A stretch of 64,000 nt of DNA from Cladorhizidae sp. MBARI D1340-BT2 (taxonomy: Eukaryota; Porifera; Demospongiae; Poecilosclerida; Cladorhizidae): assembly GCA_028752905.1 (NCBI GenBank), contig JAQNBH010000017.1, positions 38,959,929 through 39,023,928 of the forward strand. The letters run 5' to 3'. The position numbers and the translations under genes were made by a program. This document shows, in pieces, positions 1 through 64,000 of the stretch (its first letter is position 1; every line of letters begins with the position of its first letter). The notes beneath the pieces are model-generated. The model saw nothing but the letters and a program-made list of their open reading frames with translations. It had not been told where the DNA came from and did not search any database.

Positions 1-540
1 CAAAGGAGTAGAAATCTTTGACAAAAGCAGAGCCACATGCCTGGCAACAGACTGGTCCAAGGATGGGATTGGCAACTGGTTATTCCAAAAGCACTGTCAT
101 TGCCCATCCAGGGACCTATTCTGTTGCAAGACAGGCTGGAAGATAACACTTGTTGGCAGCAGATTCACCCATGGTGCAGAATCTAGGTATGCCCCCATAG
201 AAGGCCCTAGCAGTCGCCGATGCCCTGGATAAAACCAGACATTTCATCCTAGGCTGCACCCACCTTACCATCGCAGCAGACCACCGGCCACTGCTGAAGA
301 TCCTGGGGGACAGGTCACTGGACAAGATCAGCAACACACGGCTCAGGAACCTGAAAGAAAAGACACTCAGATACCGGTTCAACATCATTCACATCCCTGG
401 GGTCAAAAACAAGACATCAGATGCCCTGTCCAGATACCCCTCAGGGCCACCACACCCAGCGAAGATGACCCTCCCTGACGACATCCACTGGGTTGATTAC
501 CAACCACAGCAGCTACCAACCTGCATCCCATCTAGACTGA
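1..540 (+). pseudogene. RNase H end of Gyp-E2 pol
   Basis: The translated fragments match the RNase H region of Gyp-E: ATDWSK (catalytic Asp) near position 45, SRFTHGAESRYAP near 155-190, and a DHRPLLKI-like stretch near 280-300. The frame breaks near 200 (a TAG directly after the AP residues) and again later. The catalytic Glu region is disrupted. No function is likely. Confidence 0.7.
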
Positions 541-580
541 TGGCAGGCATCCCCACAGTGAATCTCACTCCATCTCACAA

Positions 581-2000
581 TTGGTAGAATCCACAATTTT
601 GGACTCGCTAATGGCAGCCCTGGAGTCGATCAAGCCCATAGACTGGGAGCAGGTTCAAACGGCCACCTCATCTGACCAAGACATGTGCCTCCTCCTCTCC
701 ACAATCGAGGAGGGTTTCCCAGAGGACAGACTCGTCCCACACAACATCCGGGTATTCCATAGAATCAGACACAATCTATACTCCATTGATGGAGTAGTGG
801 TATATGGCGACCGACTTGTGATACCATCAGCATTAAGGCCAACCTGCCTGATGGCCCTACATGCAGCCCACCAGGGGACCTCATTGATGACATCAAAGGC
901 AGAGACATCAATATATTGGCCTGGCATCAACAAGGACATCAAGACCACCAGACAGGAAAGCAGCAGCTGCAACAGGATGGCTCCATCTCAGGCAGCCCTA
1001 CCCCCAACCACACCTGTCTCACCAGCATACCCATTCCAATACCTATGTGCAGACTATTTTCACCACCTGAGAAGGTCATACTGGTCATTATTGACCAGTA
1101 CTCTAACTGGCCTATTGTGTCCCTTGCATCTAATGTCAAGGTCTCATCAGCATACTCCAAACCACATTCTCCACATATGGCATACCAAAAGAACTAGCCA
1201 CAGATGGTGGACCAGAATTCGCGTCATACCTCACCAAGACCTTCCTCAAGAACTGGGGGGTGCATCACCGGCTGAGCTCAGTAGCGTTTCCCCACAGCAA
1301 TTGCCGAGCAGAGGTGGGGGTTAAAATGGTAAAAAGGAAACTTGCAGACAACACCAAGCCAGATGGGAAGATAGATTTAGACACCTTCCAACAGGCCATC
1401 CTCCAATATAGGAATACCCCTGACTCGACAACGAAACAATCTCCGGCCAACTAGATCTTCGGCAGAACAATCCGAGACCTCATTCCCATCCTCCCTGGGA
1501 AGTACAAGCATCTACAACCTTGGAAGGACCTGCTAGACTCAAGGGAAACTGCACTTACACACAGGCACCAAGATACCCAGGACAGATGGACCCTCCAACC
1601 AGGCCTCTGACCCCACTCAAGGTTGGTGACCACGTGAGGGTACAAAACCAAGTAGGCCACCACCCCACCAAATGAGACAGGACTGGCTCTGTAATAGAGG
1701 TGCACCAATACCACCAATACCTAGTCAGACTTGATGGCTCCGGTCGCACAACACTGAGGAACAGAAGATTCCTGAGGGTCTACACCCCCATCTACCAACC
1801 AATACCAAGAAACACCTCTACTCCCAAGACTCAGGCTCCAACACTGCAGGAGAGCAACTCCCCAACCCGATCTACCACCCCGCCTCCACCAGAGATCTCG
1901 AACCCAAGCCAACCGATCCAGACTCCAGCATCACCAGCCGCCCCCCTCATTCAGAAACAGGGCAGCCTCCCCACCACTCCGAAGATCCACCAGAGATAGG
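581..2000 (+). pseudogene. Integrase and C-terminal tail of Gyp-E2 pol
   Basis: An open stretch at 581-1324 covers the linker before integrase, the N-terminal zinc region (LHAAHQGTS, then a Cys pair near 960-975) and the first catalytic Asp in LCADYFHH (near 1050). A frameshift follows. The next catalytic block DGGPEF lies near 1203-1222 in another frame, and the Glu-bearing RAEVGVK block near 1305-1325 in a third. The C-terminal part (about 1690-2000) has the YHQYLVRLDG and RNRRFLR motifs, then a Pro/Thr-rich tail ending in TAG at 1997-1999. This is a dead copy of the same reading frame that is intact at 50616-55658. Confidence 0.75.
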
Positions 2001-2057
2001 AAACCACCGGACCGGTTAACTCAGCCTTTATGGCATACATAAAGACTTGGAGGGAGA

Positions 2058-2272
2058 TAGACAATACTGTGCAATAGCTAGATTAACATTATACACTAGC
2101 TGTAGACACATCCTCATACACGACCCTTTACCCATTATTGCCATACATGTACTCATGTGCAGAACATCAATACTGCCAGTTAATACCAGCATTGCTACTC
2201 TTAAGAACCTATTTATACCTAGTTGCATCTTTGATCAAATGAGCAATAGCTCTATTATCTATCGATCTATCT
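2058..2272 (+). repeat. 3' LTR of Gyp-E2 (about 215 bp)
   Basis: The LTR begins TAGACAAT directly after a purine-rich tract (GGAGGGAGA), exactly as in Gyp-E, and probably ends at ATCTATCTA near 2272. It is longer and much diverged from the 171-172-bp Gyp-E LTR. It keeps a TTTACCC block and a CAGTTAAT block, which lines up with CAGTTGAT, the predicted start of R in Gyp-E. The 3' boundary is approximate. Confidence 0.5.
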
Positions 2273-2286
2273 AATTAAAAATAAGT

Positions 2287-2836
2287 GGCTTGTGCCTCAT
2301 GTTCTAGCTAAAGCCTTAGCTCTAGTAGCCCTGCTATATAGCAAGCCCTTCTGTTGGCTCATGCCTCATGTTCTAGCTAAAGCCTTAGCTCTAGTAGCCC
2401 TGCTATGTAGCAAGCCCTTCTGTTGGCTCGTGCCTCATGTTCTAGCTAAAGCCTTAGCTCTAGTAGCCCTGGCCCTTCTGTTGGCTCGTGCCTCATGTTC
2501 TAGCTAAAGCCTTAGCTCTAGTAGCCTTGCTATATAGCAAGCCCTTCTGTTGGCTTGTGCCTCATGTTTTAGCTAAAGCCTTAGCTTTAGTAGCCCTGCT
2601 ATATAGCAAGCCCTTCTGTTGGCTTGTGCCTCATGTCTAGCTAAAGCCTTAGCCCTGCTATATAGCAAGCCCTTCTGTTGGCTTGTGCCTCATGTTCTAG
2701 CTAAAGCCTTAGCTCTAGTAGTCCTGCTATATAGCAAGCCCTTCTGTTGGCTTGTGCCTCATGTCTAGCTAAAGCCTTAGCTCTTTCTGTTGGCTTGTAC
2801 CTCAAGTTCTAGCTAAAGCTTTAGCTCTAAGCCATA
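2287..2836. repeat. 69-bp minisatellite (about 8 copies)
   Basis: A unit of about 69 bp is repeated head to tail. It begins GGCTTGTGCCTCATGTTCTA and contains AGCTAAAGCCTTAGCT, an imperfect palindrome. Several copies carry internal deletions, for example around 2470-2490 and 2640-2660. Because 69 is divisible by three, the first copies stay open in one frame; I do not regard that as a gene. Confidence 0.95.
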
Positions 2837-4959
2837 TATTTAGTCTGTATCCCATGTCCTGTCAGACTTCTGATATCAAGAACAAAGAAGCTTGTCCTGG
2901 GTATGACTCTCCACTATGTAGTGCTTGAGTTCCAACACTAGTGCATGTTTGTATAGCTAGTAAAGTTATATACTTGTAAAAGTTGGCAACAATCATATTC
3001 CAAATAAATATAGCACTGACAAGTGAGAAGTGACGCACAGAGTTAAACTAGCCACTCAAATTACTATAGTGCAGTGAAGAGGACATAGTTAATTAGCATA
3101 CACACAAAATCACTACACACAACTCAATGGCACCAGAAGTTTGGCAGCAAGGAAGTTAGCAGTCCACACGGAGAAGACAATGGCAGTTAATTGTAGTTAC
3201 AATGCTTGATGCCACCCCCTTGATTTTGCTCCACGATATCTAAGATGCATGCTAGAAGTGGGTCAATGCAAGTTGGTTTTGGTGTGACTCAGGAGGTTCT
3301 GGTGCCTTTGTCAAGGACCTATGGCGAAAACTATTGGGAAGCATCAAAGGAGCCATTATCATTCCGATTCCTCCTGCAGGCTGACAATTCAGAGAGGAAA
3401 TACTGCCTCAATGCTAGGGTCAATGAACCAGGATTTCGGACAGTTTTTAATCGATTTATAATTTTTATGCGATAATACTTCTTCTGTATGAACACCGTGA
3501 CTTCATATGGAATTTTTTTATGAAGCAGTTTTGTCTTGCTTTCCTTAGGTTAGCAATATTTCAGTATTTATACTATTCAGAAATGCATTTGTAATATGAC
3601 CTTTCACTATTAAACTGTTTTGTTTTTCATATAGTCGGCAGCTGACTACTTTAATGACGACTATCTTCTTTTACAAAATAAATTCCAGACTGAGCAATCT
3701 CGTAGCTTCAGGTCTACATTCCTGTTGAAGTTTTGATTCTCAGGTGTAAATGGATGTGCAGTACCTCTTTCAAGAAGCAGTTTCTTCATCTGCTGGTTAT
3801 ATCTATTATGAGGTCTCCTCCCATGAGATCAGTCAGTAATGTTTCCATGAATGTTTGATGCAATGTATGATGGCTTCCTTAGCTCTCCTTTCTTGCAGAT
3901 ATACGACTTCTGGAGATGAAGATGAAAAGAAAGAATCTAAGGTATTGGAAGTCTATTTGGAACTAAAAGAAGCTGAACCAATGCTTAGGCTGCAAATAAG
4001 CTACTAACATGTGTTGTGGCCGAGATATAAGTTTTGTTGTTTTGTTGTTTTGTTGTTTTTAGCTTATAACTTTCAAGAAGTTCAAAAAGTCGACTAAACC
4101 ATCAGGAAGACCACACTTCCTGACAAATTGTAGCTAATACATAAAGCCATGGCAAACATCGTTCATACCCCTCAATTAGGTAATGCATCGTGGCCTGCCT
4201 AGCTGTGTGTGCCATTTGAGAGCAGCCATTAATCAGAGGCCTTCTCGATTATTTTAGCTTGCAAGCATTCGGCATGATATGCAAGCAATCTTTGACAGGG
4301 TTTTGATCAGGTGACAATGGCCCTGTTTGTGCATAAATATTCAATGTGGAGTATTTATGATTCGTGTCATTTTCTGAGTCTGGTCCTTCCAGAAGGGATC
4401 ATTACAAGTTTCTCTCTGTCTTCATTGTACAGTTTGGCTGTCTCACTAGCAGTAGTAGATTCTGTATTTTATTGGCTGCTCCTCACATAGACTTGTAGTG
4501 GATGTGATCTCTAAGCTATATATTACCTTCATAGAAATATGACATAGACATCAATAACTTGATGGGTAATTAATGCTCACATATTTGGTTGTTCTATGAT
4601 GGATTACCTCTGCTATTCTGCTTGCCGAATCATATTATGATACAAATGTAATTGGCTATGTGTATGTGAATTGAAATGCAATGGTGCATACAATTTTGCT
4701 CAAGAGAGTAACAATACATGCTTTACTCGAGGGTACAGAGTGATTAATGGCATGACCTATTTGAGGGGAAAACTTGGAAGTTACCACTCTCCCACTTATC
4801 CACCTCCCAATTGTTCAGCTTACTTTAATGTTCAGAAGTTAAGGCAGTAAGAGGAAAATTATATTTATGGGACAGGACAGCAATAGCAATAAGCAATGTT
4901 TGTGTGTCATAACATCATTTGCTCACTACATTCATTCTCTCTTAATTATTTTTATGCAG
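2837..4959. other. Non-coding or unrecognised stretch
   Basis: This is AT-rich DNA with no gene I can identify. A 76-codon open stretch at 3245-3475 lacks recognisable motifs. A short TTTTGTTGTTT repeat lies near 4032-4060. The part near 4600-4800 may hold decayed or real upstream exons of the receptor gene that follows, but I cannot place splice sites with confidence. Confidence 0.4.
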
Positions 4960-5587
4960 CTGTTTACCCAGAAATCTTATTGTTAATTGGCTGGCTTACA
5001 TGGGGCCAATATTAGCTATTGTACTCTTCAACTCTGTGATCTTCATTAAAATCATCGTTGTAATACTTAAACATACACGAAGAGTGCTGGCTGATAAGAA
5101 GAAATCCATGGATTTAAAAGCAATTCTTCATCTCGTGATCTGTTTTTCTGGGATAATGTTCTTATTGGGAATCCCATTGTTAATCGCTATTTGCACCAAT
5201 GCTATCGTTGAATTCCGCAAATCTGGTAGAGTTGTCTTCAATTTCTTCCTTACTTTTCAAGGTTTCATCATGTTTTTGTTCATGTGCATCCGGCACAAAG
5301 ACACAAGAGAGTCTTGGAGAAATTTCCTGACATCTGAACTCCACAATCGTATTTTGAATTGGAACAAGAAGATCAAAGGAATGTATAAAAACAACAGAAA
5401 AAGACAATCAGCTGGCAATGTTCCAACCATAGATATAGAGTTGGGTGATACTTCTGCTGGCAGGAAAAAACATTCCAAAATAGATCCTAAGGCAGCACAT
5501 CATGGAAAAGATGACGTGAACAGGACTTATCCAGTACTTTTGTTGGAAACAGCGGTGGTGATGGCTATGAGGGAGAGCATGATGTAA
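4960..5587 (+). CDS. Adhesion-type GPCR, C-terminal exon (TM5-TM7 and tail)
   Basis: The exon follows a pyrimidine-rich acceptor ending in TATGCAG at 4957-4959 and runs open to TAA at 5585-5587. Reading from the splice site gives a Cys-Leu-Pro start and an NWLAYMGPI block. That is the extracellular-loop-2 to TM5 signature of family B2/adhesion receptors. A second hydrophobic segment (TM6, about 5115-5195, FSGIMFLLGIPLLI) is followed by a third (TM7, about 5235-5290, with FQGFIMFLFMCIRH). A basic and polar cytoplasmic tail of about 100 residues ends the protein. The ligand-binding ectodomain, GAIN/GPS region and TM1-4 would lie in upstream exons that I cannot locate. Family assignment is from the TM5 and TM7 motifs; the ligand and signalling partner are unknown. 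Confidence 0.7.
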
Positions 5588-7190
5588 GAGACTTAAAAAG
5601 TGAATGCATTGTAAATAAAAGTGGAGGAAGAATCCAATGTCTGCAAGTAGTATTTATAGCATAACTCTATAAATTAATAACTCTATCAATGAATATAAAA
5701 TTGTGGATAATTATAACATAATTATTAGCTTTGGGAGGATCATTAAAGATTGTCCAAGAAAATACTATGTTTTATATAATTACATAATTATTACATAATT
5801 ATTAGCTTTGGGAGGATCATTAAAGATTGTCCAAGAAAATACTATGTTTTATATAACTTCACCATGATTTTTCTAGCAAAAGGTTAATTTTAACATTAAG
5901 AAATGAAGATGAATACGGTTCAGAATATGTTAATTCCACCACATTTCTTCAAAATTTAGAGCTCTACATCAACATGATCTGTGAAGAGGATGTAACCTTA
6001 TCAAAAATAATGCATATAAATATTTTCAACAAAGACTCATAACTGTAATACTCGTGTAAACCTAAAGTGAAATAGTGGCTGCATTTTTTCATTATGGAAG
6101 CATGTCAAGGTAAAAACTCCCAGAACAGGAAAGCTATTAAAAAAAAAAATTTAAGTTCTCCTAAACTGGCCAACTCTGTGATGATTAGTACTATACACAA
6201 TGGAGATTGTGGCTCACTCTGACCAATTTTATATACATTCTAGTGGTCCACCCAGAAATCATCCCAGAAACCATCGATGGGACATCCATAGTGTAACTAA
6301 TGGGAAACCAACCTCTCATCACCCCTGGAAGCCCCTAAGATCAACCTATTAAGCTGGTCCCCAACTCGCTGCCATCCTAAGATTTTTTTTCGGATTTCAC
6401 AGTGCATATCCCATTAAAGAGTTAATCTGCCAACAGACAGGATTGTTATGCAAATTTATTTTTAATAATGTAAATATTACAAAGTAAAACTGCTTACTGA
6501 TGTTTGGCTGAGAAGCTAGCTGAGGGATGGACCCATAGAGCCTCAACAGACGCGAGTAGTAGCTAGTAAGTTGCAGATTTTAATATTTTTAAGTTGATAT
6601 GAAGAACATGTCTAAGGCCATTGGAAAGAACTCCATTAACTGTTCGAGGTATGCTAAGGCACTTGAGAGTATCAATCTGGGCTCCCACCTGGAAAAAATA
6701 CACCAAACTTGGAAATATTGTGTAGTAGAGTGTGTATATTATAAGTAGACAATTTATAGTAGCATAGAAAAGTATGCCTGATGAACATCGATAGTAATCA
6801 CAAGGTTGGATCCATGATTTTGATAGGGTGTGGCTAGTAATGCTCTTTTTTTGGTTTGTGATCCAGGATTATTATTTTATTATAATATACCTCTGACATA
6901 ATTTCTAGTGCCAAAAAATGATATTAGAACATTTAATGATCTTAGCATTTTTTTGGACATTTAAAAATTCTCTAGTTTAATTAAGTGGATTCACTAACCA
7001 CATATAGGCAGAGTTCGTGTAACCATGTACAGCTATATCTCATTCACTACCTCATGATTAATTATAGATCTGATGCTCTGCTATAAATGGTATATAATGT
7101 TGATATTGGGTGAGAGAATTGAAAAAGGAGAAGGTCATTTCAAATTGTCTCTGCAAATAATATTAACCAAAAAAGTTTAAGTAATCCAAT
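5588..7190. other. AT-rich intergenic DNA with one local duplication
   Basis: No coding signal is visible. A 66-bp segment starting ACATAATTATTAGCTTTGG at 5716 is repeated at 5793 with a period of 77 bp. An A-run lies at 6139-6148. Nothing else is recognisable. Confidence 0.6.
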
Positions 7191-7196
7191 ATGAGG

Positions 7197-7232
7197 CTGA
7201 TGAAGACTAGAGCAGCATCTAGTCGAAACGTC
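7197..7232 (+). ncRNA. Hammerhead ribozyme core, probably part of a retroelement
   Basis: The sequence has the three hammerhead elements in order. CTGATGA is at 7197-7203. Stem II is GACTAG/CTAGTC at 7205-7210 and 7219-7224, with loop AGCAGCAT. GAAA is at 7225-7228, then C-G and the cleavage triplet GTC ending at 7232. Stem III is only two base pairs with no loop, the form described for Penelope-like and small non-autonomous hammerhead retroelements, which are thought to act as dimers. Stem I is not well formed here: the bases before CTGATGA do not pair with those after GTC. This copy is therefore probably truncated or inactive. Confidence 0.6.
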
Positions 7233-7300
7233 GAGTGAATTAAATTTAAGTTGATTATTGAGAAGGTGATTTTAATGCTATTATGTCAACTGAGAGTTCA
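7197..7300 (+). repeat. Hammerhead-bearing interspersed repeat, copy 1
   Basis: The stretch after the ribozyme core (GAGTGAATTAAATTTAAGTT, then GAGAAGGTGATTTTAATG, then ATTATGTCAACTGAGAG) recurs near 37740-37925 in both orientations. This marks it as an interspersed repeat. The 3' limit is approximate. Confidence 0.6.
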
Positions 7301-8479
7301 TTAAGAGGCTTATTGTTTTCTGCTATATACTGTAAGAGGTGGAACTGTTGGGGCTAGTCTGTCATTGGCCGGATGATTCATTGACTATCACAAACTCCTA
7401 CAGGGAAGATCTAAAATAACAAAACAAACAAAGTAAAAATACATCACCATTAGAACTCTCAAGGAACTCTCAGCTGCCACCACTTTCCAAAACTATGACA
7501 GCCATTTTCAGACATTCTGCCCAGAGAAGACAGACAGGTTCCATCAATGGAATGCTTAATATCTTAACTTGTGACAAGCACAGGGTGACTCTATGGGTTC
7601 GAGGGATGGGAGAGTATATGCATTATTACAATTCCCAAATATACTCCTGTCAAATGATAATTTGCAATAAATTGACGATGGAATAGGTCTTGTGCATAGA
7701 CCATTGACACTCAACCACAATATTAAGTCAACACAATCAAGATGGAAGGCACACCACGTGCATTGTTTTCTTAAGTACCGTGTAGACATTTGCATATCCA
7801 AACCCTATGGGAACCATCCTTGTTTGGATGTGTGAATGTTGAAGCAGTTGTACTAAATAGGAATGCGATCAACAAATAATTGCAGGGCCAGCTGTTTTAC
7901 ACAGTTAAAGTGGAGGATACACATGGAGGAAGGTTAGTCTGGCTTGATCTTTTTGAAAATGAAGCAGATGAGACTTGAAGGGCACCTGTGTATTTAGCTA
8001 ACAGGTATAATATTGTTTCAGTGCTACTGTAATAACAAGTGATTGCTGCAGAGTCAGGTACATACCACAGTACTATGTAGAAATTCTGTAGTATATAGGG
8101 CTTGAATTAAGGAGACCATAGTACTCCTGATAAGTGAGAGCAGGTTATGCTAGGGCCTAATGTATATACAAAGTCGAGAGAGCAACTCCCATGGCTGTGT
8201 TAATAAGGTATACATGCTGGCACAACTAGCAAATTCATGATTGTCCTTGGTTCCATTGATCTTGCCACAGTAGATCTGCACGCACGCACTTTATCTTCCC
8301 AACCACCAAGTTTTAATCCAATACCACCATCAATGTCTGTAATTTCAAACATTTCGAACGCGAACTTTCCCAATGATTATTAATACAAATTTGAGAATGA
8401 ACACAATTGCTGTTCATGTTTGATAAAGTGAACACAAGACTAAAATATGCGAACAACAAGCATAACATACTAGCAGTGT
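7301..8479. other. Intergenic DNA, nothing recognised
   Basis: No coding region, RNA gene or repeat is recognised. Short open stretches at 7495-7686 (+) and 7556-7801 (-) show no motifs. Confidence 0.5.
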
Positions 8480-9740
8480 GAGGCACTCATGCTGAACATA
8501 AATGTCTACCACTTCAATGGCAACATCTTCATTAGCTGTGCCCGCACTATGACACACCCTCATCTCTATATCATCTGTGGTGGGCTGTGGCAGCTGCTTG
8601 TAAAACCAAGAGGAGGAGTGTTAAAGGAACAGCATGCGGTTCTGAGGCCCACAACCAGCGCCGTCCCACAGAGGGTCATCAGGGCGGAATAACCCATGAA
8701 GACGTACACTAGCAGAATTACTGATTGCAGGTGTATCACAGAAATAATCATCACCAACAAATGATGGAATAGGTACGTCAGAACTTGATGTGGCAGGGTC
8801 ACATTTAGATATAGGATTCTGGTCATCATCATTGTGTGCACCAGCAAATGTCCAGATGTGTTGTCTTGATGACTTTCCATGAGTGAGACTCACACCATTC
8901 ACATAATTGCTCTCTATGTTATCATATAAACTTCTAAAAGCATTTAGAGTTCCCACTTGGTATGCCTCACTCTCCCACACACCTTAGAATATCCAGTACC
9001 AGCCACAGAGAATGTATCTGAAGAACAAAGTCCTGCATCAGAGTTTGCTGTTCTACATGTTCGGCATGGAGTTATGTTCAGTCTGAGACTACTGGGACAC
9101 GGAGTAGTGTTGTCTCTCATGTCAAGTTCAGCCACTCTCATCCACCCACCAGTGGTATTACCACATGATGTGGTCATGTCACAGTAGACATGGACAGCAT
9201 AGCCACTGGAGGATCTGACATGGTAGTAGCCTGAAGGAGAAGAGGAAGAAAGCTTCTGAATAGCAGCACAAGAAGACACCTATCCAAATAAAATACCAAT
9301 AGATTCATCAGTAGCATTATTCAACCGTACATCAATAGTGCTTTCTAGTGGTTGAATACTTGCAACTAGCCTGGCGATGTTGACAAAATTATTCTCCTTG
9401 CTAGGTGAGGTTGACTGGAGTAGAGCCGTTTCTCTGTTCAGCTTGAAAATTGCAAATAACTGCTGCAGTGAGGAGAGAAACAACCATTCAGCTGAGCTAA
9501 TAAGCAGATGAACATTACTCCAATTCTTTTTATGGTTGGAATTTTTGTCTTGTTTTCAGATTCATTATCTATGTAGGATGAGACTGGAACAGAGGTACCA
9601 GTAGTGTGGTCAACTATTTCATAAATAGGAGTAGCAGAATAGCTAACATTGTTCACTGTATCAAAACAGAGATCACACTCTTTAGCTTTATCAGCAGTCA
9701 TCTTCAAAATATTTTTAGCGATAGAAGGGAGCCTCACATG
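8480..9740 (-). pseudogene. Fibrinogen-like secreted protein gene, frameshifted and truncated
   Basis: The main exon reads leftward from about 9279. It begins just after TTTGGATAG, a good splice acceptor, with SSCAAIQ and continues through YYHV, YCDMTTSCG, GGWMRVAELDM and CGRV. A one-base loss near 8960-8970 shifts to the next frame, which carries NAFRS, VNGVSLTHG, RQHIWTFAGA, GDDYFCD and DPLWDGAGCGPQN. Two more single-base shifts near 8640 and 8605 precede CCSFNTPP, QLPQPTTDDIEMRVC and TANEDVAIEVV. This is the conserved layout of a fibrinogen-like family I know from sponge and cnidarian genomes. Possible upstream exons lie at 9283-9480 and 9520-9690. A retroelement fragment on the other strand begins near 9740, which may have cut off the 5' end. 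Three shifts in one exon argue for a pseudogene. Confidence 0.7.
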
Positions 9741-10060
9741 GGAGTGGCGGAAAACTTGATATTGCCGCGCATAGCGTATCGTTCGAATAGGAATGGGAAA
9801 CAACTCTTAAATAATCCTTTCAGAGCAGCAGGGGACAACCCCTGGGAAGTCAACCTGAAACTGAATGGCCAACCCATGGAATTCTGTATTGACACTGGAG
9901 CAGAAATAACTGTTATACCTCCACAATGCATCAGTAACTCTTGGCATCGCAGCAGATATTGAAAGGACCAGTCAAAACAAACTTCAAGTATGCAGCCAGT
10001 TCTCTTGGACTATCATGAGAGATGAGCAAGGAAACACAATGGGACATCTATGTAGGCAGC
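9740..10060 (+). pseudogene. Protease fragment of a K02A2.6-type gypsy element (Gyp-K, part 1)
   Basis: The open stretch up to 9959 reads NPWEVNLKLNG, then FCIDTGAEITVIP, an aspartic protease active site (D-T-G) typical of gypsy pol. The frame is lost after 9959. The fragment ends where the LTR of Gyp-A begins at 10061. Reverse transcriptase of the same element type resumes near 14391, so Gyp-A probably sits inside this element. The left junction with the fibrinogen-like gene is near 9740. Confidence 0.6.
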
Positions 10061-10637
10061 TGTCAGAGAATCCTACCTCTCTGACTGAAGCCAGGAATGT
10101 GACAGGTGTTGTTTACCAGTATAACAAAACAAATCATCACCTATATGGAAACCATGGTAATGTATGTGGGGACCATGAAGACACACCAGACAACACACAG
10201 AGTGCAGATGTAGCAGAGACAGAGCATGACATCTGATTGGTCCAAAAGGAGCCATTGGATTGGTCAGTGCAGATCAACCAAATGATCCAACCTGAACATT
10301 ATTAAAGGAACTGTAGTAGATAGATAAAAGAGAGAGAGTTAGAGAAGGAACTGAATTAAGAACTGAGAAAGAACTCTAGTAGAAAGGACTTAGGGTTATA
10401 TTAGCAATATTGGATGTTGGACTATTGTCTGTGCCGATTGGCTAGGCAACTCTTTTGTATATAATTATTTTACCTATTCCTTCTCGAGGATAAACAAAAA
10501 CCAGGTGGTTGTTGATTCCGGTCTGACAAGAGGGTTTAGTAGGCAGGGTAGTTTAAACCAAGGTCAGGCGTCGGGCTAAAGATTCGGACCCTCTCAGATC
10601 AAGGATATCATTGAGAGGAAGGGGATTTTTGGTTACA
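10061..10637 (+). repeat. 5' LTR of Gyp-A (577 bp, TGTCAG...GGTTACA)
   Basis: It begins TGTCAGAGAATCC, as does the 3' copy at 13851, and ends GGTTACA directly before the primer site. The two copies match closely up to the GGATAAACAA sequence near 10497. A TATATAATTATTTT stretch near 10458 and an upstream CCGATTGG (inverted CCAAT) near 10435 could be promoter elements. Confidence 0.85.
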
Positions 10638-10638
10638 T

Positions 10639-10656
10639 TGGTGGCAGCGGTGGGAT
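10639..10656 (+). promoter_or_regulatory. Primer-binding site, tRNA-Leu type
   Basis: TGGTGGCAGCGGTGGGAT follows the LTR after one base. It is the reverse complement of the 3' end, including CCA, of animal tRNA-Leu(AAG) as I remember it. Confidence 0.75.
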
Positions 10657-11073
10657 CTCTAGACGGTGTAGTTAGACATTCCCAAGTCAGATTCAAGTGA
10701 TTCTATGATAGAGCACTTAGTGCTAACTAGAGAAGTATCTAGTTAAAGTTTTGGCAAATCAGACCTAAGGTGAGAGGTTCTGAGGCTGTACAAATCAGAC
10801 TCGAGGTGAGGAGTTCTGACAAAGTATACCCCCAATTGTTGCGCTTGTGTTGCTTGTGGTTTTCTTTTGTGTTTTTTTTGTTTGTTGTTATTGATTTTTG
10901 TAAATAGTCAAGGAAACGGTCCAAGCTATCAAGGCTTAGAGGACTTGTGAAGCAAAACCTTGGGATAGGTTTTATTGTGTGTTTTATTTTATTCCGTCGG
11001 AAAAGGTGCATATTTCTGTTTTACTATTATTATGTTGCCAGAAGTTTTTTTCTTGCTTTTGCGTGTGCGCGCA

Positions 11074-11832
11074 TGGATGACTTACCCATTGCGATCAGGT
11101 GAACGTCCCTATAGGACGCAGTCACCACAGGAGATGAATATACAGAGGAGGAAGACAGTCCTCAACCTCAGGGAAGATTCGACCGGTTTATGGACAGATG
11201 GGCCGAATTGGAAGAGGTACGGGCTCAGAGAGAGGATGAACGTCGTGCCGAGGATCGTAGGCAGGCATTACAACAACAAGAACACTTGACTCAGCTCTTA
11301 GCAGTCCAGCCTGTTGCAACCCTAGCACCAGCAGCAGCACCTCAACCTCCCAAAATATACCTACAGAAATTCAGCGAAGGCACGGATGATATGGGTGCCT
11401 ACCTGGAGATGTTTGAAGCGACCGCCAGAGCGAATGGTTGGCAACTCATACATTGGGCAAACTACCTGAGAAGTTCCCTGTCTGGCCAAGGATTAATAGC
11501 AGTGGCAGCTCTCCAGGCCCATGACCAAACTGACTATGACCAAGTCAAGAGCCCTCCTGGACATCTACAAGTTGACCTCTGAGACCTACAGAACCAAAGT
11601 ATTTGACCGAGCGTTCGACATGACAAACCCAGATGGATGGTTTCAAGCTTATAAGCAGTCCTTCAATCAGTGGTTGGACTCCTCAGCAAAGATGGACAGA
11701 GATACCGTACTTTATGAACTTACTCTGAAGTGTCTTCCCAAGTGGCTGGAAGTGCAGATGTGCCGGTTAAACCCCGACACATACGAAGAACTAGGTGAAG
11801 CCGCGTGCAATGTTTTCCCAACCAACACCTAG
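11074..11832 (+). pseudogene. gag of Gyp-A
   Basis: Two overlapping open stretches (11190-11582 and 11521-11832) together give a gag-like protein. It has a charged, glutamine-rich N-terminal helix, an alanine/proline linker, then KFSEGTDDMGAYLEMFE and WFQAYKQSFNQWL. The last resembles the SCAN-like capsid region of gypsy gag proteins. A frame change is needed near 11550, so it is no longer functional. The start codon is uncertain. Confidence 0.6.
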
Positions 11833-11989
11833 AGGGAGGAGCACCTAAGAGACCAGAAAATAGGGGACAGTTCAATCAAAAGAACAGATGGGAAGTTCCC
11901 AAGGACAGGTATTAGAATACAAGTTATGTAAACAAGAGAAATGGGAACGAGTATAGTGCCCCTTTAAACAAACAACGGGAGTTAAATAA

Positions 11990-12465
11990 CCCGGAGTATT
12001 TTTGTTGTGGGAAGAAGGGACACTTTAAAAAAGATTGCCCATGTGAAGATGGAATCTGCCAATTGTAGTATGAGTATGAGAGATACTAACACCCTTCCTG
12101 AGTGGTCCCGCCCAGTGCTAATAAATGACAGACCTGTGATGGCACTCTTAGACACAGGCTGTACCAAGTCTATTGTACACCAAAGGTGTATTAGAAAATC
12201 AGATTTATTACCCTGGAAAATTGCCTACACAACAGCCAGTTCGGGTAAAATATATTTCCCAGCAGCAAAAGTGCAATTAAAGTTGAATAATGATGCTTGC
12301 ATAGTTCTTGCAGTGGGAGTATCGGAACACATCCCTGTAGATATGCTCATGGAACATGATGTCCCGCACTTCTGGAAGCACCTGAAGGAAGCCCTCAGCA
12401 ACAACAGGAAGAAGGACGGACCCTCGACTCCACCACATCTGACCCCAATCCAACAGGATTGTTGA
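11990..12465 (+). pseudogene. Zinc-knuckle remnant and aspartic protease of Gyp-A
   Basis: Near 11994-12050 the frame reads FCCGKKGHFKKDC, a zinc knuckle in which the first of the CCHC cysteines is not in its usual place. The protease active site LLDTGCTKSIV follows near 12146-12178 in the open stretch 12007-12465. A tail EHIPVDMLMEHD corresponds to the end of the retropepsin fold. After it comes a long Glu/Asp/Pro linker to integrase. Confidence 0.7.
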
Positions 12466-12539
12466 CCACAAGAGCCCAACAGAAGTCACAAGAGCAGCTG
12501 GAAGAGCAGGAGTAACTCCAGCAAAAACAGGACGAGCCA

Positions 12540-13112
12540 GTGGTCCAGGACCTGGAAGACCTTACCGAAGATGAGGCAGAAGGGGGAGTGAACCCAGTGG
12601 ACAAGCCAGAAACACCTCCCATGGACGAGCCAGGGATTCCTCCTTCAAACGAGCAGACAGCAATAGACTCCTCAGATGAAGCTGTGGTTCTCCTACTGGA
12701 CGAGCCAGAAACACGTCCAATGGCCGATCTAATTGCTACTCCAGACCACAGCACCAATGGGAATCTGGTGGAGAACATTTCTACAAACAACTTCCGAGCC
12801 GAGCAGCAAACAGACCCAACCCTCAAAAAAATTCGACAGAAAGCAGGACAGGAAGGAAGTCCTTACTTCTGGAGGGATGGGCTGTTGATGCGGCAACCGT
12901 ATCAGATCCAAGGAAAAGATCTACTATTGATACCACAGATGGCCAGAAATAAGATGTTACAGCTAGCTCTGACAGCTGGACATTTCGGTCAAGAACGGGT
13001 ACTGCAGGCGATCCAAGGACGAGCAGACTGGCCTGGACTAGCAGCAGATGTCAGGTAAGTATGTAAGTCCTGCCCTACATGTCAACTTGCTAAACCAGCT
13101 GTTCTGTCCAAA
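12540..13112 (+). pseudogene. Linker and N-terminal integrase domain of Gyp-A
   Basis: The open stretch 12540-13058 has an acidic, proline-rich linker. It is followed by DPTLKKIRQKA, YFWRDGLLMR, the zinc-binding histidines in LTAGHFGQERV and the WPGLAADVR block. After a TAA at 13057-13059 the frame continues with CKSCPTCQLAK, the matching zinc-binding cysteines. So this is an HHCC integrase N-terminus lying directly after protease and before reverse transcriptase. The catalytic core is missing, apparently deleted. Confidence 0.75.
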
Positions 13113-13114
13113 AA

Positions 13115-13812
13115 AACCTTGCATTGAGAGCAGAGATTAAAAACCTACTGGACCAAAACTTAATTGAACCTCCAGTGGGTGGCACCCATTGTTCTGGTAT
13201 CAAAAAAGGACAGAGATATCCGCATGTGTGTTGATTACCGAAAGCTCAACAACTTCACCACAGGTAACCCTTATCCACTACCTAGAATATGGCCTAATTG
13301 ATGAGATTGGCAAGGCAGAATTTATTACCACCTTAGACTTAACAAAGGGTTACTACCAAGTACCTATGGGGAAGCGTAGCAAGGAGAAGACGGTTTTTTA
13401 ACCCCATACAGGAAGTATCAGTTCTTAACAATGCCCTGCTATGCCCCCTCAACCGTTCAAAGACTGATGGACTATATATTGCAAGGAACGCATGAATATG
13501 CCTCAGCCTACATAGATGACATTCTAATTAGGAGTCATACATGGGAAGAGGCATCCGATAGCTTACGGATCCAAAAAATTACTTCTAAGAGAGCAGAATT
13601 AATCCGCCAGCTATTGTTCAGAGAATGAAACATTTTAGTACATACTTGCAGGGTTCCAAATTCACAGTGGAGACTGACCACAACCCCCTTACCCACCTCG
13701 GGAACCTCAAAGACTCCCACGGGCATCTGGCCAGGTGGGCTCTGGCTCTGCAATCATTCCAATTCTCAGTCGTGCATCGAGCTGGAACTACCAATGCCAA
13801 TGCAGATTGACT
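13115..13812 (+). pseudogene. Reverse transcriptase and RNase H remnants of Gyp-A
   Basis: Fragments in changing frames include [13 protein letters not shown] near 13134, then VDYRKLNNF near 13225, TTLDLTKGYYQVP near 13327 and AYIDDILI near 13508 (the Y-x-DD active site). RNase H-type TVETDHNPLTHL near 13669 and ARWALALQSF near 13732 follow. Large parts of the palm and connection domains are gone. A purine-rich stretch (AAGGGATGGAGAG) separates this from the 3' LTR. Confidence 0.75.
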
Positions 13813-13850
13813 GTCACGTGACCATGAGCCAGAATCCAAGGGATGGAGAG

Positions 13851-14296
13851 TGTCAGAGAATCCTACCTCTCTAACTGAAGCCAGGAATGCGACAGGTGTT
13901 GTTTACCAGTATAACAATACAAATCAACACCTATATGGAAACCATGGTAACGTATGTGGGAACCACGAAGACACACCAGACAACACACAGAATGCAGATG
14001 TGGCAGAGACAGAGCACGACCATCTGATTGGTCCAAAAGGAGCCATCGGATTGGTCAGTGCAGATCAACCAAATGATCCGACCTGAACATTATTAAAGGA
14101 ACTGTAGTAGATAGATAAAAGAGAGAGAGTTAGAGAAGGAACTGAATTAAGAACTGAGAAAGAACTCTAGTAAAGAACTTAGGGATATATGAATTGTATA
14201 TTGCAATATTGTATGTTGGACTATTGTCTGTGCCGATTGGCTAGGCAACTCTTTTTGATATAATTATTTTACCTATTCCTTCTCGAGGATAAACAA
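13851..14296 (+). repeat. 3' LTR of Gyp-A, truncated
   Basis: It matches the 5' LTR from TGTCAGAG onward with scattered substitutions and a small length change near 14180-14210. It stops at GGATAAACAA, about 140 bp short of the expected end. Confidence 0.85.
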
Positions 14297-14390
14297 CAGA
14301 ACTCTACCGGCTCTTGGGTATTCGCTCCATTAGAACGTCGGCCTACCACCCAGGGACTGACGGAATGGTGGAGCGGTAAAACGCCACCCT
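14297..14390 (+). pseudogene. Integrase fragment of a Gmr1-like element
   Basis: This short piece reads LYRLLGIRSIRTSAYHP and GTDGMVER, followed by a stop. It is the region around the catalytic Glu and closely resembles the same region of Gyp-D. It is wedged between the truncated Gyp-A LTR and Gyp-K reverse transcriptase. Confidence 0.6.
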
Positions 14391-15760
14391 TAAGAGTAGC
14401 TATCCCTCTCGCTGTCAAGACAGAGCTGGAGCAGATGCAAAAGCTAGGAATGATCTCTCGTGTGGTGGAGCCTACAGATGGTGCGTTGGCATGGTTATCA
14501 TGCCAAAATCCAAAGGAAAGGTGAGAATTTGTGCTGATCTTACTAAGTTAAACACTAGTGTATGTCGAGAGCATCATCCCTTACCTGCTGTCGAGCAAAC
14601 TCTTAGATTTCAGGTGCCTGTGTATTTTCAAAGCTGGATGCTAATTCCTGGCTTTTGGCAGATCCCATTAACGAGAGAATCGTCCTTACTCACAACATAT
14701 ATTATGTCATTTTGCCGAAATAAATTCAATAGACTACCCTTTCGGTCCCAGAACACTTCCAATATAGGATGACTGATTTATTGAGTGGGTTAGAGGATGT
14801 GGTGTGCCTTATGGGTGACATTTTGGTCCATTGGAGAACCCAATAAGAACATGATGACAACTCACTGCAGTTCTAATGACTCCTCAAATCCCAGAATAAA
14901 AATATGAATTTTAGTGAGATTTATCATCTTTGACTCACGCAGAAATTTGTGTTGAAAGTTGAAATCATTAGTTGGACAGACTTGATGGGCAATGAGGCGC
15001 CAGCTCCACCTACTATACTATGCACCTGCCTTTCAACCAAGAAATGCAGTCTGCAGGTCCAGTTTCTTGGACAGACCCTTTCAAAGTCAGGCATACACTC
15101 AGACACAGACAAGGTCAAAGCTATCCGGATGCTCTGGGATCCCAGAAATGTACATGAAGTTAGAAGATTCTTGGGAATGGTGAATCAGCTCGAAAAATTC
15201 ACTCCCAACTTAACAGAGAAAATGAAGCCATTAAGAGACCTCCTGTCAAAGAATAGTTCTTGGTGCTGGGAGCTTCTGCAGAGGTCAGCATTCGAAAACA
15301 TCAAAACTGCTTTAATGAAAAAACCCAACCTAGCCCTATACAACCGCCAGTTCGAGACAATCGTGTTGGCTGATGCTTCCTCATATGGACTTGGGGCTGT
15401 CCTCCTACAGAAACAGCCAGCTGGACATCTCCATACATCTCTCAAGCCATGTCTCCCATGAACAGAGATACACACAAATCGAGAAAGAAAGCAGCACTGG
15501 CTCTAACCTGGTGTGGGAGAGACTTACTAACTACATTACTGGGATTTCCTTTCATATTCAGACCGACCAATAAGCCCTTAGTCCCCTTACTCAGTACTAA
15601 ACTTCTGGACGACCTCCCCATCTATATAGAAAGGACGATACAACTACTTCTCTATCAGCCACATACCCATGGGAAGGACCTCATTATCATCACACATGCA
15701 CCGTCAGAGCCCCAATCCATGCAGCACCAACCCATCAGATCAACTTTTCTAAGAAGAAGT
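14391..15760 (+). pseudogene. Reverse transcriptase and RNase H of Gyp-K
   Basis: Blocks in order: fingers (14391-14560), palm ANSGFWQ-like region (14640-14770) and a disrupted active site near 14800-14830. Then come VQFLGQTLSKSGI and RRFLGMVNQLEKF (15055-15210, thumb) and the RNase H start VLADASSYGLGAVLL (15364-15410). The RNase H continues in other frames with QIEKEALALTWC-like and DLPIYIERTIQLLL stretches up to about 15660. At least five frame changes are needed. Confidence 0.7.
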
Positions 15761-17048
15761 GGATGCTTATAGCCAGCTTACCATGGAGAATCTTCTAGCT
15801 ACAGAAGGGAGATTGGGAGACATTCGGGGAGCTCAGCTGAAGGACAAAATTTGTAAACATGTAAAAAAATACTGTCAGGAGGGGCGGCCTACACAGAACA
15901 AATCATTTCACGCGGTGAAAAGATTCTACCTGGTGGCTGCAGAATTAGCAATTGGCTGATGAGATGGAACCATTTGGTAATACCTTCAGAACTTCAGGTA
16001 CAGGTTCTCAACCAACTTCACATTGACACCAGGGTTCAAAATTGCCACCATCAATCATGTCAATCAGTCAGTATGGTGGCCAGACTATCAAGACAAATTG
16101 AAGATTTGGCGAAGAGCTGCCCCGAATACATCGAGTTTCAGGCTCAGAGAGCTAAACCCATGGTACCTACTCCTCTGCCAAACTTGCCCTGACAGAGTAG
16201 CCACTGATCTCCTTGAGTGGCAGAAGGCCACATATCTACTGAGTGTGGACTATTATTCCAGATGGATTGAAATTGCAGATCTGGACCAACTTGAAGCTAA
16301 TGCAGTGATACAACACACCAGCTCCAAATTCACATGCCATGGCATACCAGAGGTAGTAATATCTTACAATGGCCCTCAGTATACATATACCAGCTTTTCT
16401 AAGAAATATGGATTCAAGCACATCACTAGAACCCCGGGGTACCATGCTCAGGGGAATGGAGAAGCTTGCCATTAAAACCGTCAAGATTCTCGTAAGGAAG
16501 AATGGGGATCCTTATCTGGCATTGTTGGCATACAAATCAACACCTCTTGAGGTCGGCTATAGTCCTTCAAAACTACTGATGGGAAGGAGACCCAGGTCTA
16601 CAGAGCCAACTACACTTACTCCAAGGACTCCAGATCTCTCCGAGGTGAATGCCAGAGACCAGTGGGCGAAGGAGGGATAGAACTTACTCCCACCATGGTG
16701 TTAGCGAACTACCTTCCCTTTCCCCTGGAGACCCTGTCTTGGTATCGGACCATCAGACATTTGGGGAAGTTATGAAAGAAACAGCTCCTCGATCACACCA
16801 AGTACAGACTGAAGAGGGTAGGATATATCAGAGTAATCATCAATAGATTGTACATTCACCAATCAGCCCTGCACTTGAGCCAGGTGCCTTGCTGGAAGAG
16901 ACTGCTCCAAACTCCATTAACAGAGCCCAATCGTCCAAATATCTCCAGAGGGAGACATGGTCCAAGGGGCCAGCTGCCTGAAGCTATCGATAGGTTTGAG
17001 CCCCCCCCCCCCTCGAGATGGACCAAGTTCCAAAAAGGAGAGATCTAG
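15761..17048 (+). pseudogene. Integrase of Gyp-K
   Basis: HHCC-like remnants lie near 16000-16130. The core has LLSVDYYSRWIEI (first Asp, near 16240) and VVISYNGPQYTY near 16350, where the second Asp is replaced by Tyr-Asn. GYHAQGNGEAC follows near 16437, in the region of the catalytic Glu, and then LALLAYKSTPLEVGYSPS. The C-terminal part has an LPSLSPGDPVLV motif near 16705. The changed second Asp and the frameshifts make it inactive. Confidence 0.7.
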
Positions 17049-18941
17049 TGAGACTAATACTAGTATTCTTATTATACCACATAACAATTATGTAAAGTCC
17101 TTTGCAGACTGGGCATGCTCAGTGGTGACAGACTAAAATGATTCCTGTTGATCTGTAACTGGGTATCTGTTAGGTAGCCCATTAGGAGCTAGAAATCACT
17201 AACTCTACAGGAATCCTTATGATGCCAGGACAACAAGGAGAAATAGGTGGGAAGTACCTTTTCAAGTTGTGACAGCCATGGATGACCCCAGGTAACCTGT
17301 GACATACTGGAGGGACCTCCCTTGCCATGATTATCGGGTTAACTCAACCACCAAACATTAGATAACTTCATGATAAAACACACACACGCACAACTGATGG
17401 AGATATTCACCATATGTGGTAGCCATTGCAAAAAGCCACCCCTCTCTATCTCTCCCTCTCTTAATGACCAGCCAATAAGATTGCCAACTTTAATCCTCTC
17501 ACTGGCACAAGCTTCATATGGCACAAGGACCAATGGCCACTGCTAATTCATTCATAAAAAACTAACTGTCCATGTGGAACATCTGGAGAAAAAAACACCT
17601 GAGCATGCCCAGAGCATTGCTCTATCTCTGTGGCAAGTATAAGGAATGTACGACTTCAGTAACCATGGTAAACATGATGTCAAAATTTACTTCAAAAGAA
17701 TAGAGATTCACTATAACCTGAAGATGCAGTTATCAGTCAACTTTCTCAAGAAGATTTCGTCCTCTCTGTGAGAGCGACACCAGTGGATACAAGGGAGAAA
17801 GTACCTATACTTACCTGGACAACTCTGAAATTGATTGTAGCCATGGCAGCCACAAGGTGAGCTGTTGTTGATGATGGTGTAGCTGGTCTTATCCCAACAC
17901 TATCTAGTGAAGATTGGCAGCAATGATCACCATGAATTGTCCTAAGGTAAGTAATGATGAGTAGATGTAATAACAAGCATGACACATAGCTACATATAAA
18001 GCTAGCATAAAGCCAACACAACACTGGACTCCAGTGGCTTTTTCCCCCGGGAATTTTATAGGTAGCTATGAGCAAGTAATACAATGGCATGACAGGTTCA
18101 TTCTCCGATAGTAGACCCTATTTTCTCAACCGTTCTCATTCAACCGACTCCAGGAGTCAGAGACACGGGGAACCATTCCTGCTTATCATGGGTGTGGTCA
18201 TGGTTGAGCCATGGTACTTATCTAGTGGTGGCTGTGTTGCTGGTAAGTATGTGCATGAAATTCTAAAAGTTCATTTGGTATGATAGTTGTATTTATAATA
18301 GGCTCATCCTTCTCGACTTCCTTGGACTCAGACAAGTCGGTAGCACAGGGAACCTATCCTGCTGGTCAGGGCTGTTATCGCAGTCTAGTCATTTCTCCCA
18401 GCCCATCTGCTTGTAGCTCCATTAAGGTTTTAGATCCTGTTCAATCCAGCTGGACTAAAACTGAGCCTGCCACTTAGCCACTTGCTTATAAGTTTATATG
18501 TGGGCCTAATGTACTTTACATAATTATATATGTGGCGGTGGTGCAAACAACTGCTGTTGACTCGTTCAACAGGTTTTTTTAACAGAGAATGCATTGGACT
18601 TGCTTGTGATTGAGACGAGTAACTGACAGTAGCATCTCTTGAGCTCATCCTAGGGGAGTAACTACTGGGGAGGAAATGATATCATGGGTATTGTCCATCT
18701 TCCATGTCTGAGCTCTACTGGAGCACTCATCACTCAATGCTCAGTGCAGCTGGTATTTCTAACACCATGCTTCTTAGGAGGTTGGAGCAACTGTTATGTT
18801 TCCTCCAGTTCCTTCAAGTTGAAGAAACTTCAAAACTTCTACCAAAGTCTGAGCCTGAGTATACACATGTAATAATAAATGGCATGAGCCATTTAAAAAA
18901 ATGAACATTTTATATGCTATTCATGTTTCCATGGCTGTTTG
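17049..18941. other. Non-coding stretch, nothing recognised
   Basis: No domain or repeat family is recognisable. Several short open stretches (17746-18090 minus, 18089-18283 plus, 18704-18904 plus) show no conserved motif. Two GGTAAGTATG-like sites near 18241 are consistent with, but do not prove, splice donors. Confidence 0.4.
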
Positions 18942-18946
18942 CTATG

Positions 18947-19142
18947 TGTAACCGACCGAGTTCAGTCTATTCAACAAGTAGCTATAGCTAGCTATTCAAC
19001 TTACTTCTAAAGCTAGCTATTCAACTTCAATAAATGTTCAACTTACTACAATTCTAGACAAATGGCTAGACTGTTAAGAGTTCGGATAGGTTTAAATATA
19101 TTAAGTGGATAAATAAATAAGATATAGCAAAAGACAAAACAA
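18947..19142 (-). repeat. Inverted partial LTR at the 5' end of Gyp-B
   Basis: The sequence TGTAACCGACCGAGTTCAGT onward is the reverse complement of the last roughly 200 bp of the 3' LTR (about 28746-28948), with few differences. It ends at CAAAAGACAAAACAACTT, where a direct LTR piece takes over. Confidence 0.9.
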
Positions 19143-19227
19143 CTTGAATAGCTAGCTTTAGAAGTAAGTTGAATAGCTAGCTATAGCAGTAGCTACTTGT
19201 TGAATAGACTGAACTCGGTCGGTTACA
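19143..19227 (+). repeat. Partial direct 5' LTR of Gyp-B
   Basis: These 85 bp match the very end of the 3' LTR (to GGTTACA) in direct orientation and lead into the primer-binding site. The upstream part of the LTR is absent and replaced by the inverted copy. Confidence 0.85.
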
Positions 19228-19229
19228 TT

Positions 19230-19247
19230 TGGTGGCAGCGGTGGGAT
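19230..19247 (+). promoter_or_regulatory. Primer-binding site, tRNA-Leu type
   Basis: The 18 nt TGGTGGCAGCGGTGGGAT are the same as in Gyp-A, two bases after the LTR. Confidence 0.75.
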
Positions 19248-19331
19248 AGGTTTATTGAAGTTACTATTTTTAAAGCAGCTATACTTGCAGTGAGACATTT
19301 TAACAACGTTGAGCTAGGAACTGAAGAAGAC

Positions 19332-20160
19332 ATGGATACGGTGTCAGAAGTGTTGAAGACTATGATGGCGGTCATGCAGGATCAACAGAAGCAAAAAATT
19401 GAGGAACAGCATGAATGGCGAGAGCTGCAGCGTGAGCAGTTCGAACAGCAACTGATATTATTGAAGGGTGTAAGTCGAGGACGACGAACCGGAGTTGATG
19501 AATGCTTGAGTAAACCAACAGTCGCATCACTGGGTTTACAGTTTCTGACCGATGACGTGGATATAGATGACTACTTAATAGCATTTGAAAGAAGTATGAG
19601 ATTTAATGGGATTGAGAAGGAGCAATGGATGAGATATTTGACACCACAGTTGAAAGGAAAGTCGCTAAGTCAGTATAGTGCTCTAGATGAAGATTCTGAA
19701 TAATTATGATGATGCAAAACTTGCCATTCGAAGGAGCTTTGCTGTCAATGCAGAAACCTATCGGCAGAGATTGAGAGCTACTAAATTGAAAACAGGAGAT
19801 GATGTGACTGATTTGGCAATACAAGTGTATACTTTGGCAGATAGATGGCTTCAGGAATCTGAAGATAAAGTGTAAACTGTGGCTCTGGAGCAGTATAATG
19901 CAATACCACAAGAAATTGCAGAGTGGCTGAGAGATCAACAGCCTGCAACTCTGATGGAGGCTGCTGGAAAAGTAGTGGAAGACCAACAAAACCATAAGAC
20001 AAAGGAATGTCATCATGGCAGATATCCACGAGGTAATACATTCAGAGAATCCAAAGGAAATGAAAGGAGCAACGAGACTTACAAAACCCATCAACAATTC
20101 AAAAATAAGGAATACAGTCGTGAGTCATCTAATAAGATAACATGCTACAATTGTAGAAAA
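19332..20160 (+). pseudogene. gag of Gyp-B
   Basis: The reading begins near the ATG at 19332. An N-terminal segment is rich in Gln/Glu and looks like a coiled coil (QQKQKIEEQHEWRELQ). Then come ASLGLQFLTDDVDIDDYLIAFER and WMRYLTPQLKGKSL, the capsid-like start. The frame changes near 19685 (YDDAKLAIRRSF, LRATKLKTGDDVTDLA), and a TAA at 19873-19875 interrupts it before EIAEWLRDQQPATLMEAA. So there is one frameshift and one stop in an otherwise continuous gag. Confidence 0.75.
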
Positions 20161-21048
20161 TTAGGCCATATTGCTAAGAATTGTCCGGAGAAAGCATTCC
20201 TGGTCAAGGAGTCAACTGTGGAGGATATGTGCTGCAAGGGAGAAGTAAATGGCAGACTCGTTAGCAACATCCAGATTGACACCGGAGCTTGCAGAACAGT
20301 AGTAAGAGAAGATCTTGTTCCAAGACAGAGTTGGAAGGACTCAACAGTAAGGCTAAGAATAGCAGACAACACCGAAGTGAAATGTCCAGTGGCAAATGTA
20401 AAAATCAAGACAGGAAATAACACTTATCAGGTTGAGGCAGCAATTGTGAGGCAATTGCCAGCTGATGTGCTCCTTGGCAGGGACGTGTTGCTCGGGGAAG
20501 GTGTTCCCTTGCTAGAATACACCCTGGAACATATGGAGACAGAAGAAATCAAGCAGACCTTAGAGAGGATGCTGCAGAATGGAGTACTGAATCCAGAAGC
20601 AATAATAACGGAGCCTTCAGAGGGGTATGTACTAGCCGTTGAGACAAGAGCTCAAAAGATCAAGAAGTTAAAGGAGGAGGTTCAAATGAGAAACCACGAA
20701 AAAGAGTCCGGAGGAAAACTCACCCCAATCGAGACATCTGTCGTAGAGGATGTCCAACCAGCAATGACTGAGAGTTCAGTCATCAACATTGAACCATCTG
20801 TAGAAACAGATGAGGAAGTTGCGATGGAGCACCCCATACTCGATTCCAAAGAGTCAGAGGAATCACAAACAGCAGATGAGGTTGAGGAGAACCCATTTGA
20901 CTCCTTTGCAGAAGAATTGTTTGGAGTACATCGACCCCATCGCAAGAATTTGTCTAAGGCTCAGAAGAGACGTCAGGATAGACAACAGAGGACTCAGCAT
21001 CAGGATCTGGATCCTGAATTAATTAAGAAAGCTGGAGGAAGGCGATAA
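19879..21048 (+). CDS. gag C-terminus, zinc knuckle and protease of Gyp-B (open but part of a broken element)
   Basis: This 389-codon open stretch continues gag. It carries a canonical CCHC knuckle CYNCRKLGHIAKNC (about residues 89-102 counted from the first Met). The aspartic protease follows with IDTGACRTVV (catalytic Asp about residue 134) and ADVLLGRDVL at the end of the fold. A Glu-rich linker of about 170 residues ends in LIKKAGGRR. The next frame (LRKLEEGDKKSR) continues into integrase, so one frameshift near 21025 separates protease and integrase. The listed start is simply the first Met after the upstream stop, not a real initiator. Confidence 0.7.
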   Translation: MALEQYNAIPQEIAEWLRDQQPATLMEAAGKVVEDQQNHKTKECHHGRYPRGNTFRESKGNERSNETYKTHQQFKNKEYSRESSNKITCYNCRKLGHIAKNCPEKAFLVKESTVEDMCCKGEVNGRLVSNIQIDTGACRTVVREDLVPRQSWKDSTVRLRIADNTEVKCPVANVKIKTGNNTYQVEAAIVRQLPADVLLGRDVLLGEGVPLLEYTLEHMETEEIKQTLERMLQNGVLNPEAIITEPSEGYVLAVETRAQKIKKLKEEVQMRNHEKESGGKLTPIETSVVEDVQPAMTESSVINIEPSVETDEEVAMEHPILDSKESEESQTADEVEENPFDSFAEELFGVHRPHRKNLSKAQKRRQDRQQRTQHQDLDPELIKKAGGRR

Positions 21049-21732
21049 GAAAAGCCGTTTTTATCGGAAGAATGGAATTCTCTTCCGAAAATGGATTCCC
21101 AGAGAAAGTCAAGGAGAGGAAATAGTGGTACCAGGTGGGTACAGGAGAAAAATATTGCAGTCGGCTCATTCAATTCCTTTAGCAGGACACATGGGATGAG
21201 ATAGGACAGCTAATAGATTATTGAAAAGATTCTTTTGGCCAAATATTTTTCAAGATGTTGCAGAATATTGTCAGTCATGTCCAGAGTGTCAGAAGGCATC
21301 CCGAAGAACTGGAGGAAGAGCACCAATGATACCCTTACCAATAATGGGACAGCCATTTGAGAGGATTGCGATGGATATCGTAGGACCTCTACCTAGAAGT
21401 GTCAAAGGATACAAGTATGTGCTGGTAGTGTGTGACTATGCGACCAGATACCCCGAGGCTACACCTATGAAGACGTTTACAGCGGATGCAGTGGCAGTGG
21501 AGTTAGTTACATTGTTTTCTCGGTATGGAATACCTAAGGAAATCCTTACTGACCAAGGCACTAATTTACTACTACAGCTACTGTACCAACTATTAGGAGT
21601 ACAGCCGATCAAGACAATACCATATCATCCACAAACGGATGGAGTTGTTGAATGTTTCAACAAGACATTAAAGGATCTGTTAAGAAGAATCATACAAGGA
21701 GAAGAGCGTGAGTGGGGAAAATATCTACCCTA
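21026..21732 (+). pseudogene. Integrase of Gyp-B, N-terminal and catalytic parts
   Basis: RKNGILFRKW leads into the zinc region: SAHSIPLAGHMG with its histidines, a TGA at about 21198, then CQSCPECQKAS. The catalytic core has MDIVGPLPRS (first Asp), LTDQGTNLL (second Asp) and PYHPQTDGVVECFNKTLK (catalytic Glu). The frame is broken by the MITE after KYLPY at 21732. Apart from one stop and the upstream shift, all catalytic residues are present. Confidence 0.8.
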
Positions 21733-22578
21733 TTAACATACCCTCCAACTGTCCCGGAAGCTCCGGGACGGTCCCCTTGATAAAATGTGTCCCGCACGGA
21801 TTTGGTGTTTGTCCTGGATTAGTAATTGTTGTACAATTTACAACTGGCTACGGCACTGTTAGACTATTTATTACCTGGTCTAGCGCGCGGGTGGAAAATT
21901 GAGGGCGTTGAAAATCAACGCCTTCAATTTTGTCTGATATGTCAACAAAGTCAATTGGGCGAGAGAAGAGCTGGAGCTAACCGATCCAGTTCTCTGTGGA
22001 GACTATTCAAGGAGGATGACCGAGCTAGAAGAAGTTCTCTGTGGAGACTATTCAAGGAGGAGGACCGAGCTAGGAGAAAGGCACCAGGTAAATTTTTAAC
22101 GACGGTGATTTGTATGCGTTTCTCTGGCCAACTCGCTTTAGGGTCTAGTAACTTGCCTATAGTTATAGTTATGAAATATTTTTTATATCAAAAGAGAGCA
22201 CACAGAGAGACCTATCTTTTGAGCTATATATCAAGTCCATACCATGAATCAATCGTTCCCCCCCCCCCGCTCGACTAAAGGCTCCTCCTTATATATACTA
22301 TAGCAGCTGTCAATTTACAACTGGCTACAGCACTGTTAGACTAAAGGCTCCTCCTTAGCAGCTGCCAATTTAGAACTGGAAACAGCACTGTGAGACTAAA
22401 GGCTCCTCCTTAGCAGCTGCTACACCTGTTGCCCATACACAAGTCATTCACAACTGACAAGCGGAGGAAAATCCAGCTGCCAGCATCTACATACATGTAC
22501 TACTATATATAATTATATTCATGGTGGGTGTGGTCAATGTCCCGGATTTCAATTTTGAAAAGTTGGAGGGTCTGCTAG
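21733..22578. mobile_element. TA-flanked MITE inside Gyp-B integrase (846 bp)
   Basis: The termini TTAACATACCCTCCAACT and AGTTGGAGGGTCTGCTAG are imperfect inverted repeats. TA is duplicated at 21731-21732 and 22579-22580; a 3-bp TAT duplication is equally possible. Removing the insert restores the integrase reading across YLPY-LLFAYRE. It encodes no protein. Inside are two small tandem repeats (a 45-bp unit at 21987-22076 and a unit of about 65 bp near 22300-22430). Segments shared with the foldback element at 41820-43298 lie at about 21868-21930 and 22131-22250. Confidence 0.8.
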
Positions 22579-22580
22579 TA

Positions 22581-22673
22581 TTTATTATTTGCTTACCGAG
22601 AAGTACCAACTGTCAGTCCATTTGAACTCATTTTTGGACGAGATTTCCGAGGACCTTTGGATGTAATAAAAGA
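22581..22673 (+). pseudogene. Integrase of Gyp-B, continuation between MITE and LINE
   Basis: The reading LLFAYREVP, then SPFELIFGRDFRGPLDVIK continues the integrase and is split again by the LINE. The LINE target duplication ATAAAAGA is at 22666-22673. Confidence 0.8.
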
Positions 22674-22825
22674 CTAAAGGCTAGATATAAGAGGAGGAAA
22701 GAGAGTCTGGGGGGAAATGGAGTATATATGGCGCAAGGGGTGTATCAGTATCGGCATATGAAGAATCGCCAGCAAGTGAAACAACAGGAGAAGGCACTCG
22801 GGGAAAGAAGTCTGATTGCAAAAGG

Positions 22826-24163
22826 GTGGTGGAGAGAGGGGGGAGAGTGGATGGAGGCCAGGAGGAAAAGTCAAGGGGAACGTATCTACTGCGATTTGGT
22901 ACATGTGGGCTGTCAGGGGGAGAATCGCTGGTGGACAACAACACAGAGAGGGATGGAGAGAGGCAAGAACCGTCAGGTGGGGGAGCACCGGGAGGGGATT
23001 CATACAGGGAAGGAGCACCTGCTGGCCAAAGCAAAGATGTCAATGAGCATGAACAAACCCAAGCAAAAAGTATGTTGAGGAGGGTGGGGGTTGGGAGTGG
23101 GACCAAAGATAGGGAAACTGGGCGGTTGAGAGTGGTGTTTGTTAATTGTAGAGGATGGTGGTCAAGGGAGGTGGATTTGAAGGTAGTGTTGGGAACGAAG
23201 AAGTTTGATGTGTTGGGATTAGCGGAGACATTTTTGCAGAAGGAGGATGAGGTGAGTGTGGCAGGATATGAGTGGTATGGCAGGAATAGAGAGGGTGGCA
23301 GGCGGGCGAGTGGAGGTGTGGGAGTTATGGTGCATGAGAGTTTGGAATCTAGGGTGAGGAAGTCAAGAGAAGGTTTGCTGTGGGTGGAGTTAAGCGGAGC
23401 GGGGAGAAGAAAAACTATGGTAGGGGTAGTGTATGTGAACCCAGAAGGAGTGAGAGTGAGAGAGACGGAGGGATTGTTTGAGGTATTGCAGGAGAACGTA
23501 GTGAAGTATGAAGAGAAAGGTTTCGATGTTGTTATGATGGGGGACTTCAATGCAAAGATTGGATGAGGAGTGGAGGACAACCTAAACAGTAATGGAAGGC
23601 GGTTGTTGGAGTTGGTTAGGGTAGGAGGTCTGGTTGTGGGGAACGAGTTGCAGTGCTGTGAGGGCAGGTGGACGTGGGAATGTGGGGAGAGAAAGTCGGT
23701 CACAGACTATATGTTGTTTAGTGAGGACATGGATGTAGCTAAGGTGGTAGTTGAGGACTCAGGCAAGCTGGATGTGGGGTCGGACCATAACATTATTTGT
23801 GGAGAAATTACGTGGGGTAGGAGAGAGGTACAAATGAGAAGAGAGCGACATAAATGGAGAGTTGACAATAGGCTAGACTGGATGGAGTATCAGGAGGCAG
23901 TGGAGGAAATGTTCATGGGGTGGGAAGAGGATGTGAGAGAGCTTGAGCAAGAGTTGGGAGGAAACATAGTTGAAGAGGTGTGTGGTAGGTGGAAGGAGAA
24001 AGTTTTGGCTGCAGCGGAGAAAGGAATTGGAAGGAAGAAGATTACAGACAGGTCAGAGGGATGGTGGTCAGAGTATGTGGAGTGGTTGATTGGTGTCAGG
24101 AAGGAGAAATGTAAGAGGCTGAGGGAAGCCAGGAAGAGAGGGGAGAGAGAGGCTCTACATTAA
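22826..24163 (+). pseudogene. Endonuclease domain of the LINE
   Basis: Open stretches 22826-23566 and 23570-24163 are in the same frame and separated by one TGA. Motifs in order: VFVNCRGWW, VLGLAETFL (catalytic Glu), GGVGVMVHE, VVYVNPEG, MMGDFNAKIG (catalytic Asp-Asn), SVTDYMLF and GSDHNIICGEI (Ser-Asp-His). This is the normal order for an APE-type endonuclease. One stop lies immediately after the GDFNAKIG motif. The linker to reverse transcriptase is rich in Lys, Glu and Arg. Confidence 0.85.
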
Positions 24164-24201
24164 GACAACTATGGGATGACTATAGGGAAGCAAGAAAGGA
24201 A

Positions 24202-25614
24202 GTGAAAAAGACTATTAGGATAGAGAAGAAGGAATTGAGGAAGAGAACTATAAAGAAGATTAGAGAGCAGGGTGGGACTAGTTGTAAGCTGTTTTGGAAT
24301 GATTTAAGAGCAAAGAGGAAGGAGAGAAGGATAAAAGGAGTGAGAGATGATGAGGGAAGGATGGTAGAGGAGGAAGTCGAGGTGTTGGAGGTGATGGCAA
24401 AACACTGGGAAGAGCTGGGGAGAAAAAAAGAGGATGCCACAGTACAAGAATTAGAGATGGGAGAAGTGAATGAGCATGAGCTGGGTATGTGTGAAGAAGT
24501 AAGTTGGGAAGAAGTAGTAGAGGTATTAAAGTGTTTGAAGAGAGGAAAGGCTCCAGGCCCTGATGGAATGTTGAATGAGATGCTGATGTATGGAGGTAGA
24601 AGGTTGGTGGAAGTGATGGTGCAGGTGATGAATGTGGTGATGAGGATTGAGTGCTGCCCAGTGGACTGGAAGAGGAGTTTACTAGTACCTCTCCACAAGG
24701 ATGGTGACGAGGACGAAGTAGGGAATTATAGGGGAATTTCATTGTGTTGTAATGTGGTGAAGGTGTTTGCGAGAGTGTTGGCAAGGAGGTTGGGAGTGTT
24801 CGCTGAGGATAGGATTTTGACGGAAGCACAAGGAGGATTTAGGAGACAGAGGAGATGTTCAGACCAGTGGTTGGTGTTAAGTGGAGTTTGTGAAGTGAGG
24901 AAGAGCGAGAAAAAAGCTTCTTAGCTGGCTTTCCTGGATATAAGTAAGGCATATGACAGTGTGTGGAGGGAGGGACTGTGGCAGAAGTTGAGGCAGTATG
25001 GAGTAGAAGAGAAGCTTGTGAGGACATGTGTAGGATTGTATAGTGGGGTGGAGACGACGGTGGTATTGAATGGAAGGAGGTCAAGGTGGTTCACTGTGGA
25101 GAATGGACTTAGGCAGGGATGTCCTTTGTCTCCACTTCTTTTCAATATATATTTGATGGGAATGGCAGAGGAATTGGAGAGAGCTGAGCTAGGAGTCAAA
25201 GTGGAAAGCTGCTGGTGTGGGGCACTCATGTATGCAGATGATGTTGTTCTTCTGGCTGACTCAGGGGTGGAACTGCAAGCTATGTTGGATGTGGTACAGG
25301 CGTATGTGTTAAGGTGGAAGATGAAATTTAATAGCAAGAAGAGCAAGGTCATGGTAGTAGGGAAGAAGGAATCAGAAGTGCATTGGAGGATTGGTGAGGA
25401 GATATTGGAAGAGGTCAAAGAATTCAAGTACTTAGGAATATGGTTTGATAGGAAGCTAAGGGGTAATGTTCAGTTAGAGAAGATGGCAAAGAAGGCAGAA
25501 GAGTGGGTTGGAAAGGTAATATGGATGAGTAGAGTGAGTGGGCAGGTGGAAGTAGACAGAGGAAGAATGGTGTGGGAGCTTCTCAGTATGGAGCATGCAG
25601 CCGAAGTGTGGTAG
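24202..25614 (+). pseudogene. Reverse transcriptase domain of the LINE
   Basis: Two open stretches are split by TAG at 24922-24924. Motifs: GKAPGPDGMLNEML, LLVPLHKDGDEDEVGNYRGIS, EAQGGFRRQR, then LAFLDISKAYDSV (catalytic Asp), NGLRQGCPLSPLLFNIYL, LMYADDVVLLAD (Y-x-DD-type active site) and KFKYLGIWF-like thumb. All catalytic residues are visible, but the stop truncates the protein. Confidence 0.85.
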
Positions 25615-25620
25615 ACAGGA

Positions 25621-26499
25621 GGACGTAATGCTCGCAAGAAGTTGGAGTCAGCACAGCTGAGAGTGGGTAGGAGACTATTGGGGGCAAGTGATACAGTAGC
25701 AGGAGTGGCAATACGGGGAGATATGGGGTGGAGGAAGCTAGAGGAGAGGAGGGAAGAGATGAAGGTTTTGTTTGGCAAGAGATTAGAGGTGTTGGAACAG
25801 AGCAGATTGATAATAGTTGTTGTAAATAAACTACGAGAGGATGGAGGAATTGGATGGTGGGAAGAATATGAGATCTTGAGGAGAAAGTACGAGATAAACA
25901 ACGAGGTTGGGTCAGTGCGCAAGTGGAAGGGGAAAGTGAAGGTGAGAAATGAGGACTGGGAGGAGGAAGTAGACGGAAAAAGTACGCTGAATTATTATAA
26001 ATCAGCAAAGAATGGTGCAGGGGTGGAGAGGTATGTGAGGTCCATGCATGGTCAGGAAGGTGTGCGGCTGCAATTTAGACTGAGGACTGCATCAGCTGGG
26101 TTGTTAGAGGATAAGAAGAGATGTGGGATAGTTAGAGATGAGAGGTGTATAATGTGTGATAGTGGAGCAGGCGAGGATGTGGAACATTTCTTGGTGACAT
26201 GCGGGGAATTTGAGAGGGATCGGCTGGTTCTGATAGATGAGGTACGCAGAATTGTAGGGGCAAGACAGTGGCTGGATGAATTAAGAAGAGTGAGTAAGGA
26301 TGGAAAGGTGGCATTGCTTTTGGGGAAAGATGTGGAGGGAGTAAGTGATGCTGTGATGGAGGAGGTGGGCGAGTGTGTTATGTATTGTGTAGGGAAGTGG
26401 TGGCAGAGGAGAAAGGAACTGTTATATGGTGAGCTGAGGAATGATCTTTGGTCCACTCCTGTCCCCCCCTTCCTGAGCAGCGGGACACTCGTAACTTAA
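25621..26499 (+). pseudogene. C-terminal domain of the LINE with CCHC zinc motif
   Basis: After a TAG at 25612-25614 the frame continues with ESAQLRVGRRLLGAS and other conserved LINE C-terminal sequence. CIMCDSGAGEDVEHFLVTC follows (C-x2-C-x8-H-x4-C), the zinc motif found after reverse transcriptase in several LINE clades. It ends at TAA 26497-26499. Confidence 0.8.
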
Positions 26500-26652
26500 T
26501 ATTGTGGATAATTTTATTAATTAAGTACTGTTAACTTCTTTTTAAAATATAGATTGTTATTAGGTTGGTTACTAAATAGTTTCACACTTTGCTGTATTAT
26601 ATATGTGATGGCCTTAACAGGCTCAGCAATGGCAACATTAAATCATAAAAGA

Positions 26653-27000
26653 ACAGTGGAGTAATGCAGAGGAACCAGTAGATGATGTTCTGACCTATGT
26701 AAACAAGGTGCGGGAAAGGATTGGAAGCAGCTAGGGAGATCGTCGTACAGAATATGAAGAAATCTCAAAGGAAGCAGAAGGAATGGTATGACCGAAAGGC
26801 TCGTGATTTGAAACTGAAAATTGGAGACCAAGTGCTGGTGCTACTGCCAACATCTACAAGAAAACTCTTAGCCCAATAGCATGGTCCATACAAGGTGACA
26901 AGAACTATTGGAAAAGTGAATTATGAAATCGAAATGCCGGAAAGAAGGAGAAAGAAAGTGATATTTCACATCAATATGCTGAAAAAGTGGCGGACACAAG
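26653..27000 (+). pseudogene. Integrase C-terminal domain of Gyp-B
   Basis: After the LINE the reading resumes with EQWSNAEEPVDDVLTYVNKV and continues, with frame changes, into LKIGDQVLVLLP and HGPYKVTRTIGKVNYEI. This is a GPY-type integrase tail. It runs without a boundary into the reverse transcriptase open stretch that begins at 26895. Confidence 0.75.
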
Positions 27001-28563
27001 AGAAAGATCAAGGTTCTATAGAAGAAACCTTATGTGTAGTTGAATCAGAAGACTCATTGAATGAAGAGAACATAGCTGAATGGAGAAATGAAAATATATC
27101 AAGTGAATTGAATATGGGAAAACAACTGGATAAGAAACAATGTCAGGAATTACAGGAACTACTGAGAATATTTCCTGAAATTACTTCAAACAAACCAGGA
27201 AAGACAGAATTAACTTATCACAGTATACTAATAACAGAAGAGAAACCAATTCGACAACAACCGTATAGGATACCGCGAGCATACCAGGAACAGGTGGAAA
27301 AAGAATTGCAAGAAATGTTAGAGCAGGGAATTATAGAACCATCCCGGAGTGAATGGACTTCACCGATTGTTGTGGTGAAGAAAAAAGACGGAGACATACG
27401 AATATGCATCGATTACAGGAAGCTAAACGCCATGACGAAAATAGATGCATACCCAATGCCAAGAATTGATGACATATTGGATGAGCTTGGGCAGGCAAAA
27501 TACATCACTACACTAGATTTAGCTAAAGGGTATTGGCAGGTACCAGTGAATCCACAGGACCAAGAGAAGACAGGACCAAGAGAAGACAGCATTCAGCAGC
27601 CCACTTGGACTTTTTCAGTTTAAAAGGATGCCATTCGGACTTAGTGGAGCACCAGCGACTTTTCAGAGACTGATGGACAGAATTATTAATGGACTGAGTT
27701 TTACCAATGCTTATCTAGATGACTTGGTCATTTATAGTTCAAACTGGCAAGAACATCTATCACATGTGGAACAGATATTTATGCGATTGAGGAAAGCAGG
27801 ATTAACGATCAAATTAAGAAAATGCCAATTAGCTATGGAAGAGTGCACTTACCTTGGACATGTGATTGGAAAAGGAACCACAAGACCAGAACTGAAAGCT
27901 GTAGAGATGTACCCAGTACCTGTTACCAAGAAAAATGTTCGATCATTTCTAGGATTAACTGGCTATTATAGGAGATTTATTCCTAACTATGCTACAATAG
28001 CGAAACCACTCACAGACTTAACACAAAAATGTGTACCAGAAAGAATTCCATGGAGTGTGATGTGTCAAGAAGCTTTTCAAATGTTAAAACAGACACTACC
28101 GGTAGTCAAGAACCCCAATTTTAGTAAGGAATTCATCCTTCAAACAGATGCTTCTGATGTTGGAGTAGGAGCCGTATTGAGTCAGCTGGATGAAAATGAT
28201 CAAGATCATCCTATTGCCTATTTTAGCAGGAAACTCTTACCAAGAGAGCAGAAATATGCGACTATTGAAAAAGAATGTTTAGCTGTCAAGATGGGAATCC
28301 AACATTTCGCAGTTTATCTTATGGGAAAACCATTTCGAATTCAGACAGATCACCGTGCCCTACAATGGTTAAACAATTTCAAAGAGAAGAACAGTCGATT
28401 GACTAGATGGGGTCTAACTCTACAACCTTTCATCTTTACAATTGAACACAAGAAAGGAAAGGACAATGCTAATGCAGACACCTTATCAAGGATGCCAGAT
28501 TATATGCTGCACACTTTAGAAGGAGTGGAAAATGTGGCAGAGCCAGAGAGACAAGTGCATTAG
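26895..28563 (+). pseudogene. Reverse transcriptase and RNase H of Gyp-B, downstream of integrase
   Basis: The frame 26895-27623 starts in the integrase tail and continues into reverse transcriptase: YRIPRAYQEQVEKEL, SEWTSPIVVVKKKDG, CIDYRKLNAMTK, TTLDLAKGYWQVP (first catalytic Asp). A small duplication (CAGGACCAAGAGAAGACAGG) shifts the frame near 27560-27620. The frame 27628-28563 continues with MPFGLSGAPATFQRLM, NAYLDDLVIYS (active site), FLGLTGYYRRFIP and LQTDASDVGVGAVL. TIEKECLAV and IQTDHRALQWL (RNase H) follow, ending at NANADTLSRMPD. A single gag-pol product would therefore have integrase before reverse transcriptase. Confidence 0.85.
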
Positions 28564-28690
28564 TCCAATACTAGCCAGCTCTATGTGGCATGTAGTAAAA
28601 CATTAGTTAGCTATGGGCATGCTATAACATGTATAATACCATGTATTTACCTGTAGTCTTAGTGATGTATGATTATTCAAATTGTACACA

Positions 28691-28948
28691 TGTCAGAACG
28701 GTAGTCATAACAGTAGTCAGGAGTAACTTGTTTGAGAACAGTTGAGTTGTTTTGTCTTTTGCTATATCTTATTTATTTATCCACTTAATAATTATATTTA
28801 AACCTATCTGAACTCTTAACAGTCTAGCTATTTGTCTAGAATTGTACTAAGTTGAACATTTATTGAAGTTGAATAGCTTTAGAAGTAAGTTGAATATCTA
28901 GCTATAGCAGTAGCTACTTGTTGAATAGACTGAACTCGGTCGGTTACA
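28691..28948 (+). repeat. 3' LTR of Gyp-B (start uncertain)
   Basis: The end at CGGTTACA (28941-28948) is certain from the target duplication and the 5' copies. The start may be TGTCAGAACGG at 28691, by analogy with Gyp-A. No clear polypurine tract precedes it and there is no full 5' copy to compare. Confidence 0.6.
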
Positions 28949-28953
28949 CTATG

Positions 28954-29440
28954 CAACTAGAATTCATCATAATTCTTTATATGTAGGTCATTATAAACTG
29001 CTGTTGACTGGCCAACACGGCTAGATGCCAAGTCATATTAGTGCCAAGAGCCATTTCCTTATAATGATATTTGCATCTACGTGGTTTGTTGCCAAGCAAC
29101 CATCTTTTTTTAAATCAGCAAATACCTTTCTACCCACTGGACTGGTGGACTGTTGCACCGCCAAATTTGACCAGTTAAATCTGATGGTAAAAAGTTTTTA
29201 AACTTTCTGTTCTTATAAAGATATTCACGATGATGTGGTTTGTTACTAAGCAACCCAAACTTGTTATAATGTCTATCAACTCATCAGGTACCAGCTGATA
29301 TAGGGTTGCTAGGCACTTTTCTCATCACTCTTCCCACACCAAAAAATTATGTCGAAAAAAGAAGAAAAAACACCTTATAAAGGAAGAGGGTAAAACTTAG
29401 CGGCTCGTCATAATGCGCAAGCCATTTCCACGAACAGTTC
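28954..29440. other. Non-coding stretch
   Basis: Nothing recognisable apart from AT-rich sequence and a short A-rich run near 29340-29370. Confidence 0.5.
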
Positions 29441-30030
29441 CAAGTCACGCTGTTCTTGGGTCAGACTGGTCCTGTGCTGTTCTGGGGTCAGAATGGTTCT
29501 GTGTGGGATTGGAATGGTTCTGTGCTGTTCGGGAGTCAGAATGGTTCCAAGTCATGCCTTCTGGAGTCAGAACAGTTCCAAGTCACGCTGTTCTGGGGTC
29601 AGACTGGTTCTGCACTGTTCTGGGATCAGAATGGTTCTGCACTGTTCTAGGTTCAGACTGGTTCTGTGCTGTTCTGGGATCATAATGGTTCTGTGCTGTT
29701 CTGGGATTGGAATGGTTCTGTGCTGTTCTGGTGTCAGAATGGTTCTGCGCTGTTCTGGAGTCAGAATGGTTCTGTGCTGTTCTGGGATTGGAATGGTTCT
29801 GTGCTGTTCTGGGATTGGAATGGTTCTGTGCTGTTCTGGTGTCAGAATGGTTCTGCGCTGTTCTGGAGTCAGAATGGTTCTGTGCTGTTCTGGGATTGGA
29901 ATGGTTCTGTGCTGTTCTGGTGTCAGAATGATTTCAAGTCAAGCAGTTCCAGAGTCAGAAACTTCCAAGTTGCGCTGTTCTGGAATCAGAATAGTTCCAA
30001 GTCACACAGTTCATGAGTCAGAATGGTTCC
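29441..30030. repeat. 27-bp minisatellite with higher-order structure
   Basis: About 21 head-to-tail copies of a 27-bp unit typified by GGTTCTGTGCTGTTCTGGGA plus 7 bp. Between about 29720 and 29930 groups of four units are themselves repeated. All three forward frames stay open because the unit is a multiple of three without stops. The resulting Trp-Phe-Cys-Ala-Val peptides are a by-product, not a protein I can support. Confidence 0.95.
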
Positions 30031-30439
30031 AAGTATCAGTTAGACATTAGCATTGACCATCTCAGCAGAATCCCACTAAAGACAGATATCAGTGTTTGGG
30101 CTAGATTATTCCACTTAGAATTTCTGGACGTCAGCAGTCACACTTACATATTGTCCTGCAAGTGGGGGAAATTTTTTAAATTAACTCCAAGCCTCTCGTA
30201 AAAATGCAAAAGCCCAAAGAGAAGCCTGTGCTGATGAGGAGGAGGTCAGTTCACCGTGAATCTGGTGAGATATGTAGTAGACGACATACTGGGGGAGGAG
30301 GGATAAGCAAGCTTAGGTGGGAGATGCCAGAACAGTCGCAGTTGACTTTGATAATTGCTAGTTGGCAAGCAGTTACATAGGATTACTACCTTTTGAGGCA
30401 GTAATCCATGCCTGCTCACCTGAGCCACAGTAAGTATGT

Positions 30440-31080
30440 TAAACGAACTATGGCACAGGTACCCCGTATACTATTCCAGCTATGGCATGTGTCTAGTATA
30501 CTATAGGAGCTATGACACAGGTACCGAGTATACTAGGGCAGCTATGATACAGGTACCTAACAGCAGCTATGGCATGTGTGTCTAGTATACTACACAAACT
30601 GTGGCACAGTTGTCTAGTACCACAGCAGTTATGGCACAAGTGCCTAGTATACTATAGCAGCTATGGCTTGTGTGTTTAGTATATTACAGGGGCTATGACA
30701 CAGATGCCTAATATGCTATAGCAGCTATGGCATCTATGTCTAGTATACTACAGGAGCTATGGCACAGGTGTCTAGTATACTACAGCAGCTATGGTACAGG
30801 TGTCTAACAGCAGCAATGGGATGTGTGTCTAGTATACTACAAGACCTATTCCCACATGTGCCTAGTATACTACAGCAACTATGGTACAGGTGTCTAACAG
30901 CATATGGCATGTGTGTCTAGTATACTACAGGATCTATACAACATGTGCCTGGTATGGTACATGTGTCTACAGCAGCTATGGCATGTGTGTCTAGTATACT
31001 ACAGGAAGTATGCCTAGTATACTACAGCAGTTATGGCACAGGTGCCTAGGACAGTATACTATAGCATCATTGCATGTGTG
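30440..31080. repeat. Degenerate minisatellite, unit about 32-37 bp
   Basis: About 18 copies of a unit such as GCTATGGCACAGGTGTCTAG followed by TATACTACAGCA. The repeated core AGTATACT is palindromic. Unit length varies and some copies are shortened. Confidence 0.9.
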
Positions 31081-31084
31081 ATCT

Positions 31085-33095
31085 AGACTTGGAATAGGCA
31101 ACACTGCTAAGAATTAAAGATTTGTCTGTACTGGTAATCATGCTAAATGCAACCATCTCTCTCTCCATCACACTTTCACTGACAACAAAATGCCTTGCAT
31201 TCATCTCTACAAGAAGTGTTATTGGAATTTAAATAAAGTTGCCAAAGAGATTAGCATATGTGCATGGATACTGAAGCATGACCCAATATATAAAATGGAG
31301 TGTTGAGATAGCTGTGAGAAAGCTATAGATACAAATCTCATCTTTAGCTATAACTACTGCTTTGTCCTAAGCCTGATCCAAAGAAAGAGATCACTACTAA
31401 TTTTCTAACCACCCACAGCTTAAGTTAGCTTGAATGCAACTTACTTTGTGTGGTTTTTAATACAACTCTTGACTCTAGAGTGCTGGTAGAAAGTGATAGC
31501 TACAAACCACTGCTGTATTAACAGCTGCACTTGTCTGGCTAGAACCAAAGAAAGAAGTCTAATAATGAAAAACTACAATGCTAGCTGCTACAGCATTCCC
31601 CAATGCCCACAGATTTAGCATCGTCTAGCTATGGAGGGGTGATTAATTTGGAAATAGTTCTCATGTGTATATGAATGGATGCTTGCGCGTATGTGTATAA
31701 TAAGCTATGGGAATAAATATTTTTTCAGAAGAACATCTACCTGTTTCTTATCCAGAATGGATAAAGAACAGAATTGGAGAGAGAGGTAAGTGTCAAAGCA
31801 TGCTTCTGAAACAACAGAAGAAAGACATCGAGATTGGAGGGGGGGAAAGCGAGTGGAAAAAAACTTGATAGAATCACATCAGATTATGGAGCTGGTTCAG
31901 GTAAAGTTACTACACTCCATGTTTCTATAGCGGATGTTGAAGTTTCATTCTGCTAAAAGCTGTGAACAAGTGTGCTCAACTGGAAATAATTATCATGGAT
32001 AATGGCCTTGCTAATTGGAAATGATCATCATGGTCAATTTGAACAGGTTCTCGTCCCAGCCTTGCACTAGTTTGCAATTTGTAAGGAATATCAATATACT
32101 ATTCTTAGCTACTTCTAAATACAACAATCCAAGCAATAAACTCTTATGACATAAATAATTTACACTGGAAGAATACCTAGAGCAATGTGATCTATGCTTG
32201 GAATTAGGACAACAATGTTAGGAATTAAAGTGTTTTTTTCCATGTTGACAATTATGCTAAAACTAATTGTTTTATCTCTCCATCATACTTTTGCTAACCA
32301 CACAATGTACTGCATTCATTTCTAGTATTGCTGTATGGCATGTGTATGTTTCTGTCTATATAATTATGTATGTATGTATTCAACATAATATGACAATAGG
32401 ACAGGGACACCGGTCATAAATATTGTGAGCTTACTAGAAATGAATTCAAGCAATTGTGTGGCAAGTGAAGGTAAAAAACACATTAATTTGACATTTACAT
32501 TAAGTATTGTCCTACTCCAAGGAAATCTGCAGGCCTAACACTATATACACTGATATGTAAATTATTAGTCATCTGATTGGATTGTAATATGGAGAAGTAG
32601 CGAGGAGTCACAGTTTTCAAGCAGTACCCTGCTCAATACGCATAATTTTTGTTAGCGACGATCATTTCCATTTTAACGTAAGTGTTAAGAAAGTGTTGAT
32701 GAATAGAGAGAGTGGCTGAGTCAAAATGGAACTTCACCTGAGCCTAAAGAACTTCTCCATCCTGGGATACTGTGCTTCTCCCAAGATTTCAGTTTGCAGC
32801 TATAGCTTTCTCGCAATAATCTCAATCACTCCATTTTATATTGTGTGCGCTTTAATATCCTTTGAAGCTTCTAAATCTTGAAGGCAATCTTCAATGGCAT
32901 GCTTTCATGGCACTTCTTCCCTTGTAGAAACATGGACAGATGAAGTGTAGAAGCCTTTACTGAGTCAAAGGATGTTTCTCAATGGTGGATGCAAGCACTA
33001 GCTAGGAATAAAAGCAATAAAAAATTAACTACATGTACTGGTAAGATTCGTGTGTGTAAGTGAAAAATAACCGAGAATAGTCACCCGAGCGCGGC
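31085..33095. repeat. Dispersed-repeat segment resembling 37.1-38.4 kb
   Basis: No coding region is found. Parts at about 31260-31570, 31885-31930 and 32380-32700 resemble 37240-37520, 37165-37200 and 38100-38350, with many differences. A second internal similarity links 31115-31200 with 32215-32330. These are old repeat copies flanking the Ginger1 insertion. Confidence 0.55.
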
Positions 33096-33239
33096 CCAGT
33101 GTCACAGGAAATCTGACATCCCCACTTTTTGGTATCCCCATTCCCTAGGAAAGTTCGCACCCCCGTATAGAATTTCCTAAGGATATTGGGTATCCCCAAT
33201 TATACGCCCTAGGAAATATTGCATCCCGCCCGATCACAT

Positions 33240-34609
33240 GGATTTTCCAGAGAGAAGAGAAGAAAAGAACGCCTGCGAGGAGACTATCTACGAGGAGCTG
33301 CACGATTACATTTCAAAGAGCCAATATCCACCTGGAAGTATATAGCAAGCAGGAGAAATGCGTAATCAGAAAGCGTGCCAAAAACTTCCAGATTGTGGAT
33401 GGAATCATTCACTATAAAGGCAAAGAAGGACTTAGACAAGTTGTAACTAGCTGTAAGATGAACGGAAGATACTCGAAGCTTGTCATGATGACTTAGTAGG
33501 AGGATGTCACTTTGGTAGAGATAAAACATTAACAAAAGTATCTGCGCGCTACTACTGGAAAGCGATCAAGCTGGATGTTGATGACTGGGTAAGTAAAATT
33601 ACAGTATGTTTTTTACATCACTCTAGTATACCCATTGCATGGTCTTAGTTGCATTAAACAATGTCCTTTAGGTGAAACGATGTGAAGTGTGCCAACGGAG
33701 TAAACGGAAGTTTGATAAACCAGCACCATCCTTACACCCTATTCCAGTGTCAGACACATGGAAAAAAATTGGAATAGACCTTATCGAGTTGCCTATCAGC
33801 AAAACTGGAAATCATAATTGCATTACGCTTACTGATTACTTCTCAAAATGGGCTGAAGCTCCAATCCCCACAAAGGAAGCGAAGCATGTTGCTGCTTTCC
33901 TTTACCGCATGATCCTTAGACATGGATGTCCTCAGGAGATTGTATCTGATCAGGGTAGGGAATTTTGCAACAAGATTGTCGATTCCCTTGAAGAGTTCAT
34001 TGGATTTAAGCACAAGATCACTAGTGCTTACCATCCTCAATCAAACAGACTGGATGAGCGTTTTAATCAAACGCTGCTCCAGAAGCTCGTTAACGATCAC
34101 CAGGATGACTGGGATTAACTTATAGATAATATTCTATTTGCTTATCGGTCGAGTCGCCAGGATTCCACCAAGTGTACTCCATTTCTTCTAATGTATGGAC
34201 GAGAAGCTCATCTCCCCATTGACATATCTCAAGTGTATGGCGAACCTGATGAACTAGACTTAGACACAAAAGTACAAAGAATGCTTGAGTTTCAGAAAAA
34301 ACTTCATGAGCAACCATATGCAAATATTGAAAAAGCCTAATCCCGTCAAAAGCATCAATACGAGTCAAAGCAATACTAAAATCAAGGTTGGTGACAAAGT
34401 GCTTGTCAAGTTAATGAAGAACGAAGGTCGTAAGGGTTAGGCTTCAGTTCCCTGGAGGTCCACATACAGTTGCAGAAGATATCGGGAAAGGTCGCTATCG
34501 TCTTAAAGGCCCCAAAGATGACTTGCTGAAGACAGCAATCAATTGCCACCGCCTTAAGATATGGTATGATCCTGATGGGAGAAGACTGAATTGCCATGAC
34601 AACAATGAG
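33240..34609 (+). pseudogene. Ginger1 transposase: integrase-like part (two exons)
   Basis: Exon 1 (about 33240-33588) has frameshifts. It carries VGGCHFGRDKTLTKVSARYYW, the histidine half of the zinc region. A phase-0 intron with GT at 33589 and AG at 33670-33671 separates it from CEVCQRSKRKF, the cysteine half. Exon 2 (33672-34609) has GIDLIELPIS (first Asp), VSDQGREFCN (second Asp) and AYHPQSNRLDERFN (catalytic Glu). A TAA at 34116-34118 precedes ILFAYRSSRQDSTKCTPF. Then comes a GPH/GPY-like tail (PGGPHTVAEDIGKGRY) in another frame. The role would be cut-and-paste transposition. Confidence 0.8.
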
Positions 34610-34844
34610 GTAAGATGGTTATAGACAAATATAATGTATATAATTATGATGACAATATGGTATTAACAATTTGAAGCTGGTTTATGCTGTCAAATGTGTT
34701 TTTTTATAAACATGCTCTGTAATTATTTGAAGAGATGGTTATGCTGTCAAACATTTGTTGTTATAAACATGTTAGCTCTGTAATTATTTGTCTCTTCCCC
34801 CTGCCCCTCCCCAAAACAACAATAACAACAACTAAACACTATAG
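34610..34844 (+). other. Intron 2 of the Ginger1 gene
   Basis: It begins GTAAGATGG after a Glu codon and ends with an ATAG acceptor. The reading restored downstream is open from 34845. It contains a 60-bp partial tandem duplication around the ATGCTGTCAAA motif (34684 and 34740). Confidence 0.6.
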
Positions 34845-35742
34845 GATGCAGGTGCTGATGAGAATACTGACCCATCAGCTGATCAACATAAGCCTTTACC
34901 TGTCAGGCTTGCAAAGAGACCCCTGTTACCCCTACCAGTAACTGAACAAAAGCGTCAGAAACTAGATGTGTATCCAGTGATAGTTAGCAGTGGAGAGGAT
35001 GATGAAATTGTTAGTGATGGCTGCTGGCAGAAAATTGGAGGAATCGAACTGGACAAAAATGTACTGCTAAATGGCAGATGGCTCAATGACAAACTGATTC
35101 ATGCAGCACAGCTTCTCATGAAACATGACCTGGATCTACTTCCTTGCAAAGTCTATTTCTTCGATAAATGCTCAGTTTCAACATCGCCAGTGATGAATGT
35201 GTCCAAATACTCCATTCTGGGGGTAATCATTGGGTGACAGTAAGCACTGTTGGCTTCAACATCCCACAGTTCGAGTATATGACAGCTAATCCACTTCACT
35301 CACATACTCTACAAAAGTACAAATAGCATCACTTCTGCACACTACAGAAGAAAAAATTACTTTGGAATATGCCAATGTGCAACAACAGCCAAACTGAGTA
35401 GACTGTGGGCTATTTGCAGTCGCTTTTGCTATTGCTATTTGCAATGACCAGAGCCCAGAAGAGCAGTTTTTTGATGTGGGTCATATGAGGCGGCATTTGT
35501 ACAACTGTATCAAAGACAAGCACTTCCCATCAAAGAAGAGGAAATGTATCCACATGACGAAGAAGGTTGAAGTAATGAAAGCCTACTGGTACTGTAGATT
35601 GCCAGCGAATGAGGATGGAAATAAAATGGTCGCATGTGACAGCTGCTTGGAATGGTTCCATGACACTTGTCAAACCGTCCCTCAAGATGTGTGGAGTAAT
35701 CCAGACTATAAATGGTGCTGTAATCAATGTAGTCATAATTAA
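34845..35742 (+). pseudogene. Ginger1 transposase: Ulp1-like cysteine protease and PHD finger
   Basis: Exon 3 has a Lys/Arg-rich linker, then LLNGRWLNDKLIHAAQLL, the start of a C48 (Ulp1/SENP-type) peptidase. A frameshift near 35205 leads to SGGNHWVTVSTVGF (catalytic His codon 35228-35230). Another leads to NVQQQPN-stop-VDCGLFAVAFA (catalytic Gln and Cys; Cys codon 35404-35406, stop at 35394-35396). I see no clear catalytic Asp. From 35476 the open frame continues to TAA at 35740-35742 with a PHD finger: YWYC, ACDSC, EWFHDTC, then WCCNQC. The first zinc ligand appears to be Trp instead of Cys. The protease would cut SUMO-like proteins or the transposase itself; this is inferred from the family. 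Confidence 0.75.
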
Positions 35743-36583
35743 TACTGTAACTGTTCTATATATAAACATTCAAAATTGTCTATATATCAATGCATGGGAT
35801 TATGGGGTACTAAATATCCTGGCTTTGCATAGTTATATCTATCTATTTACTGATTCAGATTGTAGTTGTCATGATATAAATTGATCGATGCCAATGATTT
35901 CATAAGCCTCCAATGATAAGCAGGAGGTATTGCTTCAGGCCATGACATTAATGGTGGACATCAATGTCAGAAGGTGTGGTTATGCTGTGCCTTCCACCCT
36001 ATATAACACACTGTATTCAGTCCCTTACTGTTAGTTTTTTAAGTCTCTCGAAGCTCATTGGTTAGCCATAAATTATGGTAAAAAATCCTGGTCGGGTTGT
36101 GACTAAATTTCAGTTTTCTTCTCTCTTTAGAGAGGTCTGGTTTAAGGCTTGAGAGATTCTAACCTTATCTTATAAAGGACATTCTTTTATTGGAACGTAT
36201 TCAGAGAAGATCTACTAAGTACATTTTGTCAGACTAGACTATAATTATACTGAACAAGTCCAGATTGAAGGCCCTCCATCCTCTTCCCTCGATGACAGAA
36301 CCTCTAACATCAATGGACAACATTTGAACTTTAGCAATTAGTTGAACTTGAGCTAGCTGATGCTTTCTGTTTGTCCACTTGGGTACACTAACGCTACTGC
36401 TACTCATTTGAATCAGCCAAACTAACTATTAAAAAAAAAGAGAGAGAGAGAAGGGAGAAAAAAATAGGGGGATTCCATATTTCCTAGGATGGGGGTGCCA
36501 AATTTCCTGGGGGGATTCCATATTTCCTTGGATATTTGGAATGGGGGTGCCAAATTTCCTGGGATGCCAGATTTCCTGTGACA
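35743..36583. other. 3' non-coding part of Ginger1
   Basis: No gene. The last 130 bp contain repeated blocks CCAAATTTCCTGGG and TTCCATATTTCCT, which mirror CCTAGGAAA-type blocks in the first 120 bp. They may be subterminal transposase-binding repeats. Confidence 0.5.
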
Positions 36584-36830
36584 CCGGGTGTCTATTCTTC
36601 AGAAGATCCCGGCCCGGGTGACTATTCTTCAGAAGATCCCGGCTCGGGCTCGGGCTAGGGCTAGGGCTTTCTCTCAGAATGCATTCCAGAGCCTGTGTGA
36701 TCATATTGCTCTCCAATTCCCAATGTAGATCTAGCTCGGGTGACTATACTTCAGAAGGTTCCGGCTCGGGTGACTACTTCAGAAGATCGGGTTTTCCTCG
36801 GCCCAGGTGACTATTCTTCGATTGATCCAA
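36584..36830. repeat. Degenerate minisatellite at the Ginger1 insertion site
   Basis: About five copies of CGGGTGACTATTCTTCAGAA plus GATCCCGG-type sequence. A reversed piece lies left of the transposon at 33070-33095 (AGAATAGTCACCCGAG). Confidence 0.7.
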
Positions 36831-37735
36831 ATAATCTTACCTTGTATTACCATCTTTGTATCTTTAATAGTCCTATAGTAATGAATAAAACTTGGGAGGA
36901 GAGAGGGTAGGCAAATGCACAAGGATTGGATAAATCTGGAATTAAAACCAGCATCAACCTGATTCATCAGACAAAACTTGGCTACTTCTAGCCAAGTCTC
37001 TGAGACAGTTAATGAATTCCCTTATTATCATACTTTATAGCCTTATCTAGCTAGTAGCTAATCTAGCTAGCTACACATTGAAACTTGTTTGGATTCAAAA
37101 CCAATCGTAACTGTAGCTAATTAATTTTATTGCCTTCATGGCCATCATCGAGAAACTTCCGTAGGCTCAGGTAAAGTTTCTACACTCCATCTGTCCATAT
37201 TTCTACAAGGGACAAAAGTATGTCATTGACTAAACCCTTTTAGACATTGGAAATTTGAGACGGACACCAAAGTCTGACACAATATATACAATAGAGTGCT
37301 TGTGAGTAATCTATAGCTACAAACCTCACCTATAGCTCTATCTACTGTATGATCCAAATAAATAAATAATCATTCTTAGCACCCACAACTTAGTTTAGCT
37401 TGAGCTACGCAACCTCCTTTGTTTAGTTTTCAATACAGCTCTTGCTTCTAGAGGTTGAGAAAGCTGTAGCTACAAACCACAGCTCTGCACTAGTCTGAGG
37501 ACCAAAGAAAATAGAAAAACTTGAGGTTCAGCTACATCCCTCTCAAAGTTTTCCTCTCCTGATGCTGGTGATAAAGTTTTCTTCATGGGGTGGGGAGGTT
37601 ATGATCTCTACCACAAGTAGGCAGGTTTTCTTATATATAATTGACTTCTATAGCAAGCCATACCCTGACTGAATGATTCTTACAATGCCTTGTGTCACTG
37701 TAGATTACGTAATATTTTACAGGACATTATTATAT
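36831..37735. other. Non-coding, dispersed-repeat DNA
   Basis: No gene recognised. The segment 37165-37520 resembles 31.3-31.9 kb (see that entry). Confidence 0.5.
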
Positions 37736-37930
37736 TGTCAATTAACTCACAGTTGACATAATAACATTAAAATCACCTTCTCAATAATCAGTATTCACGT
37801 CGAATGAATTCAATTTGAAGTTGATTGAGAAGGTGATTTTAATGTTAATATAAATTATTACAATAACCTCAAAATCAACTTGAAATTGTGTGTATACTCG
37901 CAACATTTCGAGTAGATGCTCTTATTATAT
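37736..37930. repeat. Inverted cluster of the hammerhead-type repeat
   Basis: Three pieces of the 7.2-kb repeat lie next to each other: reverse (37740-37793), forward (about 37798-37850, beginning CACGTCGAATGAATT) and reverse (37855-37925). The last contains the complement of a decayed GAGCATCTACTCGAAATGTT ribozyme-like core. The forward and first reverse pieces could fold into a hairpin of about 50 bp. Confidence 0.6.
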
Positions 37931-40900
37931 ATAGAAAACAGAAAAAAACAGGGGGGGGGGGGGGGGGATACTGCAATTTCCCCTTTAAAGATAGAAAGGT
38001 TGGTAATACATGTAGAAGGTAGTAGTATTTTTCATTAACACACACACACACACATTTCTCCTCTGTGGCCAGTACAGAATGCAGCCATCATCATTTCCAG
38101 TATGATAAAGCTAAACTGAGCTCGAATGCAAGGCATTGAGTGGCAAGCTAAGGTGCAATACCAATTTGAAATCTCAGAATTTTTATTAAATATACCACTA
38201 ATCACTGATATGTAATTTATTGTTGTAATCTGTAATATTGAGAAATAGTATATTCCTTATAGTTTCCAAAAGGTTGGAATGAGTACCTACTCAGACATTC
38301 TCAATGTCCACTGTGGTGACCATTTCCAGTTTAGAAAAACCGACGGTTTAGCAAGCGTGTCCATAGCTACAATTGTTGGTGGCTATGTGAGAATGAAACT
38401 TAGTCCCAATGTTATATACTATTACAAGGTAATAGAAGGTAACATTATTTTTCACATGCACACAAACACACACATTTCTCCTCTGCAGCCAGTGCAGGAC
38501 ACAGTTATCATCATTTCCAGTATGATAAAACCAAATTGAGCAACTCTGTATGGACAGTGTTGCGGAGAGACATGCTTGTTATTTGGGAAGGATTCTCTAT
38601 GAAATGAAAATATACACAGTCTAAACTCTAAGTACATAGTAAGAATGTTAGGTGAATTCCCATTCTCACTTCCTTCAGTGTCCCTTGGTGGCAGTCCAGA
38701 AGGGGAATGCCTTATCTGTATTGGCAATTGAACTTGTCGTTAGCTTTTTAGTTACTTATATTAATTTATTTATTAGTTATTTGTATAAATATTGTAATTA
38801 GTTTAAATATGCTTGGTAATCCTAGTTATTATTTTTAATCTATTTTGTTGTTGTTTTTATTTTAAAAAAAACATTTTTGTCTTGTCAGTACATAGCTATT
38901 TCTATTTATATTTCAGATAACTATTTTCAAATATCAGTACAAATGCATATCCAGGGTAAACGCACTGCATTTTTAACCATCGCTTCTTTACAAGCATAGT
39001 TCTTTTTCTACATAAGCAGCACTTACTCATGCAACCAGTTTTTACTCCAGCTAAGTTGTTCTCTCATACCAGTGCCGATTTAATAAGTCCGCATTATGTA
39101 TCCCGTCCCTATTTTTTGCAGGTGAACATATGGTTAATACATACAAACACACATGTGCCATCACAGCAATATTAAGTTTTCTGTCCATCCTACCCCTTGC
39201 TTCTCTTGCCAAATAAATTTGAAACAAACTATAAAATGTTGTAGTTGTTGAAGACACTTGTTTGAAACATAGATTGTATTGATAAGGATGCTCAGCAGCT
39301 GGCCTCGGGGGTTTGTCAAGAGTTGTGATATAATATAGTGACCTAACTATCTACATAGATAAAACTGCCACTGATCTTGTTCTCAATGGTGGCTACTGGA
39401 TAATGGCTGTGGTTTCCAAATTTTTTTCCTTTTGTTATATAACATTATGTTTGTTTCAATAGCAACGGCATTTTATCAGCTGACAAAATAAAATACAAAT
39501 AATAGAGTTCTCATATTTTCTTTTGTCAGCGTAGTGTGTTTTCATTTCAACAAGTTACTGAGGAAGTAAAAAGGTAGTTTCAATTAAATTAGCTGATAAA
39601 AGTGAGATCTAATATTTGCACCAAGGCCATTGTTTTAACTCTATTATATATACCATTGTAGACCTCAATGTCAGGCTTCTATCTACTGGGATGGGGGATA
39701 GGGAGGGAAGATTCCTCACCAAAAGTTTCAGCCGCCCCCCCCCCCTCCCCCCCCTCCCCCACCCCAAATTTCACAGACTCATCCTAATGTCTTCACTGCG
39801 TTAAAGCTCGTCTACTCTTCGTTTAAGTTCATATTCATGTGAAAGGGCAGCATCAACTCTCACAGTAATTACATACAGTTCACTTACACAGATGAACTAT
39901 GAAACTGAAATTAGTGTACATAGAGTTTGTGGGATATTTCCTCAAAAGTTTTCACGCAGAATGGAGAATGGAAACTTGTTTTTTGATTGACATTTTGTCA
40001 AATTTGATTTCCTTTATACTCTAAACTATCCAATAGAAGGATCAAGCAATTAGGGCATGGGCTAAAAATACTTGCCCATTTTGACAGAGATCCTCATAAT
40101 TATTATTAATGTAGCTAGCTAGTAGCTATATAGATGTACTAAAATTTGGCTAAAAGAACATTATCTCAAAAGACTTCCTATTCATAAACAGCCATCTTGA
40201 TGTTCCTTTTTCGCTACATGATTTGTCAACCTCCTTTTAAAAGTTTGTTTATGGAGCTGTATAGTCAAGGCATGTAGAGACTAAAGTCAGGGAAATGGCT
40301 GGAACAATCTGACAATGCAGATCAAGTCATCATGAGATGTAATTGTAAGATCCTGAGGCGAAGAAGCAGCCAATTATTTTTTTGAGGCTAAATATCCCAA
40401 CCCTATACAAAACACAACAGCATGCATAAACACACAACTTAAATGCATGTGGTGATCCTGCAGCAGATGACTTTATAGCCACTATGGGCGCTTCACCAAC
40501 TTAGTCTCGCTGGTTGTGAATGACCTTACCTCATGCTCAAATATAGCTAGCTACTATTGACATAAATGCACCATTTATAGCTGGTCAGTGAAAATATGGT
40601 TAGCTATAGTCCTCAAAATGAAGCCTTCTTGGTCCTGCTGTTCCACAACCATTGACTAATGAATATACTGTTGGAGCAAGATGCAAGCTCAAAACAAGCA
40701 CTGATGTTTATTTCATCAAAATGAAGCATTTGTGGCCCAATTTAGACTCTAATTGAAATAGGCAATTAATAACAAGCTCTATTTATAACATGCAGTACCA
40801 TAACTTGGATCAAGCTTTTAGTCCATCAAAATTAAGCTCTCAGTCTTGTTTGAGATTTCGTAACCACTGACTGATAAAAGGCGGTATATACATTAGTAGT

Positions 40901-41287
40901 GAACACCAAGAGCCAACTGATAAACAATACTGCAATGCTTTAGGTTCCAATGCTTAACTAATGGGCTTTATTTAAAATCAAAGGGACAAGGTGATGGTGT
41001 GTACTGCACACTTTATAATAACACCCCTACAATTTGATGTGTATGACACACCATAACATCAATAGGTGTGTATAGCACACTGCAATAGGAAACAAACGTG
41101 GGTTATGCTAGGCTTTTTGTGTGTCCTGCTCACTTCCATTTTTACCATGTGTTTAATATGTTTAGTATGGCTTCCATCAGGGGCATATCTTTCCTCTTCT
41201 GACAACATGCATCATTATCCTTCTATATATGCCAAATATGTAGCCATTTCTTGGCCCATACAGAGCAGCAGTACATGCGCTTACCTT
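37931..41287. other. Long non-coding stretch with simple repeats
   Basis: No gene is supported. A G-run lies near 37952-37968, a CA repeat near 38038-38055 and C-runs near 39736-39762. A pair of similar segments (about 38040-38115 and 38455-38540, sharing CATTTCTCCTCTG and ATCATTTCCAGTATGATAAA) indicates a local duplication. Short open stretches at 38279-38539 and 39051-39257 show no motif. Confidence 0.5.
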
Positions 41288-41470
41288 ATTAAAATTGGTA
41301 ACATGGTGTAGCTCGATCTTAGATCATTGATAATTTGAAAAGTCATGTCAGGAAAATACTCCAGCTTCCTTTCCTGTCTACCATACTTCTCAATTGCCTG
41401 TGCAACTCTTTCCTCTAGTTTTGAATCTGCTGCCATTTTCTCCAAGAAGCTTCCACAAAGAGAAGCATGC
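41288..41470 (-). CDS. Possible host exon of unknown function
   Basis: On the minus strand an open frame reads LCGSFLEKM, LEERVAQAIEKYGRQERKLE and FPDMTFQIINDLR. It ends at AATAAG followed by GTAAGCGC, a good splice donor (exon end about 41296-41300). The sequence looks like a globular, charged protein, not a transposon family I know. Its upstream side on this strand is the boundary of the Gyp-D LTR at 41471, so the insertion may have split the exon. Function unknown. Confidence 0.35.
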
Positions 41471-43388
41471 TGCATGGCAGCCCCACCTCGGTCTACGCTG
41501 ACAACAGCTGCAGAGATGCCTCCATGACTACGGGAGCCACTGGATGAGGACAATCCTATTAACTGATGCATGCATAAGGACAATAGCTATAATATAGATG
41601 CACACACTTTGATTATGTTAGCAGTAATTAGTCACATCCTGTTGTTGTTTAATCACATTCCTTAACCAGCTCAGTAGGATCTCCTTATTAGGTAATTTTC
41701 TTGTAAGGCTGGACTCCGCCTATTAACAAGGAGAGCCCAGCCATCTTAGTTGAGTCTTGTGACATACTATTGTTTTGAGACAGTCTTCAAGTCTGAGCAT
41801 TGATATATGACTTAATTAAGGGGGTCCTTCAGGTCCAAAAATGTTTTTTGTTTTGGTTTTTGGTTTTTTTCCCTCTTCCCACAAATATGTTGCCAGGACC
41901 TGTAAGATGCTGCATTCCAAATTTGAGAAGATTTGGATGCTCCATTCTGGACTTATAGTGACTTTTGTACATACACCTCCATTCAATTCTTGGGAAAGAA
42001 GACTGTCCGTGGAGGGTGAGTTTCGATGGTATTTTTAATTTTAACTTGGGGTTACAACTTTAGAGCTCCGTAGATTCTGCAAACTTCATGGTATGGACTT
42101 GATATATAGCTCAAAAGATAGGTCTCTCTGTGTGCTCTCTTTTGATACTAAAATATGTTTCATAGGTATAACTATAGGCAAGTTACTAGACCCTAAAGTG
42201 GAGGGATCTCAAAAACCTGCATCCCAAAGTCCCCATCCAGAATAACTCCAGACTGCTAAGTGCCAAAAAAAAAGAAATTGGTACGAGTGGCTAGAGGAAG
42301 CCCTAGAGCATGCAATGACCTTTTTCATTAGGCGTTAAAAATTTATTACCTGGTCAAGCGCGCGGGTGGAAAATTGAGGGCGTTGATTGGAAAATTGAGG
42401 GCGTTGATTGCAACGCCCTCAATTTTCTACCCGCGCGCTTGACCAGGTAATAAATTTTTAACGCCTAATGAAAAAGGTCATTGCATGCTCTAGGGCTTCC
42501 TCTAGCCACTCGTGCCAATTTTAATTTTTTGGCACTTAGCAATCTGGAGTTATTCTGAATGGGATGCAGGTTTTTGAGGTCCCTCCACTTTAGGGTCTAG
42601 TAACTTACCTATAGTTATACCTATGAAACATATTTTAGTATCAAAAGAGAGCACACAGAGTGACCTATCTTTTGAGCTATATATCAAGTCCATACCATGA
42701 AGCATTCAGAATCTACGGAACTCTAAAGTTGTAACCACAAGTAATATTTAAAAAAGTAAAAAATACCCTCGTCCCCCTTTAGAAGGCTGTAACAGCTTTT
42801 TGTCAAATTCTGATTTCCAATCACCATTCACAGCATAACTAGGTTAAAAAAATATATTTTCTCAAACCTTGTATATCATTTTGAAGCTCTTTCTTTGCTC
42901 TTTGTGTTCTATGATCAATTTTTTTTTAATTCATAATAATAAAAAGTTATGGGCGTGGCATCTATATGAACCCAGCAAACAGTGGGAATATATTAAAAAA
43001 AAATTCTGATCATTGCTTACAAAGAGTAATGCATTATCTAAACAAACAACAAATTTGAAGTCATTTGATCCAATATCCAAGATGGGAAGCTGTGAATGGT
43101 GATTTTGAGGAGGTCTGATGGCTGCAGGTATCTAGATAGAAAAACACCTGTAAATATATTATTATACATATCACTTGAAAGCACATAGAAAGGGCTATCT
43201 TTTGACACAAAAATTATATTTGTAGCCCTAGAAACCTAAAAGTTATGACGGTTTTTACTTCGTGGCATGTTTTTTGTGGTTTGACCTAAAGGCCCCCCTT
43301 AAGAAAATACTTCTTACTGACTTCTCAAGCAGAGAGTGTTATGGTCAGGCACCCGCAATAGTGCCAGAGCAGAGACTGGACCATAACA
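41471..43388 (+). repeat. 5' LTR of Gyp-D, split by a foldback element
   Basis: 41471-41819 and 43303-43388 together match the 3' LTR at 61755-62190 (for example GGCAGCCCCACCTCGGTCTA near the start and GACTTCTCAAGCAGAGAGTG near the end). The first bases TGCATGGC correspond to TGTCATGGC in the 3' copy. Confidence 0.85.
41820..43298. mobile_element. TTAA-flanked foldback element (1479 bp)
   Basis: The ends GGGGGTCCTTCAGGTC and GACCTAAAGGCCCCCC are inverted repeats, bordered by TTAA on both sides (41816-41819 and 43299-43302). TTAA is the target of piggyBac-type transposases. There is no coding capacity. The centre is a large palindrome: about 42013-42395 is the near-perfect complement of about 42403-42778, meeting at GAGGGCGTTGATTGCAACGCC near 42400-42420. 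Confidence 0.8.
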
Positions 43389-43390
43389 AG

Positions 43391-43405
43391 TGGTGGCAGT
43401 GAAAC
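43391..43405 (+). promoter_or_regulatory. Primer-binding site of Gyp-D (weak)
   Basis: TGGTGGCAGTGAAAC lies two bases after the LTR. Its first nine bases match the tRNA-Leu site of Gyp-A, B and C; the rest has diverged. Confidence 0.5.
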
Positions 43406-43573
43406 AGAAGAACTCGAGTCAGAGAAGGACTGGTGGAAAGAGAACTAGAGAAGACCAATCATCTGTTACAAACGCGGAGCAGAGGGTTCAAAGGTTCAGG
43501 AAATCAATCAACTAGCCATACGAGGAAGCTATCCACTCTTGCACAGATAACTTAGTGTGTGTAACTGCAGAGA

Positions 43574-44662
43574 TGTCTCAAGCTACAAGGGGCAAGGCTA
43601 AGACAGAAGCCAAGTCAGGAGAAGCCGACAGAATGGGAACGGAGGATGAAGGAGCACTGCTGGCTGACAGCACGCCCTACAACTACTTCCAACACGACAG
43701 TGGATAAGCAGTCAGATAGGGATAAAATAGATCATTACAGAGTAGCGGAGGATGATCATCAATGGAGTAGAGAGATCATGGAAGAGGAAGATGACGACCA
43801 ACTTGCTGATATAACCCTTGAAGTTCTGGCCAGAGAAACTCTGCCCTATGATGTTCTCCTGGGACAGGCATCCCCTTTGTGTGGAACCTAGGGGATCACC
43901 TGAGACAGCAGAAGCAAGACTTTGTTGGAATGATACAAACCAGAGCTCAGAAACAACGAGAAGATTCTGAGAGAAAGCAAGAGGATGAAGCTATCCGGAC
44001 CAGTGAGGCCAACACAACACCCATGATTCTGAAACAGTTATCGCAGAAAGATGACAACACCAGAGACAGGAAAGCCGAGTTCACCCCTGTGCTTCCACAG
44101 CTTCCAGAAGAAGAGGTAGATTGGCTGGCAGAGATGGTGCCTGGTTATGAAGAAGGAGACTTCATTCCAGTAGTCCCAAAACCGAATCTATCACAGAAGC
44201 AGAAGAGACATCAGAGGGAACCATTCTCTTCAGTGGTTGATGCAGAACATCCACTGGATGGAGGAAGAGAGAAGCTGAGAGAAGCACAGCTGCTTGATCC
44301 AACATTGGCTGGTGCAAGAGAGCAAACTGACACAGAGGTCGGAAGATTCCGCTGGAAGGAGGGTCTATTGTATCGGGTGATTGATGATGATGATCCAGAG
44401 AAGGATGACTCCCGAAGAGTACAGAGAAGCAGTATTACGGACAGCTCATGCATTGCCTATGGCTGGCCACTTAGGCAGAAAAAGACCACTCTGAGCATAA
44501 TTCGGAGATTTTTCTGGCCAGGACTACACTGGGACGTTACTATGTTATGCCAAGGATGTCCCACCGGCCAGAAAACAGCCAAACATAAGCAGATCAAGGC
44601 TCCACTCATTCCAATGCCAGTTATTGATCAACATTTCATAGAGTCGCTATCGACCTAGTGGG
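43574..44662 (+). pseudogene. Gyp-D gag/protease remnant and integrase N-terminus
   Basis: A start-like ATG at 43574 leads into a short gag-type sequence. A deletion then brings in the end of protease (PYDVLLGQAS near 43850), a Lys/Glu-rich linker and the integrase N-terminus. Motifs are LLDPTLAGAREQ, GRFRWKEGLLYRV, IRRFFWPGLHWDV and a changed zinc cysteine pair (CQGCPTGQK). The frame stops at 44656-44658 and the element is interrupted by the Gyp-C LTR at 44663, within the DLVGPLP block containing the first catalytic Asp. Confidence 0.7.
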
Positions 44663-44960
44663 TGTAAGGGAGCCCTCCCTAACTGTAACACTACTGAGGT
44701 TTACATGTTAATTATGTATTGTCATGTTTGAACTCAAGAACATTCTAGAAGGCATTGTTTATGCATGCTGGACACTTCTGATTGGTCAAAGCTAAACAGG
44801 GGGCTGGTAGCCTATTTAAGGGAGCCAGTCCCTAGTGCAGCAGTTCTTGTTCTATTCTGAATTAAAATAAGGCTTACCTCTGAGAGAAAGGGAGGTTGGG
44901 GTGGAAAAGAAATCTGGTGGCAGCAAGAGCTAGGCTAGTCAAGGAAGGATAGGCCTAACA
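44663..44960 (+). repeat. 5' LTR of Gyp-C (298 bp, TGTAAGGG...CCTAACA)
   Basis: It starts right after Gyp-D sequence and ends at CCTAACA, two bases before the primer site. It matches the split 3' copy with about ten differences. Confidence 0.9.
44781..44866 (+). promoter_or_regulatory. Probable LTR promoter and poly(A) signal of Gyp-C
   Basis: ATTGG (inverted CCAAT) at 44781-44785 lies about 30 bp before the TATA-like CTATTTAAG at 44812-44820. ATTAAA at 44861-44866 could serve as the polyadenylation signal. The same elements are in the 3' copy near 55940-56025. The transcription start is not known. Confidence 0.45.
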
Positions 44961-44962
44961 GT

Positions 44963-44975
44963 TGGTGGCAGCGGT
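44963..44975 (+). promoter_or_regulatory. Primer-binding site, tRNA-Leu type, of Gyp-C
   Basis: TGGTGGCAGCGGT is identical to the first 13 bases of the site in Gyp-A and Gyp-B. Confidence 0.7.
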
Positions 44976-45003
44976 CAATGAAGGACCTACACTATATAGC
45001 AGG

Positions 45004-45910
45004 ATGAACACCAGGCATAAGTCGTCTGCTAAGTTGCCAGGGATGGAGGACCATGGATATTCGTCGGATGAGGATACTATTTCCTCACCGGAATCGGTAC
45101 CTCCTTCGACTGAGTCAGTGACGACACAGGCTATCACATTGCTCACGCAGCAGCTCCTCCAAATGCAGCGGGATACTGCAGCATGGGATGAGAGAGCAGA
45201 AATGGTACGTGCAGAAGAGAGATGCTGGAGAGAAGAGAAGGAAGAGCGGGACAGGATAGCGATGCAGGCAATCGTCAGCTACGAGTAATGCAGAGGCAAT
45301 TCGAGGACAGATGCAATGATGAGGCAAGACGCTGGCGGACTGACGAATGGGAGAGAAGGACTCCAGTCCCTAACCTACCTGTCTGGATGGACCAAGATGA
45401 TCCGGATGCCTTTATCCGGCAGTTCGAGAGGCTGATGTCAACATATCACGTGCCCAAGTCCGAATGGACACAATGACTGTCAGTGTTACTTACTGGCAGG
45501 GTGAGAACAATTTACCAAACGGACGTCAAGGATGCGGACGAAAGTGATTAAATTAAAAGAGGCTCTGTGTCTGCTTTAGGCTTGACTGTGGCGGAATGTC
45601 GCAGGGACTTCTGGCAGCTCAGGGTGAATCAACAACAGACTTGGCAGTGCGGGTAAAACGTCTGACAGCAAGGTATGCTAAGGGCTGTGATACCATTGAT
45701 GAACTTGTCCAACAGATCTCTCTTGGTAATTTTTTTAATATAATACCAGAAGGGGTGGCAGCACAAGTTCGGCGTGACCATCCCAAGACCACAACAGAAG
45801 CAGCAAGGATGGCTGATTCCTTCATCAAGGACAGGAACACTTACAGGGACAAGCACTGGTCCAAGCATAGAGATGGAGACTGGAAATATGGCCAGGAGAG
45901 CCAGGAATGA
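45004..45910 (+). pseudogene. gag of Gyp-C
   Basis: The ATG at 45004 begins a Ser/Thr/Glu-rich N-terminus (KLPGMEDHGYSSDED) and a Gln/Arg/Glu coiled-coil-like stretch. Frame changes near 45280 and 45480 are needed to reach PVWMDQDDPDAFIRQFERLM and DLAVRVKRLTARYAKGCDTIDE, which resemble the gypsy capsid. It ends with an HWSKHRDGDW basic tail. It resembles the Gyp-B gag in layout. Confidence 0.65.
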
Positions 45911-46013
45911 AAGGGCAAACCTAAGCGATTGGGCAGTGTTACGCCAACTATCAAGTGTGGAGAGAACACATCCAAGCATGGTGAGAAGACGGACTCTGGA
46001 CCGCTGTCATGGA

Positions 46014-46704
46014 TTAAATGCTACTCATGTGCTAAAAAGGGCATCGGAAAGCAGACTGCCCGAAACGAGTGGCACGGGTTCTCATTCCACACATGGAGGA
46101 GGACCTGATGGTGACTGGCAAAGTTGGCAACATGATATCAACCAAAATGAAGGTGGACACCGGTTCACAGCAGACCATTGTCCATCTGGACTTCGTGCAG
46201 CATGACCAATACACAGGGCAGGCAATGAACATTGTCGCTGTGGGTCAGCACCAAGAACGACCTCCTTTGGCAAAAGTGTGGCTCCAGGTTGGAGAGTACA
46301 CCATCCCTCATGTCGTGGCCGTCATGGACATTACTCCAGACCAGGTATTGCTTGGACAGGATCTAGGCATCCGACGCTATCTGGTGGACCTGACCGAACA
46401 GCAAGCGGAAGAACGAAAGAACGAAGAAGCAGCAGGTTTGCTAACGAGAAAACAGGCAGAGAAGGAGGCACAGCAGCTGGCTGACGATGATCAACACACT
46501 AAGGATTCCGGAGCTCAGATGGTTAAGTTGAATGAGGTGTTTGACTTTGACGATGACTTTTTTGTTCATTGCCATCCTCAGGCCCTGGACGACGAAGATG
46601 TAGTGGAGGAAGACTTACCCCTTCCGGCTTTGGCTGAGGACAACTCTGACCGAGAGTGCCTGATTCAGCAGCAGGAGGAGGACAACACACTGGCAGATTG
46701 CAGA
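46014..46704 (+). CDS. Zinc knuckle and protease of Gyp-C
   Basis: A CCHC knuckle (CYSCAKKGHRKADC, with one base shift inside) precedes the open frame 46069-46704. The protease has MKVDTGSQQTIVH (catalytic Asp, D-T-G) and DQVLLGQDLGI at the end of the fold, then a Glu/Gln-rich linker (EERKNEEAAGLL, TRKQAEKEAQQL). The linker ends in NTLADCR, which precedes integrase in related elements. The solo LTR at 46705 interrupts it. The last residues of the open frame, to 46758, belong to that LTR. Confidence 0.7.
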
Positions 46705-47648
46705 TGTCAGCTTCCTTTTGTGAATGTCTACTTTGACACTCGACCCTACGCTAGCTGATTTAGCTCAGTGTAGTAAGGACAGCCGCGTCGCCCCAGCCCA
46801 ACTATAATCTTCCTATCACAGTTGACCCTGGAGCCAAAATCAGACACACTCTTATGTCTGTGTTCCCTGGTATTGGACCTAGTCGAACACCATCTATATA
46901 GCCCTTAGCTAGCAACTTATGAGAATAGGTGTAAATAAGGCACAAACGAGGTGTGCCGTCCTTTCACAATAATACAACTCAGTACAACTCAGTAATACTC
47001 AAAAGTACAGTTCTCAATACAGTTCTCAATACATACTTACAACTTCAGTTCTAGACTAACTCTCTACTCTTTTCACAGTCCACCTCTTTTATAATTATCC
47101 AGCTGATGACATCATCACACATCAGCCTCTGGCTGGGCACTCCAGAAATGACCTTGTAAGGGAATTTCAGGTGGCCTTCTGTCTCCAAGGTTCTGCCAAT
47201 CAGATCGTTCATTGTTTGCAGATGGTAATCAGAATTATCATATGTGGATACATCAGTCTCTGGCTGGGCACTCCTGAAATGACATTTCGGGTGGCCTTCT
47301 GTCTCCAAGGTTCTGCCAATCAGATCGTTCATTGTTTGCTGAATGGTAATCACAATTATCATATGTGGACACATCAGCCTCTGGCTGGGCACTCCTGAAA
47401 TGACATTTTGGGTGGCCTTCTGTCTCCAAGGTTCTGCCAATCAGATCGTTCATTGTTTGCTGAATGGTAATCAGAATTATCATATGTGGTCTCATTAGTA
47501 TAATCTCTATAGCTTCTGGTGGTTGACAAACAATTAACCACATCCTCCTCCTTATCATGTGAGTTCTCACTACTCTTATTCATTATTAAGCACTCAGTTG
47601 TCACAGCTATGGATGGAGTGTCCTCAGTCAGGGTTAGGGTCCCTGACA
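46705..47648. repeat. Solo LTR inserted in Gyp-C (944 bp)
   Basis: It begins TGTCAGCTTCC and ends GGTCCCTGACA, so the tips TGTCAG/CTGACA are inverted. It is flanked by a perfect 5-bp duplication GCAGA (46700-46704 and 47649-47653). No protein is encoded. Three copies of a unit of about 120 bp (CTCTGGCTGGGCACTCC...) lie at 47120-47495. Removing it joins LADCR to the linker before YYWDKGLLVHQ. A small TG...CA DNA element is an alternative. Its orientation cannot be decided. Confidence 0.7.
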
Positions 47649-47653
47649 GCAGA

Positions 47654-48950
47654 CAAGATGCAGACGCTGGAGAGAGAGGGTACTACTGGGACAAGGGCCT
47701 CCTGGTGCACCAAGCTGACGATGTCTTGGGCCAACCAGTTGTGCAAGTCATCCTGCCACAAGCAAGACGAAAAAGTGTGCTACAATTAGCACACTCATCA
47801 CTCCTGGGAGGACACCTGGGATGCAAGAAAACAAGTGCTATGATCCGCAGACATTTCTCGTGGCCGGGCATGGTCAAGGACGTGCAGCATTGGTGTAGGG
47901 CCTGTGAGAGATGTCAGTTGACGGCTAAACAGAATCATAAGGTGGCTCCACTGGTACCACTACCAGTGGTGACGACCCCTTTCGAGCGACTGGCCTTTGA
48001 CCTGGTCGGTCCACTTCCCAGAACCAAATGGGGTGCAAAGTATCTTCTGACAAATATGGATTACGGGACGAAGTTTCCTGATGCCGTTCTCCTGCATAAG
48101 GTGGATGCTCAGACAGTAGCGGAGGCAATGATAAACATTTTCTCTCGATACGGATTGTCGAACGAAATACTCACGGATCAGGGATCGGTTCTCACTGGTT
48201 CTCTGATGAAAGAGTTGTGTGACAAATTACAGATCCTACGAATAAGGACACCCCCATACCATCCCAAAGTGACGGCATGTTGGAACGCTGGCATGCCACA
48301 TTGAAGAGCATGTTAAGAAAGGCAACAGCTGGTAAGCGTGATTGGAATGAATTATTGCCATATTGTTTGTTCGCCTACAGATCTGTCCCCCACTCCAACA
48401 CTGGCTTTACCCCCTTTGAACTGCTGTTTGGGAGGCATGTTAGAGGCCCCCTTGAAGTCTTGAAGGTGGGTTAGCAGGACGGTGATACCTCGGAGAAGGC
48501 TGTGGTGACTTGGGTGGCCGAGTTGAGGAAGAAGTTAACAATGATGGAGGAGATTGTGGAGGAGAAGGAAGCAGCAGCCAAGGCTGCCATGAAAAGACAA
48601 TACGACAAGAAGGCGAACTCTGTGAGTTACTCACCAGGAGAGATGGTCTTGCTTTGAACGCCTCACCTTCAAGACAAACTGCAAGACACTTGGCAGGGGC
48701 CATACGAGGTCACCAAGCAAATCTCACCTGTGATGTATGTAATGGCAGTACCGAACAGGAGAATTCGGAAACAGACTGTACACACCAAACTCATAAAAAA
48801 ATGGACAACACCTGTTGCAAGAGTGTTGAACGTCATTCTCCTGCATGAAGACGATGATGAAGAGGTAGAAGCCGACCCAGAATGGGCAGATGATCACAAA
48901 TTGACAGTTCAACAATCAACTCAGCTGGATGGTGTCCTGCTGAAGTAGGC
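47654..48950 (+). pseudogene. Integrase of Gyp-C
   Basis: The open frame through 48304 has YYWDKGLLVHQADD, LAHSSLLGGHLG (zinc histidines), CRACERCQLTAK (zinc cysteines), FDLVGPLPRTKWG (first Asp) and LTDQGSVLTG (second Asp). PYHPKVTACWNA follows, where a shift disrupts the Glu region. The next frames carry LKSMLRKATAGKRDWNELLPY, FELLFGRHVRGPLEVL and the C-terminal SPGEMVLL and WQGPYEVTKQISPVMY, a GPY-type tail. It leads directly toward reverse transcriptase. Confidence 0.8.
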
Positions 48951-49007
48951 AGCGTACTTAGTGCGGACCCAGGAAGGCTGAGTATAGTAAACCATGCCAT
49001 TAACAAG

Positions 49008-50319
49008 GATTCTGTTCCCCCAGTTAGGGTGGCACCGTATCGGGTGGCTCCAGCCTGGCATGACCAGCTGAAAGAGGAAGTAGGGACACTGCTCCAGGTG
49101 GGAATAATCAGGCCATTTCTATCTCCTTGGACATCCCCAGTGCTGCCTGTGAAAAAGAAAGACGGTACAATTCGCCTCTGCGTCGATTTCCGGAAACTAA
49201 ATGCTGTCACAGTTCCAGACCCTTATGATATGCCAAGGGTGGATGACCAGCTAGGCGAGGCGAAGTTTCTCTCGAAGCTTGATTTATCAAAAGGTTTCTA
49301 CCAAGTGCCGGTGGTGACAGAACATATTGAGAAAACTGCATTTACAACACCAATCGGCAAATATGAATTTGTCACCATGCCGTTTGGTTTGCGAAATCCA
49401 CCAGCCACATTTCAACGACTAATGGACGTAGTGCTGGTGGAAATGCAGGAGTTCGCCTGCGCCTACATGGATGACATAATCATTTATAGCAACACTTGGG
49501 ACGAACACATGGCTCACACAAACATGGATTTGGAATGACTGGCGACATTAGGGCTAACAGCCAAGCCTACAAAATGCGAGTGGGCACAGGCCCAGTGTCT
49601 CTATCTGGGTCACAAGGTAGGAGGTGGCAAGGTGGCGCCAGATGACTGCCTGGTGGGGGCAGTGCAACAGTTCCTGCGGCCTACAACTAAGACGGGAGTG
49701 CGATCCTTTCTCGGATTAGCGGCCTTTCTCGGATTAGCGGGTTACTACCGCAGATCCATGCCCCACTTCGCAGATCACTCTATACACCTAACCAAGGCGA
49801 CATGCAAAACAGCCCCCCAGAAGCTATGTTGGATGAATGAGCTAGAGAGAGAATTCCAATACCTCAAGCAGGCGCTGAGCATGGCTCCAGTGCTTACCAT
49901 CCCGACTAAGGCCGACAATCTACAGTTACACACAGATGCCTCCGATGTTGGTATTGGAGCAGTTCTCAGTATGCTCAGGGACAATGCCGACAGACCAGTG
50001 GCCTATTTCTCGAGAAAACTACTTCCACGGGAATTGAGATATGCCACGACCGAGAAGGAATGCTTGGCAATTGTGGAAGCAATCCGACACTTTGCCATAT
50101 ACCTAATCGAGAGACCCTTCATCATTATCACAGATCATCGGGCGCTGATGCACTTAAACTCAGCAAGACACACTAATGGCAGAGTGGCACGATGGGCACT
50201 TCGTTTACAGCCGTTCACCTTTACAGTTCAGCACAGACCCGGAACGGCATTTGGTAATGCAGATGGGCTATCTTGGCAGGACTGGGACGATGGCCTTCGG
50301 CCCCAAAAGGAGGGGGAGG
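49008..50319 (+). pseudogene. Reverse transcriptase and RNase H of Gyp-C
   Basis: Open frame 49029-49538: APYRVAPAWHDQLKEE, LSPWTSPVLPVKKKDG, CVDFRKLNAVT, LDLSKGFYQVPV (first Asp), MPFGLRNPPATFQRLM, CAYMDDIIIYS (active site). A TGA at 49536-49538 breaks it. RNase H follows in 49632-50339 with LHTDASDVGIGAVL, TTEKECLAIVEAI and IITDHRALMHL, ending NADGLSWQDWDD. A 15-bp duplication gives a repeated FLGLA in the thumb. The last residues run into the LTR. Confidence 0.85.
50304..50319 (+). promoter_or_regulatory. Polypurine tract of Gyp-C
   Basis: CAAAAGGAGGGGGAGG lies immediately before the 3' LTR start TGTTAGGG at 50320; it would prime plus-strand synthesis. Confidence 0.75.
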
Positions 50320-50407
50320 TGTTAGGGAGCCCTCCCTAACTGTGACACTACCGAGGTTTACATGTTAATTATGTATTGTTATGTTTGAACTCAAGAACAT
50401 TCTAGAA
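50320..50407 (+). repeat. 3' LTR of Gyp-C, first part
   Basis: It matches 44663-44749 and is cut at TTCTAGAA, where Gyp-E is inserted. TAGAA at 50403-50407 is the target duplication. Confidence 0.9.
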
Positions 50408-50578
50408 TAGATAAGTGCCATGCACCATTTCAACGCTGGACAAAGAGGATACAAAATAGATCTTGTTAGCATGAAATGCGTACATCAACTGAATGTGTGT
50501 TACTGAGCAGGCGCGAGGTAAGGGGATATCAAACGGGTAAAGGGTCATACGTAGTGACATGCATATAGTTATTGTCTA
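50408..50578 (-). repeat. 3' LTR of Gyp-E (171 bp)
   Basis: In the coding sense it starts TAGACAATAACTATATGC, after a purine tract (GGGGGGAGA, 50579-50590), and ends GGCACTTATCTA. The tips TAGA/TCTA are inverted but are not the usual TG/CA. Confidence 0.9.
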
Positions 50579-50615
50579 TCTCCCCCCAAGTCCGAATGCC
50601 ATGAGGGCTGAGAAG

Positions 50616-53600
50616 TTATTCGTAGTTAGGGTATCGTTTGATTGGCTTTGCCTCTCTCTCACTTCGACGAGGGCCGGGTGGGGGGGTCGGCGGGAAGGAG
50701 GGTGTGGGGATCATGGCCACATTTTTCGGGTTGGCTTTGACGTGGCGATGGGGGGAAGTTGGGGTTCCGGCTACAGAGGCGTATGAACGTCGGCCGGCAG
50801 GGGTGATGAGGACCAGTTGGTGAGGCTGGACGTTCGGTGTTTGCTGTGGCAGGGTCGGTGGTGTCGGTGGAGGCAGTCTCATCGGAGCTGGCTGAGGTGG
50901 CTGCATCGGGGTTTGAGGGTGGATCTGAGGGGGGATAGAGGATGGGGGGGTAATGGGTGGATCAGGTGGTTTGGGGGGGTTGTTTTGGGTAGGTGGGGCC
51001 GAGGGGGTTGGGTGGTAGTGGTCGGGGAGGCTTCGATGGAACGGGTTGTCTGGTGGTGGTGGGCCAGTAGTCTGTCGACGGAGGAAGCGGCGGTTTCTCA
51101 TGGTGAGTCGTCCGTTGCCGTCCATCTTCACCTGGTATTGGTGGTATTGCATGACTTCGACGACCACTCCTGTCTTGTCCCACTTCGTCGGGTGGCGGCC
51201 CGTTTGGTTTTGGACGAATACATGGTCACCACGACGAAGGGGGGAGAGGCCGCCTGTGTGTTCATCCCATCTTGCTCGGCCGAGGGATTGGCGGTGTGAT
51301 AGTGCCAGCTCTCTTTGGCGGAGCCGGTTGTCCGAGTCCATAGGTGGTCGGAGCTGGGCAGGTATGCCGGGGAGCAGGTCTCGGATGGGTCGACCGTACA
51401 GGCTCATGGCCGGGGACATCTTAGTGTCTGGGCTGGGGCTATTTCGATATTGAAGTATTGCCTTGTAGAAGGGGGACTGTAGACATCCTCCGGGGCCTGT
51501 GTTCCCCGCAATCAGACGCTTCATTGTTTTGACGCCTGTCTCTGCCCGGTTGTTCGAGTGGGGGTTATAGGCAGAGGAGATCCTATGGTGGACGCCCCAG
51601 TTGGAGAGTAGCTCCCTGGTGGAGTGGGACGCAAACTCGGGTCCGCCGTCTGATGTGAGAGACGTGGGTATGCCGAAGGTGGCAAACGTGCTGCGGAGGA
51701 TGTTGGCCAGGCCAGAGGCTCCGTTGACGGCGGGGGCGACGATGGGCCAGCCAGAGTACCGGTCGACCAGCACAAGATATGCGGATCCCTCGTGATGGAA
51801 GAAATCCGCACAGATGTGCTGGAAGGGGTACTCTGGCTCCTCAGGTGTTGTGGAGGGCATTGCGGGCTGTGATGGGGCATTGCCGTTACAAATGGGGCAG
51901 CCGTTTCTGGTGGCCGCGATGTCTGAGGTGAGTCCTGGCCAGTAAAGAGATGACGAGGCCCTGGCAGTCATTCCACTTGTGCCCTGGTGTGCAGCATGGA
52001 GGGCAGATAGACACGTTGCTTGTAAGGAAGCTGGTATCACCACGCGGTCTCCGTAACATACCACATCGTCTACGATGTATAGGCTGTTGATTATGGGGAA
52101 GAATGACCTGATGGAGGCGGGTAGCATGTGCCTGCTGTCCGGGGGGCCTTCTTCGACATAATATATTAGGTCCTGCATGGTGGGGTCGGCTGTGGTAGCA
52201 ACTTGCAGTTGTTCCCAACTGATAGGGATGGTGGATATGGCAGCACAGATTGCGGGCTGGAGTCCGTCGTCTTCGTGGATGGCGAGGGTTGAGTGTGAGC
52301 TTGCTAGGCAGGCTGGGTTGGGTGATTGGAGGTCATCGGGGAGGTGAAGTCGTGGTGGTGTTCGGGTCCCGGATGGGTGGCGTGAGAGGGCGTCGCTGGT
52401 GTGGTTTCTCACGCCAGGGATGTACATCATCCGGAACCGATAGCGGAGCGTTTTTTCCTTCAGGTTGCGCAGGCGTGGATTCGGGATGTCCTCGAGGCAG
52501 CGATCCCCGAAGAGCTTGAGCAGTGGCTTATGGTCCACTGCTACAACGAGGTCGCTGCACCCGAGGACGAAGTGGCGAGCCTTGTCCAGAGCGTCGGCAA
52601 CAGCAAGGGCTTCGCCCTCCACGGGGGCGTATCGTGACTCTGCAGCGTGGGTGAAGCGCGAGCCCACTAGGGTGACGCGCCAACCCTCTCGGCAGCAGAA
52701 CAAGTCACGGGACGGGCACTGGCAGTGTTTTTGAAGCAGCCAGAACCCGATCCCGCCCTTGCTCCAATCGGTGGCCAGGCAGGTTGGGCGGTCCTTGTCG
52801 AAGATCTCAACACCGACCCTGATGCGCTCGCAGATGTGGTTCTTGGAGGCTGTGAAAGCCTCGGCAAGGTCACTCGTCCATTCGAATGGTGTGGTAGGTT
52901 TGAGGAGGGCCCGGAACGGCTGCATCGCCGTGGTCATCGCGAAGGTGTAAGAAACTTGGTTTACAAGCCCGAACCATGCCCTGATGTCTGTGATGCTGGC
53001 TGGGGTGGGGAAGTCGGTGATTGATTGCAGGTATTTGTCCGCTGGTTTGACCTCCGTGGGAGTGATGGTGAATCCAGCAAATTCCACGGTGTCTTCGGCG
53101 AAGCGAAACTTGCGTGGGTTTAGGGTGATACCGTTCACGGCACAGATGTGGAGCCACTCAGTCGCTTGGTGGAATGCCCCCGTGATGTCGTTAGACCACA
53201 GTAGTGCATCGTCGATGCATTTGGTCTTTGACATCACGGTGGCGACGAGGGCATCGTACCTGGCCGTGTAGGCATCACCCGAGGCGATGTAACCTTGGGG
53301 GGCGGTGAGATAGCGATATCTACCCCATGGGGTGATAAACGTGGTAAAGTGGCGGTCTTCCTTGGAGAGTGCAACTGAGTGGTAGCCATTCCACGCGTCG
53401 AATATGGTCTTCTTGGTTCGGCGTGGAATGGCTCGGGCTTGGTGGAACGGAGATGGGCAGTGGTGTGTCTCCCGTGTAGCATGCTTGTTCAGGGGTTGGA
53501 AGTTGATGGTCCTCCTGAGCGACCCGTTCTTCTTGGTGCATATCACCATGCGGTGGCACCAAGTGACGGGTGTACCCAGGGGGACCCTCTCTAGCACGCC

Positions 53601-55658
53601 AAGGCGAACATCCCGGTCGAGGCCTGCCTTCACCTCGTCTTGCCAATGAATGGGAATGGCAATGGGGATGTGGCAGGGTTTGGGGACAGCGTTGGGATCG
53701 ATGCTCAGGGATAGGGGGGGGCCAGACATCATGGGGAGGGGCTGGTGCTCACAGACATTGAACGCACTCGCTGAGTATAGGTCCAGCAAGTGACGTTCAA
53801 GTCTGTGGCGGTTTTCTTCGGTGCCAGGGAAAGGTAGGGAGGTGGGTCTGTCTGGGGGTGGTGCCCTGGTTGGGCATGAGCATGCACGTTGTATGAGAGG
53901 TGTGGTTTGACTCACCAAGGGTGTGGTTGGGGGTGGGGATCTCGCCTGCAGGTCCGCTGTGGTCGTCATCTGGGGGGGTCTGGACACATGGTGGATGGGT
54001 CTGGTCTGCAGGTCCCCTGTTCTGGTTAGCAGGTCCTGGGCTTGCGACAGTGGCCGATCAGGGGTCGCCCATGCACTCGTGCCGTTTCCCGTAGGTGGTG
54101 TCGACATGCAGAGGGGGAACCCCTTCGCGATCAGCCCAAGGTCGGAACAAGTTGTCAGGCTCAGGTACAGCTTAGTGGCGAGTGGGGAAAAGTAGACCAT
54201 CTGCCTTGTGTCTCGGTTGGAATGGCGAGATCTGATTCGCAGAAGAGCAGCCCCTATTATGGGGAGGCTGTTCCCGCTAGCTGAGCTCATGAGGAGCGTA
54301 GCCGGGATGAGGTCAGCTTGTTGCAGGTTGAGGCCGGTGAGCAGTTGTGGGCCTGCCAGGCAGCTCTGGCAGCCTGTGTCGGCTAGAGCTGTCGTGGAGA
54401 GGTTGTGTCTCTCTTCCCGAAGTGTGTGTCCATGGGCGAGATAGTCTTCTCTGTGGGTTGACACGGTCACCTCTATGTTGGGTTGGGGTGGGGATCTGCG
54501 CTGGATCCACTGGTTGGTGCCCGAGTCCCATGACTGGTGGGGGAGGGTGCCCTCGGACATGTTGGCTACCTGTTCCGATATGGCGCTCTCCTTCTCAGCT
54601 AGCTTGAGCCAGCAGAGATGGGCATAATGGTTTGGACGGTTGCACGCCGTGCAGGTGGAGCCGAAGGCAGGGCATTGGGTGCGACGGATCGCAGTGCGGG
54701 CCCTCTCACCGTGGCCTGGGTTGCCGCAAAAACAGCAGGTGGCTTTCTGGTTGGTGAGTTGCTTGGTTTGGGTGGGTTGCCCTCTGTGTGGGGTGGGCAG
54801 GCGGTTGGGTCTGGTCTTGGTGGCACTTGGTGGTAGTTGTGGCGTGCTGGGGCGCTGTTGCCTCCTGTAGCCACTGAGCAGGGCGTCCTCGAGGTCCGTG
54901 CTATCATCAAGGGTGTTCGTCGAGGTGGGTGTTGTGATGGCGGCTGCGGACCGCTTACCTGCGGCTCTCACTTCGACGAAACGGATTGTCTCTTCTACTG
55001 TCATGGCCTGGTTGGTGTCCTTGAGGAGGTCTTCCTGAATATCGGGGTCCGCTAGCCCCACACACAACTGATCGGCCACTCTCTGCTCTCCCTGGTTGTT
55101 TATCATATCACAACCAGAACACTTCTTGGTAAACACACACACCTCCGCCTGGCCACGGAGTCGGGCTGCAAAAGATCTTATTGACTCACCACGGTCCTGT
55201 ACCATACGGGATAGGGCGACGCGGGCCACCTTCGGATTTTCCTCCCGGACGGCAAGGGCTTTGATGGCTGCCAGGAGTTCCACTTCGGAATGTTGTTCGA
55301 TAGGTAAAGGATCGACGATATTACGCGTGACGTCACGTCTGAGGTTGGGCTCCAGGCATTCAAGTAGCTGAATCGCGATGTCTGGACCGGCCAGATGGAC
55401 GGCTAGCGAATACGCTCTCCACCTGCTCAGGAAGTAATGCCAGCTCTCAGTCGTCCCACCGGCCGTGACTTCTGGGCGGCGGACGGGTGTTGGTTTGGTT
55501 CGGGTCGCCTGGCTGTGCACAAGCATATGGCCGTTCAGCAGGGCGGCCACCACTGCTGGGTCCATCCCATCAGGGGTGACGAAGTCGCATCCGGGGTACG
55601 GGCAATTGACTGCCATGAGGTTGATGGGCGACAATTGGGGTAGTCTTCGGGAAAGCAC
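50616..55658 (-). CDS. gag-pol polyprotein of Gyp-E (1680 residues)
   Basis: Domains in order (approximate residues). N-terminal C2H2 zinc finger: C19, C24, H44, H48. Capsid-like region 60-235. Zinc knuckles at 308-350, the second canonical: CTACNRPNHYAHLC. Protease with ALADTGCQSC (Asp427). Reverse transcriptase about 655-930, with FDAWNGYHSV (first Asp) and CIDDALLW in place of the usual Y-x-DD. RNase H with TDWSKGG (Asp963), VEGEALAV (Glu1014) and VDHKPL (Asp1042). Integrase with zinc residues H1221, H1224, C1254, C1257 and catalytic Asp1284, Asp1337, Glu1373. A proline-rich tail of about 150 residues has no chromodomain. The first Met is used; Met15, just before the zinc finger, is an alternative start. 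The frame has no stop or shift. Gag and pol would come from one translation product. Confidence 0.95.
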   Translation of the reverse strand: MLSRRLPQLSPINLMAVNCPYPGCDFVTPDGMDPAVVAALLNGHMLVHSQATRTKPTPVRRPEVTAGGTTESWHYFLSRWRAYSLAVHLAGPDIAIQLLECLEPNLRRDVTRNIVDPLPIEQHSEVELLAAIKALAVREENPKVARVALSRMVQDRGESIRSFAARLRGQAEVCVFTKKCSGCDMINNQGEQRVADQLCVGLADPDIQEDLLKDTNQAMTVEETIRFVEVRAAGKRSAAAITTPTSTNTLDDSTDLEDALLSGYRRQQRPSTPQLPPSATKTRPNRLPTPHRGQPTQTKQLTNQKATCCFCGNPGHGERARTAIRRTQCPAFGSTCTACNRPNHYAHLCWLKLAEKESAISEQVANMSEGTLPHQSWDSGTNQWIQRRSPPQPNIEVTVSTHREDYLAHGHTLREERHNLSTTALADTGCQSCLAGPQLLTGLNLQQADLIPATLLMSSASGNSLPIIGAALLRIRSRHSNRDTRQMVYFSPLATKLYLSLTTCSDLGLIAKGFPLCMSTPPTGNGTSAWATPDRPLSQAQDLLTRTGDLQTRPIHHVSRPPQMTTTADLQARSPPPTTPLVSQTTPLIQRACSCPTRAPPPDRPTSLPFPGTEENRHRLERHLLDLYSASAFNVCEHQPLPMMSGPPLSLSIDPNAVPKPCHIPIAIPIHWQDEVKAGLDRDVRLGVLERVPLGTPVTWCHRMVICTKKNGSLRRTINFQPLNKHATRETHHCPSPFHQARAIPRRTKKTIFDAWNGYHSVALSKEDRHFTTFITPWGRYRYLTAPQGYIASGDAYTARYDALVATVMSKTKCIDDALLWSNDITGAFHQATEWLHICAVNGITLNPRKFRFAEDTVEFAGFTITPTEVKPADKYLQSITDFPTPASITDIRAWFGLVNQVSYTFAMTTAMQPFRALLKPTTPFEWTSDLAEAFTASKNHICERIRVGVEIFDKDRPTCLATDWSKGGIGFWLLQKHCQCPSRDLFCCREGWRVTLVGSRFTHAAESRYAPVEGEALAVADALDKARHFVLGCSDLVVAVDHKPLLKLFGDRCLEDIPNPRLRNLKEKTLRYRFRMMYIPGVRNHTSDALSRHPSGTRTPPRLHLPDDLQSPNPACLASSHSTLAIHEDDGLQPAICAAISTIPISWEQLQVATTADPTMQDLIYYVEEGPPDSRHMLPASIRSFFPIINSLYIVDDVVCYGDRVVIPASLQATCLSALHAAHQGTSGMTARASSSLYWPGLTSDIAATRNGCPICNGNAPSQPAMPSTTPEEPEYPFQHICADFFHHEGSAYLVLVDRYSGWPIVAPAVNGASGLANILRSTFATFGIPTSLTSDGGPEFASHSTRELLSNWGVHHRISSAYNPHSNNRAETGVKTMKRLIAGNTGPGGCLQSPFYKAILQYRNSPSPDTKMSPAMSLYGRPIRDLLPGIPAQLRPPMDSDNRLRQRELALSHRQSLGRARWDEHTGGLSPLRRGDHVFVQNQTGRHPTKWDKTGVVVEVMQYHQYQVKMDGNGRLTMRNRRFLRRQTTGPPPPDNPFHRSLPDHYHPTPSAPPTQNNPPKPPDPPITPPSSIPPQIHPQTPMQPPQPAPMRLPPPTPPTLPQQTPNVQPHQLVLITPAGRRSYASVAGTPTSPHRHVKANPKNVAMIPTPSFPPTPPPGPRRSEREAKPIKRYPNYE

Positions 55659-55719
55659 GATCCCCTAGCCAGCACTCTTGCTGGTGGGGTCTAGTGGCTA
55701 CCGAAGGCTATACTAGCAG

Positions 55720-55733
55720 AGTTGATGTACGCA
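55720..55733 (-). promoter_or_regulatory. Self-complementary primer-binding site of Gyp-E
   Basis: In the coding sense the 14 nt TGCGTACATCAACT follow the 5' LTR directly. They are the exact reverse complement of AGTTGATGTACGCA inside the LTR (55804-55817 in the 5' copy). If transcription starts at that AGTT, the RNA 5' end could fold back and prime cDNA, as in Tf1-type elements. Confidence 0.7.
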
Positions 55734-55905
55734 TAGATAAGTGCCATGCACCATTTCAACGCTGGATCAAAGAGGATACAAAATAGATCTTGTTAGCATG
55801 AAATGCGTACATCAACTGAATGTGTGTTACTGAGCAGGCGCGAGGTAAGGGGATATCAAACGGGTAAAGGGTCATACGTAGTGACATGCATATAGTTATT
55901 GTCTA
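55734..55905 (-). repeat. 5' LTR of Gyp-E (172 bp)
   Basis: Identical to the other copy except for one inserted base (GGATCAAAG against GGACAAAG). It holds the predicted RNA start at 55817, which gives an R plus U5 length of about 84 nt. Confidence 0.9.
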
Positions 55906-56115
55906 TAGAAGGTATTGTTTATGCAAGCTGGACACTTCTGATTGGTCAAAGCTAAACAGGGGGCTGGTAGCCTATTTAAGGGAGCCAGTCCCTAGTGCAG
56001 AAGTTCTTGTTCTATTCTGAATTAAAATAAGGCTTACCTCTGAGAGAAAGGGAGGTTGGGGTGGAAAAGAACTCTGGTGGCAGCAAGAGATAGGCTAGTC
56101 ATGGAAGGATTGGCC
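55906..56115 (+). repeat. 3' LTR of Gyp-C, second part
   Basis: It continues the match to the 5' LTR (44745-44956) and stops at GGCCT, lacking the last bases AACA. Gyp-D-type sequence (GCTTGATCC) follows directly. Confidence 0.85.
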
Positions 56116-56746
56116 TGTGCTTGATCCAACACTGGCTGGTCCAACAGAGCACGCTGACACAGAGGTCAGAAGATTCCGATGGAAGGAGGGTCTGTTGAAT
56201 TGGGTGATTCATGATGACAATCCATAGAAGGATCACTCCCTAATCCTGCCCGAAGAGTACAGAGAAGCAGTGCTACAGAGAGTTCATGCATTGCCTATGG
56301 CTTGCCACTTAGGCAGAAAAAAGACCACTCTGAACGTAATTCGGAGATTTTTCTGGCCAGGACTACACTAGGACGTTGCTACGTTATGCCAAGGATGTCC
56401 CACCTGCCAGAAAACAGCCAAACATAAGCAGATCAAGGCTTCTCTCATTCCAATGCCAGTTATTGGTCAACCATTTCATAGAGTCGCTATCGACCTAGTG
56501 GGGCCTTTACCCCGAACGAAAGCAGGTCACTGGTATAGCCCGACAATCATGGACTACGGGACCAGATACCCGGAGGCTGTACCACTCAAGAAAATGGACA
56601 GCAAAACCATTGCAGAGGCTCTTCTCACAGTGTTCTCTCGCTATGGGCTGCCCAAAGGGTTGCTGTCAGACTGTGGGTCGAACCGAAATAGCGCTTTGAT
56701 GAAGGAACTTTATATACTGCTAGGCATACAATCAATCAATACTAGC
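56116..56746 (+). pseudogene. Gyp-D integrase after Gyp-C, with a repeated start
   Basis: 56118-56502 repeats, with about 7% differences, the Gyp-D sequence already present at 44290-44662. It then continues with AIDLVGPLPRTKAG (first Asp), SPTIMDYGTRYPEAVP and LLSDCGSNRNSALM (second Asp present, Gln changed to Cys). It breaks at INTS, where the hAT element is inserted. The copy keeps a 10-bp stretch (near CCTAATCCTG) that is deleted in the left copy. Confidence 0.75.
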
Positions 56747-59695
56747 CAGGGTTTCATACAGGATTTTTGGTTGGGGGGGGGGAGAAAAGTATCCAGCTTA
56801 GCATCGCTTTTATCATGCTATACTATGTAGCTGGAGAGTGTTAGCCACTGATTATCTGTGGGTACGGCATATATTTGCCACATTCAGTCACTTGCTAAAA
56901 CTTATGGTGATATAATATGTTGTTGATTGGCTTGTGGGTACATGATTGGCTTGTGGGGACATGTTTGTGTGTTTGTGTGCAGCAGGATAGTTTATGATTG
57001 TGTTATGAATGTGTTGATTGCTTGTAATTGCTTTAGGTGGATATGTTTTGTGTGTTTGAGCCAGAAAGTTGTGGTTATGTGTTGTGAATGTGCTGTTGAT
57101 TGGTATTGATTGATTGTATGCTGTAAAAGAGAAATCTGTAAACACTAGTCTAATAAAGTGTTGTCTGTTAGTTGCCTGTTGAGTTTGTAAGAGCACTGCT
57201 CCTTGATTTTTTTCCCCTGGTGGGTTGATCTCCCTGAAGAAATCATTCACAAACATGGATTTCAGAGCCTACTTTCGAAAGAGGACAAGCAGTGATGCAT
57301 CAGACTCGTTGACTGATCAGGAAGCTGCCCATTCCTCATCCAGTCTCTCTCAGACAACTGACAATCAGCAGGAGCCTCAGAAGAAGAAGAACAAACTCAG
57401 TGCTAGTGAAAAGAGGAAGGTCTACAGGGAAAAACTTTCATTTAAAAAAGAATGGGAGAAGAAATACCCCTGGGTCACCTGCAAGGATCCTAGTGGAGGC
57501 ATGTTCTGTGCTACATGCCAGAATTGGGGGAAGCCCCCTGTTGGGTCAAGGGGTGCTTGGACAACCAGAGGCATAGTTGACTGGAACCATGCTAGTGAAA
57601 TACTGAAGAAGCATGCAGACTCCCAATGGCACAGAGATGCTGCAGCTGTTGGTGCCATGGCACAGCAAGTAGAGAGTGGGAAGTCTGTACTTGAGCTCCA
57701 GTGTTCAGCTTTTGCACAAGAGGCTGATGAGCGTAGACAGAGAAATCGGTGTGTGTTACTCAATCTGTTTAGAGCAGTCTACTTTCTGGTCAAGAATAGA
57801 ATTCCTCATATGAGTGTTTATCCACATTTGATCCAGCTCCTAGTTGCCAATGGGGATAAATTACTTGAGCAACATATCAATGAAGACCCATCTAATGCCC
57901 AGTACACCTCCAAGTTCAGCACTACATCACTGATTGAAGCCATTGACACATGGCTTGACAGAAACCTGATTGAAAGCCTGAAATCCAGCCAGTTCTTCTC
58001 AAATTCTAGCAGATGAGAGTCAAGACATTTCCACACAGGAGGAGCTATCGATTTGTTTCCAGTGGCTTGTGGATGGTCACCCAGAGGAACACTTTTTGAC
58101 GATTATTCACCTCAAATCCACTGATGCCGAAGAAATTACACATGCTCTAACTTCCTTCATCAGTGAGAAGAATCTTGATTACTCTAAACTTGTTGGACAA
58201 GGGTATGATGGTGCTGCAACATTCTCTGGTTGCAGAAGTGGAGTGCAAAGAAGGATGAGGGTGCATGCAGCCCATGCTCTCTACATCCACTGTTCCTGCC
58301 ACAGGTTGCAGCTTGCTTCCATGCAAGCAGCCGAGTTTGTTGCTACCATGAAAAAGATGTTTGGCACAATGGCCAGCTTGTGGAAATTGTTTTATTATTC
58401 CCCCTTATTATTCCCCCCAAAAAGGAGAAGCTCTGAAAAATGTGCAGTCAGTCCTAAATTTTCCAGAGCTGAAAGTAGTCAAACCAAGCCAAACAAGATG
58501 GCTATCTCATGAGAGATGTGTTCGAGCCATTCGCAAGGAGCTTCCTGCTCTGATAACTACTCTGCACACACTCTGTGAAGATTGTGGTGACGCAGAAGCA
58601 TATGGCATAGCGTTGGTGTTGGGCTCTTATAGTGGAGTGGCCACTCTGCTATCATCCGTGCTTGATCTTCTTGCTAAGCTCAATTGCTTTATGCAAAGCA
58701 AGGCAAGTGATTTCAGCAAGTTGCCAATCATCCTTGAGAGCATCGTTTCAGAGCTGAAATGCCTCAAGAATGAGGATGCAGAATGGTGTTCTCTGGTGGA
58801 AACAACTGTTGACATGCTTGCTAGTGAACATGACATCACATGCAGGAGGAGTTCAACTTGAACTGGCAGTGCAGCTGCCACATCAATGAGTGAGTACCGC
58901 AATTCAACAGCTATTCCATATATTGACAAACTTGTTTCCAATATAAATGGCCGTTTCACTGATGGTTGCTGCTACTTGTCTCCTCATCGATCTTTGACCC
59001 TGCTTCGATGCCAACAGAAGATACTGCTCTTCTTGAGTAAGGCAATCCCCAACTGCAAACTCTAATTAACTTCTATGGGAAAGAAGCAACTGTAGAGTTT
59101 GATGGTGAAACCTTCACTTCTCCACCTCTCGTGGATGGAGAAGAAATCTTTGCTGAGTGGAGAGTTTTTTAAGAGAGTCTTGGCACAAGAGAAGAAGAAA
59201 ATGATGGAGAAAAAGAAACTAAGTAAACCACCCACTCTACAGGATATGAATACAGGATATGAAGACAGATGGAGCTTTCAGGAGCATACAAAGAGATCTT
59301 CCCAGAGATTTTCAAGTTACTGGATATTTTGCTAACTCTTCCAATTGCAACAGCTACTGTCGAACGTTCTTTTAGTCGGATGAAGATAGTGAAGACACTT
59401 CTTCGAAATAGACTAAGTGACATCAACCTTGCTAGGCTCATGCGAATCGCAATTGAAGGGCCTGAACTGACTTCAGTAGATTTTAGTGCCATATTCAAAC
59501 ATATTCAAGGAGAAAAATCGTCGTATTGCTCTATAAAATTCTGTTTTCTAAATTACTATAATGTTAGCAAAATGTCAATGTCAATGTTGCACTATGACAT
59601 CATAATTTTTGAAAATCCTGGGGGGGGGGGGGGGGGGGGGAACTCTGGCTGGGGGGGGGACATCCCAGGTCCCCCCCCCCCTGTATGAAACCCTG
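56747..59695 (+). mobile_element. hAT-type DNA transposon inside Gyp-D (2949 bp)
   Basis: Perfect 16-bp terminal inverted repeats: CAGGGTTTCATACAGG at 56747 and CCTGTATGAAACCCTG ending at 59695. They are flanked by CTAGC (56742-56746 and 59696-59700). Removal restores the integrase reading INTSPYHPQTD. The coding region has a BED/TTF-like zinc region, hAT catalytic core and a C-terminal dimerisation domain, interrupted by several frameshifts. G- and C-runs near both ends may hamper sequencing. Five-base duplications occur in some hAT lineages but eight is usual. Confidence 0.85.
57255..59517 (+). pseudogene. hAT transposase, frameshifted
   Basis: The ATG at 57255 opens MDFRAYFRKRTSSDAS, a basic Ser-rich head. 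A TTF/zinc-type region follows: YPWVTCKDPSGGMFCATCQNW, TTRGIVDWNHASEILKKH, SQWHRDAA. After a shift near 58005 the frame reads ILADESQDIS (first catalytic Asp) and LVGQGYDGAATFSG (second Asp), then HCSCHRLQLA. Later frames carry KPSQTRWLSHERCVRA. The end (59269-59517) has LLTLPIATATVERSFSRMK and LRNRLSDINLARLM, the hAT dimerisation signature. It resembles the transposase behind ZNF862/ZMYM-like host proteins. At least four shifts or stops make it inactive. Confidence 0.8.
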
Positions 59696-59700
59696 CTAGC

Positions 59701-60390
59701 CCATACCACCCACAGACGGACTGGATGCTCGAGATGTTTCACAGCACCCTGAAATCAATGCTGAAGAAGACATTCCAAAAGTTTGATGCCCAATGGAATA
59801 AGACATTGCCGTACATCTTGTTTGCCTACAGGGAGGTACCTAGCGAGTCCACGGGGTTCTCCCCCTTAGAACTGTTATTTCGGAGACTCGTAAAGGGAAC
59901 TTTGGACGTCTTGAAGGAGAGCCGGGAAGGCAAGCTGACAATAAAAGAAAGTGTCCTGACATAATATCCAGCGAGTGCAGGAGAGATTGCAGCAAGTACA
60001 CAGCATAGCAGGAGAGATAGAGAAAGTGTGCAAATCGAAAATGAAAACCTGGTACGACAGAACTGCGAGGAGCAGAAGTTTCAACCCTGGAGATCAAGTG
60101 CTTATCCTCCTGCCAGATGTAACACAGAAGCTGATGGCTGAATGGCAAGGACCATACATGGTCGAATCTAAACTGACAGATGTGACGTACAAAGTTCGGA
60201 TGTCCGACCAAAAGAAACAGCTGAGAATTTTCCATGTGAATGCTCTTGCAGAATGGAAAACACCAGCAACATCGTGTTTGCTGATAGAAACGGGAGAACC
60301 CAGAGCGGAACCAACGGAGTTGACAGTGGAAGGATGGGAGAAGAAGAATTTACCTGAGAGACCAAAGATAGACGAACAATTGACTTCTGA
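59701..60390 (+). pseudogene. Gyp-D integrase C-terminal part
   Basis: After the hAT insertion the frame resumes with PYHPQTDWMLEMFHSTLKSM, where the catalytic Glu lies in LEMF. LPYILFAYREVPSESTGFSPLELLF follows. A shift near 59960 leads to RSRSFNPGDQVLILLPD and WQGPYMVESKLTDVTYKV, a GPY-type tail, then a Glu/Pro linker to reverse transcriptase. Confidence 0.8.
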
Positions 60391-61740
60391 GCAGAGGCAG
60401 GACCTCGCAGAATGGGAGGAGACGTATAAGGAGATGTTCAACCCACAACCTGGAAGGACTGACCTGACAACCATCTCCATAGCAGCAGGAGACTCCTCAC
60501 CACTGTACTCACCACCCTATCGGTTCAGCCGACACAGACATGCTGAAGTGAGAGATCAAATCCATGATCTGCTTGAGGCAGGGATCATAGAACCATCCAC
60601 CAGCCTTTGGGCCTCACCCATCGTGCTGGTACCTAAGAGCACCCGACTCTGCGTTAATGATCGAAAATTGAATGCCATAACCAAGCTGGACCCATACCCG
60701 ATGCCAAGGGTGGACGATCTCCTGGATGGCCTGGGGAAAGCACAATACATCTCTACCCTGGACTTACGGAAGGGGTACTGGCAGATACCGGTGGAGAAGG
60801 AGTAACAGGTGAAGACGGCCTTCGTTACTCCACTGGGGAAGTACCAGTTCACTGTGATGCCTTTTGGTCTGGTCGGAGCCCCATCCGTTTTCCAAAGGCT
60901 TATAAACACCCTATTAGCAGATTGCCTGGAATTTGCAGCGGCCTACATGGCCGATCTCACCATTTTCAGTGATTCTTGGGTAAGCCATGTCAAGCATCTA
61001 CACACCATCATGCTGAAGTTACAGAGAGCAGGCCTAACGGTTAAACTGGGGAAGTGCCAGCTGGGCACCAGGAAGTGTGAATTCCTCGGACATACAGTAG
61101 GGAAAGGCCATCATATCAAACCAATGCCAGGGAAAGTAGAAGCTATGAAGAACTTCATGCGGCCAAAACGGAAGAAGGAAGTCCAATCATTTCTGGGATT
61201 GGAAAACTATTATAGAAGGTTTGTCCCCCACAGTAAGAAGCACCGGACAGTGTGACATGGACCTCTGAGTGCGAGAAGGCTTTCCAGGAGCTGAAGGATT
61301 CTCTCTCATCAGAGGCCGTACTCATTAGCCCGGAAGAAGGGAAGACCTTCTTGCTTCAAACGGATGCCTCAGGCACTGGACTGGGAGCGGTGCTTAGTCA
61401 AACACTGCAGAAGGAAACGATCAACCAATTGCATACTATTCATGGAAGCTAAAGCCTAGAGAGACAAGATACTCTGCTGTCGAGCTCGAGTGCCTCACGG
61501 TAGTCGAAGGGATTAAGCACTTCCAGATTAACCTAAGCGGGGTACCGTTCGAGATATATACAGAAGGCTCTGTCTTATATCAATAAATTCAAGGATGCTA
61601 ATTGTCGGCTGACCCGTTGGTCACTTCCCTTGCAACTGTATAGCTTCGAAATTTTCACAGACCAGGGATAAGCAATGGAAATGCAGATGGTCTGAACCGC
61701 CAGGACTGGGACCCAGAGGACAAGTCATTCCAAGAAGAAG
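60391..61740 (+). pseudogene. Reverse transcriptase and RNase H of Gyp-D
   Basis: The frame 59975-60805 runs from the integrase tail into reverse transcriptase: PPYRFSRHRHAEVRDQ, LWASPIVLVPKSTRLCVNDRKLNAITK (Asn-Asp instead of Val-Asp), STLDLRKGYWQIPV (first Asp), then a TAA. The next frame (60809-61255) has MPFGLVGAPSVFQRL and AAYMADLTIFS, where the second active-site position reads M-A-D, so one of the paired Asp residues is lost. FLGLENYYRRF and RNase H LLQTDASGTGLGAVL follow; the rest is frameshifted. Confidence 0.8.
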
Positions 61741-61754
61741 TAGTAGGGGGAGAG

Positions 61755-62190
61755 TGTCATGGCAGCCCCACCTCGGTCTACCCTGACAACAGCTGCAGAG
61801 ATTCCTCAATGACTACACAGCTGTGGGAGCCACTGGATGAGGACAATCCTATCAACTGATGCATGCATAAGAACAATAGCTATATAGATGCAGACACTTT
61901 GATTATGTTAGCAGATTGTTTAATCACGTTCCTTAACCAGCTGGAATCCTCAGTAGGATCTCCTTATCACCTGTAGGCTGGACTCTGCCTATTAATAAGG
62001 AGAGCCCAGCCATCTTGAGTCTTGTGACATGCTATTGTTTTGAGACAGTCTTCTAAGTCTGAGCATTGTGTGTATATATATGACTCAAGAAAATACTTCT
62101 TACTGACTTCTCAAGCAGAGAGTGTTATGGTCAGGTACCTGCATTAGTGCCAGAGTAGACTCTCCTTAACTGGCAGAGGCTGGACCATAA
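61755..62190 (+). repeat. 3' LTR of Gyp-D (436 bp)
   Basis: It starts TGTCATGGCAGCCCC after the purine tract and ends at GGACCATAA. It matches the split 5' LTR. A TGTGTATATATATG stretch near 62067 replaces the foldback insertion point of the 5' copy, which lies just after it. Confidence 0.85.
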
Positions 62191-62830
62191 GGTATGTGCT
62201 ACAATTCAAGCAGGTAACTTCCTGGCTGCTTTAGTGGCCTTTTTTTCCACATCCTCTTTGCAAAATAAAAGACTTAGTTAAAGCAAACGTCGTAGCTTTC
62301 AATAACTTATGATCCTTTTTAGTTCAGCAATAACTATATTATGATCACAATATCCGAGCTGGGAAAGTTATGCAGCTATCTATATATTGAGCTACTTCCA
62401 TATCAAACTCGCCTATCATAAGAGGCCTACTTAAAGCACCATGAGGTAAGTTTGGTAATGCTCAGGATCTTGGACTGATTGTAATTTACAAAGTTAGCTA
62501 GGTACTGTCAAAACTCCTCACTATACTTTTACAAACTTCTTCCCTAAGATTACACTGAACTTGGTAACATTCTCACAGGCTATTTTAACCTTGATCTCTG
62601 AACTACAGCTGTGATAGTTCCCTCTTTTACATTTTTGAATCTTTCAGTACGTTTGCTAACTGCACCTGTTGTTCCATATCTACTCAAGCAGATTTCTCTT
62701 TCTTCAGCTTCTTGATAGATGCTTCAAATTCTACTACAGAGAAGGAATTATCCATGACATTATCTGCATTCCGAAAGGATTAAGCTGTAAGATCATCAAT
62801 TTAATCTGCAACCTCTGTTCTGGACCTTAA
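62191..62830. other. Non-coding stretch, nothing recognised
   Basis: No open frame, repeat or RNA gene is recognised. Confidence 0.5.
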
Positions 62831-63870
62831 ATCTTAAAATGATCAACCCAACACCGGGAAATAGTGTTCCATCTGAATTGGCTATAAAATTCACTATGAC
62901 AGGTGGCTTCCATGTTTAAGAATGGAAGCCATTGGCCGTACTGCTTTTAAAAGCCTCTTTTCATCTCCGCCATTGAAGTATCTCTGCATCTTGTTTTGCA
63001 ACCTTTGGACCCCTTTTTCCATTTCCCCCCCACATGGAGGGTGTGCAGCATTGCTCCAATTCTTCCAAGCCTCCTTGGCCGTGGAGCTATCAACTTTCAG
63101 ATTACAATCATATAAAAGCACTTCTCTTCCTCATAAGCCTGAGGGTTGGAATATAATTATGTTTGAGTCGTGTTGAAGGTCAGTGACACACTATGTCCTT
63201 ATCTAAGTCAGAAGCAATGTTGTATTGATTGTTTATTGAATGGAGCCATCATGTGGTTGACCCTGGATGCATTCACAACAATGATCTATCAGTAGGAGCT
63301 ATCTTCCAGTCCAACTTCTTGTAGATGGCTGGGGCCTGTTCTTTTATGATGGGACACATTAATAGAGTGGTAGGTGATCAAAAAAAAGTTCAAGGGGTAG
63401 TGGTCTGTACTCAACTCTCCGATATGAACTGAGCCAGACAAGCCTGGATTAATGAAGTAATTTGTGGTGGTTGGAACATTCCCTGTGAAGTAGTTGTAAC
63501 ATGGTTCAGTTGACAAATCATTCAGAGAATAGAAATTCCATCTATATCACACAAAAGGTTACTGTGACTATTCTGAGGTTTTCCTAAGGGTTTACCAAAT
63601 GGGCATTGTAACCTCCACCAACGTAAGGTGTTATGCATCTCAAGTATGCAGTCAGATGAAGGCAGATACTGATAAGCAGAAAGGGATCTTCAAAGCAATG
63701 ATTGTACCAGACTATATGCCTGCAATGGGGGATGTTTCTAGATGTTTCTAAATTTTTCTTCCAAGTACTGTCAATCCTTCCATCTCTCCTTAGTTACTCT
63801 CAGGTCAGATATTTATCTGCTGTCACATATGGTGAAGCTTGACATCTGTAGATGAATAGAATGAATGTGT
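62830..63870 (-). pseudogene. Broken LINE: endonuclease end and linker
   Basis: Reading leftward, 63700-63540 gives YLRCITPYVGGGYNAHL, resembling the G-D-F-N-A endonuclease block. The open stretch 63516-63289 gives NYFINPGLSGSVHIGELSTD and HYPLNF, the end of the endonuclease with the (S/T)-D-H-x-P motif. The open stretch 63121-62894 has TAKEAWKNWSNAAHPPCGGE, typical of the linker before reverse transcriptase in CR1/L2-like LINEs. Reverse transcriptase itself is absent. It is a different family from the LINE at 22674-26644. Confidence 0.6.
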
Positions 63871-64000
63871 CAGCATACTGGGCCTGGTAGTGCCCACTGT
63901 AGTAACTTGAAGTCTGAACTGAACAGTTTATTTGTTTGTGAGCAAATTCTGTATTTCATTGTCTGCCCTAGAGGTGGCTTTATTCAGCGCATTATGTCAC
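63871..64000. other. Window end, nothing recognised
   Basis: Short non-coding remainder, possibly more of the broken LINE. Confidence 0.3.

What the first reader, a model, noticed from the sequence alone, without database searches (positions are those of the whole stretch)
33096..36587. Ginger1 transposon encoding integrase, Ulp1-like protease and a PHD finger
The termini (TGTCACAGG...), CCGG-type target and integrase-Ulp1 fusion fit Ginger1. The C-terminal PHD finger (ACDSC, EWFHDTC, WCCNQC) in the same gene is not part of the arrangement I know. It could direct the element to histone marks. The gene also has two introns, which argues for a cut-and-paste DNA element and against a retrotransposon.
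Basis: partly seen in the sequence, partly recalled or inferred. Interest (0 to 1): 0.75.

Follow-up and report, generated by a model that had tools for sequence, protein, structure and literature searches.

The report
Decayed Ginger1 transposon with PHD finger
This is a dead copy of a known kind of animal jumping gene (Ginger1) whose enzyme carried a protein-cutting domain and a chromatin-reading PHD finger, a combination already described in Hydra, so it is an ordinary new member.

Summary
In detail: 33096-36587 is one Ginger1 DNA transposon. It is 3,484 bp, ends in TGTCACAGGAAAT, has imperfect terminal inverted repeats of about 115-128 nt, and is flanked by CCAG and CCGG. It codes for H2C2 zinc, DDE integrase, Ulp1-like and PHD parts, with two GT-AG introns inferred from sequence. 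That integrase-Ulp1-PHD is new is wrong: Bao, Kapitonov and Jurka (2010, PMC2836005) list Ginger1-9_HM of Hydra as 'Ulp1, PHD', with 2 introns, 3,758 bp and a 120-bp TIR. Proteins with all these domains exist in the freshwater sponge Ephydatia muelleri (P0004, P0005). The window's copy is dead by my reading of its frames: five in-frame stops and six frame changes, and the PHD's first zinc cysteine reads W. The element sits between the arms of an older inverted repeat. The host is probably a sponge (inferred). Other copies in the same genome could not be checked, because the genome search did not complete. Verdict: new member of a known kind, low interest.

The parts
33096..33099 (.). Left target-site duplication, CCAG
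   Evidence: read; one mismatch to the right copy CCGG
33100..33227 (+). Left terminal inverted repeat (about 128 nt, imperfect, TGTCACAGGAAAT...)
   Evidence: local alignment with the right end
33238..33588 (+). Exon 1: YPYY-like stretch and first part of the H2C2 zinc-binding domain; two frame changes
   Evidence: frames; PF17921 2.4e-12 on 33457-33591
33589..33671 (+). Intron 1 (GT-AG, 83 nt, phase 0)
   Evidence: splice sites read; relatives P0001 and P0002 begin about 10 residues before this boundary with intron-like residues, then continue as exon 2 does
33672..34609 (+). Exon 2: CxxC of the zinc domain, DDE integrase core, GPY/F-like region (reads GPH); three in-frame stops and two frame changes
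   Evidence: PF00665 7.3e-11; alignment; frames
34610..34844 (+). Intron 2 (GT-AG, 235 nt, phase 0)
   Evidence: splice sites read
34845..35742 (+). Exon 3: linker, Ulp1-like protease region and PHD finger, stop at 35740-35742; two frame changes and two in-frame stops
35060..35520 (+). Ulp1-like cysteine protease region (NHW, VYDS, DCGLF stretches), spread over three frames; bounds approximate
   Evidence: Peptidase_C48 1.5e-4, above cut-off, on the exon-3 read-through; alignment with C48 relatives; phmmer within the 127 fetched proteins, P0004 6.1e-34, P0024 2e-32
35584..35730 (+). PHD finger, first zinc ligand reads W
   Evidence: PF00628 8.7e-8, 1.1e-7; PDB PHD chains; ligand table
36469..36583 (-). 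Right terminal inverted repeat (about 115 nt), with short subterminal repeats
36584..36587 (.). Right target-site duplication, CCGG

Best explanation
A degenerate, no longer autonomous copy of a Ginger1 cut-and-paste DNA transposon of the Ulp1 + PHD type (Ginger1-9_HM-like), probably in a sponge genome. When intact, one spliced gene made a transposase. Its zinc and DDE integrase parts would bind the TGTCACAGG ends and join them to CCGG targets, giving a 4-nt duplication (inferred from family knowledge and the termini here). The Ulp1 part would cut SUMO or ubiquitin-like modifiers (inferred). The PHD finger would bind a histone H3 tail, most likely methylated K4, and bias where the element inserts or on which chromatin it acts (inferred, untested). 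The present copy has lost coding capacity.
For: TIRs, TGTNR end and CCAG/CCGG flanks; integrase, Ulp1 and PHD domains; published Ginger1-9_HM with Ulp1, PHD, 2 introns and near-equal size; four-domain proteins P0004 and P0005 in Ephydatia muelleri; stops and frame changes; PHD matches in the PDB to PHF1, PHF2 and Spp1 for the window and to PHF2, DIDO1, BPTF and Spp1 for relative P0020, with the same cage positions.
Against: The two target-site copies differ at one of 4 bases. Pfam did not call Ulp1 on single pieces or on a shortened read-through, and the later hit is only 1.4 bits above its cut-off. The GPY/F motif reads GPH. No transcript, and no second copy in the same genome, could be examined (genome search did not complete). 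Host identity is inferred only.
Confidence: 0.93

Rival explanations
1. A Gypsy LTR retrotransposon remnant whose integrase happens to lie near a host Ulp1-PHD gene.
For: The integrase is Gypsy-like, many lower-ranked hits are Gypsy polyproteins, and Gypsy-like frames lie elsewhere in the window (by eye).
Against: Inverted terminal repeats; no reverse transcriptase or gag family on the frames of the element that were scanned (not every frame was); GT-AG introns; Ulp1-PHD fused to the integrase in relatives.
Confidence: 0.02
2. A domesticated host gene derived from Ginger1 (as with Gin-1 and Gin-2).
For: Such genes exist.
Against: This copy still has both TIRs and a near-identical 4-nt target duplication, and its reading frame is broken in all three exons.
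Confidence: 0.02
3. A Ginger1 element that captured the PHD finger on its own, as a new arrangement.
For: The PHD is in the same inferred exon as Ulp1, and most listed relatives carry no PHD by precomputed Pfam (5 of 120 do).
Against: Ginger1-9_HM already has Ulp1 and PHD, and 9 of 127 fetched relatives carry a PHD stretch.
Confidence: 0.02

Closest known systems
Ginger1-9_HM (Hydra magnipapillata; Bao, Kapitonov, Jurka 2010, PMC2836005)
   Same: Integrase with C-terminal Ulp1 and PHD, 2 introns, 120-bp TIR, 3,758 bp (Table 1); Ginger1 targets are CCGG (75%) or CCGT/ACGG (24%)
   Different: The window's element is 3,484 bp, sits in another (probably sponge) genome and is decayed; the sequences were not compared directly, since the Hydra consensus was not at hand
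Ephydatia muelleri Ginger1-type proteins P0004 (EMCRGX_G016548) and P0005 (EMCRGX_G013057)
   Same: H2C2, rve, Peptidase_C48 and PHD in one protein, all above the curated cut-offs
   Different: 36% and 40% identity to the window's read-through in the alignment; P0004 also has a cysteine-rich insert before Ulp1
Unnamed ENA proteins P0001 and P0002
   Same: Closest integrase matches, 65% and 73% identity over 42% and 32% of the query
   Different: Gene calls that start at intron 1; Pfam finds no PHD in them, and P0002 has only a sub-threshold C48 hit

Membership tests
Ginger1 | 5' end TGTNR | tested here: met
   TGTCA at both ends
Ginger1 | TIRs of about 40-270 bp | tested here: met
   128/115 nt, imperfect and gapped; 1 of 500 random pairs scored as high
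Ginger1 | 4-bp CCGG or CCGT/ACGG target duplication | tested here: inconclusive
   right CCGG, left CCAG: 3 of 4 positions match
Ginger1 | Length 2.6-7 kb | tested here: met
   3,484 bp
Ginger1 | H2C2 zinc finger and DDE integrase core | tested here: met
   PF17921 and PF00665 above cut-off; D, D, E stretches present
Ginger1 | YPYY motif before the zinc finger | tested here: inconclusive
   a QYPPGS stretch is present but a frame change follows at once
Ginger1 | GPY/F motif | tested here: inconclusive
   reads GPH; relative P0001 reads GPY in the same column
Ginger1 | C-terminal OTU or Ulp1 protease | tested here: met
   Peptidase_C48 22.1 bits, cut-off 20.7, on the exon-3 read-through; negative on single pieces and on a shortened read-through
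Ginger1, Ulp1 + PHD type (Ginger1-9_HM) | PHD finger after Ulp1, 2 introns | tested here: met
   PF00628 8.7e-8; two GT-AG introns from sequence, no transcripts
Ginger1, Ulp1 + PHD type (Ginger1-9_HM) | Same clade in a tree with Ginger1-9_HM | not tested

The most novel reading that the evidence does not exclude
The PHD finger of Ulp1 + PHD Ginger1 transposases is a working reader of methylated H3K4, kept by selection and steering integration to active, GC-rich chromatin. This would be a built-in chromatin-targeting module in a cut-and-paste transposon, in both cnidarians and sponges.
Probability: 0.35. Interest if true: 0.55.

Novelty: new member of a known kind. Interest (0 to 1): 0.2.

Why it matters
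By itself it adds one decayed copy to a family described in 2010. It matters mildly because it and the Ephydatia proteins show the Ulp1 + PHD form outside Hydra, and because the PHD's conserved H3K4-reader positions make histone-guided integration directly testable with an intact relative.

Tried and rejected
A Gypsy remnant, a host gene and a new PHD capture were considered and rejected (see rivals).

The same call scanned 9 further frames of the element on both strands: nothing reached a curated cut-off (best PF19188, 0.003, below its cut-off). A scan of bacterial and archaeal genomes with the integrase exon gave one locus from 27 pattern matches, a 35-residue match at 43%, not followed up. 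A scan of viral contigs with the Ulp1-PHD end gave nothing.

Paper searches: the first held 469 papers, 20 listed, and gave PMC2836005. 'Ginger1' with 'PHD finger' gave 0 papers, probably because the 2010 paper does not print that exact phrase. Ginger with sponge terms held 65 papers, 15 listed, none with Ginger in the title (listing only). The 2026 Imagin paper's main text holds none of PHD, Ulp1, OTU, CCGG, sponge or Porifera (term search only). PHD fingers with transposase terms held 22 papers, 10 listed, none with Ginger in the title (listing only). One script with a faulty pattern printed nothing and was corrected.

Full report
What is there. The stretch 33100-36583 is a single DNA transposon of 3,484 bp. 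Both ends read TGTCACAGGAAAT, and the inverted repeats align over 128 nt on the left and 115 nt on the right, with gaps. Of 500 random pairs of 130-nt stretches of the window, 1 scored as high (258 against 105.5 observed; overlapping pairs were not excluded). The 13-nt end alone is not above chance at 2 mismatches. The ends carry short subterminal repeats. The flanks are CCAG on the left and CCGG on the right, so the 4-nt duplication differs at one base.

Coding parts. On the + strand, an ATG at 33238 opens exon 1. Inferred GT-AG introns lie at 33589-33671 and 34610-34844, both in phase 0, and the last exon ends at a stop at 35740-35742. Separate pieces hit Integrase_H2C2 (2.4e-12), rve (7.3e-11) and PHD (8.7e-8). 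Ulp1 was not called on those pieces, nor on a first read-through from which I had left out part of the region. On the fuller exon-3 read-through Pfam calls Peptidase_C48 at 1.5e-4, 22.1 bits against a cut-off of 20.7. Of 10 relatives scanned, 7 have a C48 hit, 6 of them above the cut-off (P0003, P0004, P0005, P0010, P0020, P0024) and P0002 just below. All of these but P0010 are in the alignment, where the window keeps the NHW, VYDS and DCGLF stretches. The exon-3 read-through matches P0123 at 2.7e-36 and P0004 at 6.1e-34 within the 127 fetched proteins. These were fetched with queries that included this region or its relatives, so those numbers are not independent.

State of the copy. By my reading of the frames there are five in-frame stops (three in exon 2, the third at a frame change, and two in exon 3) and six frame changes, two in each exon. 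The PHD's first zinc ligand reads W. Among the 127 fetched proteins, 9 match a PHD pattern that allows only C or W at that place, and 9 of 9 have C. The copy cannot make a working full-length transposase.

What it is. Bao, Kapitonov and Jurka 2010 (PMC2836005; abstract, part 1 of 5 of the text with Table 1 and the legend of Figure 1, section 8 and passages seen) describe Ginger1 by TGTNR ends, TIRs of about 40-270 bp, 4-bp CCGG or CCGT/ACGG duplications, a Gypsy-like integrase, and a C-terminal OTU or Ulp1 domain in all but one of their families. Their Table 1 lists Ginger1-9_HM from Hydra as 'Ulp1, PHD', with 2 introns, a 120-bp TIR and 3,758 bp; the legend of Figure 1e says that the PHD domain is boxed. 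The window's element matches this description closely. The PHD is therefore not a new part.

Relatives. A protein search gave 193 proteins, of which the best 120 were listed. By the precomputed Pfam labels of those 120, 8 carry PF02902 (Ulp1), 5 carry PF00628 (PHD) and 19 carry PF02338 (OTU); others are Gypsy polyproteins or pieces. In one search, 10 were scanned. P0004 and P0005, both Ephydatia muelleri, have H2C2, rve, Peptidase_C48 and PHD all above the curated cut-offs. P0003 (Em prefix) has all four, with PHD below the cut-off. P0008 has H2C2 and a partial PHD above the cut-off, rve below it, and no C48 call. P0020 and P0024 lack most of the integrase but have C48 and PHD. P0066 has only a PHD hit below the cut-off. 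P0001 and P0002 have no PHD. By pattern, 6 of 127 proteins carry a full PHD together with Ulp1, and 3 of these also the integrase pattern. The best-scoring proteins that bear an organism name are from a sponge, so the host is probably a sponge; this is inference, and no host gene was tested.

How it would work. Steps shown by sequence: the ends, the target type (one of two copies exact), the domain order, the introns (from sequence only) and the decay. Steps inferred from family knowledge: end binding and CCGG-directed joining by the integrase, and removal of SUMO or ubiquitin-like modifiers by Ulp1; the 2010 authors suggest an active role of the Ulp1 and OTU domains in transposition, perhaps through DNA repair. 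For the PHD, sequence search of the PDB gave PHF1, PHF2, MTF2, Spp1 and Pps for the window's piece (13 distinct sequences). For relative P0020 it gave PHF2, DIDO1, BPTF, TAF3, Spp1 and others (42 distinct sequences). That several of these bind H3K4me3 is recalled, not taken from a call. The positions that form the aromatic cage in such fingers (recalled) read, in the 9 relatives, Y or F before the first C in 8 of 9, M in 8 of 9 and W in 8 of 9; the exceptions are P0003, P0124 and P0066. This makes H3K4 reading plausible but does not show it.

Surroundings. The element lies between the arms of an inverted repeat, 32918-32988 and 37142-37212, 71 nt, 83% complementary, read as an older element into which it inserted. 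It sits beside a 30-nt tandem repeat that contains CCGG. By eye, the rest of the window holds many other transposable-element frames.

Limits. The genome search did not answer in nine tries, so other copies in the same genome were not seen. No transcripts were available. The Hydra consensus sequence was not at hand for direct comparison, and no tree was built.

Noticed in passing
32918-32988 and 37142-37212: Inverted arms of 71 nt (83% complementary) flank the Ginger1 element, which seems to have inserted into an older foldback or MITE-like element.
   Followed up: partly
36584-36648 and 36737-36776: Tandem 30-nt repeat CCGGGTGACTATTCTTCAGAAGATCCCGGC at the insertion site, with a further diverged copy; 17 nt of it lie inverted at the left flank, 33074-33090.
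   Followed up: partly
31266-31553 and 37262-37510: Two copies of about 250-290 nt at 69% identity near the element, another dispersed repeat.
   Followed up: no
19876-21736 and 26880-28563, with 22691-26499 between: A Gypsy-like polyprotein that looks split by a non-LTR retrotransposon with endonuclease- and reverse-transcriptase-like frames (read by eye from the frames, not tested).
   Followed up: no
50616-55664 (- strand): An open frame of 1,682 aa that reads like a gag-pol polyprotein of an LTR retrotransposon, without stops, so perhaps young (by eye).
   Followed up: no
57207-59688: Frames that read like a hAT-type transposase or ZMYM-like protein (by eye, recalled resemblance).
   Followed up: no
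29394-30050: Short tandem coding-like repeat open in several frames on both strands.
   Followed up: no
P0004, P0020, P0024 (relatives): A cysteine-rich stretch lies between integrase and Ulp1 in these three proteins and is absent from the window's element.
   Followed up: no
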